From a filamentous cyanobacterium CCP3 (lineage in GTDB: Bacteria; Cyanobacteriota; Cyanobacteriia; Phormidesmidales; Phormidesmidaceae): DNA of 45,764 nucleotides. The position numbers and the translations under genes are program-made. This document shows, in pieces, positions 1 to 45,764 of this stretch; position 1 is the stretch's first letter, and the number at the start of each line of letters is the position of its first letter. The notes beneath the pieces are model-generated. The model did not search any database. It was given only the letters and a program-made list of their open reading frames with translations, and was not told the DNA's origin. The stretch spans positions 1 through 45,764 of the forward strand of contig PYGV01000011.1 of assembly GCA_003022385.1 (NCBI GenBank). The letters run 5' to 3'.

Positions 1-87
1 CCCACGCCCATCCCAGGCCCTCCACCCACGCCCACGCCAACCCCTACACCCACGCCCACGCCAACTCCTACACCCACGCCTACTCAA
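1..87 (+). repeat. Pro-Thr coding tandem repeat (CCCACGCC-type units)
   Basis: The first 87 bases consist of degenerate CCCACG/CCAACC/CCTACA hexamers coding for alternating Pro and Thr. This is low-complexity linker DNA inside the surface-protein gene, and its copy number is likely to vary. Confidence 0.8.
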
Positions 88-3000
88 CCGCCGTTTCGAG
101 ACTCAGAACCTGTAATGCTCGAAAATCGTGCGAGCAAAAGGGTTCTACGCGTCCAACGACAGATGATTGACGACGATGGAGCAGCAATACAACAGTGGCA
201 GAGGTTGGGGAGACCTATTCAGCAATGGGTTTTAACTACATGGCTGGATCCTCAAGGAAACGATACCAACATTAGAGCTATCAGAAATCTTAAAACTGGT
301 AAAGTTCTCGATGTTGATCTTCTTAATATCGGTCAAAGTGGAGCGCGAGTACAGCAATGGACTGACAGGAAAACTGAAAATCAACAGTGGATCACTGAAA
401 CGGTGAAAGGCACTACTCAATGGTTTTTCATTAAGAATATCCAAAGCCAAAAATTCCTTGAGATTCCGCAGCAACAGATCAGGCAGAATGGAGCTTATCT
501 TAAACAAGCTGATTTTTCAGGTGAACCCAATCAGCAATGGCGAATTATTAAACTTAGAAAGCCATCTCCCGCCCGTCCTAGAGCCCGACTTCAAACAGAC
601 CTTGCTCCAGAAAATCTGCAGGTTTTGTCTGTGCGTCCTACACAACTAACCCTTAGATGGAAACATCAAGCAACTACCGAATGGTACTCCGTCATCGAGA
701 TTAGTGAAGATGCTAGACAATTCTGGATTTTGCAAGGAGAGGTGCCACCAAATACAATCTCTGCAGATATTGATGGTTTATCTCAAAACACCTCTTATGT
801 TTTTCGCATTAGGACAGTGTTTGAAGATGGATCTGAAGAAGTCTCCAACCTGGTTTCTGTTACAACTCCCGTGGATGAAACGGCTCCCTCAATCTTACGG
901 GTAGAAAATCTCGGGATTAGTATTGCAGATTTCCGTTGGGATCCTGGAGCAGGAGCGATCACCGAGTACCGCATTGCCCTCAGTCGTGATGGGGCCAACT
1001 TTGACAATGCTGGTGTCGTCGGCACCGACCGCACCACCTTCCGCCTGGCTGAGCTATCCCCCAACACCCGCTATTGGGTGAAGGTGCGGGCACGAGTCAA
1101 TGGCCCAGAGGAGTTCTCGGAGTATTCCAACACCGTTGAGTTCACCACCCCCCAACTTGTTCCACCCGCGAACTTGCGGCTTGAGAACCTGCTGGCGCGT
1201 GCTGCTGACCTGCGGTGGGACTCTGGGGCTGGGGCGATCACCGAATACCGCATTGCCTTCAGCCGCGATGGGGTTAACTTTGATAATGTCGGAGTTGTCG
1301 GCACAGACCGCACCACTTTTCGTCTCCCTGATCTAACGCCTAATACAAAGTATTGGGTGAAGGTACGAGGGCGCATCAATGCCTCCGATGAATTTTCGGA
1401 GTATTCCAATACCGTTGAGTTCACCACACTCCAGCTGGTTTCCCCGTCAAATTTGCGCCTTGAAAACCTGTGGGCACGGGCTACGGATATCCGCTGGGAT
1501 ACTGGGGCCGGGGCGATCACCGAATACCGCATTGCCTTTAGCCGCGATGGGGTTAACTTTGATAATGTCGGAGTTGTCGGCACAGACCGCACCACCTTCC
1601 GTCTCGCTGACTTAACGCCCAACACAAAGTATTGGGTGAAGGTACGAGGGCGGATCAATGCGTCAGACGAGTTCTCCGACTATTCCAATACGGTTGAGTT
1701 CACCACACTCCAGATCGTCTCTCCGTCAAATCTGCGCCTTGAAAACCTGTGGGCACAGGCTACGGATATCCGCTGGGATGCTGGGGCCGGGGCGATCACC
1801 GAATACCGCATTGCCCTCAGCCGCGATGGGGCCAACTTCGACAATGCCGGTGTCGTCGGCACCGACCGCACCACCTTCCGCCTAGCTGAACTCATCCCCA
1901 ACACCCGCTATTGGGTGAAGGTGCGCGGGCGCATCAATGCCTCTGATGAATTTTCGGAGTATTCCAATACCGTTGAGTTCACAACACCTCATGCAGCGCC
2001 TGGTTCTCCTTCTGGGTTACGCTTGGCTAACCTATGGGCACGTAATGCTGACGTTGCCTGGGGAACAGCGAGTGGGGTCTTCAGCGAGTATCGGATTGCA
2101 CTCAGTCGCGATGGTGTTAACTTCGATAACGTTGGAGTTACTGGTACCGACCGCACTTCCTTGCGCTTAGAGGGGCTAGTGCCTAATACCCGTTACTGGG
2201 TTAAGGTGCGAGCCAATGGGTCGGGGGGATTTTCTGAGTACTCGAATACCATCGACTTCACCACGGCTCAAGATGCACCAGGTGCGCCCTCTGGGCTTCG
2301 CCTGGCGAACGTCTGGCCCCGCACGGCTGACATTGCTTGGCAACCTGCTAGTGGAGCCTTCACGGAGTACCGCATTGCCATCAGCCGCGATGGCGCAAAC
2401 TTCGACAATGCTGGAGTCGTTGGGGCAGGCCAAACGTCCTATCGTCTGGATGGGCTAGTTCCTAATACCCGTTACTGGGTTAAAGTACGGGCCAACGGGC
2501 CGGGCGGCTTTTCTGAGTACTCGAATACCATCGACTTCACCACGGCTCAAGACGCACCAAGTGCGCCTTCTGGGCTTCGTTTGGCAAACGTGTGGCCTCG
2601 TACGGCTGACATTGGTTGGCAACCTGCAGGTGGAGCCTTTACGGAGTACCGCATTGCCATCAGCCGCGATGGCACGAACTTCGACAATGCTGGAGTTGTT
2701 GGAGCTGGTCAAACCTCTTATCGCTTGGAGGGGCTATCCTCTAATACCCGCTTCTGGGTGAAGGTGCGGGCCAACGGGCCGGGCGGCTTTTCTGAGTACT
2801 CCAACACTATCGATTTTGTCACCGCTAATGAATCTCCAGGTGCGCCGTCTGGGCTTCGGCTAGAGAACCTATGGGCTCGCGCTGCTGATATCCGCTGGCA
2901 ACCCTCTGCGGGAGCCATTAACGAATACCGCATTGCTATCAGCCGTAATGGCACAAACTTTGATAATGCGGGAACTGTTGGGAGCGATCGCGCCTCGTTC

Positions 3001-3111
3001 CGTTTGGACGGGTTAACACCCAACACTCGGTACTGGGCAAAGGTACGAGCTAATGGGTCAGGAGGTTTCTCCGACTATTCCAATACAATCGATTTCGTTA
3101 CTCGCCGGTAG
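1..3111 (+). CDS. Partial surface/secreted protein: Pro-Thr linker, ricin-type lectin domain, nine fibronectin III domains
   Basis: The reading frame is open from base 1, so the gene begins upstream of the window and the ATG at 115 is internal. The visible 1036 residues start with about 28 residues of alternating Pro and Thr, a typical extracellular linker. A roughly 150-residue stretch follows with three spaced QQW motif groups (IQQW, NQQWIT, NQQWRI), the hallmark of ricin B-like beta-trefoil lectins. Nine fibronectin III domains come next; the first is divergent and the last eight share YRIA.SRDG.NFDN.G and PNTRYWVKVR. The protein ends in VTRR just after the last domain, with no anchor or sorting signal visible. 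Family knowledge suggests a carbohydrate-binding extracellular protein, such as an adhesin or the C-terminal part of a secreted enzyme. Any catalytic domain would lie upstream. It converges with the next gene across a hairpin. Confidence 0.85.
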   Translation, partial: PTPIPGPPPTPTPTPTPTPTPTPTPTPTQPPFRDSEPVMLENRASKRVLRVQRQMIDDDGAAIQQWQRLGRPIQQWVLTTWLDPQGNDTNIRAIRNLKTGKVLDVDLLNIGQSGARVQQWTDRKTENQQWITETVKGTTQWFFIKNIQSQKFLEIPQQQIRQNGAYLKQADFSGEPNQQWRIIKLRKPSPARPRARLQTDLAPENLQVLSVRPTQLTLRWKHQATTEWYSVIEISEDARQFWILQGEVPPNTISADIDGLSQNTSYVFRIRTVFEDGSEEVSNLVSVTTPVDETAPSILRVENLGISIADFRWDPGAGAITEYRIALSRDGANFDNAGVVGTDRTTFRLAELSPNTRYWVKVRARVNGPEEFSEYSNTVEFTTPQLVPPANLRLENLLARAADLRWDSGAGAITEYRIAFSRDGVNFDNVGVVGTDRTTFRLPDLTPNTKYWVKVRGRINASDEFSEYSNTVEFTTLQLVSPSNLRLENLWARATDIRWDTGAGAITEYRIAFSRDGVNFDNVGVVGTDRTTFRLADLTPNTKYWVKVRGRINASDEFSDYSNTVEFTTLQIVSPSNLRLENLWAQATDIRWDAGAGAITEYRIALSRDGANFDNAGVVGTDRTTFRLAELIPNTRYWVKVRGRINASDEFSEYSNTVEFTTPHAAPGSPSGLRLANLWARNADVAWGTASGVFSEYRIALSRDGVNFDNVGVTGTDRTSLRLEGLVPNTRYWVKVRANGSGGFSEYSNTIDFTTAQDAPGAPSGLRLANVWPRTADIAWQPASGAFTEYRIAISRDGANFDNAGVVGAGQTSYRLDGLVPNTRYWVKVRANGPGGFSEYSNTIDFTTAQDAPSAPSGLRLANVWPRTADIGWQPAGGAFTEYRIAISRDGTNFDNAGVVGAGQTSYRLEGLSSNTRFWVKVRANGPGGFSEYSNTIDFVTANESPGAPSGLRLENLWARAADIRWQPSAGAINEYRIAISRNGTNFDNAGTVGSDRASFRLDGLTPNTRYWAKVRANGSGGFSDYSNTIDFVTRR
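880..3108 (+). repeat. Eight tandem fibronectin III coding repeats, about 275 bp each
   Basis: Eight consecutive units of about 270-280 bp encode nearly the same domain. Long DNA blocks recur, for example GGGGCGATCACCGAATACCG near 951 (variant), 1232, 1514 and 1791, and ATTGGGTGAAGGT at several domain ends. Units 3-5 are most alike to one another and units 6-8 form a second subgroup, so the array probably grew by recent duplication and conversion. It is an obvious site for recombination and for misassembly from short reads. Confidence 0.85.
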
Positions 3112-3142
3112 GCTTAAGGGCATCTCTGCTGACGTTGTTGCC

Positions 3143-3192
3143 AAAGCCGTGATCTGACACCTTGGTTAAGGAATATGTTGGATCACGGCTTT
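3143..3192. terminator. 12-bp hairpin between convergent genes, probable bidirectional terminator
   Basis: AAAGCCGTGATC at 3143-3154 is perfectly complementary to GATCACGGCTTT at 3181-3192. The 26-nt loop contains a smaller CCTT/AAGG stem. It lies between the stop of the plus-strand surface-protein gene (3111) and the stop of the minus-strand helicase ORF (3203), where a shared terminator is expected. It ends in TTT on one strand and starts with AAA, but there is no long T run, so the mechanism is uncertain. Confidence 0.6.
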
Positions 3193-3202
3193 GTGAACCC
3201 AG

Positions 3203-6200
3203 TCATTCATCCATCTCGAGGTTATTATGTTGATTTCCCACCAAAAGTTCGGATGTTCTATCCGGCTTGGTTAAGGATCTTGAGCTACTGTCCAAGTCTC
3301 GCTGCATTGCCGCTTTTGCTTTCTCAGACAGAGGATTTCCCTTCGCTACTTCCCTAGCCACCTCGGTTATTCGACTCAAATACCCTTCCGGTCTTCCCAG
3401 CGCCACTGCTGCCCCATGCCAATGCCAGAGTTGATCCAACTCCGGGCGGCCCTGCTGCCACCCATTTCCGCCCCCCTCTGGATTGACCAACACCTCATTC
3501 CAATCCTTCCCTTGGTTCGGTGTCAGCCGCTCAATCCCCGGCACCTGCTGCGCCACTCGCCAGGCCATTAGCTCTCCCGCCACATCCGCATCAAACGCCA
3601 CTGCTACCAACCCCCCACTCCGCAGCACCGTCTTTAATTCCTCGATCGGCACCCCTCCAGAGCCATCTGTCGAGAGGTAAATCGACACCCCCTCCGGCCC
3701 TCGCTGTGCCCGATCCAGTACCGCCAGCGACATAGCATCAATTGGCGACTCTACCAGCAGCACTCGGTTCACTAGCCCTTGCCCAGTACCAATCCAAAAC
3801 CATCCGTGATCTCTAGCCGAGCCAGGCGCTAATCCATGGAAATGGTTCTCTTCTCCCCACGTCCCCCGCAAACTGGCTCCAATTACCTCCCCCCGACTCC
3901 AGGTTTGGGCCTGCAACTGGTGGCGCAGAAACACGGCATTCTGATGATCATCGGCAAAGATCAAGCCCCGCTCATGGAGCCGATCCACTAGCACTGCCGG
4001 AAGATTGCGTCCCTCCACCAAATACTCCCGCACCGCATCCCATCGCCGGGGAGAGTCCCCCGGCATCTCCAACGTCCGAGACTCTGAGACTTGCGCCTGG
4101 GCAGATCTAGACACCTGTGCCGGTCGCTGGGAGAAATCCTGACCCGACAACCATTCCACTGCTTCTTTAAATTCCACCCCTTGCACATGCATCACCAGGT
4201 CAATCGCTCCTCGCCCCCCGGCATCGGCCAGCCAGTCCATAAACAGTGGGCCACTGATGCTGATGATGTGGTCGCCATTGCGCCATTTGTGTTTGTCGTA
4301 GCGATCGCATTCCAACCCCAAATGCGCCGCCACATCCTCTAAATCCGCCCCCCGCACCTCATCCGCAATCTCTTGCATCGTCGGCCCCTGAATAGGTTTT
4401 ACGGGGTTAGCCGGGGGCGGGTTGTGGGATGACGAGGGCGCTGCTGTCGCTGGCTCCTGCTGCCATAGCGGATCTGCGCTAGGCCGTGGGGTTTGCCCTG
4501 TCCGAAAGGGTTCCACATTAAACAAGCTCTGCACCTGAAATTCAGGTTCTTCAGTGGCTGGAGCAGTAACCACAGTTTTGGGGTCAGGTGGTGTCGGTTC
4601 CTCTACAACAAGTGCAGGCGGTTGATGGGGGTGGACAGCGATCGCCCCATCCCCATCAACAATCACCACCTCCCCGTGTTGGGTCAGCCTGTCCAAATAT
4701 TTGTGCAAGCTCTGCACCGGGAACCCTGCCACTCGTACTCGTCCGAGTTCCTTTACCCCAGACTCCATGCTGGTACCAATCATCTCCAGATGCTCGATCA
4801 AGGGTCGAGCGCCCTCGAAAAACGCCTCATAGAACCGCTGATCTGGCGACTTCACCAGCACGATCGCCTCAGGATACTGGTCTTTCACCTCCAGGTATTG
4901 CCGCATATCGGTCGGCATTTGCGATCGCTCATCCTCCGGTTCCTGCGGGGACACCACCTCTACTTCGGGCTCTACCTGCACCTGAATCTGGGCCTTAGCG
5001 GCTTCCGCGAACCCCTGCTGGACAATGTTTTTGGAGAAAATTTGAGCAAAGGCGCGATCAGGCAGCCGCGACTCCCCACCCCGCAAACTCTGTACTGCCG
5101 TTTCCTTAAACTCGATGCGTCCCTCCCCCCGCACCCGAAACACCATCTCCGAGTCGATGAACATATCCCCGTTTTGGGTCAGGTAGTGAGTCAGGTACAG
5201 CTCATCTCCCTGGCGCTCCACCACCAGCGGAATGAAGGGCTCATTCTCAATCCGCAGATGAAACTCCTGGGAGGCCATGACCTCCTGCTCAATCCCGGCA
5301 TTCCTCAAAAACCGTAGAATTCGTTTTTCGAGCTGGCCCATCAGGGGCTGATTGGGTACACCTGGAGACACTGGAGCTTCAGCCACAGGTCTTTCTACGG
5401 CTGGTTCTGGCCTGGGTTGATTTGCGATCGTAACCGGCTGAGAAACAACCGGGGGCTTCACTTCCTGTGTCTCCACCTTTTCTAGTGTGGGCAGCGCTAC
5501 CCCCATCAACTGCCGTGCCACCTCCTTAAACTCAAACGCCGCCAGCGTGTAATTCCGCTGGTGCATCACCACCCCCAACACCCGCTCCAGTCGTTCTGGG
5601 GGAATGACCACTTCCATGCGATCGGCCACCGAATAAAAATCTGACCCCGCCGCCGCGATCAACTCTTCATCCAGGTAATAGCGCCCGCCCGACTCCTTCG
5701 ACTTCGGCGCTTGTAGAATAAACCCCTCCCCTGCCTGCTGGGGTTTCAGTAGCAACAACTCGTCGAGTGTCCTTACCGTTCCCCGCCGGTTCGTCAGCTC
5801 TGTGAGAAACCGGAACACCTGCTGCGGATCCTTCAATGCCACCGGCTCCTTGGTTAACTCCGACTCAATATCAAACCCCTTGGGCATAATCAGCCCCTGG
5901 CACACCTCGCCCCGGTAGTCGGTGTAGTTCACCAATTTGCCGTTGGAGTACTTTTCAAACGCTTTGATCAGGTTGCCGGTAAAGATCTGCCGGTTGACTC
6001 GCCCCGATTCCTGTTGTAGGTCGAACAGAGAATAAAAGCTGTTGCCAAACCAGTCCTCGGTCTGAACTGTGGCATCGATCGCCCCCGCCCGCCCGGTGTT
6101 GAACTTCGACAATGGCACCGTAATCTGTCGAGCCGAATCCGCCACCAGAATCCGTAGTTTCCAGCGGTTCGGTGCCGTCGGACTCCCGGATCGCTTTTTC

Positions 6201-9200
6201 GCATCGGCCCCCGCCACCACTCCATAGAGAATGGTCTTGCTAGCTGGTGTCACCAGTCGCAGTGGTGTGCCGGGTGTGAAGGTTTCCAACACGCTAGAGA
6301 CATGCAGGAACTGCTGCTCAATGCGGTCGTTCAGTTTTTCAATGGTTTTGCTGTCTTGCTTTTGAGCGATCGCTGCCTGCCGGTAGCGATTGGTCTCCGC
6401 TTCCAACTGGGTAATTGTCGCTGCCACCTGCTGACTGGCCTGCACGGCTACAGCATCCGGGTCGTGAGCCTCCACTGACTTCACCTCCGCCAACCCCACC
6501 GACTCCCGCACCACATTGATCGCCTGAAGCTGGGTCAGCGGTTTGCTCTCACTCTTCGCCTCCACCAGTTCCAGATACACTGGCCCCGTGAACTCGCTGG
6601 CCATCTCGCTGTCATCCGCCATCACCTCCATCCGCGCCAGCGGTCGAGCGTCCAAATCCAGCTGATCTGCCTCCAGAATGTTCTCCCCCATCGCTCTGGC
6701 CTGATCCACCAAATCGCAATACTCCGACTCAATCAGGCTGTAGACAGCTTCTTGTTCGACAATAGGCAACAGCGGAATCCGCCCGGTCACCTTCTTAATC
6801 AGGGCAATATCAGAAGCCCCGCTATCCCCGAGGGCAGCGGGGAAATCCAGCTTGGCATTTAGCTCCGGGTCATCCGCCAACAGCTCCGTCACCACCTGCT
6901 CGCCGTAGGGGTTCATGAAATCCACCACCGTGTTCAGCGAGATGTCGGTCTCCCGCGCTGCTGTGGTGTTGGCATTGAGGCTCGCCATCTTGCGACAAAG
7001 GATTGCCCCCGGTCGTTTTTCAGCCGGAAGGTCGCCCATCAATAAGGTGTAGGCAGGCAGCGCTACCTGCCCGGTACGATGCACCCGGCCCAGCATCTGC
7101 ATAAACACGTTAATGTCTCGTTCCGCCTGGGCCACAATCATGTGTCGAGGCCGCTGGTCGGCAAACTTTTCCGAGGCGTGCAGCGAAATTCCTGTGGAGC
7201 CCGAACAGTTCAGCAGAATGACGTCCGCATCTCCGGCGTTGAACCGGGCCACCGCATCGATCTTGCCCTTAGCGGTGGTCTCCTCTCCCAACCGTACTTT
7301 GTAGACCATGGAGCCATCGGCCCCGTATTCAATCCCCGCCTTGCGCCCGGTGACTTCGGTAACCCGGTAGCCAGATCGCTCCAACTGCTGCTCGATGTAG
7401 TCAATCGGGCTGATGGGAATGCCACTGAAGTCACTTTCGCGAATACAGTCCAGGGCTTCTTCATAGGCCAGGACGGCATCAGCCCCGAGTTGGTCATCAC
7501 TGAGGCGCAGCCGGGTGGAGTGGCCCCGGTAGTCTGTCACCACCACATCTCTAGATCGCTCCAGATACCGTTCCAGCAGATCCCCAAAAGAGAGAACCAT
7601 GGCATCCCCTGGGCTCAAATCCTGGGACTCTGCGTAGTCCTCAATGAAGCTGCCCATGGTATTGGCCACCGTAATCACGGGCTTCTCACCTCGGTTCAGG
7701 GCTGCAATGGCTTCTTCCACCGTCGCATCCGCCTTTTGGGCCAACAGGCCCTGCTCAATGCAGTTATGCATCAGCGACGTGAAGTTGGTACTCCGGGCTC
7801 CCACCTCGCCAATCGCCCCATCTTCTCCTAAGGCTTTTGCCTCTGCCTTCGCCTCATTACCGATTGCCTTCACCGCCTTCTGCTTGGCCCGATCAAAATC
7901 TTTAATGGCCCGCATCGCCGCCGAGAAGTCGTCAGCCACCACCCGATCCACTGGCACCGTCTTGGCCTGAAAGGAAATGCCCTCGTAAGACCGCTCCCGG
8001 CGCAGCATCTGTCCTGACGCCACAAACTTGCTGGCGACAATTTGCTGGAGGGGCACCCCACCACGGGTCAAGATATTCTCTAGCGCCGTCATACTGCTGA
8101 CGCCCAGGCGCAGGTCAGTGCGCCGGGCATACAAATCCATCACATCGGCCCGTTTGGCGTAGGTGGCGGAGGAATAGAACACCCCTGACGACAGGTCGAT
8201 CAACTCCCGCACAAAGTCTGCCCGATCCGGTGGCCCCGCTTCTTTCCATCCGCCCTTACTGCCCCCGGCCTGATGGGCCTCATCCAGGATCAAGATGGCG
8301 TTGGGAGCCATCCTGCGCAGAAAGTTTCGCCGCAGCGGTTCCTTTTTTCCCACGGTCTGGAGCTGGCTGTAAGTGGTAAACACCGCACTGTAGCGGCCCA
8401 GGTTGCCCTGTTGAATCATCCCCTGCATTTCTGCCTTCTGCTTGGCAGCTCCTGCGGTTTTCAATGACGCGCCATTGGCCAATGGAATCTCGGTACCGCT
8501 ATCGGTGATGAAGGGCGTAAACCGCCGTATTCCAATGTCGCCCACATCCCGCATCATGTCGGCGTAGAGCGGTTTATCTTTGGTGATGAATAGCGCGATC
8601 TTTCCCTGCTGCTGGGCATAGCGCATAATGCTGGCGCAGATCCGGCCCTTGCCAATGCCGGTCTGGTCGCCGGTGATGAAACCCGCCCCCCGCTCGATAT
8701 TGCTGATTGCCAGGGCCGAGGCATCGACCTGCTCAGCGCTAAAGTACTGATGCAGTTCATCCACAGAGCCATAGCCCAGTCGGGTGGCCAAGTACTCATC
8801 AATATCGCCCTGCTGCTGCTCGAATCGCTCCAGCGCCTGCTGCGCTGCACTGGCCATGTTGAAGGGAATTAGAGTCTGGGTTGAAAAGCCCTTGCTCTTG
8901 GGCACATAAGCCACTTGCCGGGGCTGGACGTCATACGTGTCTGCCGACGGAGCCACAGCCTCGCCGGTTGAAAGAGGAGTATTCATAATGAGTTCTGGGT
9001 GAAGGGCTACAGACTCAGTTCGTTCAGCCACGCCTCTAGCGTGGTCTCGTCGTGCAGGCTGATCCAGTCCAGATAGTCGGGATAGCTGGGGGTTACGGGC
9101 GTTACCGGAAAGCTTCCCCCGTAGTGGCGCAATCGTTCCTGAAACCGCCAGTTGCTCCGAATCAAGGTCTCCGCCCACTGCTGCCGCCAATACTCCAGGG

Positions 9201-10468
9201 CTAAGTCCGGCTCCTCGTCCGGCTCCAGGATCGGCGTGTGCTGAACCGGGTCCAACTCGCTGAGAATGGTGGCCAGCCCTCGTTGCGTCTCGATCTGAGA
9301 GGTTTCCGAGATGGAGTCCCGAATCATTCTGTCCAGCCGAGTTTGCATCAGCTGCAGGTAAGTTGCTTCGCTCAGTTGCTCCAGTTCGGGCGGCACCTTG
9401 ACGATGAGTAGGGTTCCCAGTCCCTCCAGTGTCCAGAGGTTGGGAAAGCTGGGATACTGGCTGGTCATGAATGGATACGTCCAGGGGGATACGGGCCTGG
9501 TGGATAGGTTCATTGGGAATCAACTCCTTTAGTTCAGTAAATGATGTGTAGATGGCAGGCACTTCAGCGGCAGGCAGGGGGCGATCCGACTTCCCCCGCC
9601 CCTCAATCACAATTACGTCGATGGGAAAACCTGCTCCCTGCTTGCGGTACAGGTCACCCCAGATCGAGACATGCTGAGTGACCTGGTAATTCGCATAAAG
9701 CAGGTAATAAAAGGCCCGACTCTCTCGGCTGTTGTAGCGCTCTGAGCGGTGTTCGTCTTCACGGCCTTGCTTACCTCCTAAAATGAGTACTGCTCGACCA
9801 CCCTCTTTCATCACCGTCAACGCCTTCAGGGCGATCACCTGATCGATCTGCGTCGTCCAGGTATCGGCAATGGGGAATCGGCGGGTGTGGCGTTGCTCGT
9901 CTTTGACCACCCCAAAGGGCGGGTTGCAGATGACCACGTCCACCTGGGCCTCAGGCTTATAGGTCAGGGCATCGGACTGAGTTAGTTGGCGAAAGCCACG
10001 GGTTTGGAGTTCAGCAAAGCGATCACCATTTAGTTCATTAGCGATCACTTTCTCTGGATTGGCCCCAATCAGCAGCGCTCCATTTCCTGCCGTGGGCTCA
10101 TAAACTGTCTTGCCAGCGTTGATGCCTCCTAACACCGACGCCAGGTAAGCAATGGGAATGGGCGTACTGTAGGCCTGTTGCAGCACCGAGGTGGATGACC
10201 GCACACTTAAATTCGGCTGTCGTTGGAGCAACTCCACCAGGCGATCATAGGCGTCGTGGGTAGTCTGCGAACCCGTCACCACCTGTTTTCCGGCCCGCAC
10301 TACAGCAGCCTCAACGGATTCATCCACCGTCTTGGCCAGCGGGGTTCCTGGCTGCACGGACTCCCCCAGTACATCCGCCGCAAACCGTCGAGCTTCGACA
10401 ATGGAGCCAAAGCCCTGACCCGACAGAAAGTAGGACACATAGGCCCCAGCCAGCTGAGGATGGCCCAT
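3203..10468 (-). CDS. Giant plasmid ORF: N6-adenine methylase, strawberry-notch-like helicase and TOPRIM primase-like domain
   Basis: This is a 2421-codon uninterrupted frame with a GGAG about nine bases before the ATG. Residues 1-310 are a class I N6-adenine methylase (EPTAGNG near 124, catalytic NPPF near 182). Residues 325-494 are Gly/Ala/Arg-rich and look like out-of-frame translation. A superfamily 2 helicase follows (Walker A GDQTGIGKGR near 600, DEAH near 730, C-terminal FMQMLGRVHRTGQ), resembling strawberry-notch proteins. After a long middle section of unknown fold, the last 350 residues carry a DUF3991-like region and a TOPRIM domain (VESPIDAMSL, then AFDADVAGE). Such proteins occur on conjugative plasmids and phages and are thought to protect or process incoming DNA. 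The ATG at 8986 could start a separate 1927-aa helicase-primase. Whether the product is a fusion or separate proteins is unresolved, because a coding 168-aa frame (9007-9513) lies inside. Confidence 0.8.
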   Translation of the reverse strand: MGHPQLAGAYVSYFLSGQGFGSIVEARRFAADVLGESVQPGTPLAKTVDESVEAAVVRAGKQVVTGSQTTHDAYDRLVELLQRQPNLSVRSSTSVLQQAYSTPIPIAYLASVLGGINAGKTVYEPTAGNGALLIGANPEKVIANELNGDRFAELQTRGFRQLTQSDALTYKPEAQVDVVICNPPFGVVKDEQRHTRRFPIADTWTTQIDQVIALKALTVMKEGGRAVLILGGKQGREDEHRSERYNSRESRAFYYLLYANYQVTQHVSIWGDLYRKQGAGFPIDVIVIEGRGKSDRPLPAAEVPAIYTSFTELKELIPNEPIHQARIPLDVSIHDQPVSQLSQPLDTGGTGNPTHRQGAARTGATERSNLPAADANSAGQNDSGLHLGNLSDRDATRAGHHSQRVGPGSAHADPGAGRGAGLSPGVLAAAVGGDLDSEQLAVSGTIAPLRGKLSGNARNPQLSRLSGLDQPARRDHARGVAERTESVALHPELIMNTPLSTGEAVAPSADTYDVQPRQVAYVPKSKGFSTQTLIPFNMASAAQQALERFEQQQGDIDEYLATRLGYGSVDELHQYFSAEQVDASALAISNIERGAGFITGDQTGIGKGRICASIMRYAQQQGKIALFITKDKPLYADMMRDVGDIGIRRFTPFITDSGTEIPLANGASLKTAGAAKQKAEMQGMIQQGNLGRYSAVFTTYSQLQTVGKKEPLRRNFLRRMAPNAILILDEAHQAGGSKGGWKEAGPPDRADFVRELIDLSSGVFYSSATYAKRADVMDLYARRTDLRLGVSSMTALENILTRGGVPLQQIVASKFVASGQMLRRERSYEGISFQAKTVPVDRVVADDFSAAMRAIKDFDRAKQKAVKAIGNEAKAEAKALGEDGAIGEVGARSTNFTSLMHNCIEQGLLAQKADATVEEAIAALNRGEKPVITVANTMGSFIEDYAESQDLSPGDAMVLSFGDLLERYLERSRDVVVTDYRGHSTRLRLSDDQLGADAVLAYEEALDCIRESDFSGIPISPIDYIEQQLERSGYRVTEVTGRKAGIEYGADGSMVYKVRLGEETTAKGKIDAVARFNAGDADVILLNCSGSTGISLHASEKFADQRPRHMIVAQAERDINVFMQMLGRVHRTGQVALPAYTLLMGDLPAEKRPGAILCRKMASLNANTTAARETDISLNTVVDFMNPYGEQVVTELLADDPELNAKLDFPAALGDSGASDIALIKKVTGRIPLLPIVEQEAVYSLIESEYCDLVDQARAMGENILEADQLDLDARPLARMEVMADDSEMASEFTGPVYLELVEAKSESKPLTQLQAINVVRESVGLAEVKSVEAHDPDAVAVQASQQVAATITQLEAETNRYRQAAIAQKQDSKTIEKLNDRIEQQFLHVSSVLETFTPGTPLRLVTPASKTILYGVVAGADAKKRSGSPTAPNRWKLRILVADSARQITVPLSKFNTGRAGAIDATVQTEDWFGNSFYSLFDLQQESGRVNRQIFTGNLIKAFEKYSNGKLVNYTDYRGEVCQGLIMPKGFDIESELTKEPVALKDPQQVFRFLTELTNRRGTVRTLDELLLLKPQQAGEGFILQAPKSKESGGRYYLDEELIAAAGSDFYSVADRMEVVIPPERLERVLGVVMHQRNYTLAAFEFKEVARQLMGVALPTLEKVETQEVKPPVVSQPVTIANQPRPEPAVERPVAEAPVSPGVPNQPLMGQLEKRILRFLRNAGIEQEVMASQEFHLRIENEPFIPLVVERQGDELYLTHYLTQNGDMFIDSEMVFRVRGEGRIEFKETAVQSLRGGESRLPDRAFAQIFSKNIVQQGFAEAAKAQIQVQVEPEVEVVSPQEPEDERSQMPTDMRQYLEVKDQYPEAIVLVKSPDQRFYEAFFEGARPLIEHLEMIGTSMESGVKELGRVRVAGFPVQSLHKYLDRLTQHGEVVIVDGDGAIAVHPHQPPALVVEEPTPPDPKTVVTAPATEEPEFQVQSLFNVEPFRTGQTPRPSADPLWQQEPATAAPSSSHNPPPANPVKPIQGPTMQEIADEVRGADLEDVAAHLGLECDRYDKHKWRNGDHIISISGPLFMDWLADAGGRGAIDLVMHVQGVEFKEAVEWLSGQDFSQRPAQVSRSAQAQVSESRTLEMPGDSPRRWDAVREYLVEGRNLPAVLVDRLHERGLIFADDHQNAVFLRHQLQAQTWSRGEVIGASLRGTWGEENHFHGLAPGSARDHGWFWIGTGQGLVNRVLLVESPIDAMSLAVLDRAQRGPEGVSIYLSTDGSGGVPIEELKTVLRSGGLVAVAFDADVAGELMAWRVAQQVPGIERLTPNQGKDWNEVLVNPEGGGNGWQQGRPELDQLWHWHGAAVALGRPEGYLSRITEVAREVAKGNPLSEKAKAAMQRDLDSSSRSLTKPDRTSELLVGNQHNNLEMDE
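9007..9513 (-). CDS. Small plasmid protein of unknown function, nested in the giant ORF
   Basis: This 168-aa frame overlaps the methylase/helicase ORF in a different frame. I call it real for three reasons. It has a strong AAGGAG (complement of 9524-9529) ten bases before its ATG. Its codons look normally selected (CTG, CAG, GAG and ATC rich), whereas the giant frame here gives a Gly/Ala/Arg-rich string. It also stops 20 bases before the likely helicase start ATG at 8986. The protein is acidic, rich in Leu and Trp, and probably mostly helical, with no recognisable motif, signal peptide or membrane segment. It would be a cytoplasmic partner made between the methylase and the helicase. No function can be assigned. 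Confidence 0.65.
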   Translation of the reverse strand: MNLSTRPVSPWTYPFMTSQYPSFPNLWTLEGLGTLLIVKVPPELEQLSEATYLQLMQTRLDRMIRDSISETSQIETQRGLATILSELDPVQHTPILEPDEEPDLALEYWRQQWAETLIRSNWRFQERLRHYGGSFPVTPVTPSYPDYLDWISLHDETTLEAWLNELSL

Positions 10469-10533
10469 GGTGGTGGTCTCCGGGAAGGGACAGTCGAGGT
10501 AGATGCCGGAGAATCCCTGATTGCGGTGATGAT

Positions 10534-12060
10534 TCAGCCCAGCTCCATCTGGGCCTTGGGTTGGCGCTGGGCCTGCTGTTTGACCAGTTGCATTCGCTGC
10601 TCCAACCGCTCAAAGTGAAGCAAATCCTGCTGGTTCAGCCGTGAGACGACATTGCTGTGGTGGCGTTCAAACACCACCCCCCGCCCCCATTTGTCGGTAA
10701 TGCGCAGCAGGTCATCGGTGCCCACTTCGAGCTTGAACTGGCCCCCGTCTTTATTCCAGGTATTGGCATAGACGTGACTCTGGAGGAAGTTCCGCACGGT
10801 ATGCTCAACCCGGCGGGTGCGAGCCGCATAAACGGCTTCCACATCCAGCTTGCCCTGGGGCATGGTTGCTCGGTTGTGGCGCAGGTGTTGCAGCTCCTGC
10901 CGTTGAAAATCGCTGACCCGCTCAGCCACCGATACCACCTCAATACCCCGGCCCAGCCCCGCAGACCTCGTCACCTGCACCTGCATCAATTCCCCCTGCT
11001 GATCTCGCAGGCTGTAATCGCCAGCCCCTTTGCGGCTGAGATTGTAGTCGCCGATTTGGTAGAGGTGTTCTCCCGTGCGTTCGTGGCCCCGCTGAAATAG
11101 CTCCACCACGGCTCGCGCCATCTGCTGATTGCGTCGGTTCTCCAGGTGTTGGCTCAGCCACTGTGTGACGCGAACATCCAGCGTTGGTCGTTGCCAGTTC
11201 TCTGTCGTCGCTTTCAGCAGGGTTTTGGTCGGACTGTTTCCGCGCTCTACTTCCCGGTTCAGTACGGCGATCGCTGGTGTGGTTGAACCATTGCGGGATA
11301 GTTCTGGCGGAGCCAACTCTGCTGCCACGGCTGGGGAGAGCCGAGTCTCCATCTCCAAAAATGCGGCCCGATCAGTGTCCTGCAACTGGTTGGACACTAC
11401 AGCCCCATCGCGAACTACCAAAATTATCTGGTCAGCCCGACTGATACTCAGGTGGTGACCACTCTGTTTGATGCGGTAGTCACCAACCGCTACGGCATCA
11501 TAAATGGGCTTGGCCTCGTGGAGCGGGTTAATTAAACGAGCTGCGATCTGAGCCACAGCCTCTGGGTCAACTGCTAAATCTGGCAACGGAGCGTCAGGAG
11601 TTTTTCCGTTTCCACCACTCAAAACTGGACTAGGAGCAGTAGGTTGAGCTTGTTCAACAGTCTCCCCAATCTGCATCTGAATTTGGTTAACGGTGATGAC
11701 ACCATCCCGCTCTTCGCGAAACAGCACCGTACCGCGATCTCGAATCTCAATAGCCGGAACTTTACCTCGATACGCATCTGGATCAACGCTTGGGGTGATC
11801 GGCTGCTGAATGGCATCGAGAATCACCTTCAAGCTGTTGGGGTTCAGCTCTCGCCGTATCGTGCCATCGGCCAGTTGCCCGTAAACCACCCGTTGCCCCA
11901 ACTGAATCCGCAGGTCATCTTGCCCAGCTTGAGGCAATTGGGGTGATTGATAAAACGTCATTGCTAGCCGCTGACTCACCTGGGTCAAGGCCATCACCAG
12001 CTGCACCTCATCTTCTTGAATGGCCTGAGCTTCCTGGGGACTAATCACAAAGGGATTCAT
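10534..12060 (-). CDS. Conserved-looking plasmid protein of unknown function, 508 aa
   Basis: I do not recognise a family. The protein is soluble, with no signal peptide or membrane segment. It appears modular: an N-terminal helical part (SPQEAQAIQEDEVQLVMAL), a middle Pro/Ala-rich linker (about residues 130-170), two regions that resemble each other in containing short 'GDYxxxxxG..L.' strands (GDYRIKQSGHHLSI near 195 and GDYNLSRKGAGDYSL near 350), and a charged C-terminal helix rich in Gln. The repeated GDY segments suggest a duplicated small beta domain. It starts inside a 4-nt ATGA overlap with the upstream 111-aa gene and precedes the methylase ORF by 65 bp, so it belongs to the conjugation/DNA-processing operon. 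A role in DNA processing is only guilt by association. Confidence 0.7.
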   Translation of the reverse strand: MNPFVISPQEAQAIQEDEVQLVMALTQVSQRLAMTFYQSPQLPQAGQDDLRIQLGQRVVYGQLADGTIRRELNPNSLKVILDAIQQPITPSVDPDAYRGKVPAIEIRDRGTVLFREERDGVITVNQIQMQIGETVEQAQPTAPSPVLSGGNGKTPDAPLPDLAVDPEAVAQIAARLINPLHEAKPIYDAVAVGDYRIKQSGHHLSISRADQIILVVRDGAVVSNQLQDTDRAAFLEMETRLSPAVAAELAPPELSRNGSTTPAIAVLNREVERGNSPTKTLLKATTENWQRPTLDVRVTQWLSQHLENRRNQQMARAVVELFQRGHERTGEHLYQIGDYNLSRKGAGDYSLRDQQGELMQVQVTRSAGLGRGIEVVSVAERVSDFQRQELQHLRHNRATMPQGKLDVEAVYAARTRRVEHTVRNFLQSHVYANTWNKDGGQFKLEVGTDDLLRITDKWGRGVVFERHHSNVVSRLNQQDLLHFERLEQRMQLVKQQAQRQPKAQMELG

Positions 12061-12392
12061 GCTACCCTCCCCTGCACCAGCGCTAGACCACCCAATCGAT
12101 CAACCACCACGTCGCTGCCGACTTGGAAAAAGGCCAGCTGGTCATCCAGGCGGTATTCCACGCAGCCGGGCTGGTAGTCAGGTAAGCAATCTCTGGAGAA
12201 GATCAGCACTCCGCCGACTGATCGTAGATAGGGCAGGTCGTCAAACAACACTTCTACAATCTTTGGTACGTAGCCAGGGGGTAACGGTGGCAGTGCCCTA
12301 GCCTCTATCAGTGCCGGTAGTTGCTCTGGATGCTGACTTAAATATGACGTAGCTCCTGGGGAAAGGCCCCAAGTTGTGATGGTGTGATTCAT
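12057..12392 (-). CDS. Small protein of unknown function, 111 aa
   Basis: A short soluble protein lying between the coupling-protein gene and the 508-aa gene, joined to both by ATGA-type overlaps (12389-12392 and 12057-12060). Translation of all three is therefore probably coupled. The N-terminus looks helical (TSYLSQHPEQLPALIEARAL) and the rest alternates strands and turns (VEVLFDDLPYL, GVLIFSRDCLPDY). No catalytic motif, zinc site or signal peptide is visible and I do not recognise a family. Its position makes a plasmid-transfer accessory role plausible but unproven. Confidence 0.65.
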   Translation of the reverse strand: MNHTITTWGLSPGATSYLSQHPEQLPALIEARALPPLPPGYVPKIVEVLFDDLPYLRSVGGVLIFSRDCLPDYQPGCVEYRLDDQLAFFQVGSDVVVDRLGGLALVQGRVA

Positions 12393-14107
12393 CGGAATGC
12401 CTCATCAAATTCATCTTCGGTAATGTCGGAATCGGCGGATAGCCTTGATAGCTTTTGCCCATCACTCAAGGGCAAAGGAAATAAGCACTCGGCGATTTCC
12501 TTGCGCTTTTGGTTCTCGTCATCTAAATCTGTTAGGGTCTGCTGCTGTTGGCAGCGAGCGATCAACTTCTGCTGCACGGTGCTGTGCCACAGCGCTTCAC
12601 TCCTGGCTTGAATCGCCTGCTCTTTTTTTGAAATCTTCACCCGCGCCCGCAGCGGTACCGAGGCTTCGCCCCCGCCCCGATAGGCCGGGTTGATAAATAC
12701 GCACTCCCCCTGATCCAGCTTCAGAATCTGATCTGCCGTCATCAGCGGCACCCGCTGGCACTGTTCAGAACGACTGTTGCTGCCGTAGCGGCCCTGGCTG
12801 CGCGAACGAGTGTAAATCCGCACATCCTTTTCACCCAGGTAGCCCGAAAATTCCTGAGCCGTCTCCCGGTCTTTGGGGTTGAAGAACACCTTGGTACCAC
12901 AGGCGGCGAACAGCGCCCTGGAGAGATCGCGCCCGTAGATGTGCTGGAGCTGGGCAAAGTTCTGATAGCCGAGCAGTGCCACAAACCCGTAGGAGCGAAA
13001 CTCGTTGATCCATTTGGGTAGATCCGGCAGGTAGAGCGTCGGCAATTCATCGAGGGCGATCACCAGCGGTTCAGATCGAGGCCGCGCAAAGTTGCGGGTG
13101 ACGATCAGGTGGAGGATGGCTGCTAGCAAAGGGCTAACGGCATCCCGCTTCTGGATGTCCACCTGCAAGAACAGAATGCGTTTGCCGGTCATATCCAGGG
13201 GAATGGTGGTCTTGCCGCAGAAGCTGGAGACCAACTGCTTGCCCGTAAACGTTTTGAAGGTGCGCTGGGCGGTGGCGACAATCCCGGCAATCTGCTTGTC
13301 AGCGTCCTCGGAAGCAATCAGCTGGCTAAAACTTTCCATCGTCCAGGGTGGAATCCATCCCGACTCCCCGGCCTGTCGAATACGTCCCGGCAGGTTGGAA
13401 AGGTTCAAGATTTTGCTTGCCATCAGCAGGTCGGGGTAGGGGGTGCGCTTTGCGAGCAGCATCACCGCCTCGACCAAATTGGTACCGGCACTGTTGAAGA
13501 AGTCATTATCCCGGTAGCCACCGTCCCGCTGGGTGTTTTTTTGCAGCACTGCCGCCAGTTGCGACGCCATCAGGGCATCAGTTTCATCTTCCAGAAAATC
13601 CAGTGGGTTGCAGATGCCGGTGTAGGGCTGACCTGGCGCAAAGACATCCACCTGATAGCCCTGGCTGGCGGCCCAGGCGGCGTGGGCGGCTAGCTGACTG
13701 CCTTTGAAATCGTAGACCGCGATGGGGAATCCTTGGTCGATCGCCGAACGAATCGCCGGATCAATGATGCTGTAGGTCTTCCCCGAGTCCGGGGCTCCCG
13801 CTACCACAATGCTCTGCTGAGCCTGAGGGATATCAAGATCCCCAGCTTTGAGTGGCACTTTGGCTGGATGCTTCTGCTGTTGCTGCTTTCGCCCCAGAGC
13901 CTTGGCCCGTCGCCGTTCAGCCTTCCCCGCAAAGCGCCCCGTCGCCAGCTTGTTCTTGTTGGTGCTGTTGCCAAACAGGCTCATCCCCACCCACAGCACC
14001 ACTAGTCCGAGCAGCAGGGTACCCATACCGGAGTCCAGGAAGGGTTGAGCCGTGTCCCGCAGGATGCTGAAATCCAAGGGGCGTTGGGGTTGGGAAGATG
14101 TCGTCAT
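12389..14107 (-). CDS. virD4: VirD4/TraD-type conjugative coupling ATPase
   Basis: This 572-aa protein has one N-terminal membrane segment (about residues 25-46), shorter than the two segments of classical VirD4. The cytoplasmic ATPase carries Walker A GAPDSGKT at about 104-111 and Walker B LVIALDE at about 348-354. The region after Walker B (GYQNFAQLQHIYG, then FFNPKDRETAQEFSGYLGE) is characteristic of TraG/TraD proteins, where a conserved Gln-containing motif senses nucleotide. These ATPases form a hexameric ring that hands the relaxase-bound DNA strand to the secretion channel. It is coupled by ATGA overlaps to its neighbours on both sides, downstream of the VirB-like genes, as expected for a DNA-transfer system. 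The assignment to the family is secure; which relaxosome it serves cannot be seen because no relaxase lies in the window. Confidence 0.9.
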   Translation of the reverse strand: MTTSSQPQRPLDFSILRDTAQPFLDSGMGTLLLGLVVLWVGMSLFGNSTNKNKLATGRFAGKAERRRAKALGRKQQQQKHPAKVPLKAGDLDIPQAQQSIVVAGAPDSGKTYSIIDPAIRSAIDQGFPIAVYDFKGSQLAAHAAWAASQGYQVDVFAPGQPYTGICNPLDFLEDETDALMASQLAAVLQKNTQRDGGYRDNDFFNSAGTNLVEAVMLLAKRTPYPDLLMASKILNLSNLPGRIRQAGESGWIPPWTMESFSQLIASEDADKQIAGIVATAQRTFKTFTGKQLVSSFCGKTTIPLDMTGKRILFLQVDIQKRDAVSPLLAAILHLIVTRNFARPRSEPLVIALDELPTLYLPDLPKWINEFRSYGFVALLGYQNFAQLQHIYGRDLSRALFAACGTKVFFNPKDRETAQEFSGYLGEKDVRIYTRSRSQGRYGSNSRSEQCQRVPLMTADQILKLDQGECVFINPAYRGGGEASVPLRARVKISKKEQAIQARSEALWHSTVQQKLIARCQQQQTLTDLDDENQKRKEIAECLFPLPLSDGQKLSRLSADSDITEDEFDEAFR

Positions 14108-14634
14108 GATCTGGCCAGGGTGTCAATTTGCTGAATTTCGTAGACTTCACCGTTGAAGCCCAGGGTGTATTGCTGGAAGCCTTCGGCCCCTAACTGGTTC
14201 ACAACGAGCCGGGGTAGCCCGTTGTCCACAGTTGTTGTCGGCTCAATCAGGCTGCGGCCCGGCGGTACATGGGGATGGAGATAGGTCGCCAGCACCCGCT
14301 GAAAGCTACTGTCCTGTGGGATATAGCCAAAGAACGCGCAGCCAATCGCTCCACAGAGTGGCTGCGTCTCGCTCCCCTCCACTCGCGAATCCACCAGGTA
14401 CAGCGGTTGACGTTGGCCTGTAACCTGCACCCTCCACATCTGCATCTGACCTGGATCGACCGGGAAAGTAGGGCTCAAGTTGTCTTGCAGCATTTGGCTC
14501 AGCAGCGGCAAAGGAGCCACCTCTTTGGCTAAGCGCCAGCCGATCTGAGATGGCCGAGGCCAGAGCCAGATCGCCAGAGCCAGGAGCATTACCAGGCAAA
14601 CCAGAAGAGGGTTAAAGCGCAAAACTCGTTTCAT
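14104..14634 (-). CDS. Small single-pass membrane protein of the transfer operon, 176 aa
   Basis: Residues 9-26 (LLVCLVMLLALAIWLWP) form one membrane segment or uncleaved signal. The remaining 150 residues would be periplasmic and contain a short cysteine pair (PLCGAIGCAFFGY) that could form a disulfide. The C-terminal half is rich in beta-strand-like sequence ending in FNGEVYEIQQID. Overlaps of four bases on both sides (with the 616-aa secreted protein upstream and the coupling protein downstream) place it firmly in the secretion operon. I do not recognise a family; a periplasmic channel accessory is a reasonable guess only. Confidence 0.65.
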   Translation of the reverse strand: MKRVLRFNPLLVCLVMLLALAIWLWPRPSQIGWRLAKEVAPLPLLSQMLQDNLSPTFPVDPGQMQMWRVQVTGQRQPLYLVDSRVEGSETQPLCGAIGCAFFGYIPQDSSFQRVLATYLHPHVPPGRSLIEPTTTVDNGLPRLVVNQLGAEGFQQYTLGFNGEVYEIQQIDTLARS

Positions 14635-16481
14635 TCCTGGCCACCTCCTTGAGCTATACAGCCTTGGGCCTGGGCATAGGTCTGGCTCAACAAAGCGGTT
14701 TGAGGGTTGAGAAAGACCTGGCCCTGAACGTCAGCCACTGTGCCATCGGTCGGCACCCCTGGGCCACCAAAGTACTGTTGGCCAATGCGCTCAATTAGGG
14801 CAGCATCTGATAACCCCTCGACCTGGGCCTGTTCAGCAATAACCTGCAGGGATTCCTTTACCAGATGGGTTTGAGTAGCTGATGGCAAGAAGCGCTCTAC
14901 CTCGTCAGCATTAACCTCAGCCCCCGACTCAACTCGATTGAGAAACTCTTGCCCCCCAGGCTGCGCCGCAATCATCGCCTGCACCTCTGGCTGATAGCTC
15001 ATCAGGGGGTACGGTCCCAACCGGCGACCGCAGTGGCCCTGGATATCACAGCCATAGGGGCCAATGGCAGTGGGATAACGGCTGAGGGTAGAAATGGCGG
15101 TTGAGAGTGCCCCTAGATCAAGCTCGCCATTACTGGGCTCACAGGGTTGTAGACCCGTTAAATCAACCGCTTGCGGTTGTGCTCTTTGCGAAGCTGGCTG
15201 GCTCAACCCATCAAGAGACGTCGATACCACGGGCAGACTCGAAGCTGCCTGTCCACCACTCCCACCATCCACCGCCCCTACCAACATAAAGTCGGTTTCC
15301 TTGTAGGTCATAAAGGGCACTGGGCCAATGAAGTAGGGCGTACAGCCCAGATCAGGAGTCAAGAAGCCCCCCCGCTGACACATGCGGAAAAACAGCGCCG
15401 TACTGACCGTGCCTGAGGACTCATCCACATCCCACAGTGCCACCTTGAACGCATCGCCAAAGGGATGCCGTCCTGTGGGTTCCTGGCCCCCATTCACAAA
15501 CGACAAAAACCCTTCGCCTCCTGGCACCTGCTGCACCTGCCCCGAAATCCATTGCTTGCCGTGCAGTCCTGGGATGCCTGCAAATTCCACATGGGCGCAG
15601 GATTCTTCACAGGGCACCTGAAAGCCCGCCTGCTTGCTGCCTGAGATCGTGGTTTGTCGCTGGGTTTCGGCTTGGCCGTAGACCATATCGATTTGACCAA
15701 TCGCCCCAACGCCGGAAAGGGGATTAGGCATCTGATCCAACGGCACCGACGCCAGCCCTGGCACCCCGCCGATGGTGCTGTTGCCCCAGTCACGAAAGTT
15801 TTGCAGTGAGATGCCGGTTAGTCCGGGGATGTCAGTCAGGGCGAACGAATTGAGCTGCTCGCTAAGTTGACCCAGGTTCAGCTGGCCCAGGTCTGGAAAC
15901 TCGGTCAGCAGGCTGGAAAGAGTCAGGTCATTCCCGTCAAGTCCTTGGATGCTGGATGCCGGCAATACTTCAGAAATCAGCGTCTCCAGCGGTGGCACTT
16001 GATCCAACCGCAGATTGCCTAAGCCCGGAATCGCCGAGACCAAATCCTCAACCCGCTGCCAGCCGACCATTTCCAAAGCGCTCAAGGCCACCTGACTCAG
16101 GTCGATTTGACCCATCTGAGCCAGAGTCTGGAGGTTAAACAATTGAGGATAGAGACTGGTTTGAAAATCGCCCAGCTTCAGCACCTCAGCCACCGACTGC
16201 CCGGCCTGCCAAATGCGAGACGGGTCATAGCCTAAACTACTCACCAGATCGCCCAGTATCTCAACAGCCCCGCTAGACAGCAATGGTGGCAAATTGCTAA
16301 AGGTCAGCTGCGACCAGTCGGGTACCCGTGCATACTGCTCATCCCACTGCACCGGCACCGTTGGAATCCAGGGTTCTGTCGCCGCTTGCGGAGCGGGGTT
16401 GAACCAGATAAGACTTGCTGCGATCAATCCCAGAGCCACCAGGGCCAAGCGTTGAAGGCGTCGTTGAAATCGATGAGTCAT
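14631..16481 (-). CDS. Exported repeat protein of the conjugation operon, 616 aa
   Basis: The N-terminus has a basic stretch, a hydrophobic segment (LALVALGLIAASLIWF) and AQAA-like residues, a typical Sec signal. Residues about 90-270 contain degenerate repeats of the pattern P-(G/D)-L-x-x-(I/L)-x-L-x-(Q/N), for example IPGLGNLRLDQVPPL, FPDLGQLNLGQL, IPGLTGISLQNF and VPGLASVPLDQM, suggesting a solenoid. A middle domain has paired cysteines (CEESC, then CQRGGFLTPDLGC) and beta-rich sequence ending in PFMTYKETDFMLVG. A Ser/Gln/Ala-rich linker follows, then a C-terminal helical domain with further cysteines. The protein would be periplasmic or cell-surface. It sits between the VirB9-like gene and the small membrane protein, with short spacing. 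I know no named counterpart in model T4SS systems; an envelope-specific adaptor for cyanobacteria is inference. Confidence 0.7.
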   Translation of the reverse strand: MTHRFQRRLQRLALVALGLIAASLIWFNPAPQAATEPWIPTVPVQWDEQYARVPDWSQLTFSNLPPLLSSGAVEILGDLVSSLGYDPSRIWQAGQSVAEVLKLGDFQTSLYPQLFNLQTLAQMGQIDLSQVALSALEMVGWQRVEDLVSAIPGLGNLRLDQVPPLETLISEVLPASSIQGLDGNDLTLSSLLTEFPDLGQLNLGQLSEQLNSFALTDIPGLTGISLQNFRDWGNSTIGGVPGLASVPLDQMPNPLSGVGAIGQIDMVYGQAETQRQTTISGSKQAGFQVPCEESCAHVEFAGIPGLHGKQWISGQVQQVPGGEGFLSFVNGGQEPTGRHPFGDAFKVALWDVDESSGTVSTALFFRMCQRGGFLTPDLGCTPYFIGPVPFMTYKETDFMLVGAVDGGSGGQAASSLPVVSTSLDGLSQPASQRAQPQAVDLTGLQPCEPSNGELDLGALSTAISTLSRYPTAIGPYGCDIQGHCGRRLGPYPLMSYQPEVQAMIAAQPGGQEFLNRVESGAEVNADEVERFLPSATQTHLVKESLQVIAEQAQVEGLSDAALIERIGQQYFGGPGVPTDGTVADVQGQVFLNPQTALLSQTYAQAQGCIAQGGGQE

Positions 16482-16484
16482 GGG

Positions 16485-17201
16485 TTATCTCCCTTGGGTG
16501 ATTCCAGCATCAGATCGGCCTAGCTCCGCCAGTCGCACTACCAGCGCTTCGGACACTCCAGCGTTTTGCGTGGCTTCCCTCAGTGGACGGCCCTGCTTGA
16601 GTTGCTCCAGCAAGGCTTGAATTCTTTCCCAGAGCGGATCTCCGTTTGCCACTAGATTGCGGCGTTGCGCTTCGAGCAGCCCTTGCTCCACCCACCGCAC
16701 ACCAGCCGGGCTCGCGATCTGTGTCGTCAAAATGGCACTGGCGTAGGGTGACGGAGCATCGGGTTGAATCGCCAGGATGCTGTAGGCGGGTGCGCCGGAA
16801 TTCGGAAAAGCCAGTTGAAAGGTGTAGAGGTCGCGATCGGTTACGACCGTCAGCGTCGTCGTCGCCGTGGCAGGTAACCCCGGAATGGCCAGGGGCTGAA
16901 TCCGCCTGAGGTGAATCACCGTGGCGGCGCAGTCTCCTGGTGCCGCTACTAATGCACAGCGGGTGTCGTCAAAATCCAGCGTCACCTGAGAGGGATCATC
17001 CAACCAAGCCCGGTGGACAACCGCTCCTACCGGACGAAAGTTGAGCGTGACCCCGTGACCCGGATGAAGTTCAACGGTGACCGGGGCATGATCACCCCTG
17101 GCAGCTCGGTTTGAAATAGTGCGGGTGGCCTGTGCCCAGGCTGGAGTAGAGAGACCTGCCAGAGCCAGGGATAAGATCAAAGTTTTCCAGTGTCGAATCA
17201 T
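16485..17201 (-). CDS. VirB9/TraK-like periplasmic channel protein
   Basis: The start is placed at the ATG at 17201 because it has GAGGATAGGAA just upstream and begins a clear signal peptide (MIRHWKTLILSLALAGLSTPAWAQ-like; the cleavage site is probably after AWA). Longer upstream translation overlaps the VirB10-like gene and looks unnatural. The mature 215-residue protein has the VirB9 N-terminal pattern: a hydrophobic beta stretch 'HGVTLNFRPVGAVVHRAW', then DPSQVTLDFDD, then ATTTLTVVTDRDLYTFQLAF, matching the 'T-N-L-x-V-x-T-x-x-x-x-Y-x-F-x-L' rule of this family. Two cysteines (ALVAAPGDC region) may pair. It is shorter than classical VirB9 (about 290 aa) and the C-terminal half is helical. 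Its place directly after the VirB10-like gene supports the call; identity with VirB9 is likely but not certain. Confidence 0.65.
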   Translation of the reverse strand: MIRHWKTLILSLALAGLSTPAWAQATRTISNRAARGDHAPVTVELHPGHGVTLNFRPVGAVVHRAWLDDPSQVTLDFDDTRCALVAAPGDCAATVIHLRRIQPLAIPGLPATATTTLTVVTDRDLYTFQLAFPNSGAPAYSILAIQPDAPSPYASAILTTQIASPAGVRWVEQGLLEAQRRNLVANGDPLWERIQALLEQLKQGRPLREATQNAGVSEALVVRLAELGRSDAGITQGR

Positions 17202-17211
17202 TTTCCTATCC

Positions 17212-18807
17212 TCAAATCGGCATCTGCATTGATTGATTGACAAACACCTGCACAGGCCGACCAGCCTCAATGTAGGCAATGCGGGGTCGCTGCTCCAGCT
17301 CCTCAATTGCCCGCTGGTTGCGCTCAGTAATGGTGTCGAGGATGGCGTCGGTGCCCCCTTCCAGTACCCCGGCCAACACATTCGGAGCCGGATTTTCTGT
17401 GGTTACAACGGTCGTGCTACTGCCGGTTTCAACCCGAGTATTGGGGCGGGTGTAGAGTTCACTGGCGCGACGGATGGAGCCCAGGGCAAACTGACCAGCA
17501 TCCATAGCCGCAATGTCAGGGCCGATGTCGTCATAGGCTTCGGCCTGGAGCGGTATTCCGCCCTGGCCTCGAATCTGAATGACACCCTGAGGCAATACCA
17601 GTTCTCGGGCCTGGCCCTGGTCATCCCAGATCGCCTGGGTGGCGGACAGCTGCACCAGCCCGTTGTCAGAAACCGTTTCCACCTGAACTACTAGTTCTCC
17701 ACCGGCAGGAATGGCCACCTGGCCCTGGCTATCAATCAGCGGTTCTGAAAGTACGACCAATAGATTGTTGCCCTCAGCGGTGCTATCGAGGATGACGGGT
17801 GTTACCAGAGAGCCACTGGATTGAGTCCCTGCTACTAAAGATGCTGGCGGGGCTGGCTGGAGAATCCGAGCTTCTTCAGCTGGCAGGATGTCTGGGTAAG
17901 TGGGTGCTTCATCATCAATGGCTGCCACTGAGCCTTCATCCAATGCTTCTATAGGCTGGAGGTCAGGAGGTTCAGCCGTTGAAAACTCTGGCATTCCCCC
18001 TGTCGTTGTGGATTCTGGCGGACTGACGGGAGCGGGTGCCGGAGGGAGAGTAGTGGCGTAGGCAAATTGCGCTTGAGCTACAGGCTCAGGTACCGAGGCA
18101 GGTTCAGCGGACTCTTCGGGCAGCGGCAAACTCCCATAACTCCCGACCTGAGCCAGCTGCCGCCAGCGTTCTGCCGGATCAATCGCAGGTTCTGCCGCTG
18201 GGGTTGATCCGGCAGGAACTGCTGACGGACGAGAAACAACAGGTGTCGTTGTCGCCGCTGGTTGCAGGCGAGGCGTCGGGGCTGGGTAGCTAACGACTGG
18301 GGATGCGGGTCGTGCTGAAATGGTGGGTTGCGGAGTCGATACGACGGGTTGAGGTGTTGGCCTGGATGGCGTTGCAACAGACTTGGGAGAGGGTGGTGCA
18401 GGCGTCGTAGCCGGACGAGGTGGTTCACCTGAAGCAGTCGTCTGCACCACCCCCTGATCTTCCAGGGCCATTTGAGCCTTAAGGGCAGCAATCTCAGCTC
18501 TGGCTTCTTCCAGCTCAGCTTCCACCGTCTGAGGCTGAGCTTCTGTTTGATCAGGTTCGGCTGTAGTTGTCGCCGTATCGGGCGCATCGCCCTGACGACT
18601 GCCTGCGATGAAGACACCCGCCAGAGCAAAGACGGGCACCAGCGCCGCACCAATCAGCACTAGCTTCGGCACCGGCAGCTTCCAGAAGGGCCGCTCAGAC
18701 TGAACGGGCTTTGAGAAGGCCTCGTCAGCCACCAACGGCTCCGCGAGATCCGGTGCGCCCATCATGTTGCGTAGCATGTCCAGGTTGGGTTCTGGGAGGG
18801 AACTCAT
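17212..18807 (-). CDS. virB10: VirB10/TrbI-like inner-to-outer membrane scaffold
   Basis: This 531-aa protein has the VirB10 architecture: a short cytoplasmic N-terminus, one membrane helix (about residues 49-69, LVLIGAALVPVFALAGVFIAG), a coiled-coil patch, and about 200 residues rich in Pro, Thr, Ser and Ala that would span the periplasm. The C-terminal beta-barrel domain has family-like sequence: GTQSSGSLVTPVILDS, LVVLSEPL, VAIPAGGELVVQVETVS, and terminal RPVQVFVNQSM. VirB10 links the inner-membrane ATPases to the outer-membrane pore and gates substrate passage. The start ATG lies in an ATGA overlap with the upstream VirB8-like gene (18804-18807), which supports the start. The upper Pro-rich segment gives long spurious frames on the other strand. 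Confidence 0.85.
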   Translation of the reverse strand: MSSLPEPNLDMLRNMMGAPDLAEPLVADEAFSKPVQSERPFWKLPVPKLVLIGAALVPVFALAGVFIAGSRQGDAPDTATTTAEPDQTEAQPQTVEAELEEARAEIAALKAQMALEDQGVVQTTASGEPPRPATTPAPPSPKSVATPSRPTPQPVVSTPQPTISARPASPVVSYPAPTPRLQPAATTTPVVSRPSAVPAGSTPAAEPAIDPAERWRQLAQVGSYGSLPLPEESAEPASVPEPVAQAQFAYATTLPPAPAPVSPPESTTTGGMPEFSTAEPPDLQPIEALDEGSVAAIDDEAPTYPDILPAEEARILQPAPPASLVAGTQSSGSLVTPVILDSTAEGNNLLVVLSEPLIDSQGQVAIPAGGELVVQVETVSDNGLVQLSATQAIWDDQGQARELVLPQGVIQIRGQGGIPLQAEAYDDIGPDIAAMDAGQFALGSIRRASELYTRPNTRVETGSSTTVVTTENPAPNVLAGVLEGGTDAILDTITERNQRAIEELEQRPRIAYIEAGRPVQVFVNQSMQMPI

Positions 18808-19550
18808 CGGCTGACATCCTCCGGTTGAATGGGTCGAATCGCTTCAATCTGCACCCCGCTTTCCAGCAGCCGGTAGGCCACCGCCTGATATTCCGAGGCG
18901 TCGGGAATCAAGGGTTTGCCGGTAGGTTCAACGGCTCGTACCGTGATGCGTCGGTTGAACGTCAGGGTTGTCCCAGCGGGGTTGCTGGCTTCAAACACCA
19001 CTCGGGTGGCGACCAGATCCACCTGCCAGCGACCTTCGCCAATCGCCTGCGGCGGGGAGATGTGTTGAGGAATCAAGACCGCCGACACCTGACCGTCGAA
19101 GACGCCATCGGGCATCACCTCGGTCGCCAGGGTTTGCAAAAAGGCATCGCGGAAGTCAGGGGCCAGCAGAAACGAAGCTTCCCAGGCGGCTTTAGACACC
19201 CGATTGCGCCCCGCGACCTGAACCCCTTCAGCGACGGCTTTTTCGCCCTCCCCCGGCAGCTTGCCCCAGGTGAACGTCATCACCGCCCAGGTCGAGACCA
19301 CCTGGCGGATCACCTCCGGTTCCCGGTGCCGGTAGTTGGCAGGACGCACAGAAAAGGTACGACCATCGACCTGTTGCACTAGAGTGGGCGGTTTCTGGTT
19401 GGCCAGCCGTGATACCGAGACCGCCAGCCACAGTAGAGACAACGCGAAGACCAGCACACCAACTGACAGCCCCGCAAAAGCCAGGGGCAGGATATCGCTG
19501 GAATGGATACGAGGCCGTTTTACCTTACGGCTAAGTTCAAGCAGTTCCAT
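18804..19550 (-). CDS. VirB8/TraE-like inner-membrane assembly protein
   Basis: The 248-aa protein has a cytoplasmic N-terminus of about 22 residues, one membrane helix (LPLAFAGLSVGVLVFALSLLWLAV, about 22-45) and a periplasmic domain of about 200 residues with mixed helix and strand, the layout of VirB8. 'HREPEVIRQVVSTWAVMTFTW' is reminiscent of the first periplasmic helix in this family, and the C-terminal part ends with repeated strands (NRRITVRAVEPTG). VirB8 nucleates assembly of the channel and contacts VirB9 and VirB10. The location between the VirB6-like and VirB10-like genes is where VirB8 is expected. Sequence identity to characterised VirB8 is evidently low, so the assignment rests on topology and order. 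Confidence 0.65.
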   Translation of the reverse strand: MELLELSRKVKRPRIHSSDILPLAFAGLSVGVLVFALSLLWLAVSVSRLANQKPPTLVQQVDGRTFSVRPANYRHREPEVIRQVVSTWAVMTFTWGKLPGEGEKAVAEGVQVAGRNRVSKAAWEASFLLAPDFRDAFLQTLATEVMPDGVFDGQVSAVLIPQHISPPQAIGEGRWQVDLVATRVVFEASNPAGTTLTFNRRITVRAVEPTGKPLIPDASEYQAVAYRLLESGVQIEAIRPIQPEDVSR

Positions 19551-19553
19551 GAT

Positions 19554-20672
19554 TTACCTTGGCATGGGAATTGCAGAGGTGCCGACCGCAATCAGTCGGG
19601 TTACCCCACCGGACACACCGCGAAACACCGCCATCCCAGCCCCTCCAGCGATGGCTAGAGCCAGCACTGGAGCCAGGATGCTAATCAACAGCAGAAAGCC
19701 AAAGTCACTGGAGGTCTGGGCCTCGGCAGCGACCACCACCGTTGCGGCTAGCCCGACGATGACGTTGTAGGAAAACTTCGCCATCCCCAGGCTGAAAAAG
19801 CCCACCAGCCATGACCACAGCGGACGACCCTGAAGCGGCACAACAGAACCCGCAACCGCAATCGGGCCAATCAACCCGGTCAGCAGCATCGCCATTTCGA
19901 TCAGATTGGCAAAGGCCCACTGCCAGCCCTTGAGGAACTGCTCCGCCAGGGCTTGGCTACTGGTTTGCAGCACAGTTCCCACCAGAATGTCCGCCAGGGG
20001 ATTGCCTCCAATAGGTGCTTCACCAGACTGGTAGACCTGCTCGACCTGCTGGCTGATCTGCTGCACTCGACTCCAGAGCCGTTGCAGTCCGGCACTCCAA
20101 AACCCTCGGGAGCGGTACTCCTGCTCCAGCCGCTGCTGGGCACGTTCCCCGGCACGAACAAAACAGTCCACCTGAGCCTGGCCAGTTTGGGCATCGCAGG
20201 CGGCATACTCTTGCTGAATCACAGCCTTGGCTTGCTGCGACAGAATCACATCGTTGAGGGCTTCGAGCATCGATACCTCCCCCACCTGCACCTGAAGTAC
20301 TGTTTGGGTTTGGGCGTTGATCAGGTTGCGGATGCCGAGGGTGGCAGAACCCAGCAGGGCTCCGTTGTTAAAGAGCAGTACGGCGATGGTCAACACCCAG
20401 AGCACATTCGGTAGGGCGGGGAAGATGCCCCGTTCAATCGCTTCTTTGACCCAGCCCACGGCAAAGAAGAGGAAAGCACCGACCAGGATGATGGAGGCGA
20501 ACTGGTTGATGCCCAGGTACAGCCCGCTGCTGGTGGCGAAGATGTCTTGCCAGCGAGCATCCCAGGCCTGCTGCACGGCTTCTAGCTGCTGCACGCTGTC
20601 GTCGATGATGCCGACCCCGCCTGTGACCTGGGCAGGGAAGAAGATGCTTGATGGTAGGAGAGCGTTGAGCAT
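19554..20672 (-). CDS. VirB6/TrbL-like polytopic membrane protein
   Basis: The 372-aa protein has hydrophobic segments near residues 60-75 (IILVGAFLFFAVGWV), 88-104 (LPNVLWVLTIAVLLFN), 245-285 (MAMLLTGLIGPIAVAGSVV and neighbours), 290-315 and 325-350 (LLLISILAPVLALAIAGGAGMAV). A large hydrophilic loop of about 130 residues with a Gln-rich coiled region lies between them. VirB6/TrbL proteins form the inner-membrane part of the DNA path and have this pattern of several helices around a large periplasmic loop. It lies between the VirB5-like and VirB8-like genes, separated by 3-7 bp, which supports the call. The loop contains two cysteines (ACDAQTGQAQVDC). Confidence 0.75.
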   Translation of the reverse strand: MLNALLPSSIFFPAQVTGGVGIIDDSVQQLEAVQQAWDARWQDIFATSSGLYLGINQFASIILVGAFLFFAVGWVKEAIERGIFPALPNVLWVLTIAVLLFNNGALLGSATLGIRNLINAQTQTVLQVQVGEVSMLEALNDVILSQQAKAVIQQEYAACDAQTGQAQVDCFVRAGERAQQRLEQEYRSRGFWSAGLQRLWSRVQQISQQVEQVYQSGEAPIGGNPLADILVGTVLQTSSQALAEQFLKGWQWAFANLIEMAMLLTGLIGPIAVAGSVVPLQGRPLWSWLVGFFSLGMAKFSYNVIVGLAATVVVAAEAQTSSDFGFLLLISILAPVLALAIAGGAGMAVFRGVSGGVTRLIAVGTSAIPMPR

Positions 20673-20678
20673 GGCTCG

Positions 20679-21488
20679 TTAGTTTCCAGAAGAGCTGGTG
20701 CCCAGGGCACCGGGGATGTAGATCGGGGCCTGGGCAGAGCCGGAGATGGAAATCTGCCGCTCCACTCGCTCGCGCCGGTTGGCTTCATCGATGCCTTCGC
20801 TAGTGTTGGCGGCGAGCTGGGTCAGCATCCCCTGGAGCTGGTGGAGCTGCGTCAGCGTCGTGTTGTTTTCAGCAGTAAGCTGGGTTTGCTCGTGGAGTAG
20901 GGCCGCCACGGACGCCTGGATCTGGGCATTTTGCTTCATCACGTTTTGGGTGACATTCATGCCTTGAGCCGCTTCTGCCATGGATTGCACCTCCTGGGTG
21001 CGGGCCTGACTACTTTCTAAAAGAGTCGTAGTTTGTTCAGCTTGATTGGATAATCGAGCTTGGCCCCGATCGCCTAGCCAGGGCGAGGCCATGGAGCGGG
21101 CCACCTCCTGGTCATAGCGGTTGGCCAGCTCGCGCTGTTGAGTGGTGGGGTCAGTACCGAGGATGCTTTGAATCGGTACCACCTCGTCCATTCGTACTTG
21201 GGTCGGGTCGGGCAGGTTACTACCTAAGGCCGTCTTCAGCGCTTCCCACTGGTCGCCCAAGACATTCTGAAGTGTCTCTTCAGCTAAGGCCGTCGTCTCT
21301 TCGATTTGGGCCAGGATGTCTTCTAAAGGATTGGACAGGTTTTCTATTGTCCAGTCTTGCCACTGCTGGCCCCAGCCACCGGGCTGGAGAGAAGCACGAG
21401 CGGTGCTGACGCCGAGGAGGCCCAGACTGAGGCTGGTGCCAAGGATAAGGCAATACCGGATGCGTTTGCGTTTTGATTGAGTCGTCAT
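20679..21488 (-). CDS. VirB5/TrbJ-like secreted coiled-coil protein
   Basis: The 269-aa protein starts with a basic N-terminus and hydrophobic segment (YCLILGTSLSLGLLGV, cleavage near ARAS), a Sec signal. The mature protein is almost entirely helical, with long heptad-like stretches (IEETTALAEETLQNVLG; TQLTAENNTTLTQLHQLQGMLTQL) and no cysteines. VirB5/TrbJ proteins, minor pilus-tip components, are exported helical bundles of this size that sit next to VirB6/TrbL, as here. It overlaps the VirB4-like gene by four bases (21485-21488). The C-terminal 25 residues (SISGSAQAPIYIPGALGTSSS) are flexible. Assignment is by topology, composition and order. Confidence 0.65.
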   Translation of the reverse strand: MTTQSKRKRIRYCLILGTSLSLGLLGVSTARASLQPGGWGQQWQDWTIENLSNPLEDILAQIEETTALAEETLQNVLGDQWEALKTALGSNLPDPTQVRMDEVVPIQSILGTDPTTQQRELANRYDQEVARSMASPWLGDRGQARLSNQAEQTTTLLESSQARTQEVQSMAEAAQGMNVTQNVMKQNAQIQASVAALLHEQTQLTAENNTTLTQLHQLQGMLTQLAANTSEGIDEANRRERVERQISISGSAQAPIYIPGALGTSSSGN

Positions 21489-24289
21489 GATGACCTCCGA
21501 GGGGTTCTAGATTGGGGCTGATGACCGCTTGGAGCCAGTTCAGCCGCTGAATGAATCAGTTCAAACTGAGGGGTACTCACCGCGATGGTGTCGAGGGATT
21601 GACCACTGCGCAGCGCCTGGACGTAGGCTTTGGCAAAAGCGGCATACCCGGCAAACTTGTTGGGATGCTGAGCTAACACCCGCTGACGGGCGCGTTGTTC
21701 TTTGGGGTTGTTGGCCACTGCTCCAAGGAGTTCCGGAGAGGGATAGTGGGCGCAGGGAGTGAGCCGGGCATCGGCATCGAGCAGCCAGTGAGAGCAAAGC
21801 CGACCGGGGCTGATGCGGAAGGATTCTTCGGTGTTAGGCCTGAGCAAGCTGGGGTCGTAGCCGAAGAGGCGCTGGTAGGAGGGCAGGGCATTCGGCTGAA
21901 TGGCCCCAACCAGACGGGTGTTGAGGTTTTGCAGGATTTGCGACCCGGCGACGGATTGGGCAATGGTGTCGGGGTCTTGACCGATGATCAGGGGCCGAAT
22001 GCCGGATTTGGCTCCGTTGGCGCAGACCTGGCCGATGATCTGGGCGATGCCGTTGTACTTGAATAGAATTGGGCTTTCATCAATGGCCAGCAGAGAGTCG
22101 GAGACCTCCAGCGCCCGACGGAAGGCCATGGATTGAGCGGAGAGGGCTAACACCGCCGCTTCGATGTTGTCGCCGACGTTGCGGAGGGCAAAGACGGTGA
22201 GCCGGGCATCGGTGCGGATGGTGGAGGGCTGGGAGATGGCTTTGCCAACCCGGCTGGAGAGCCAGCCTCGCAGCTCCAGCAGGATGGTGGCGATCGCTTC
22301 ATTGAGCAGCGCCGATTCCACCTCCAGATCCAGGTTGGCCACAGTCTCAACAAAGTTAGCCAACGTTGGCATGTGCTGCCACTCTGGACTGCCGAATCCT
22401 GATTCAAACGCCGCTTCATAGCGGGTCAGAATTTGGGGAGTCTCGAAGAAGTTGGACAGCGCCTGCCAGAGAACGGTATGAACTCGCTTGCCCAGCTGGT
22501 TGTCGGTCTCGGTGCCCATCACCATGGTGTCAAGGGCTTTGACTAGGAACTCCTTGTAGTCGTCCAGACGCTCTTGCCGCTGGTTGTCCTGCAGATTGCG
22601 CAGGTCAGGAATCTGAAACAAGTTGTTGCTCTCAGAGCCGATATCAAAGTAGGCTCCCTGGTCGCCAAAGAACTTCACTAAATCGGTGTAGGTGGTGGTG
22701 CCGTCGGGTTTGGGGTAGTCCAGCGAGATGACGTTCATGCCGTTGGCGATCGCCCACACAAAGATCTCCGCCGCCAATACCGACTTACCGCTGCGGGTTT
22801 CCCCGAACACCAGCATTCCCCGGTGCTGGTTGACGAAATCCAGATAGACCGGCATCTGGCCGTCGCGGGTGATCAGCTCGATGCCCCGGTGGTCGATGGT
22901 GCGAGGGCAAGCAACAGGCATTAGCCCCGGAGCTTCATTGGTGAGATACATCTGCCTGCGGCCATCGTCAATCAGGCGATCGCCCACAATCGGCAGCGAT
23001 CTGAGCCACAGCTGCCAGGCAATCTCGGTCTCGCGGATGAAATCTCCCTGATGGAAGGCATTGGTGAGCTTTTGGCAGGCTTCAGCCAGGGATTCTGGGC
23101 TATCGCGATGCAGCAGCACCATGCCGCTGATCCAGATGGGTAGGGCACCCTCGTAGATCCGCTCCTGGGCCTCGACCCCCTGCTTCATCCGCATTTGAGA
23201 GGCCACATCCACATCCCGCAGCAGATTGGCGCGGAACGTGGCGGTGACGCTTTGTTTAGTCAGCCGTTGCAAGGTGACGCGGGTCATCATGCGATCTGCT
23301 GCGGCGAGTTCACAGACGCATTCGCAATCAGGAAACTGAGCCAAGGCTTGCCACAGGTAGTAGAGCTGATGCTCGGGAGTGGTGAACCCAGCGGGTTTGG
23401 ATTCCAGCACCACGACCCCCACGAATTTCCCCTTCACCTGCACCCACTGGCGATCCGCCTTAGGGTGACTAGGTTGGCCGTTCTCCCCGCGAATCAGGCG
23501 AGAGGTGGCGTGCAGCGGATCGTGGATTAGCTCGGTGAGCTTTGCATCGCTGTCGGCATCACTCAGCTCCAGACATTGTGGAATTTCGGGCGTAGAGGTC
23601 GAGTTGAACTGGGTCCAAAGGTACTGCCACAGATCCTCGGTACTCATGGGCGTGACTTGAAGACCCATGCGGGCATTGAGCTGCTGTTCCCAGTGCAGGT
23701 AGCCATCGGTAAAGCCCTGAGTCAGCAGCTGCACGTAGGACTGCTGCTGGTTGTGCTCCTTCAATCCCTTGAAGGTGTCGTACTGGGCCACCACCCAGGC
23801 TAAGAGCTTTTCAACGTGGTCGGCGCTTTGCTCTTGCCCCGACCCGAGGGGGTATGTGGCGAAGAGGTAGAGCTGTTTGGGCTGGCGTTGTTTTTCGGTA
23901 GTTAAATCGCGAGTGGCACGCTGTTGCGCCAGCAGGAGGAACTGACTTTCCAGGGTGGCGGTGGTTTGAATCAGGGTTTCGAGGGATTGTTGGCGCTCCT
24001 TGTCATCGGCAAAGGAGCGCCAGTGAATCCGCAGCCGGTCTCCGGGGCGAAACCCCTTCAGCCCATCTTCGAGTCGTTTCAACGTCGGTTCCGCCTGCCC
24101 TGGTTGCAGTTGGGTGTGAATGCCTTGGCTGCGAAAGCCAAACACCAGGCTGTATTGCCGCTGGTGCTTAAGCAGATAGGCTCCGACATTTCGCCCCCGC
24201 AGATTCAGGCGGCAGAGGCATTCCAGGTGTGCTTCATCTTCAAAGGGGCGAAAGCGATAGCGTTGCGTTCCAAGCCTTGGTTTACTCAT
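21485..24289 (-). CDS. virB4: VirB4/TraC-type conjugation ATPase
   Basis: I place the start at the ATG at 24289 (MSKPRLG), where it overlaps the stop of the small upstream gene by eight bases. The longer frame would run through that gene. The 934-aa protein has a VirB4 N-terminal domain of about 480 residues and a C-terminal ATPase domain: Walker A GETRSGKS near residue 500, Walker B SLLAIDES near 735, and a following GQDPDTIAQSVAGSQILQN segment with the conserved Gln seen after Walker B in this family. VirB4 energises pilus assembly and substrate transfer at the inner membrane and is the most conserved T4SS gene. Size (about 800-950 aa) and order fit. The last 60 residues are probably disordered. 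Confidence 0.9.
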   Translation of the reverse strand: MSKPRLGTQRYRFRPFEDEAHLECLCRLNLRGRNVGAYLLKHQRQYSLVFGFRSQGIHTQLQPGQAEPTLKRLEDGLKGFRPGDRLRIHWRSFADDKERQQSLETLIQTTATLESQFLLLAQQRATRDLTTEKQRQPKQLYLFATYPLGSGQEQSADHVEKLLAWVVAQYDTFKGLKEHNQQQSYVQLLTQGFTDGYLHWEQQLNARMGLQVTPMSTEDLWQYLWTQFNSTSTPEIPQCLELSDADSDAKLTELIHDPLHATSRLIRGENGQPSHPKADRQWVQVKGKFVGVVVLESKPAGFTTPEHQLYYLWQALAQFPDCECVCELAAADRMMTRVTLQRLTKQSVTATFRANLLRDVDVASQMRMKQGVEAQERIYEGALPIWISGMVLLHRDSPESLAEACQKLTNAFHQGDFIRETEIAWQLWLRSLPIVGDRLIDDGRRQMYLTNEAPGLMPVACPRTIDHRGIELITRDGQMPVYLDFVNQHRGMLVFGETRSGKSVLAAEIFVWAIANGMNVISLDYPKPDGTTTYTDLVKFFGDQGAYFDIGSESNNLFQIPDLRNLQDNQRQERLDDYKEFLVKALDTMVMGTETDNQLGKRVHTVLWQALSNFFETPQILTRYEAAFESGFGSPEWQHMPTLANFVETVANLDLEVESALLNEAIATILLELRGWLSSRVGKAISQPSTIRTDARLTVFALRNVGDNIEAAVLALSAQSMAFRRALEVSDSLLAIDESPILFKYNGIAQIIGQVCANGAKSGIRPLIIGQDPDTIAQSVAGSQILQNLNTRLVGAIQPNALPSYQRLFGYDPSLLRPNTEESFRISPGRLCSHWLLDADARLTPCAHYPSPELLGAVANNPKEQRARQRVLAQHPNKFAGYAAFAKAYVQALRSGQSLDTIAVSTPQFELIHSAAELAPSGHQPQSRTPRRSS

Positions 24290-24593
24290 GGTGGTTGGGT
24301 AAATGACGCTGATAGGGCACATGGCCCCGTTTCCAATCGGGTACAGGCACAAACTTGTGGGTAAAGAGCCAGGTCTTTTCGCCGACCACTACCCACCAGG
24401 TGGAAATGCCCCAGATGCTGAGCAGCAGGAATAGGACAAAACCCAGCCCAAGTAGGACTTCAATCAGGATGTAGAAGCCGACGAAGATGCCGCCCGAGGG
24501 GGCCAGCAGGTTAGCCGGAATCGGGCCAAGAGAAGGCTGACGGCCCAGGCTCGGATTAACCTGGCAGTACAGCCGTGATTCAGAGTCGCTCAT
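24282..24593 (-). CDS. VirB3/TrbD-like small membrane protein
   Basis: This 103-aa protein has one long or two closely spaced hydrophobic segments in the middle (GGIFVGFYILIEVLLGLGF and VLFLLLSIWGISTWWVVVG), followed by a basic cytoplasmic-type tail. VirB3/TrbD proteins are about 100 aa with this topology and always sit directly before VirB4, as here. The stop overlaps the VirB4 start by eight bases, so the two are probably translationally coupled. The N-terminal 25 residues (SESRLYCQVNPSLGRQPSLG) are polar and would face the cytoplasm. Confidence 0.7.
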   Translation of the reverse strand: MSDSESRLYCQVNPSLGRQPSLGPIPANLLAPSGGIFVGFYILIEVLLGLGFVLFLLLSIWGISTWWVVVGEKTWLFTHKFVPVPDWKRGHVPYQRHLPNHHE

Positions 24594-24594
24594 C

Positions 24595-25035
24595 TCAGGC
24601 TCCGAAGAACAGGCGGCTCAGGCCTTCGACAATGACCACAGCGGCAATGATGATGAAGGCGTTTTGCAGCAGGGGTTGCCACTGTTCGCCCCGTTGGGCT
24701 TGGTAGACGGCGAAGAACACAAAGCCTACGGCTGACACCCACACCACCAGGCGCAGCAGGCCGAACATAAAGCTGATAATGTCGCCATCCAGGTATTGCC
24801 CGAAGATATTCTGAGCCTCACCTTCAACAGTGTCAAAGAGCTGGGCCATCGCAGGGTTAGCGTGGCTCGTGATGCTGATGAATAGCAGGATGCCGGTAAC
24901 AATGCCCAGCAGCGTCCAGCCGCTGAGGCCACGGAATTTGAAATGGGCGAGCTGATCTCCAGCCCTAGAAAAAGTTTTACGGCTGCCCTGAACTAGAGGC
25001 CGTAGATGCCCCAGGCGGTTAAATACAAGATTCAT
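24595..25035 (-). CDS. VirB2/TrbC-like pilin subunit
   Basis: The first gene of the transfer operon encodes 146 residues with a 40-residue basic leader, a hydrophobic segment (GWTLLGIVTGILLFISIT) ending in HANPAMAQ, a likely signal-peptidase site, and a mature part of about 80 residues with two further hydrophobic helices (FMFGLLRLVVWVSAVGFVFFAVY and NAFIIIAAVVIVEGLSRLFFG) separated by a short polar turn. Small two-helix pilins of this kind, made with an unusually long leader, are typical VirB2/TrbC. GGAG lies eight bases before the ATG. All downstream genes to 3203 run in the same direction, so the main promoter should be in 25036-25541. Confidence 0.75.
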   Translation of the reverse strand: MNLVFNRLGHLRPLVQGSRKTFSRAGDQLAHFKFRGLSGWTLLGIVTGILLFISITSHANPAMAQLFDTVEGEAQNIFGQYLDGDIISFMFGLLRLVVWVSAVGFVFFAVYQAQRGEQWQPLLQNAFIIIAAVVIVEGLSRLFFGA

Positions 25036-25541
25036 ATCTCCTACTCCAAGTGATGCGGACGTAGGTAGATCGCTCCCTGAACAGATTGAGTAGGACGATT
25101 TTCAGCTATGGGCGGCAGATCGTTGGTCTCACCACCCGCAGGTCAAGCACGGAACTTCATCAGGAACTCAAGATTGACGACTCAATTTTTGCTGAACTTT
25201 CACATTGAAAGTGTTGTTAGCCATACTGGGGTATGAATCATAGAAAGTAAAGTAGGTTTTAGATTTTGTTTACAATTGGATGCTGACTATGGCTAACAAG
25301 GGCTAAAAATGTCCAATAATACTCAAACCTTTTGGAGGCAATGCTTTAAAGCTTTTGAAGGCATGCAAGTATGTCGGCTAAGATACAGTTGTCTACATTG
25401 AGGCTCAGTGTTAGATGTAATCAGAGTATGAGGTTCGTGGCCAAAGTTATGTGAAGTGGAGGAAGCCTCCTCCCGATCCACCTCAGATTTCTGTAAAGCT
25501 ATGACATTGCGACGTTTCGTTTGCCCGAAGGGGAGGCTAGG
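25036..25541. promoter_or_regulatory. Intergenic hub between the transfer operon and the divergent RHH gene
   Basis: About 500 bp without a convincing gene, distinctly AT-richer than its flanks. It should hold the promoters of the minus-strand transfer operon and the plus-strand ribbon-helix-helix gene. Visible structures are CTTTCA-CAT-TGAAAG (25197-25211), CATAC-TGGG-GTATG (25222-25235), a 12-bp inverted repeat (25214-25225 with 25288-25299) and GGAGG-AAG-CCTCC (25458-25470). Divergence at a T4SS operon next to a small DNA-binding protein is a usual place for oriT or an operator. I cannot pick out a nic consensus. Confidence 0.55.
25214..25299. repeat. 12-bp perfect inverted repeat in the intergenic hub
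   Basis: TTGTTAGCCATA at 25214-25225 is matched by TATGGCTAACAA at 25288-25299, with a 62-bp AT-rich spacer. GGCTAA also recurs at 25301-25306 and near 25376. The arms could bind a dimeric repressor or relaxosome protein; the neighbouring ribbon-helix-helix product is the obvious candidate. Confidence 0.6.
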
Positions 25542-25994
25542 ATGGCGTCAGTTGGTCTCACCCCTGTCACTCCTATGGTCAAGTCCTCAGCGCCCCAAGA
25601 CAAATCGCCATCAGAGTCATCAGAAGTAGGATGTCGTCCTACGTTGTACATGTCAACGGAACTGATGGAGGCGATTGAGGCGCAATGTGCGATAGAGGGC
25701 AATCGAAAACGGTCTCCCTTCATTGCCGAAATCCTGGAACTGTTGCTCACCAGTGAGGCAGGGCAAATTCTACGAGAGAGTGCTCAAAAGCACCGCCGCC
25801 CTCTGGTCCACGAACTGGAAGCTAATTTGATTCTGTTCCACGAGCATGTTCCGACAGAGCGGATTATGGAGTTGGCGGAGGCGAGCCAGCGGAATCCTGA
25901 CCAAATGCTGGTGCGACTGGTGCTTTTGGGTTTGCGGATTTATGAGCGAGCGATAGCGCTGATGGAAGCCGATATTGAAGGCCGCCCAAATTGA
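25542..25994 (+). CDS. Ribbon-helix-helix DNA-binding protein, possible relaxosome/transfer regulator
   Basis: The start is the ATG at 25542, with GGGGAG six bases upstream, rather than an earlier TTG. The 150-aa product has a disordered 30-residue N-terminus, then RPTLYMSTELMEAIEAQC and SPFIAEILELLL, the strand-helix-helix pattern of CopG/MetJ-like DNA-binding domains. A helical C-terminal half (LILFHEHVPTERIMELAEAS and LLGLRIYERAIALM) probably mediates oligomerisation. RHH proteins next to transfer operons commonly act as relaxosome accessory proteins (TraY- or MobC-like roles) or operon repressors. It is divergent from the pilin-led operon across a region with a 12-bp inverted repeat. The precise role is inference. 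Confidence 0.65.
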   Translation: MASVGLTPVTPMVKSSAPQDKSPSESSEVGCRPTLYMSTELMEAIEAQCAIEGNRKRSPFIAEILELLLTSEAGQILRESAQKHRRPLVHELEANLILFHEHVPTERIMELAEASQRNPDQMLVRLVLLGLRIYERAIALMEADIEGRPN

Positions 25995-25998
25995 TTTT

Positions 25999-26028
25999 GT
26001 AAACCTCGCCACAAGTTTACCTTTTCTT
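25999..26028 (+). terminator. Weak hairpin with T-rich tail after the RHH gene
   Basis: GTAAAC at 25999-26004 pairs with GTTTAC at 26015-26020 and is followed by CTTTTCTT. The stem is only six base pairs, so this is a tentative terminator. Confidence 0.35.
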
Positions 26029-26281
26029 CCGGATTTAGTGCGGTGACTCCGTACAGATGATTCATGGGTGACATTTGCTACTTGTCTTTCTGGGTAGTGC
26101 AGTGATCCGCTGGTTGCCCCCAGACAGGCGCGATTCACATCACCAGGCCATCGTAATTTGCAGGATCGCTGGGCTGGCATGAAGAGGTTCTCGAATCGAC
26201 GCTTTGGGGGCAAGGTATTGGGATGCTTTCCCGAACTCGTTGCTGTTGGTGCAAGTGAATCGGTAGCGGGGTAGGGGCATC

Positions 26282-26758
26282 ATGGCTCGATTTATGACGC
26301 GCCGCTACGTTGCGGTGACTTGGGCTGAGGCGGTTCGTCTGGCTGCGTTGGATCAGACGCCCTGGTCAGAGATTCGGCAGGCTGAGGAGGTGCAGTTGCT
26401 CCACCGAGAGGAGTGGTGGGCCTGGTGGTCAGATGAGCAGTTGACGACGGCGATTGGGCTGCCGGAATCGCTGTGTCCAGAGACCCTATCCCCGGATGCA
26501 GTGTCGCTGATTTCCGAGGTGTGGGAGAGTTTTTCGCCTGCACCCCAGTGTGGATGGGGAACCTTGGCGCGAGTCAAAGCGGTGCTGAGGCGAGCGAATT
26601 GGTCGCATCCCCAGGGCAGCGTCCCCGATCGCCGAGCTGTTACTGAATTGCTGATCGTGCAATTTACAGACGACTCGGAGGGGGTACTGCAATGCTGGCG
26701 CAGGGCACTTGGTGACGGCTATGAGTGCCACATCGAACGGCTTCAATCAGATGATTGA
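26282..26758 (+). CDS. Protein of unknown function, 158 aa
   Basis: A Trp-rich soluble protein (WAWWSDEQL, PQCGWGTLARV, ANWSHPQG) with a calculated acidic C-terminus. The N-terminus MARFMTRRYVAVTWAEAVRLAAL is basic then helical; MTRR at 26294 is an alternative start. GGGGTAGGGG lies just before the first ATG. The codon use is GC-rich and consistent across the frame, and no better frame competes, so I take it as real. No motif, signal or membrane segment is seen, and I recognise no family. It follows the RHH gene after 287 bp and is convergent with the dehydrogenase gene. The 287 bp hold only the weak hairpin at 25999 and nothing else I can name. Confidence 0.55.
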   Translation: MARFMTRRYVAVTWAEAVRLAALDQTPWSEIRQAEEVQLLHREEWWAWWSDEQLTTAIGLPESLCPETLSPDAVSLISEVWESFSPAPQCGWGTLARVKAVLRRANWSHPQGSVPDRRAVTELLIVQFTDDSEGVLQCWRRALGDGYECHIERLQSDD

Positions 26759-26819
26759 TCGGCTTGTGTTAGCCAGGTACCGATCCTGAGAGCTAAAGCA
26801 ACAGCGGGGCGTATCCTCC

Positions 26820-27656
26820 TCATCGCTGGATTTGTGTAAGCCCAAACTGTCGTCTGAGCAAAAACTCCATCAGCCTGAGCGGCAGTAGCTGCTTGAGCAA
26901 CGGCAACCATCGGCTCTTTTTCCCTAACCGAAGGATCATCGGCGGCGGCTGCCTCATTACCGCCGCGACGAGCTGCTCCGCAAACGTGTCTGCTGGTGTC
27001 GCCTGTGCCTGAGACAGCACCGCCCTGGCCCGAATCTTGGACTCCAGCAGCGAGTACCACGATTCTGGCGACAGCACCTCCGCCAACCCCTGTTCCGCAG
27101 CGTGGCCAAAGTTCGACTGAATCGCGCCCGGCTGTACCGTCACCACCTGAATGCCAAAGGGGGCTAGCTCCATCCGAAGGGCTTCGGACAGACTATGTAA
27201 CGCCGCCTTTGACGCACAGTAAGCGCCCGCAAAGGGCGTCGTCACCACCCCCGAAATGCTGCCAATGTTGACGATGACGCCCGATCGCTGCCGCTTCATC
27301 ACCGGAGCTACCTGCTGCGCCAGTTCAACGGGAGCCAGTACATTGGTCTGAAACTGGGCCTGGAGTTGGGCTGCGCTGAGATCCATCAGCGGGCCAAACT
27401 GCCCAAAGCCCGCTTTGTTGACCAGCAGGTCAATGCGCCCTTCCTGAGCTAGTACGGTTGCAATCACTTGTTGAATGCCTGCTGAGTCCGTCACATCTAA
27501 AGGCAAGGTCATGACGGTGTGAGCCTTCAAGTCATCTATGTCCGCTAACCGTCTGGCCGTCGCGACCACCCGACAGCCCCGCCGATGGAAGGCCTGGCAA
27601 AGCGCTTGACCAATACCTGACGAACAGCCGGTGATCAGAACGACGGGAGATCCCAT
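26820..27656 (-). CDS. Short-chain dehydrogenase/reductase (SDR family)
   Basis: The 278-aa product has all classical SDR marks: cofactor-binding GCSSGIGQ near the N-terminus, an NKAG in place of the usual NNAG, a Ser in GSISGVV and the catalytic YCASK. These enzymes use NAD(P)H for carbonyl/alcohol interconversion; the substrate cannot be told. ARR after the second strand suggests NADP(H) preference. The start at 27656 (MGSPVVLITG) is chosen because SDRs begin just before the first strand; a longer TTG-started frame would overlap the promoter and operator. It is divergent from the MerR-like gene with 62 bp between, implying shared control. A chromosomal-type housekeeping or stress enzyme carried as cargo is likely. 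Confidence 0.85.
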   Translation of the reverse strand: MGSPVVLITGCSSGIGQALCQAFHRRGCRVVATARRLADIDDLKAHTVMTLPLDVTDSAGIQQVIATVLAQEGRIDLLVNKAGFGQFGPLMDLSAAQLQAQFQTNVLAPVELAQQVAPVMKRQRSGVIVNIGSISGVVTTPFAGAYCASKAALHSLSEALRMELAPFGIQVVTVQPGAIQSNFGHAAEQGLAEVLSPESWYSLLESKIRARAVLSQAQATPADTFAEQLVAAVMRQPPPMILRLGKKSRWLPLLKQLLPLRLMEFLLRRQFGLTQIQR

Positions 27657-27678
27657 ATGTATGATTGCAGTTAAAAGT

Positions 27679-27712
27679 GATATTGACAGTTTAATTTGCA
27701 AGTGTCTATCAT
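27679..27712. promoter_or_regulatory. Divergent promoter/operator between SDR and MerR-like genes
   Basis: GATATTGACA (27679-27688) and TGTCTATC (27703-27710) form an imperfect inverted repeat. On the plus strand TTGACA (27683-27688) and TATCAT (27707-27712) are an 18-bp-spaced -35/-10 pair whose start point would fall at or next to the ATG at 27719, giving a leaderless or near-leaderless mRNA. The dyad overlapping the spacer is what MerR-type regulators bind. Confidence 0.5.
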
Positions 27713-27718
27713 AGGCCT

Positions 27719-28378
27719 ATGAGCATGTTGCAACAAATTGCCCAGCAACAGCCCGAGATGGTCTTAGATCGCTTCGTTGAGGTGACCAACGACCTATTAC
27801 CCCAATTTTTGCCTGACCAGAGTTCTGGAAATCGCGGGCAGGAACCGGTGAACCCTCGGCTGGTGCGCTACTACACCACTCAGGGATGGTTAGACAAGCC
27901 CCTCAAGCAGGGGCGCGAAGCCCGGTACACCTACCGGCATCTACTGCAATTGCTGGTGCTGCGTCGTCTGCTGGCGGAAGGGTACAGCGCCAGTTCCATC
28001 GGCAGCCTGATCGGCGGTCAGGCTGATACGGCGCTGGAAGACATTCTGCAAGGTGGCGTGCAGCTGACAGTGGAGGCCGCGAACCCGGCGCTGGCGTTTT
28101 TGTCTCAAATTCGCGACCGCAGGGAATCCTCTCCATCAGATCGTTCGCTCAAGCGTTCTGCCAGTCCAGCTTTTCAGGCTCCTCCACCGGCATCTAGTCT
28201 GCCTGCCCCTCCAGCCCCACCACCCCAAGCCTGGACTCGTCTAGAGATTCTCGACGGTCTAGAACTCCACGTTCGCCAAGACTTTGTGGCTCCCGCCACT
28301 GCCCACGAGCGGGATAGCCTGCTCCAGCTCATTGCCGACCATCTCGCCCACTTCAAATCCACTCAGAGGCCACCATGA
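27719..28378 (+). CDS. MerR-like transcriptional regulator
   Basis: The 219-aa protein has a 40-residue N-terminal extension, then a MerR winged-helix region: NPRLVRYYTTQGWLDKP, REARYTYRHLLQLLVLRRLLAEGYS and SASSIGSLIGG. The RYY-TxxGxL and R-x-Y-x-x-x-x-L pattern is diagnostic. The usual effector-binding coiled coil is replaced by a Pro/Ala-rich linker (about residues 140-170) and a C-terminal segment (LEILDGLELHVRQDF, LLQLIADHLAHFK) that may be its own small domain. No cysteine ligands are seen, so it is not a metal sensor of the classical kind. Its stop overlaps the start of the VWA gene by four bases (ATGA, 28375-28378), so the two are an operon. It probably regulates itself and the divergent SDR gene. 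Confidence 0.75.
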   Translation: MSMLQQIAQQQPEMVLDRFVEVTNDLLPQFLPDQSSGNRGQEPVNPRLVRYYTTQGWLDKPLKQGREARYTYRHLLQLLVLRRLLAEGYSASSIGSLIGGQADTALEDILQGGVQLTVEAANPALAFLSQIRDRRESSPSDRSLKRSASPAFQAPPPASSLPAPPAPPPQAWTRLEILDGLELHVRQDFVAPATAHERDSLLQLIADHLAHFKSTQRPP

Positions 28379-29649
28379 CCCAACCTAAACCCGCTCTTCC
28401 TACCGTTGAACTGATTCCGCTCCACGGGGCGATCGTCGTCCAGCAACCCATAACCCTCGACGTGCTGGTGCGCATCACACCCCCGGCCGTTACCCTCAAG
28501 GCCGATCGCGTACCACTTAACCTGAGCCTGGCGATCGATCGCTCCGGTTCCATGCGGGGGCAAAAAATGCACTACGCCCGCGAGGCTGCTCGCTTTGCCG
28601 TGGAGAATCTGCTGCCCTGCGATCGCATCAGCATCGTCCTCTTCGACGATCGCATTGAAACCCTCGTCCCCAGCACCCTGGCTACTGACAAAAACACACT
28701 GCTAGAGAAGCTGCGCCACATCCACTCGCGAGGCTCCACTGCCCTTCATGCCGGTTGGGTCGAGGGCGGGATGCAGGTAAGCCAGTACCTCAACCCGGCT
28801 CAGCTCAACCGGGTGATTGTGCTCTCTGACGGGTTGGCCAATGTGGGGGAGACTAGACCGGATGCGATCTCAAGCGATGTTCATGGTCTGGCCCAGCGCG
28901 GTGTCAGCACCACTACATTGGGCATCGGCGACGACTACAGCGAAGACCTGCTTGCGGCGATGGCCCGCAGCGGTGACGGCAACTTTTTCCACATCGAGTC
29001 GGCTGATCAGCTGCCAACTATCTTTGAAACCGAGCTGTCGGGCTTGGCGGCTACCCTGGGTCAGCGGGTCAGCCTGGGCGTCAAGCCAGGCAGCGGCGTC
29101 ACGGTCATGGACGTGCTGAATGACTTTGAGCTGACCGACACCCGGCGCTATAAGCTGCCCAACCTGATGGTGGGGTCGCCGATTCAAGTGGTGGTGCGCT
29201 TGCAGGTGCCTGCCCTGGAGCGCAGCGGCGAACTCATGCAGGTTCGCCTGGCCTGGGATGCCCCGGAACAGCCCGGTCGGCAGGTGCTGCGGGCTGGGCT
29301 GGAGCTGCCCCTGGTAAGCCCCGAGCAGTTCAGCGATTTCCCAGCCAATGAATCGGTACAAGAGCAGGTGGCTCTGCTGATGGCGGCCCGCGCCCGCCGC
29401 GAAGCCATCTTATTCTCTGACCGGGGTGACTTTGCCTCGGCTCGGCAATCCCTCACCGACGCCCGCTTGGCCATGGCCGCTATGCCCCCCAGCGCCATGC
29501 TGATGGAGGAGCAGGCGGTACTGGAGGATTTAGAGGCTGACTACCAGAGTGGCAATGTGACCAGCGCCCGCAAGAAGGCGTTTTCGCAGTCCTTTAACCT
29601 GTCGCGATCGGGCAAGTCTAAGCCCCGACGCTCCATGGATTCTAAATAG
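28375..29649 (+). CDS. von Willebrand factor A domain protein
   Basis: The 424-aa protein has an N-terminal beta domain (about residues 1-45), a VWA domain with a complete MIDAS metal site (DRSGSM at about 55-60, the GSTAL threonine near 120, SDG near 150), and a C-terminal beta-sandwich plus helical tail. There is no signal peptide or membrane segment, so it is probably cytoplasmic, as in many cyanobacterial VWA proteins of the 'YfbK/chloride-channel-like' type. VWA domains mediate metal-dependent protein contacts, often with MoxR ATPases, but none is nearby. Coupling to the MerR-like regulator by a 4-nt overlap suggests a partnership; the C-terminal tail (QSFNLSRSGKSKPRRS) is basic and flexible. 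Confidence 0.85.
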   Translation: MTQPKPALPTVELIPLHGAIVVQQPITLDVLVRITPPAVTLKADRVPLNLSLAIDRSGSMRGQKMHYAREAARFAVENLLPCDRISIVLFDDRIETLVPSTLATDKNTLLEKLRHIHSRGSTALHAGWVEGGMQVSQYLNPAQLNRVIVLSDGLANVGETRPDAISSDVHGLAQRGVSTTTLGIGDDYSEDLLAAMARSGDGNFFHIESADQLPTIFETELSGLAATLGQRVSLGVKPGSGVTVMDVLNDFELTDTRRYKLPNLMVGSPIQVVVRLQVPALERSGELMQVRLAWDAPEQPGRQVLRAGLELPLVSPEQFSDFPANESVQEQVALLMAARARREAILFSDRGDFASARQSLTDARLAMAAMPPSAMLMEEQAVLEDLEADYQSGNVTSARKKAFSQSFNLSRSGKSKPRRSMDSK

Positions 29650-29664
29650 GCGACGGCACTAGGT

Positions 29665-29706
29665 GGTTGTATCGGCCTGGGTATAACTATTGCCAGGCCT
29701 ACAACC
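29665..29706. terminator. Strong hairpin after the VWA gene
   Basis: GGTTGTA (29665-29671) plus GGCCTGG (29674-29680) pair with CCAGGCC (29693-29699) plus TACAACC (29700-29706), giving 14 base pairs with a 2-nt bulge and a 12-nt loop. It starts 16 bases after the VWA stop. No T run follows, so it may be a Rho-independent variant, an mRNA-protecting hairpin or a relic of a repeat. Confidence 0.5.
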
Positions 29707-29772
29707 GCACCCAGCGGTACACCACCCACTGGGACGAGCTGGTTGTTATGCAATGAGCCCATACACCGGTCA

Positions 29773-30222
29773 TTATTTTGCTTCAGATGTTACTGTTTCA
29801 ATAACTAATGTAAGGCTGTTAATTTGTTCATTAATTTCATCAATCTGAGTATTTCGAAGTGGATTAATCTCTCGAATGCCTTTACCTATCGTTTCGCCAA
29901 CATTCGAGATTCCCTGGCTAGTACCGCCTACAACCCAACCCACGAGAGTAGTGACTGGGAAGGGTCTTAACCCTCGACCCACAGCATTCGTAGTTTCGCT
30001 GAGACTATGAAATACTGTCTCAGTGATTGCAGCGCCTGCCTCGGCACTTCTGTGTCTCTCAAGATAAGAGACTTTCTTTTTTTCAAAAGCACAGATGACG
30101 GCCCAGGCTTCATCAATGGTCATTTGGAGGCCTTTCCATACAACAGGCCTCACCTCTGGAGGTGTAACCATACCCTTCCGCTGCCGCTGAATCTCACGTT
30201 CTGCAATTTTTATATAATTCAT
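29773..30222 (-). CDS. Small protein of unknown function, 149 aa
   Basis: I prefer the ATG at 30222 (MNYIKIAERE) over a longer upstream start that overlaps the HNH nuclease gene. The protein has a basic N-terminal helix, a central helix-rich part (MTIDEAWAVICAFEKKK, SAEAGAAITETVFHSL), a Gly-rich stretch with moderately hydrophobic sequence (TTLVGWVVGGTSQGISNVGETIGKG split into two parts) and a C-terminal coiled coil (IDEINEQINSLTLVIETV). The Gly-rich part looks membrane-interacting or like a small pore-forming/holin-like segment, but this is speculation. It lies 41 bp after the HNH gene on the same strand, so the two may be co-transcribed. Confidence 0.55.
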   Translation of the reverse strand: MNYIKIAEREIQRQRKGMVTPPEVRPVVWKGLQMTIDEAWAVICAFEKKKVSYLERHRSAEAGAAITETVFHSLSETTNAVGRGLRPFPVTTLVGWVVGGTSQGISNVGETIGKGIREINPLRNTQIDEINEQINSLTLVIETVTSEAK

Positions 30223-30263
30223 GGGTTGAGTAGACCTGTTTTGGAGTCGTCGCTCCAGATAAA

Positions 30264-31427
30264 TCAATACCGCCATCCAACACAAAAGCCCTGGTTTGCA
30301 GCCAGGGAAATCAGTGGTTTTACCACCTGCTCATAAGCATTCCCTAGCCGTTGTACATCTAACAGTTCATCCATAGTGCTTACGCCTAAGTCACAGATAA
30401 AAGGTTCTATTTGTCTTTCCCATTTGCCTGCTGTTAGAGCTTCGCGAGTGGCCATTAGCCCAGAGTGTTGAAGGGTTACAAATTGGACAAAATACTCGTT
30501 GGAAGGAAGATTGTTGGATTTAGCTGAATTAACCTCTGGCAGTGTCGGCACCAAATTCCATAGCTGGTCGTGGGCTACGAACGACCAAGGCAGGTAATGG
30601 TCTAGGGAAAACCGGTTGGGATCAATCACCTGCTGAGAATAGATGCAGCGGAGCGGTTGGGAGCGCAGCACCAACTTCCAGTAGTCGGTCTGCTTGGACA
30701 GCGAATCACGCCGGGTGGGCATGAACAGCTTGTTAGCGATCGCGGGAGTACTCGGGTTCCGTTTTTGCATGTAAGTCAGCCATTCCCACGCGGCCCAACC
30801 GCGCACAATTCCGTAGTGCTCCTCTAGGTAGCTGGCCCAGGCCGGATGAATGATCACCGCCTGACAGCGGTTGTGCTGCTCTGAGTCAAATCGGTAGAGT
30901 GGTTTGTCGCTGTTGAAGCAAAGGTTTGCGATCGCAGGTATGGCGACCTCTAGCTGGTTCCCCTTGCCTCGACTAACTCCCGCCAGTTGGTCTTCTAGAA
31001 ATGTCGCAATCAGCCGGAAGGGAACGTAACGGCTGAGGTGAGACACAACATCACCTAAATCCTGAAGAGCGATCGCTCCTCTTAAAAGCGCTTTATCGGT
31101 ATCTCGAAAGCGGATGATGGGCTCAGTGATGATTAGCTCCAGGGCATCGAGCTTTTGAGCCACTTGGTCCTGGGTCCCAAAAGACAGTTTGAAGAACGTG
31201 TGGGGAAACCAGGCGTTAGCCAGCATCTCCACGATCAGGTCTTGAAAGCTGATCGGCTCTGTCGCCTCAAAGCGGCGACGCCTCATAATGTCGAGTAGTG
31301 ACAGAAAAAAGAGGTATTTGTAGGAGTTGGTGGTTTTGGCAAACAGACGGGTTAGTGCAGCAACATTGACCTTGTTTGAGTCAGGTAGCTGATGAACAGC
31401 CCCGGAAGGAAGTCGATTGTCATCCAT
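30264..31427 (-). CDS. HNH endonuclease family protein
   Basis: The 387-aa protein has a long N-terminal region of unknown fold (about residues 1-255) and a C-terminal HNH nuclease: FSLDHYLPWSFV, then DQLWNLVPTLPEVNSAKSNNLP, which gives the H-x(n)-N-x(n)-K/N metal-finger pattern with the usual 'D-H' catalytic pair. Proteins with this layout include stand-alone restriction endonucleases and phage-defence nucleases. No matching methyltransferase is adjacent, which argues against an ordinary restriction-modification pair. The start at 31427 (MDDNRLP) is the first ATG; a GTG six bases earlier is possible. A small XRE regulator lies immediately upstream on the same strand, 41 bp away. Confidence 0.75.
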   Translation of the reverse strand: MDDNRLPSGAVHQLPDSNKVNVAALTRLFAKTTNSYKYLFFLSLLDIMRRRRFEATEPISFQDLIVEMLANAWFPHTFFKLSFGTQDQVAQKLDALELIITEPIIRFRDTDKALLRGAIALQDLGDVVSHLSRYVPFRLIATFLEDQLAGVSRGKGNQLEVAIPAIANLCFNSDKPLYRFDSEQHNRCQAVIIHPAWASYLEEHYGIVRGWAAWEWLTYMQKRNPSTPAIANKLFMPTRRDSLSKQTDYWKLVLRSQPLRCIYSQQVIDPNRFSLDHYLPWSFVAHDQLWNLVPTLPEVNSAKSNNLPSNEYFVQFVTLQHSGLMATREALTAGKWERQIEPFICDLGVSTMDELLDVQRLGNAYEQVVKPLISLAANQGFCVGWRY

Positions 31428-31468
31428 GCCCACAGACTCACTACAGGGGTTGCCCCTAGGGTAGGCAG

Positions 31469-31699
31469 CTAAGAGCTGAAGTTATCGGGCAGTTCACTGA
31501 GCGTAACACCTAGGGCATCGCACAGCGCCTTCATCTGGGGTACCGTGAGGCTGGCCACGCTCATGCCTCGCTCCCAGTTGCTCACTGTCTTACCGCTAAC
31601 CCCCACAATCCGGGCCAAGGCTTCTTGAGAGAGGCCAGCTCGCTCTCTCAGATGCTTGAGCGTATGGGGGGCAGAATGGTCAAGCGGACTGGCGGGCAT
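31469..31699 (-). CDS. XRE-family helix-turn-helix regulator
   Basis: This 76-aa protein is essentially one Cro/CI-type domain: LKHLRERAGLSQEALARIVG, then SGKTVSNWERG and LTVPQMKALCDALGVTLSEL. Small regulators of this kind control the genes next to them, often in restriction (C protein) or toxin-antitoxin modules. It is the first gene of the unit that continues into the HNH nuclease. Its promoter region holds three TTTCTAGAAA-type sites, the likely operators, so autoregulation is probable. Confidence 0.8.
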   Translation of the reverse strand: MPASPLDHSAPHTLKHLRERAGLSQEALARIVGVSGKTVSNWERGMSVASLTVPQMKALCDALGVTLSELPDNFSS

Positions 31700-31709
31700 T
31701 AGAAAATAT

Positions 31710-31765
31710 TTTCTAGAAACAGGGTTGACAAACGGGCTTCTTTTCTAGAAACTGATTTCTAGTTA
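31710..31765. promoter_or_regulatory. Three TTTCTAGAAA-type operators and the XRE promoter
   Basis: Perfect palindromes TTTCTAGAAA lie at 31710-31719 and 31742-31751, and a degenerate copy TTTCTAGTTA at 31756-31765. Reading the minus strand, TTGTCA and TATTTT stand 17 bases apart with the first palindrome in the spacer, just before the XRE start codon. A repressor bound there would block its own promoter. Confidence 0.6.
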
Positions 31766-31848
31766 CGCCCTGAAACGGGCCAAAACACTGGAGAGGCACT
31801 GAAAAGTAGTGTCTCATCTCAATTTGCCCTGGCTCAAGTTATTACAGC

Positions 31849-32358
31849 ATGAATATCAGCCCATTCCATGTTTGGGCGATTGTGCGCTTTCTGCCCGACA
31901 TGCAGCGGGTGGTGGTCAATCGCTTTCGTCGCCGCTCGGATGCGGAAGAATGTCTACGGGTGCTGCGTCGCGCTGCTACTGGTCGCGACTACACGCTGCT
32001 CTACTATCCCCCCGGAGAGGAATCTACGTTTATGGTGCGCAAGGAATATAACAAGCTGGTCCGCGATCGCATCCCCGACATCTTGACCAGTCAGCAGGTC
32101 AAGTTTGGCGTTGAACCTATGACCCAGACCGAGTACTGCCAGGCACTGCGCCAAAAGCTGATCGAGGAAGCCCAGGAGGCGGCTGAAGCTGGTGAAGCCG
32201 CTCTGGTAACTGAACTCGCTGACCTGTGGGAGGTCATTGACGCTACTTTGGCGGCCTACGGCATTCAGCGGAACCAGGTGCTGGCCTGTCAGATGCAACG
32301 GCGCATGGATCGGGGAGCCTTTAGCCAAAGGCTACGACTACTGTGGACAGAAGGATGA
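31849..32358 (+). CDS. MazG-like / phosphoribosyl-ATP pyrophosphohydrolase-like protein
   Basis: The 169-aa protein has an N-terminal part of about 60 residues that looks like a small alpha-beta domain (VVVNRFRRRSDAEECLRVLRR). The C-terminal MazG-like module begins with KLVRDRIPDIL and continues with LRQKLIEEAQEAAEAG and ALVTELADLWEVIDATL, giving the E-x-x-E...E-x-x-D acidic metal sites of all-alpha NTP pyrophosphohydrolases. Such enzymes hydrolyse unwanted (d)NTPs to monophosphates. It is divergent from the XRE gene across the TTTCTAGAAA operators, so it may be under the same repressor, and it converges with the Argonaute gene after 61 bp. Its presence next to a cluster with dNMP-kinase- and dGTPase-like genes is suggestive. 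Confidence 0.75.
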   Translation: MNISPFHVWAIVRFLPDMQRVVVNRFRRRSDAEECLRVLRRAATGRDYTLLYYPPGEESTFMVRKEYNKLVRDRIPDILTSQQVKFGVEPMTQTEYCQALRQKLIEEAQEAAEAGEAALVTELADLWEVIDATLAAYGIQRNQVLACQMQRRMDRGAFSQRLRLLWTEG

Positions 32359-32419
32359 CTCACCTCCTAGCTGACTTAGCCTCGCCTTCTCACCGCTTTA
32401 GCAGAGAATCAACGGTTAT

Positions 32420-34639
32420 CTATAGCCAAAACTGTCGATCGCCTTCCAACAGACTGCTTGGGTAGATTCCTTTAAGCCGCAATCCAGCCACACGATCTGC
32501 CCCATATATTGGCATGGGTAAGCGAGGTGCTTTTAGAGCACCATGATGAAGCAATGTGAGTTTCAAAGTTGTTTCAACGACTTTCTCAATTGGTGCAGGC
32601 TGCCCTGCATTGTGTACTGTTAAACGGAGAGGCCTGGCTAAACCTACCCGCTCAGAGACCTGTGTCGTAATCAACACCGCCTCACGAGAAGACAACCGGA
32701 GTGCTAAACCCTGTGATGGTGCAGCCAAAGTCTTTTGTCTCAAGTTGTACAACCTGGGGATACCAGATTTTCGGCATTCCACTAAAATAAACTTGGCCCC
32801 GATCGCCTGTGCTCTTTCCAAAAGATTTGGAACTTCTCTACCACAAAAGCGTCCATCTCGGTAAATGAAAATAGTTTTGTCTTCTAACGTTGCCGGTAGC
32901 AAGCGTTCTAATAACCTCTGAGGGATTTCTTCGCCCTCTAATAAAGCGTCCTCTAAGAGGTAATTAATAAATTCCCCTTGCTTCCCATAAAGCCGCACAC
33001 TGGCACAGGCATTAAGCGTTCCAGCAAGTTTGACTTTTGTTGATCGCGAGATGTCTAACCCAATAAAGTAGTCGGCGATTTCCAACGGCTCCGCCAAAAT
33101 AAAAGGTAAATTCCCTAGCTTTGCCAAAATTCCTGGAACAACCTGGTTCAGAACTTGTCCATGCTCGACATCAGTTAACGTGCCATCATAAATAACCTGA
33201 CTGGCAATATTTCGGCGTAGGAGCAGCGAGTAGACCAGATGATACAAACTGCCACCGTCCTGGTCATCGGTGTCGCGATCGCTCTGCGGCAGAAAGGTTA
33301 ACACAATATCAACTGGAACCGTGATCAGCTTATTAACGGTTTTCTCCAGAGCAGCTCTTGCCTCAGCACCGCTAAGATTACTAATTGATAAAGCTTTACG
33401 ATCAATGATTTCACTCTCAAACCCATAGCGTTTAAGTCGCTTTTGAGCCGCTTCCAAAAAAGCATTCACGCTACCATCGCATAACTTAAGTGCAGCAATC
33501 CGGATTATGCCAGGTTGAAAATTGGTATGACGATGATAAACTCCGCCGTTTGATAGCCCCTGTAAGACACGTCCTCGAACACCTATAACCCCTTTGCCAA
33601 ACAGCAGTGGGGTTTGGTCTACAGGGGTCACTGGTTGCCAAAAGAGATCAGGGTGCTCTGAGCTATTCAAGCTTCGTCTAATTGCAAAACCATATGGCAT
33701 TAGCACATCAGCTGCTTGTGCTTTGAAATTTGTTAGTAACTGTTGCCGCTCAGTATTAGGAATTTTGGTGAATCGTAAAAACTGCCCATAGTCAAATCCA
33801 AATTGCCCTGCTGTCTCAGCCGTAATTGAGGGACGCAGAGCAGAGAGTGGGTAGTGGAAGAGTTTTTTCCCTTTGCCAAACCGGATTGCAACCACAAACT
33901 CGCCATCGGGTGCGGTTTCGATAAAGTGTCGTGTAGCATGTCCTGCTGCAAGTTGTAAAAGGCGATCGCGATGCTCTGCAATCACACCAATAATCTGGAC
34001 AATACTTCCATTACTGCCTAGATCAAAATCCTGAACAGGCAAGCCCACCAGTAAATCCTCTGGACTTTCTTGAGCCACGTTGTTGGTGTAGAAATCCGCT
34101 AGACTTCCTGAATATGCAATTTCAGTCCGAACAGTTAATGACAATGCTGCACAATCTTCTCCCTGAAGCTCGATCGTTTCTGCCCAAAACTTAATCTTGC
34201 GGTTCACTGCTAATCCTCCAACCGATGTAACAAGGATTGGTCTGAAGGGTTGCCTTATTCGCAAAATCTGAAACGCGACTTTGGACAGAACAGATGTTGA
34301 AGCGAGCGCAGCACTATCTTCTTGAAGCTGGAGAGGTTGATCGCACAAATCTGGAACGTCTTTCTGAAGTGCTAAAAGAGCTATTTGGCACTGAGATATG
34401 TTCAGTTGTGGTTGTTGTATCGGAGTGAGTACCCACAGTCGATACTCGTGCCAAACGGCTACAGCTTGTTCCAATTTTCGGGAGAGGTGAAAACTCAAGC
34501 GATTGCCAGTCTCCTGATCAATCTCAGGGGTCACCGTAAAATTGGCAAGATTAGCTTGAGTGATGGACAGTGGAAACACTTCACTCAAAAAGACAAGTTC
34601 TTGTGAGGGAACAGCAGTAGTAGCAGTAATAACAGTCAT
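32420..34639 (-). CDS. Long prokaryotic Argonaute with apparently active PIWI domain
   Basis: The 739-aa protein is the size of characterised cyanobacterial long Argonautes. The MID region carries QVVPGILAKLGNLPFIL, typical of the guide 5'-end pocket. The PIWI domain shows the catalytic tetrad: Asp in FIGLDIS (about 529), Glu in LLEGEEIP (about 569), Asp in IYRDGRF (about 595) and Asp in YGADRVAG (about 715). This predicts a nuclease-active, long-A type enzyme that uses short guides to cut invading DNA. The start is the ATG at 34639, with AGGAG eight bases upstream, overlapping the stop of the Cas4-like gene (ATGA); an earlier frame start is not used. The N-terminal and PAZ-like regions (about 1-350) are less conserved and I cannot judge PAZ completeness. 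Confidence 0.9.
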   Translation of the reverse strand: MTVITATTAVPSQELVFLSEVFPLSITQANLANFTVTPEIDQETGNRLSFHLSRKLEQAVAVWHEYRLWVLTPIQQPQLNISQCQIALLALQKDVPDLCDQPLQLQEDSAALASTSVLSKVAFQILRIRQPFRPILVTSVGGLAVNRKIKFWAETIELQGEDCAALSLTVRTEIAYSGSLADFYTNNVAQESPEDLLVGLPVQDFDLGSNGSIVQIIGVIAEHRDRLLQLAAGHATRHFIETAPDGEFVVAIRFGKGKKLFHYPLSALRPSITAETAGQFGFDYGQFLRFTKIPNTERQQLLTNFKAQAADVLMPYGFAIRRSLNSSEHPDLFWQPVTPVDQTPLLFGKGVIGVRGRVLQGLSNGGVYHRHTNFQPGIIRIAALKLCDGSVNAFLEAAQKRLKRYGFESEIIDRKALSISNLSGAEARAALEKTVNKLITVPVDIVLTFLPQSDRDTDDQDGGSLYHLVYSLLLRRNIASQVIYDGTLTDVEHGQVLNQVVPGILAKLGNLPFILAEPLEIADYFIGLDISRSTKVKLAGTLNACASVRLYGKQGEFINYLLEDALLEGEEIPQRLLERLLPATLEDKTIFIYRDGRFCGREVPNLLERAQAIGAKFILVECRKSGIPRLYNLRQKTLAAPSQGLALRLSSREAVLITTQVSERVGLARPLRLTVHNAGQPAPIEKVVETTLKLTLLHHGALKAPRLPMPIYGADRVAGLRLKGIYPSSLLEGDRQFWL

Positions 34640-35457
34640 GCATAGATCTCCTGTACAGCAAATTGACAAACTGAATTGAACTGGCAATATTGGCAGCGAA
34701 AGCCAGGATTGGGCGGGAAAATACGATCAAACTCCGCAGGATTTTTACGGTACTTTTTCTTCTCTATCTCATGTCGTTGAGCCAAGCGTGCTAGCTCTAT
34801 ACGAATGGCATTCAGTTGACTTGTGGTTGCCGTGATTGGTTCTGACCACTTACAGAGTTCAAGGTTGTAGAATGAGGCGATCACTTGCTGACGGGGGAAA
34901 AGGTAGTTTGCAGCCAGTAGATAAACAAATGCCTGCCGTTCATCAAAATCAGAATGCCCCGTCTTCAAATCTAGGATGTGTAGCGTGCCATCTGGTTCAA
35001 GCAGGATGCAGTCGATCGCAGCGAATAAATTAAAGGTTATGTTTTCGTAGTAGAGCTTAATCGGTTCTGGGAAGCCCTCATCACCTCGACTTAAGCTAAA
35101 AATTCGCTTCTTGAGAAGAATGGGATGCTCATAGTATTGGGTTAAAATCTGGTTGAGTCGTTGCTGCGCTTCAGCAGACTGTTGATTGAGCTGCAGAATC
35201 TCAAAAACCTTCGCAACACCATCTGTATCTCTGAGTCGCTGAGGATTCAAGTGAAATTCATAAATCCCCTGTTGAGCTAATAGACCAATAGTCTGCGGAA
35301 CTGTATCTTGTGCCAAGATTGCCGCAACATCCGGTTCTCGCTTCCGAACTTTGGCATAGCCCCGCTTCATGTCACAGTGCCAATGCTCCTGCCCAACTGC
35401 CGGAGCAAATAGTGCCCAAAGGTTATAGCTTGCAAAGGGTAGCCACCTTTTCCCCAT
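34636..35457 (-). CDS. Cas4/RecB-like PD-(D/E)XK nuclease with probable Fe-S cluster, Argonaute partner
   Basis: The 273-aa protein carries AAIDCILLEPDG and HILDLKTG, giving Asp149, Asp163 and Lys165 as the PD-(D/E)XK active site, and the RecB/Cas4 motif QAFVYLLA just after. The C-terminus has CQYCQFNSVC, three cysteines that together with an N-terminal cysteine (EHWHCDM, about residue 28) match the four-cysteine Fe-S site of Cas4/AddB-type nucleases. Cas4-like nucleases recur beside prokaryotic Argonautes, where they are thought to help make guides or trim DNA ends. Here it is the first gene of a two-gene operon and its stop overlaps the Argonaute start. It is divergent from the eight-gene cluster, 174 bp away. 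Confidence 0.8.
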   Translation of the reverse strand: MGKRWLPFASYNLWALFAPAVGQEHWHCDMKRGYAKVRKREPDVAAILAQDTVPQTIGLLAQQGIYEFHLNPQRLRDTDGVAKVFEILQLNQQSAEAQQRLNQILTQYYEHPILLKKRIFSLSRGDEGFPEPIKLYYENITFNLFAAIDCILLEPDGTLHILDLKTGHSDFDERQAFVYLLAANYLFPRQQVIASFYNLELCKWSEPITATTSQLNAIRIELARLAQRHEIEKKKYRKNPAEFDRIFPPNPGFRCQYCQFNSVCQFAVQEIYA

Positions 35458-35631
35458 TTCAACAGTCTCCTTATATGGCTGCTAGTAAACGTCACACCTC
35501 AATGCCAGCCCTGATCTTCAAGTTTAAATTTGGAATATACAAGGACGCACATTTGACAAATCAAAATCGTTGTGTTAACACTATAGCACAAGAAACGGCA
35601 AGACAACTTTTTTGTTGTGTTATGATGATTT
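35458..35631. promoter_or_regulatory. Divergent promoter region between Argonaute operon and eight-gene operon
   Basis: The 174-bp AT-rich spacer contains the perfect palindrome GTGTTAACAC (35572-35581) inside TTGTGTTAACAC, a second TTGTGTTA near 35614, and ACAAC-TTTTTT-GTTGT (about 35608-35623). TTGACA at 35553-35558 could serve the plus strand; TATAGT (complement of about 35580-35586) could serve the minus strand, overlapping the palindrome. A bound repressor would control both operons. The XRE-ImmA/IrrE protein downstream is the natural candidate. Confidence 0.5.
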
Positions 35632-36078
35632 ATGATTCCACCCTTTAACCAAGATGGATTATTACCACCTGGGATCCATACCACAGCTTCCTGGCAGGAG
35701 TTTGCCCATCGTTTTGGGCAAACTCCACACCGACGGAACCTGCTCTCAGGAATGAAAGCGGCTCTGTTAGGACTGCACAAGGCTGGCTGTCAGGTTGTCT
35801 ACGTCGATGGCAGTTTTGTAACGGCGAAGGAGCACCCCAATGACTTTGATATTTGCTGGGATATTGCGGGAGTCAATCCCGATTTACTAGATCCGTTGCT
35901 TCTCAAGCTTGACGATGGTCGAGTTGCTCAAAAAGTGAAGTATTTCGGTGAATTTTTCCCAGCACAGTTCCCTGAAGGAGTAAGCGGCAAAACGTTTTTA
36001 GAGTTTTTTCAAACTGATAAGGCAACTGGAAACCCCAAAGGCATTGTTGCCTTAACCCTGTGGGAGATATGGTCATGA
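35632..36078 (+). CDS. Small nucleotidyltransferase-like protein (DUF6932-like)
   Basis: The 148-aa protein contains VYVDGSFVTAKEHPNDFDICWD, the G-S...D-x-D signature of a minimal nucleotidyltransferase. Here the two acidic residues fall in NDFDICWD, after an unusually long insertion. Such small proteins resemble the MNT antitoxins and DUF6932 proteins, but catalysis is unproven. It opens the eight-gene plus-strand run and its stop overlaps the next gene's ATG (36075-36078), so it is translated with the XRE-ImmA protein. The pair looks like a regulatory or toxin-antitoxin-like module in front of the rest. The upstream start is at the first ATG after a weak site; there is no strong Shine-Dalgarno. 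Confidence 0.65.
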   Translation: MIPPFNQDGLLPPGIHTTASWQEFAHRFGQTPHRRNLLSGMKAALLGLHKAGCQVVYVDGSFVTAKEHPNDFDICWDIAGVNPDLLDPLLLKLDDGRVAQKVKYFGEFFPAQFPEGVSGKTFLEFFQTDKATGNPKGIVALTLWEIWS

Positions 36079-37538
36079 TTAAGAATGAGCGGCAATACCG
36101 CATTACTAAAGCTCAAATTGAAAAGTTCTCAAATGCCTTCGCTCAACTGTCGGCTTCAACTCAGCAGGATCAGTCTGTCCATCCCATCTTGCTGAAAGCC
36201 GAGAGGGAGTCGGTGGAGTCTCAGCTTGCGGAACTGCGAATCCAAGTTGAAGAGTATGAGGCATTGAAGGAAGGACAACAAGCTGTACTGGAATTAGATT
36301 CACTTGACGCATTACCGCGAGCCTTAATTAAGGCTCGGATTGCTGCCGGATTGAATCAGAAGGATTTAGCTGAGCGACTAGGGATAAAGGAGCAGCAGGT
36401 TCAACGTTATGAGGATACAGAGTACGCTTCTGCTAGCTTCACACGGCTGGTAGAAGTTAGTCGTGCGATCGGTGTTCAAGTACGCGAAGAAGTTTTGCTG
36501 CCTAGAGTTTCGCCCGCAGATTTGTTGAGCCGATTGAGCCAGGCTGGAATTGATCGCGACCTTATTCTCAACCGTTTCTTTCCAAACTTGAGTGCTGAGA
36601 CTTCACACGATGAAGATGAAGTCTCTACTAATGCCCTGGTACTTCGTGCCGCAACTGCTTTGAAACGAGTGTTTGGGTGGTCATTGGCTGATCTATTTAG
36701 CTCTAGACCGCTTCAGCTTGATTTAACTCCCCTTGGAGCTGTTCACTTCAAAGTTAATGCAAAAGCAAATCAGAAACGATTAAGTGCGTACACGGTTTAT
36801 GCTCATTTCCTGGCATTGCTTGTACTAGAAGCCACAGCAGATTTACCAGCGAAGCCGATCCCAACCGATCCAAAACAAGTTCGTGAAGCCATCTGCTCAA
36901 CGTATGGTGAACTAACGTTTTCAAATGCTTTACGGTATGTCTGGAGTTTGGGTATACCTGTTCTTCCACTGAGGGATGCTGGAGCATTTCATGGTGCATT
37001 CTGGCGCGTCAACGGACGAAACGTAATTGTTCTGAAGCAGCGCACTAGATCCTCGGCTCGCTGGCTGCTCGATCTTCTCCATGAACTTTGGCATGCTGCT
37101 CAAGAACCAGAGCGACCTGAGCGAACTGTGGTTGAAGAAGGGGATATTGCACAGGAACGGCAAGACTCACCTGAAGAAAAGACGGCTACAAGATTTGGCG
37201 AACACATTCTACTCAACGGTCGCCAAAAGGAACTGGTTGAGATGTGTACCAAAGAAGCAAAAGGTAGTATTGAGCGACTCAAGAATGTCGTGTTTAAGGT
37301 CGCTACGAGGGAGAAAGTTTTAGTTGGGGCTCTAGCAGATCACATGGCTTATCGGCTGTCACTCCAAGGTGAAAATTGGTGGGGTGCTGCAACCAATCTA
37401 CAAACGGAAGATATTGAGCCGTGGCAGATTGCTCGTGACGTACTCCTAGAGAAGATCAATTTTGAAGTTTTAAATGATGTGGATCAAACACTCTTGATAA
37501 GAGCTTTGTCGGATGACTTGCCTCAGCAGGAATTTTAG
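36075..37538 (+). CDS. XRE regulator fused to ImmA/IrrE-type metallopeptidase
   Basis: The 487-aa protein starts at the ATG at 36075, with GGGAG eight bases upstream. Its order is: an N-terminal coiled coil (to about residue 70), a Cro/CI helix-turn-helix (KARIAAGLNQKDLAERLG, KEQQVQRYED; about 85-130), a linker region of unknown fold, and a zinc metallopeptidase with LLHELWHAAQ (HExxH at about 336) followed by a downstream glutamate-containing TATRFGEHILL helix. ImmA/IrrE proteins cleave repressors upon a signal, for example DNA damage. With its own HTH, this one may both repress and de-repress the adjacent genes. It overlaps the nucleotidyltransferase-like gene and is followed 21 bp later by the zinc-ribbon gene. 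Confidence 0.8.
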   Translation: MIKNERQYRITKAQIEKFSNAFAQLSASTQQDQSVHPILLKAERESVESQLAELRIQVEEYEALKEGQQAVLELDSLDALPRALIKARIAAGLNQKDLAERLGIKEQQVQRYEDTEYASASFTRLVEVSRAIGVQVREEVLLPRVSPADLLSRLSQAGIDRDLILNRFFPNLSAETSHDEDEVSTNALVLRAATALKRVFGWSLADLFSSRPLQLDLTPLGAVHFKVNAKANQKRLSAYTVYAHFLALLVLEATADLPAKPIPTDPKQVREAICSTYGELTFSNALRYVWSLGIPVLPLRDAGAFHGAFWRVNGRNVIVLKQRTRSSARWLLDLLHELWHAAQEPERPERTVVEEGDIAQERQDSPEEKTATRFGEHILLNGRQKELVEMCTKEAKGSIERLKNVVFKVATREKVLVGALADHMAYRLSLQGENWWGAATNLQTEDIEPWQIARDVLLEKINFEVLNDVDQTLLIRALSDDLPQQEF

Positions 37539-37559
37539 AAGTTATGGAGGTTAAACGTA

Positions 37560-38189
37560 ATGTCGGATGATTGGAATGTTGAGGAGGAGTTAAAACCACT
37601 CAAACTAAAATGTACTAGCTCAGACTGCAAAAATGGGCATCACTCGTATAGACCGACACCTAAACAAAAAGCAGCAAATACAGTAGGCCAGTGTCGATCC
37701 TGTAATGAGATGGCTCCCTTTGAGTGGGAGCGGTTACATAAGCTTGATCCCGAAGACCTAGACTATACGATCGCTGCCTTGAAGAATGAACTCATTCGCC
37801 AACATTACTGGACAAATGAGATTCCCCAGAAGGTCGAGAATTATGCCCGCCGTAAGGGTGTAAAAGGAATGGAGGGGGCAGTAGAAAAGCGGATTCGCAA
37901 CTCTATGAGTCCACCCGCCAATGATTTTGATGGGCGTCAGACGCCTGTCGAGGATTCAGCCAAGGTTAATGCAGTTCACTTTGCTCAGCACGCCACCGCT
38001 TCTTGTTGCCGTAAATGTATGGAGTATTGGCATGGCATTCCTCGATATCACTCACTTACAGAAGATGAGATATCGTATTTGTCCAGGTTAGGAATGAGAT
38101 TCATCAGTGAACGATTTCCGTTACTAACGGAAACAGGAGAGAAAGTCTCACCCATTCGTAAGGCTGGCAAATCAAACACTAAAGGTTAA
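37560..38189 (+). CDS. Cys-rich zinc-binding protein (DUF4186-like C-terminus)
   Basis: The 209-aa protein has two cysteine groups. The N-terminal part, KCTSSDCKNGHH then CRSCNE, is a zinc ribbon of the C-x4-C...C-x2-C kind. The C-terminal part, HATASCCRKCMEYWHGI, combines paired Cys with His. That second motif resembles the DUF4186 family, a call I make from memory and hold loosely. A basic helical region (PQKVENYARRKGVKG) lies between. No enzyme motif is seen; RNA/DNA binding, or acting as a metal-binding partner of the radical SAM enzyme, is possible. It is preceded by GGAGG near 37545 and lies 36 bp before the radical SAM gene. It belongs to the same plus-strand operon. Confidence 0.65.
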   Translation: MSDDWNVEEELKPLKLKCTSSDCKNGHHSYRPTPKQKAANTVGQCRSCNEMAPFEWERLHKLDPEDLDYTIAALKNELIRQHYWTNEIPQKVENYARRKGVKGMEGAVEKRIRNSMSPPANDFDGRQTPVEDSAKVNAVHFAQHATASCCRKCMEYWHGIPRYHSLTEDEISYLSRLGMRFISERFPLLTETGEKVSPIRKAGKSNTKG

Positions 38190-38224
38190 AAGTAAACGAA
38201 GTAAAAGCAAACGGAGTAAAAGCT

Positions 38225-39238
38225 GTGGTAGCGATTAATACTGAGGTTCTCTCTTCACGTTATCGAGAAGCATCTGTTGATTTGCAGAATAAGCGATTGC
38301 TGATCACCAATTTCCATAATACACAGCAGGAAAACGATTTAAAAGAGGCTCCTAATTGCAAAGGATTTGGGCGTATTCGGCACTTCAGACGATTGAATAA
38401 CAATGGCTGGCCCTCTAACCCGTTACCGATAGATCCAGCTTGTAAAGCACTAGGTCTACAAGCAACCAACATGATTCGAGCACAAGTTTTTCAGAGTGCA
38501 GCTTGTAATTGGCGATGTTGGTACTGCTTCGTTCCATTTGAACTGCTGTCCGCAAATCGTAAATATTCCGAGTGGATGAGTCCATCGCAATTGGTCGATC
38601 TTTATCTAGACCAACCCGATCCTCCTTCAATGATTGATTTAACAGGAGGACAACCCGACTTAATTCCAGAGTGGGTTCCCTGGATGATGACTGAACTGAA
38701 AGAGCGGGGATTAGAGCACCAAATTTACCTCTGGTCCGACGACAACTTGAGCAACGATTACTTTTGGCAGTTTTTATCAGACTCAGATCTTGAGCTTATT
38801 GCAGCTTATCCAAACTATGGTCGGGTCTGTTGCTTTAAAGGATTTAATTCTGAGTCTTTTGCATTTAATACTCGTGCTGAACCTGATCTCTTCAATCGAC
38901 AGTTTCAACTAATAAAGCGATTGCTGGAGTTAGGAATTGACATCTATGCTTACGCAACATTCACAACACCGGCAGTCTCAGAAATTGCTGCAGATATGAC
39001 TCGCTTTGTCGATCGACTTCAGGAAATAGATTACAACCTTCCACTCCGAACGGTTCCATTAGAAATTCAAATGTTTACCCCAATCAAGGAGAGGCTAAAT
39101 GATGGAATTCAAGTGGCATTGAAGAATCAGTACCTTGCGATTGAAGCTTGGAAAACAGAATTGGAAAGTCGGTACTCCAGTATAGAGCGGTCACAATCAA
39201 TCACAGATGTAACTTTACACACGAAGCAATTTCTATGA
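38225..39238 (+). CDS. Radical SAM enzyme
   Basis: The 337-aa protein starts at GTG 38225, with GGAG eight bases upstream. It has the cluster motif CNWRCWYC (Cys94, Cys98, Cys101; C-x3-C-x2-C) that binds a [4Fe-4S] cluster and S-adenosylmethionine, and DLTGGQPDLIPEW near 138-150 in the place of the usual GGEP. The barrel region continues to about residue 290 and there is no SPASM-type second cysteine cluster at the C-terminus (a lone VCCF pair sits near 200). The overall look is of the PFL-activase/QueE-like short class rather than viperin. The substrate is unknown. It sits between a Cys-rich protein and a DPPW methyltransferase, with the latter's start overlapping its stop, so a shared nucleotide or tRNA/DNA substrate is plausible. 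Confidence 0.85.
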   Translation: MVAINTEVLSSRYREASVDLQNKRLLITNFHNTQQENDLKEAPNCKGFGRIRHFRRLNNNGWPSNPLPIDPACKALGLQATNMIRAQVFQSAACNWRCWYCFVPFELLSANRKYSEWMSPSQLVDLYLDQPDPPSMIDLTGGQPDLIPEWVPWMMTELKERGLEHQIYLWSDDNLSNDYFWQFLSDSDLELIAAYPNYGRVCCFKGFNSESFAFNTRAEPDLFNRQFQLIKRLLELGIDIYAYATFTTPAVSEIAADMTRFVDRLQEIDYNLPLRTVPLEIQMFTPIKERLNDGIQVALKNQYLAIEAWKTELESRYSSIERSQSITDVTLHTKQFL

Positions 39239-40536
39239 CAATTACTGAAATCGAATCACATGCGTTTGAGCAGTCTGTTGAACAATGGATTTTTGATGCA
39301 GTTGGAAATGGTGCCACTACGTTTGAGCAACTGATCAAGTTACTTCCTAGCGTCGATCCAATTATTGCCTTCAAAGCTCTACAAAAAGTTCAGTCTTCGC
39401 TGCCAGCTCTCAAGAATAACTCATGTACATTGGTTAACTCAGCATTGTGGAAGCAATCAAAGCCTACTCCCACTCACCATCAAAAATCACTTCCACCGCC
39501 TCATCCCCTTGATTACGATTGGAGATTTACCGATTCGACCGTTGAATATTTATTACAAAAATGTGCGGAAGCAACTCGCTCTCATGATACAATTGCACTA
39601 CTTGGAACCCCTAGTCTTCTATGGGTAGGAACCGATCCAGCCTATCAACGAAGCACGGTGTTACTTGAGGCAAACACAGTGATGACAAATTGCTTGTCTA
39701 GCACGGTCTTAGGTTCCCGAATAGTAGAGTGCGACCTACTAAGAGATATACTACCTAATCTATCTGTTGATGCTGTTGTAATGGATCCCCCCTGGTATCC
39801 AGAATACATTCAATCATTTCTTTGGGACGCATGCCAGTTTTGCAAGATGAACGGACACATCTTAATCAGCCTTCCACCAATTGGCACTAGACCGGGGATT
39901 GAGAGGGAGTGGCAAGAAACTTTGACTTGGGCGAACCAACTAGGACTTCAGCTTATCCATTTAGAAGAACTGTCTCTGTCTTACCTGACTCCTTTATTCG
40001 AGCGTAATGTTTTTAGAGTTGCAGGGATTCATTGTGTTCCGCAGAATTGGAGACGAGGTAATTTAGCTGTCTTCACTCGAAGATCTTCTACTAACGTTCC
40101 CCGACCTATTGTTGCTTTATCCGAGAAGGGATGGTTGGAAGTAAATCTTTCTAGTGTCAGAATTCGAGTTCGCCCTTGGAACAGTTCGGAGTTTGCCGAT
40201 CCAAGTCTAGTTTCAGTTATTCCTGGTGATGTGTTGACCTCCGTTAGCCGCCGAGATCCTCGACGTCAGCTTGCAGATGTTTGGACTTCTGGAAATAGAA
40301 TTTTTTCTTGCCTAGGAAGGGGTATACTATGGCATATTTTGGATGCTATATCGAGAGATTATCCACCCCATAGTGCTGTAGAAGCTTTTATAGGGCGGGC
40401 GCTGCAACCAAGAGAAATTGGTCTTGTTTCTAATGCAATAGAGCAAGTCCTCGATATTGTTAATTTGGAACGAAAGGAGAACTTACTCTTTGGAGACCAC
40501 TGGAGCAGTACAAACTTCACTTTTGCCGCTAGCTAG
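39235..40536 (+). CDS. DPPW-motif SAM-dependent methyltransferase
   Basis: The 433-aa protein starts at ATG 39235, overlapping the radical SAM stop by four bases. Residues 1-100 look like a winged-helix or helical N-terminal domain. The methyltransferase domain contains IALLGTPSLLW (a motif I variant) near 120 and AVVMDPPWYP (motif IV, DPPW at 184-187), as in MT-A70 and some N6-adenine methylases. DPPW specifically recalls adenine-N6 methylases acting on RNA or DNA. The last 150 residues (after CVPQNWRRGNLAVF) are a separate domain of unknown fold. It is preceded by and overlapped with neighbours, so it is part of the operon. The usual GxG of motif I is replaced by GTP, an oddity to check structurally. 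Confidence 0.75.
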   Translation: MTITEIESHAFEQSVEQWIFDAVGNGATTFEQLIKLLPSVDPIIAFKALQKVQSSLPALKNNSCTLVNSALWKQSKPTPTHHQKSLPPPHPLDYDWRFTDSTVEYLLQKCAEATRSHDTIALLGTPSLLWVGTDPAYQRSTVLLEANTVMTNCLSSTVLGSRIVECDLLRDILPNLSVDAVVMDPPWYPEYIQSFLWDACQFCKMNGHILISLPPIGTRPGIEREWQETLTWANQLGLQLIHLEELSLSYLTPLFERNVFRVAGIHCVPQNWRRGNLAVFTRRSSTNVPRPIVALSEKGWLEVNLSSVRIRVRPWNSSEFADPSLVSVIPGDVLTSVSRRDPRRQLADVWTSGNRIFSCLGRGILWHILDAISRDYPPHSAVEAFIGRALQPREIGLVSNAIEQVLDIVNLERKENLLFGDHWSSTNFTFAAS

Positions 40537-41041
40537 TAATTTGCAGCTAGCCGTGAGGGATGATCCATTTTGGGAGGATTATCTATCCCCCCTGATTGAA
40601 TCGGCACCTCTGCCGTTTTCACTTCATCTTGCAATTTTTGTGGAGCCATATCTTCAGTTCGTTTTAGAGGGAAAAAAAACTATAGAGTCGCGTTTCTCAA
40701 CGCGTCGCTTTGCTCCTTACGATCAAGTTGAAAAGGGGGATGTAATTCTTCTAAAACGGTCCTCTGGTCCCATTCTTGGGATTTGTCAAGTAGCTTATCC
40801 ATGGTTTTACCAACTTGAGCCAGACTCGTGGGCAAGCATTCAAAAAGATTTTGCTGAGGCTTTGTGTGCGCAAGATCCTGAGTTTTGGAAACAGCGCGAA
40901 TCTGCTTCTTACGCAACTTTAATTCGTATTCAACGTGTAAAATCTATTGCTCCAATTAAATATGTGAAACGCGATCGTAGAGGATGGGTAGTTCTACAAG
41001 ATAGGGTAAAGCAGTTAAAACTTAATCTTGAAGTCGTATGA
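40490..41041 (+). CDS. ASCH-domain protein
   Basis: No ATG is available within the frame, so the start must be non-standard. I choose TTG at 40490 because AAAGGAGA precedes it by about ten bases (40474-40480); another TTG at 40457 is possible. It overlaps the methyltransferase by 47 bases. The 183-aa product has an ASCH domain: EPYLQFVLEGKKTIESRFS, then EKGDVILLKRSSGPILGICQV. The GKKTIESR signature is conserved in this PUA-like fold, which binds RNA or modified bases, and some ASCH proteins are nucleases or deaminase-like hydrolases. Its stop overlaps the kinase start by four bases. An ASCH domain between a base methyltransferase and nucleotide enzymes fits a modified-nucleotide pathway. Confidence 0.75.
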   Translation: METTGAVQTSLLPLASNLQLAVRDDPFWEDYLSPLIESAPLPFSLHLAIFVEPYLQFVLEGKKTIESRFSTRRFAPYDQVEKGDVILLKRSSGPILGICQVAYPWFYQLEPDSWASIQKDFAEALCAQDPEFWKQRESASYATLIRIQRVKSIAPIKYVKRDRRGWVVLQDRVKQLKLNLEVV

Positions 41042-41589
41042 AGCCAGCTATTCTTACTTTTTCTGGTCCTATTGCCAGTGGTAAGTCAGCACTCTCAAAT
41101 AAATTAGCTCAAACCTTTCACTGGTCTCGCGTTAGTTTCGGGGACTATGTCCGTTCCGTTGCCGATGCAAGGAAAATCCCCAAAACACGAGAAGTTTTGC
41201 AGGCAATCGGTACTGAACTTGTGACAAGTGATGTAGAGGGATTCTGTAACGCCGTACTAGAACAGGCTAGTTGGCAGCAGGGACAACCTCTAATAATTGA
41301 TGGTATTCGTCATGTAGGTGTTCTTAAAACTCTACAGAAACTAGTTGATCCCATGAAACTGTACCTTATCTTTATTGCTATCGATGAGTTTGTACAAGCT
41401 ACCCGCTTAATTGAGAGAGGAGCAAGCGAACTACTAGTACTTCAAGCACTGAAGCTAGATGTAACAGAGCAGCAGGTAGACACTCACTTAAAAGATATAG
41501 CTGACTTTGTAGTTGACGGTAGCCGTTCACTTGAGGAGGTATCCCAGGACATTACAAACTGGCTCCAATCTCAATGTGTTAGAAATTAA
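41038..41589 (+). CDS. P-loop (deoxy)nucleoside monophosphate kinase-like protein
   Basis: The 183-aa protein has Walker A GPIASGKS near the N-terminus and VLQAIGTELV near residue 60. The latter recalls the R-x-x-LQ-x-x-GTE element of phage T4-type deoxynucleoside monophosphate kinases and some dephospho-CoA kinase relatives. The third hallmark is a strand ending in LIIDGIRHVG. Phosphorylating a (modified) dNMP is the likely reaction; a nucleoside or small-molecule kinase remains possible. The start ATG overlaps the ASCH stop (ATGA). The gene lies 29 bp before the dGTPase-like gene, a pairing expected where one nucleotide is made and another removed. Confidence 0.75.
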   Translation: MKPAILTFSGPIASGKSALSNKLAQTFHWSRVSFGDYVRSVADARKIPKTREVLQAIGTELVTSDVEGFCNAVLEQASWQQGQPLIIDGIRHVGVLKTLQKLVDPMKLYLIFIAIDEFVQATRLIERGASELLVLQALKLDVTEQQVDTHLKDIADFVVDGSRSLEEVSQDITNWLQSQCVRN

Positions 41590-41618
41590 TGAGCATATTT
41601 CTTTAGCAGAGGTTATCT

Positions 41619-43055
41619 ATGCCTTGTCAAACAATGCGGTGGGATCAACTTCTCTGTGATGAGCGTCAAGGCCATGAACAACATCCTGGAGAGGGCCAAC
41701 GAAACCGTAATCAATTTGAGCGTGATTTTGACCGAATTATTTTTTCAGAGGCATTCAGACGACTTAAGGACAAAACTCAAGTTTTTCCAGTTACCGATAA
41801 TGACCATGTTCATAATCGGTTGACTCATAGCTTGGAAGTCTCATGCATTGGACGATCCTTAGGCAGACTTGTAGGAGTCAAGATTATTGAAAAGTATAAA
41901 GATACGGTTCTCAAAAAACTTATTGAAGAAGGTTTAAATGAAGCGAGCTTTGGTGCACTTGTTCAAGCAGCTTGCCTCGCTCATGACATAGGAAATCCTC
42001 CTTTTGGTCATTCTGGAGAAAACGCTATTCAATCCTGGTTCTATTCTGAATTAGGTCAGCAGCATTTGAAAGCAATGAGTGATGGTGAAAAGGAGGATTT
42101 AGAATGGTTTGAGGGAAATGCTCAAGGATTCAGAATTTTAACAAGATCTGAACGGCAGTGTGGAAGAAAAAGTTTGCAACTAACTTTCGGCACCCTTGCA
42201 ACTTTCACTAAATATCCTAGAGAATCACTTATCAATGATAAGAAATCATTAAAGGCTAAAGAGAGAGAAAGCGTTAAATATAACAATCATGAGCTTAACA
42301 AATATGGCTTTTTTCAATCCGAAAAAGAAGTATTTGAAGAAGTGGCTAGGAAAACAGGTTTGATTTCACTGAGTAGCGATGGCTCAGCATGGTGGTGTAG
42401 GCATCCACTTGCCTTTCTTGTTGAAGCCGCCGATGATATATGTTATCGAATTATGGATCTTGAAGATGGTTTTAATATGGGTTATATAGACTATCAAACG
42501 ACCAAAAGACTGCTGATTGATGTTGCGGGAGAAGAATACGGGAATGATTTGATTGATGGTAATAGTTTATCTGAAAACCGAGAAAACATAAGATTTCTAC
42601 GTGGGAAAGCTATCAATAAATTGATTGATATAGCTGAAAAAGCATTTAATGATAACGAAGAAGGATTACTAACTGGTGAGTTTGATGAATCATTGCTGGA
42701 TCAAAACAAGGAAATAAAAGACAAAATCAAAAATATAAAAAATGAGATCAAAGATAAAGTATACAGTTGTCAAGAAGTTCTTTCAATTGAGATAGCAGGC
42801 TATAACGTTATTTCAACACTAATGGAAGAGTTCATTTCATCAGTAAACAATGAACTTCCTATAAGAGACCAAAGAAACAAAAAGAGCGCCAAAGTAAAAC
42901 AGATACTACCTGGTAAAGCACCGAAAGGGCAGAGGTGTAATGTGAATTATTTGAACACCTTGAGAGTATTAGACTATCTTTCAGGTATGACCGATTCTTA
43001 TGCAGTAACTCTGTTTAGGCAAATTCAGGGAATTTCTTTGTCTGGAAATAGGTGA
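41619..43055 (+). CDS. dGTPase-like HD-domain triphosphohydrolase
   Basis: The 478-aa protein has AGAGG six bases before the ATG. The family marks are RIIFSEAFRRLKDKTQVF, NRLTHSLEVS (His70), ACLAHDIGNPPFGH (His122-Asp123), then the dGTPase-type FEGNAQGFRIL near 165 and AADDICYRIMDLEDG near 272, completing the H...HD...D metal site. dGTPases hydrolyse dGTP to deoxyguanosine and tripolyphosphate; stand-alone dGTPases can act as anti-phage proteins by depleting dNTPs. The gene is markedly more AT-rich than the rest of the window, especially 42.2-42.9 kb, with a Lys/Asn/Glu-rich helical insertion (about residues 320-420). It is the last gene of the operon; no clear terminator follows. Confidence 0.85.
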   Translation: MPCQTMRWDQLLCDERQGHEQHPGEGQRNRNQFERDFDRIIFSEAFRRLKDKTQVFPVTDNDHVHNRLTHSLEVSCIGRSLGRLVGVKIIEKYKDTVLKKLIEEGLNEASFGALVQAACLAHDIGNPPFGHSGENAIQSWFYSELGQQHLKAMSDGEKEDLEWFEGNAQGFRILTRSERQCGRKSLQLTFGTLATFTKYPRESLINDKKSLKAKERESVKYNNHELNKYGFFQSEKEVFEEVARKTGLISLSSDGSAWWCRHPLAFLVEAADDICYRIMDLEDGFNMGYIDYQTTKRLLIDVAGEEYGNDLIDGNSLSENRENIRFLRGKAINKLIDIAEKAFNDNEEGLLTGEFDESLLDQNKEIKDKIKNIKNEIKDKVYSCQEVLSIEIAGYNVISTLMEEFISSVNNELPIRDQRNKKSAKVKQILPGKAPKGQRCNVNYLNTLRVLDYLSGMTDSYAVTLFRQIQGISLSGNR

Positions 43056-43281
43056 AGCCACTTATCTCAATCATTGGATTGAACTACATTATTCTGAGCT
43101 CAGTGGTGCAATGTTAACATTCAACCCACCAAGCTGGAGCAGCCTGGTAGCAGCAATTGGGGACTTACTTCAGTAGTTTCCGTCGTGTCTAAAAGCTTTG
43201 TCCCCTAAACATCAAGCCCCAGGTGCTTGAACTAGCACATTTGCTAGAAGCTGGTGAAGCGAGTTCACCTGCCAAATTCTG

Positions 43282-43302
43282 TTGGGGTAAATTTGGGGTA
43301 AA
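43282..43302 (+). repeat. Two 10-bp direct repeats TTGGGGTAAA, period 11
   Basis: TTGGGGTAAA occurs at 43282-43291 and at 43293-43302, one helical turn apart, 46 bases before the tRNA-Cys fragment. Direct repeats at this distance are typical of arm- or accessory-protein sites of tyrosine recombinases. Confidence 0.6.
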
Positions 43303-43347
43303 GTGTAGAGGCACTCAGCTGAAAGTACTGCAAACTCGCGGTTTATA

Positions 43348-43393
43348 GAGGTCTGCAAAACTTCCACCCCCAGTTCGAATCCGGGCGTCGCCT
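43348..43393 (+). pseudogene. 3' half of a tRNA-Cys(GCA) gene, probable attachment site
   Basis: GAGGT (43348-43352), loop CTGCAAA (43353-43359) and ACTTC (43360-43364) form an anticodon arm with anticodon GCA. Four variable bases follow, then a T arm (CCCAG, TTCGAAT, CCGGG with one mismatch) and acceptor strand CGTCGCC plus discriminator T. The expected 5' GGCGACG and D arm are absent, so the gene is truncated. Tyrosine recombinases cross over in exactly this 3' half, so this is a plausible attP/attR. Confidence 0.7.
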
Positions 43394-43579
43394 TGAGGTA
43401 AATCGGTAGATTGAGGGGCTGAACTCCCTGATTTAGCGGCGATCGCAGACCGAAGACGACACCACCCTCATGCGCTGGCTGATGGAGGCACTAGCCTAGG
43501 TCAGCATACCGCTGGTAGTTTGCGTGCAGATGCAGAATTCCTCCAGCGAATACTTCCCTAGCCGACGTTCCGCCATTCC

Positions 43580-44251
43580 CTAGGCCTCCATACCCCTAGT
43601 GCGAGTCGGCATCCGCCTCGGCTGCCCTACCTGGAGCGCCTGAATCGCCTGAACCTGAGCCACCGTCCCTCGGGCGTACTGCTCAATCGTTTGCGGGGCA
43701 ACCCCCTGCACATCCTGCTGAAATCGGGCATATGGCCCCTGGTGCAGCAGCATCGCTACCGCTTCTCCCGATTCCCCGGCCCCCAGCGCCGCCGCCGTCA
43801 CCTTCTGATCCAACTGAATGCCGGTGAGATCGCTGCTCACATAGTCTCGATAGAGATCAGGGTAGCTCTGGATTTTCCCCGTCACCGAGCAGGCGTATTC
43901 CAAGTAGCGCTGCTGTTGGAGACTGTCCACGGTTGTCTGAGTGTACTGAAGCAGTTTGGGCAACACCTCTTTCTTCTCTTCATCAGACAATCCCAAAACC
44001 TGCTGCTGGGTGAATGGCCCTTGGGCCAGCAGCTGAATGACCTGTCGGGGAGCCTTGCCGGTTTGTAGCGCCGCTCTAGCTACCTCCTGATCTAATCCCT
44101 GCGCTGACGTTGGGTTATCGCTGTAGCGGGTGTAGAGACTCTCGTAATCCTTGGCGTCCTTGAGCGAAGCCTTGGCTAGTGCCAGGTATTGCTGACGCAG
44201 CAATCGCCCTTTCTCGGACTCTGGCTCCTTCGGCAACTGTGGCGCGGTCAT
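43580..44251 (-). CDS. Duplicated-domain protein of unknown function, 223 aa
   Basis: The protein contains two copies of a helical unit of about 90 residues. Copy one includes YESLYTRYSDNPTSAQGLDQ and VARAALQTGK, then VIQLLAQGPF; copy two includes YPDLYRDYVSSDLTGIQLDQ and TAAALGAGESGE, then AVAMLLHQGPYAR. Both keep the LDQ...A-A-L-x-x-G and the L-L-x-Q-G-P-(F/Y) pattern. No enzymatic motif, signal or membrane segment is visible. I do not recognise the family, although such small helical repeat proteins are common on cyanobacterial plasmids, beside mobilisation genes. It overlaps the next gene's stop by four bases (ATGA, 44248-44251). The C-terminus (PRRMPTRTRG) is basic. Confidence 0.6.
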   Translation of the reverse strand: MTAPQLPKEPESEKGRLLRQQYLALAKASLKDAKDYESLYTRYSDNPTSAQGLDQEVARAALQTGKAPRQVIQLLAQGPFTQQQVLGLSDEEKKEVLPKLLQYTQTTVDSLQQQRYLEYACSVTGKIQSYPDLYRDYVSSDLTGIQLDQKVTAAALGAGESGEAVAMLLHQGPYARFQQDVQGVAPQTIEQYARGTVAQVQAIQALQVGQPRRMPTRTRGMEA

Positions 44252-44697
44252 AGGGCATCGGTGAACTCGTCGAGCAAGTCAGCCGCAGCTGCAACAGTCA
44301 CCGGCTGCACCAAAGAGGAGCCACTAATTGTCTCAGTCTTTAGATTCTCTGCCTCGGTGGCTCCTACCAATTCAGTAGTGTCGGGCCGAGCTAGACCTAG
44401 CTCAAATTCCTCACGCAGGTGTTGAATTTGAGATTCCATCTGCCAAATGGACTGCTGCGCCAGGTCACGCAACTCTGCCTCTGAGTAATTGCCGGAGTGC
44501 CGGTAGGCGAAGGGCAGCCAGAAAGCACGGGTCGCGGTGGCTGCTTTCTCTTTTCCGTTGTAGGTGTCGTGGATGAGCCAAAAGTAGGTAATGCCGTTGG
44601 GAGAAGTGCGATCGGGCTCAAAGATGAAGCGCACTCTGGGCTTATTGCCAGGGTTTACGGGCTGATCATCTGTGGATTCACGAGGTCGCCTGGGCAT
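44248..44697 (-). CDS. Protein of unknown function, 149 aa
   Basis: This is the first gene of a two-gene minus-strand unit. The N-terminus is Arg/Pro-rich and disordered (PRRPRESTDDQPVNPG). A compact alpha-beta region follows (VRFIFEPDRTSPNGITYFWL, IHDTYNGKEKAATATRAFWL), then a long amphipathic helix (EAELRDLAQQSIWQMESQIQ) and an acidic tail. No active-site signature, membrane span or known DNA-binding fold is visible. The ATG follows a weakly AT-rich region with TATGGGGC rather than a clear Shine-Dalgarno. Its stop is fused to the start of the 223-aa gene, so the two act together. Confidence 0.6.
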   Translation of the reverse strand: MPRRPRESTDDQPVNPGNKPRVRFIFEPDRTSPNGITYFWLIHDTYNGKEKAATATRAFWLPFAYRHSGNYSEAELRDLAQQSIWQMESQIQHLREEFELGLARPDTTELVGATEAENLKTETISGSSLVQPVTVAAAADLLDEFTDAL

Positions 44698-45073
44698 ATA
44701 TGGGGCACCTTGGCACTTTGAAAGGACAGAAAAGCTCTAAAACAGTCGCCGAACTGGATAACACCCTGGATGTAATCCAATCTTAGCTCAGGGTCAAGCT
44801 TAAGGCTGAGTTGATGCTGGAAGTTTTTTGGTATTGGGCCTGGCTAGATATCGGTGCTGATACACCGCTGAAGCAGTCTCTTTTTCAAATCCATCTGCTC
44901 TCACTTGGATCCAGTCCCTCCTCAAAAAAGATTACCTGTTTCCATCATTGATGGTGTTGGCCTAAGGCAATGGAGGCTACCCACTAATGGGAATAGCGAT
45001 CGCACAACCTATCCAAAAAAGACCAATCTCGTCCAAATTCGCTCAAACCCTTTTGCAGCAAGGATTTTAGGAA

Positions 45074-45111
45074 TTGACTATCACGCCAAATTGACTATCA
45101 TTTGACTATCA
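45074..45111 (+). repeat. Three direct repeats of TTGACTATCA
   Basis: TTGACTATCA occurs at 45074-45083, 45091-45100 and 45102-45111, at spacings of 17 and 11 bp, some 60 bases before the tRNA-Val fragment. They could be integrase arm-type sites or small iterons. Their first hexamer also resembles a -35 box. Confidence 0.6.
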
Positions 45112-45130
45112 CTTGAAAAGCGACAAATTG

Positions 45131-45154
45131 AAAGCCTTGCCCCACAGGCTTTTT
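45131..45154 (+). terminator. Hairpin with T tail
   Basis: AAAGCCT (45131-45137) and AGGCTTT (45146-45152) pair across an eight-base loop, followed by TT. This is a short intrinsic-terminator-like structure; which transcript it ends is unclear. Confidence 0.4.
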
Positions 45155-45168
45155 GGGCCTGTCAAATA

Positions 45169-45215
45169 CTTCCTTCACACGGAAGAGGTCACTGGTTCGA
45201 AACCAGTATCGCCCA
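45169..45215 (+). pseudogene. 3' half of a tRNA-Val(CAC) gene, probable attachment site
   Basis: CTTCC (45169-45173), loop TTCACAC (45174-45180) and GGAAG (45181-45185) form an anticodon arm with anticodon CAC. The variable region is AGGTC. The T arm pairs perfectly (ACTGG, TTCGAAA, CCAGT) and the acceptor strand is ATCGCCC plus A. The expected 5' GGGCGAT and D arm are not present upstream, so only the 3' half remains. Confidence 0.75.
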
Positions 45216-45245
45216 TACAACCCAAAAGCTCACAAACCTATGGGT

Positions 45246-45277
45246 GTGCCGCCAGTGACTAATGCTGTTGGCGGCAC
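45246..45277. repeat. 9-bp hairpin downstream of tRNA-Val remnant
   Basis: GTGCCGCCA (45246-45254) pairs with TGGCGGCAC (45269-45277) across a 14-base loop. No T run follows. It may be a structural relic of an attachment region or a terminator. Confidence 0.45.
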
Positions 45278-45352
45278 GAAATTTAGAATTGATCTGAAAA
45301 CGGCTTGTAGCTCTGGGCTATAGCTTGAGGAGCGTAGTTCGCCAGTAAGTTC

Positions 45353-45604
45353 TTAGTCAGGTTTGCGAAACTTGATCCAAAGCTCAATCATTAGCAGTGC
45401 GCCACCGCTGGCAAAAGCGCCGCCGACCATACCATCGGCTACCCGCGCCCTAGACGTTTCTGTGAGGCAGTACCCCGGCAGGCCTTCTGACTGGCTACAG
45501 GCCTGGTTCTCAACCCGTGCTGCGCTGCCGCCTAGGAGAATGCCCGCCGCGATTGCCAGGGTAGCTCTCCACAACAGGGTGTTTCTTTCGCGTTGAATAA
45601 ACAT
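45353..45604 (-). CDS. Small membrane protein of unknown function, about 83 aa
   Basis: The frame starts with MFIQRERNTLLW (ATG at 45604; a TTG at 45619 is possible). It contains a first hydrophobic segment (LLWRATLAIAAGILLGGSAA), a short loop with two cysteines (NQACSQSEGLPGYC) that could form a disulfide, and a second hydrophobic segment (GMVGGAFASGGALLMIELWI) ending in a short basic tail (KFRKPD). Two helices with an outward loop are expected. No known family is recognised. The upstream 160 bp to the window end should contain its promoter; no strong consensus is clear there. Confidence 0.6.
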   Translation of the reverse strand: MFIQRERNTLLWRATLAIAAGILLGGSAARVENQACSQSEGLPGYCLTETSRARVADGMVGGAFASGGALLMIELWIKFRKPD

Positions 45605-45764
45605 TCCGGTAGTTGACAAAAGGTTTCGGTTAGAATACCCATCTACATCAACTTCCTTAACGGCAGTTTGCCATTGGCCCTATAAATTGGTAGTGGATTA
45701 ACGTAAAGGATAGAGAAAAACAAGGTATCGCCGTCGCATTCCTAGATTCTGAGGGAGTAGGATC

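Follow-up and report, generated by a model that had tools for sequence, protein, structure and literature searches.

The window analysed here, a stretch of 45,764 nucleotides from a filamentous cyanobacterium, contains eight consecutive plus-strand open reading frames in its ORF list between positions 35632 and 43055, called a, b, c, D, E, F, G, and H below. Genes a and b overlap by four nucleotides (ATGA), with b starting at ATG 36075 as in its relatives, and the same ATGA overlap of four nucleotides joins D to E, which starts at ATG 39235. E and F overlap by 47 nt, with F starting at TTG 40490, and F and G by 4 nt; gaps of 21, 35, and 29 nt separate b from c, c from D, and G from H. A sequence-only reading had described such a run, with four overlaps (4-47 nt) and remaining gaps of at most about 36 bp, and the sequence confirms it, the widest gap being 35 nt. 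The domains recovered are DUF6932, XRE with a HExxH part, DUF4186, radical SAM, DPPW, ASCH, P-loop kinase, and dGTPase. The divergent Argonaute operon was confirmed, and it encodes a long pAgo and a Cas4-like nuclease. Promoter and terminator scans of the window gave no excess over shuffled sequences, and no tRNAs or RNA families at gathering score were found in it.

Gene products of the operon

Gene a (35632..36078) encodes a DUF6932 protein (PF22014, E 4.7e-38) with a nucleotidyltransferase-like motif, GSF...DxD, that is present in 59 of 60 family members. It also matches the candidate-system family PDC-M63A of PADLOC (E 7.5e-13). In one native-host study, the candidate pair PDC-M63AB, which has a DUF6932-family member, gave no defence according to the accessible part of the report (PMC12409345). 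Gene b (36075..37538) combines an XRE helix-turn-helix (HTH_3, E 2.4e-8) with a HExxH part of the IrrE/ImmA type and is likely to be a regulator. The window's protein has no match to Peptidase_M78, and this family is above its cut-off in a homologous gene b fusion at another locus (L058); HExxH is found in 73 of 75 sequences. Gene c (37560..38189) encodes a DUF4186 protein (PF13811, E 2.9e-22) with an N-terminal Cys/His cluster, and its CCxxC motif is invariant (77/77 sequences). The AF2 model of this protein is confident (pLDDT 92.7) and has no match among the PDB folds listed (best Foldseek E 1.5, best VIA Z 2.6). PDB sequence searches with the products of c, D, E, and F retrieved no close relative.

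Gene D (38225..39238) encodes a radical SAM enzyme in which the CX3CX2C motif is universal (85/85 sequences); the window protein scores 29.4 bits against PF04055, where the cut-off is 29.5. Is D a viperin? Viperin and QueE models match it weakly, and the PADLOC pVip model matches over 76 residues (E 3.3e-6). With NF038283 at 19.5 bits against a cut-off of 180, this identity is not supported. No viral homologues of D were found in viral_contigs or phages.

Gene E (39235..40536) encodes a winged helix and a class I SAM-binding fold with a DPPWY motif, which is present in 61 of 64 E sequences and in all 47 of the folded alignment. A DPPW motif in a class I methyltransferase fold is the mark of DNA N6-adenine methylases, and gene E has it; PF10237 gives 19.1 bits, under its cut-off of 23.2. 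The proposal that the fifth gene is simply a DPPW base methylase is not supported, since the closest fold is that of BpsA. The AF2 model (pLDDT 92.5) has the winged helix and Rossmann fold that define BpsA and aligns with BpsA 6j27 over 277 residues (Z 22.2, rmsd 3.3), against Z 17.2 for the best match outside the BpsA group. In BpsA, a GDDD motif positions decarboxylated SAM, according to the accessible text of PMC12979288. A BpsA polyamine synthase is not supported for E on this test: the motif I site has no Asp at 125 or 126 in 47 of 47 sequences, nor at residue 124 among the 45 of 47 listed, the equivalence of this site with GDDD being taken from topology. Among the 50 matches of the E model to viral models listed, the model-normalised TM-score is at most 0.32. 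On an Agrobacterium plasmid (L010), a homologue of E has a PUA-like/phosphoesterase protein as its neighbour, and on two viral contigs a phosphoesterase-like protein; a search of complete E. coli genomes found no near match to the pair of L094.

Gene F (40490..41041) encodes an ASCH (PUA-like) domain protein (PF04266, E 3.8e-4, 21.6 bits, cut-off 21.2). The motif K[TS]x[ED]xR is found in 62 of 73 ASCH proteins and is missing from 11. Gene G (41038..41589) encodes a P-loop nucleotide-kinase-like protein (AAA_17, E 4.4e-7) with a Walker A motif in 75 of 77 sequences. Its profile matches the archaeal AdkA-like 3lw7 along its length (E 1.8e-11, profile positions 5-174); for the phage dNMP-kinase family, phrog_139 gives E 3.5e-5 over 91 residues. 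Gene H (41619..43055) is a dGTP triphosphohydrolase by NF002205 (477.3 bits, cut-off 439), and the PADLOC dGTPase model matches it as well (E 7.1e-76). Against the anti-phage dGTPase model NF041026 it falls short (202.5 bits, cut-off 400).

A mobile core of seven genes with accessory genes

Do the eight genes form a unit? Gene D was found at 86 loci with 15 phylum labels, one of them archaeal. Among the 65 with sufficient flanking DNA (21 with short flanks are set aside), 43 have the complete set of seven genes, namely DUF6932, XRE-IrrE regulator, DUF4186, radical SAM, DPPWY methyltransferase-like, ASCH, and P-loop kinase, and 38 have it in identical order and strand. At 57 of the 65 loci, DUF4186, ASCH, and kinase genes are all found no more than 6.5 kb from gene D, which bears out the expectation that the genes travel together. 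The core is incomplete at some loci: gene a is present in 48 (absent from 17), E in 57 (absent from 8), b and c in 59 each (each absent from 6), F in 62, and G in 63. Since seven of the eight genes recur jointly across phyla, their co-occurrence is not due to chance. The sequence-only reading had also expected radical SAM, DPPW, and dGTPase proteins to keep company; gene E does so (57/65), the dGTPase does not (4/65), and the single eight-gene unit gives way to a core of the seven others.

One-ORF fusions join E to F (L049, L072), F to G (L021, L023), c to F (L025), and regulator b to kinase G (L058). Pairwise-distance correlations between core proteins, uncorrected for shared descent, range from 0.59 to 0.89. 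Cassette counts leave aside L001, L002, and L008-L011, and motif counts and the tree use sequences that cover at least 70% of the profile. Among 386 genomes of the phylum, D is found in the window's own genome and as a single weak partial match (G094, E 5.7e-6). The genome scan depended on exact short peptides, with 80 of 87 relatives kept, and so is no census.

The dGTPase accompanies D in the window and at four other loci, all cyanobacterial, which makes 5 of 86; among the 65 with enough flank the count is 4. It is thus accessory and not core, and the removal of dGTP as a part of the system, which had been suggested, is not supported. Might the eight genes still act as one unit, in which the dGTPase would deplete dGTP alongside the synthesis of a modified G analogue? 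In the window, L012, L014, and L016, a dGTPase on the same strand begins 36-42 nt after the point where the match to the G profile stops, and within the genus H occurs in exactly the two of 26 genomes that have D. However, the gene is absent from 61 of 65 loci, it lies on the opposite strand in L005, and elsewhere the add-ons are unrelated, so that this arrangement is very improbable.

Some other loci carry DCD-like, MazG-like, or deoxynucleoside-kinase genes, and several of the accessory genes deal with deoxynucleotides, in line with the nucleotide chemistry proposed earlier. By clustering, DCD-family genes occur at seven loci; at five, the gene lies within the cassette, with c on one side and D on the other. 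The six DCD-like proteins examined (L025 is not among them) have Arg or Lys in place of the deaminase glutamate (E138 of E. coli Dcd), and all six have a hydrophobic C-terminus, judged by eye to be a membrane segment. A role of these add-ons in depleting dCTP was rejected, because the deaminase glutamate is missing, and for the same reason a general dNTP depletion is unsupported. Membership of the pAgo pair was also rejected: by flank clusters, it adjoins the cassette at just four loci, which are close relatives of one another (window, L012, L013, L014).

The flank of the cassette differs between congeners. A flank gene is present in 21 of 26 same-genus genomes. Two congeners, L108 and L109, match the window up to 32352, and both blastn alignments stop there, placing the left edge of a variable segment at 32352..32353; beyond it they carry Dnd/Pbe defence genes. 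In a third congener, Hma genes come after this flank gene, and in three of the six congeners opened (L107, L110, L111) it is followed by chromosomal genes that look ordinary by eye. The exchange for Dnd/Pbe genes at 32352 and the patchy occurrence of D (2/26) make it very likely that the cassette is defence-hotspot cargo, and on this comparison the locus looks like a variable defence hotspot. Six of seven plasmid records with the cassette are predicted to be conjugative, Tn7-like genes adjoin L013, and the accessible text of a Tolypothrix report lists cassette genes in an insertion of 18,401 bases (PMC9679502).

The flanks comprised 129 upstream and 122 downstream ORFs (at most two per side, 180-900 aa, seven near-duplicate loci skipped). 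In a defence scan of 78 upstream and 77 downstream ORFs, chosen by hand and without a control set, no PADLOC family exceeded 3 of 78 or 2 of 77 neighbours, respectively, among the matches listed (25 of 134 and 25 of 39 families). By eye, HNH-like genes (five loci), tyrosine recombinases (five and four loci), resolvases (four), and type IV secretion genes (four) recur as neighbours.

Possible functions of the cassette

What does the cassette do? Judged from sequence, the unnamed seven-gene set is probably a new bacterial defence acting through altered nucleotides. Of the overall nucleotide-based defence reading made earlier, the joint travel and the lack of a named match have held up, and the hotspot context agrees with it; dGTP removal, the simple methylase, and the eight-gene unit have not. 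More specifically, the cassette could be a mobile, inducible anti-invader or anti-phage system that makes a modified nucleotide, a reading that we hold at slightly less than even strength. The XRE-IrrE protein b, perhaps together with the nucleotidyltransferase-like a, would repress the operon, and infection or damage would derepress it through the peptidase part of b. A costly or toxic product would fit such a repressor-type regulator. Radical SAM enzyme D and kinase G would generate a modified (deoxy)nucleotide, which E would tailor with the help of DUF4186; the PUA-like F may bind or process the modified base, and the product would poison or mark the nucleic acid of the invader. The dGTPase, DCD-like, MazG-like, and deoxynucleoside kinase genes would be optional extras that adjust the dNTP pools or act as nucleotide sensors. 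A more elaborate version is possible at a lower level of confidence: radical SAM, kinase, DUF4186, and a BpsA-like transferase would make a novel nucleotide that stops invaders, under the control of an XRE-IrrE protease sensor and with exchangeable add-ons, and the E homologue and phosphoesterase of viral contigs would be its minimal cousin.

G may phosphorylate something other than a modified nucleotide, and phage 5-hmdU DNA kinases phosphorylate a base side chain. It is conceivable, if rather unlikely, that the cassette modifies DNA or RNA bases directly, with D and E acting on nucleic acid, F and DUF4186 reading the mark, and G phosphorylating the side chain. The N-terminal winged helix and DPPWY of E are consistent with this, as is the neighbour of the E homologue, a PUA-like/phosphoesterase protein in L010 and a phosphoesterase-like protein on two viral contigs. 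In addition, the accessible text of PMC7641849 predicts ASCH domains to bind modified bases and places ASCH with AAA_17, sometimes with XRE, in (PIN)-GNAT-EVE operons. However, the core has no restriction nuclease, a repressor-controlled operon would be unusual for self-marking, and the dNTP-related add-ons would go unexplained. Improbable, in our view, is a signalling role in which D and G would make a modified nucleotide to switch on a receptor, for example the DCD-like protein with its membrane tail. The altered glutamate position and hydrophobic tail of the six DCD-like proteins, and the five DCD-family genes within the cassette, would suit it, but the remaining loci have no DCD gene in their neighbour clusters, and the membrane segment rests on judgement by eye. 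It is equally doubtful that the set is a mobile pathway for salvage or for making a cofactor or natural product: many pathways include radical SAM, methyltransferase-like, and kinase genes, yet the recurrent neighbour clusters listed include a single transporter-like cluster (permease-like by eye, two loci), and the cassette is patchy, borne on plasmids and in hotspots, and under a repressor-type regulator.

If the modified-nucleotide defence is correct, it would be a widespread defence that relies on a radical SAM chemistry distinct from that of viperin, possibly with a new nucleotide or base, and it would give functions to DUF4186 (the E. coli YneG family), DUF6932, and the BpsA-like family. 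Congeners have Dnd/Pbe genes in the chromosomal slot that the cassette occupies in the window, and this comparison makes the claim directly testable.

Relation to known systems

Models of PADLOC-DB 2023 searched with a to G matched no named system to the core, as the sequence-only reading had supposed; c and F gave no match at E 0.1, and b (in its HTH part), D, E, and G gave weak ones. The core contains no nuclease or evident killer gene. In the accessible open-access PMC texts, no description of the cassette as a system was found, nor was DUF6932 found in open-access PMC, where DUF4186 occurs in four papers and DUF763 in one. The (PIN)-GNAT-EVE operons share ASCH and an AAA_17 P-loop protein with the cassette, and in some cases XRE, and have a predicted modified-base chemistry with a toxin-antitoxin or defence role; in the accessible text, no radical SAM, DUF4186, or BpsA-like gene is named for them, whereas the cassette has no identified GNAT, PIN, or EVE (PMC7641849).

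Prokaryotic viperins (pVip) with kinases likewise pair a radical SAM enzyme with a nucleotide-kinase-like neighbour, but D falls far under the viperin cut-off (19.5 against 180 bits) and the cassette has c, E, and F in addition. In 2022, Tal et al. reportedly described defence by dGTPase nucleotide depletion; a dGTPase is shared by the window and four cyanobacterial loci, but it is not core here. E shares the fold of the branched-chain polyamine synthase BpsA, including the winged helix, but has DPPWY and no GDDD. The E homologue and its downstream phosphoesterase-like partner (L008, L009, L010, L094, L095) are plasmid or viral-contig cargo, with a PUA-like domain and a nearby kinase-adenylosuccinate synthetase fusion in L010. 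No radical SAM gene was seen with this pair, and the partner of the E homologue there is a phosphoesterase rather than a kinase as in the cassette.

Recurrence of the cassette

Do the eight genes of the plus-strand operon at 35632-43055, a to H, form a single unit? Re-read from the sequence, the eight open reading frames (ORFs) have the order, strand and junctions described in the sequence-only reading. Domain scans assign a to DUF6932, c to DUF4186, E to DPPW methyltransferase-like proteins, F to ASCH and G to AAA_17 P-loop kinase-like proteins; b joins an XRE helix-turn-helix to an HExxH part (domain scan, motif check), D is a radical SAM protein scoring 0.1 bit under the Pfam cut-off, and H is a dGTPase above the NCBIfam cut-off.

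Relatives of D were sought in the genomes of 84,980 species with a six-sequence D alignment, and the best 80 of 87 were kept. These contigs, the window and five plasmids make 86 D loci, in whose ORFs of at least 40 codons the cassette genes were sought with profiles made from the first six loci. Counts use the 65 loci with at least 4.5 kb before D and at least 4 kb behind. The number of them with a given gene within 6.5 kb of D is 63 for G, 62 for F, 59 for both b and c, 57 for E, 48 for a and 4 for H. Genes a to G, here called the cassette, travel together (all seven in 43 of 65 loci, in order on one strand in 38). A single eight-gene unit is not supported: H is found in the window and four cyanobacterial loci among all 86, on the opposite strand in plasmid L005.

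A protein search of plasmids found 11 records with a relative of E. The five cassette loci opened (L003-L007, on Tolypothrix, Aulosira, Nostoc, Roseovarius and Rhizobium plasmids) all carry a to G in identical order, with E present though unannotated in L006. Conjugative transfer is predicted for six of the seven plasmid records that contain D, one further locus (L013) has TniQ, TnsC and Mu-type transposase genes as neighbours, and a Tolypothrix comparison reports an 18,401-base insertion containing cassette genes (PMC9679502). A tree of D with 85 rows, built by a quick search with SH-aLRT support only, needs 26 phylum-label changes, against a minimum of 14 and a shuffled mean of 54.2; the family therefore groups by phylum yet also crosses phyla, with the caveat that bins may contain stray contigs. 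On this tree the DCD add-on described below requires at least 6 changes, H 4 and absence of E 10. Pairwise-distance correlations among the seven families are 0.59-0.89, shared descent being ignored.

Incomplete versions range from D alone (L090) through b, c and D (L057) to loci without E and F (L034 and L074, the latter with short upstream DNA). Genes a to c are missing beside D in L035, L047, L072, L088 and L089, and lie about 6 kb further on in L089; a relaxed search of the loci without c did not recover it. RES-domain genes adjoin a kinase-family match in two actinobacterial loci (L088:8129-8809, L089:8257-8922). Single-ORF fusions join E to F (L049, L072), F to G (L021, L023), c to F (L025) and b to G (L058, with HTH, Peptidase_M78 and AAA_17/18). 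In an archaeal bin E is in two parts with another ORF between, which by eye is transposase-like (L019:10975-13149).

A variable slot in the genus

What lies at this position in related genomes? Among 26 genomes of the genus, D occurs in two, that of the window and G413, and H is confined to the same two; in G413 it is split between two contigs, and one of the fragments has a reported stop codon. The gene at 28375-29649 that flanks the slot is present in 21 of the 26, and the DNA behind it was taken from six congeners without D. In two of these (L108, L109) the alignment with the window ends at position 32352; beyond it L108 matches DndB (E 2e-158), DndC (5e-199), PbeA (6e-261) and, more weakly, PbeC (1e-21), and L109 matches PbeA and PbeC. 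L106 departs from the window immediately behind the flank gene, and its cargo includes HmaA and HmaB. In L107, L110 and L111 the match is restricted to the flank gene, and the genes behind appear by eye to be ordinary chromosomal ones. At the level of the genus, the cargo site at 28375-32358 comprises the conserved flank gene, an HNH gene and a small gene, with variable cargo from 32352.

In the window this cargo is a long class II prokaryotic Argonaute with a Cas4-like nuclease (32420-35457) followed by the cassette, which is divergent from it, as had been noted. The pair adjoins the cassette only in the window, L012, L013 and L014 (flank clusters). Among 78 and 77 scanned flank proteins, raw PADLOC matches include AbiE, a pAgo-associated nuclease, MADS, TnsC, HNH and others, no family occurring in more than three. 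From genomic context, the hotspot comparison is the strongest evidence for a candidate defence role.

Protein predictions and add-on genes

The AlphaFold model of E (pLDDT 92.5) ranks the branched-chain polyamine synthase (BpsA) group first by VIA-align (best Z 22.2, rmsd 3.3, 277 residues); the first row outside the group has Z 17.2. A GDDD motif, required in BpsA according to PMC12979288, is missing in E, which instead has DPPWY (61 of 64 sequences) and a conserved C-terminal S-R-R and W-T-S-G-N stretch. On this basis, E is modelled as a BpsA-shaped, putative transferase. An E homologue aligns only from E residue 85 onward (27% identity). Such a homologue is followed in L010 by a PUA-like/metallophosphoesterase gene and, in both L008 and L009, by an annotated metallophosphoesterase. 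On two viral contigs it forms a two-gene unit with a downstream phosphoesterase-like gene (L094:5992-8360, preceded by a P4-type-primase-like gene, and L095:742-3110); the viral E homologue matches no PADLOC model. Near the homologue on the Agrobacterium plasmid L010 are a P-loop kinase-adenylosuccinate synthetase fusion and a DUF7002 gene (11202-13485), and an annotated adenylosuccinate synthetase is similarly placed in L009.

Of the solved structures that match G over its whole profile, archaeal AdkA-like proteins rank first and adenylate kinases next; F weakly matches uncharacterised archaeal proteins (2z0t, 1s04). Protein c has invariant Cys and His, and the best VIA fold match of its model (pLDDT 92.7) has Z 2.6. 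On two phage contigs (L099:5995-6348, L100:5995-6348) a short stand-alone DUF4186 gene directly follows, by eye, a DnaB-like helicase or Dam-like methylase gene.

A DCD-family gene lies between c and D in five loci (L038:9236-9970, L060:9203-9973, L068:8836-9606, L070:9209-9973, L083:9241-9981; Pfam checked on L068 and L083) and, by clustering, nearby in L033 (12968-13771) and L025. Their sequences can be aligned with dCTP deaminases, but Arg or Lys replaces the catalytic Glu in all six examined, which makes it improbable that they are deaminases. With a hydrophobic C-terminal tail (by eye), they are possible membrane nucleotide sensors. Other additions are a MazG-like gene (L072), a deoxynucleoside kinase (L025) and a relative of it (L076), an NrdR-like ATP-cone gene about 0.9 kb upstream of D (L047), and a DUF763-type gene behind G (L007, L061, L078; Pfam checked on L007). 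Apart from DUF763, the add-ons concern deoxynucleotides, but HNH-like and mobility genes also recur near the cassette.

Proposed chemistry and relation to known systems

What might the cassette act on? The pairing of a radical SAM protein with a nucleotide-type kinase (63 of 65 loci) points to a nucleotide or base, as do the PUA-like domain and the dNTP-related add-ons, a step from context to chemistry that we infer. Inducible expression is suggested by the XRE-IrrE regulator, which in one locus is fused to the kinase. Gene b would then make the operon inducible, and the induced cassette would yield a modified nucleotide, a reading of context that we favour tentatively, at somewhat under even odds. 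In the main rival, which we consider less likely, the cassette would modify nucleic acid directly.

The sequence-only reading could not match the set to a named system, and in PADLOC c and F match no model at E 0.1. Matches of the remaining core genes are weak, except for a, which matches candidate family PDC-M63A. In one study in its native host (PMC12409345), the candidate pair PDC-M63AB, which shares a DUF6932-type family with a, showed no activity in defence. Searches of the open-access literature gave no account of the cassette as a system. Among the operons described there, the closest found are the (PIN)-GNAT-EVE operons, which resemble the cassette in combining ASCH with AAA_17 (PMC7641849).
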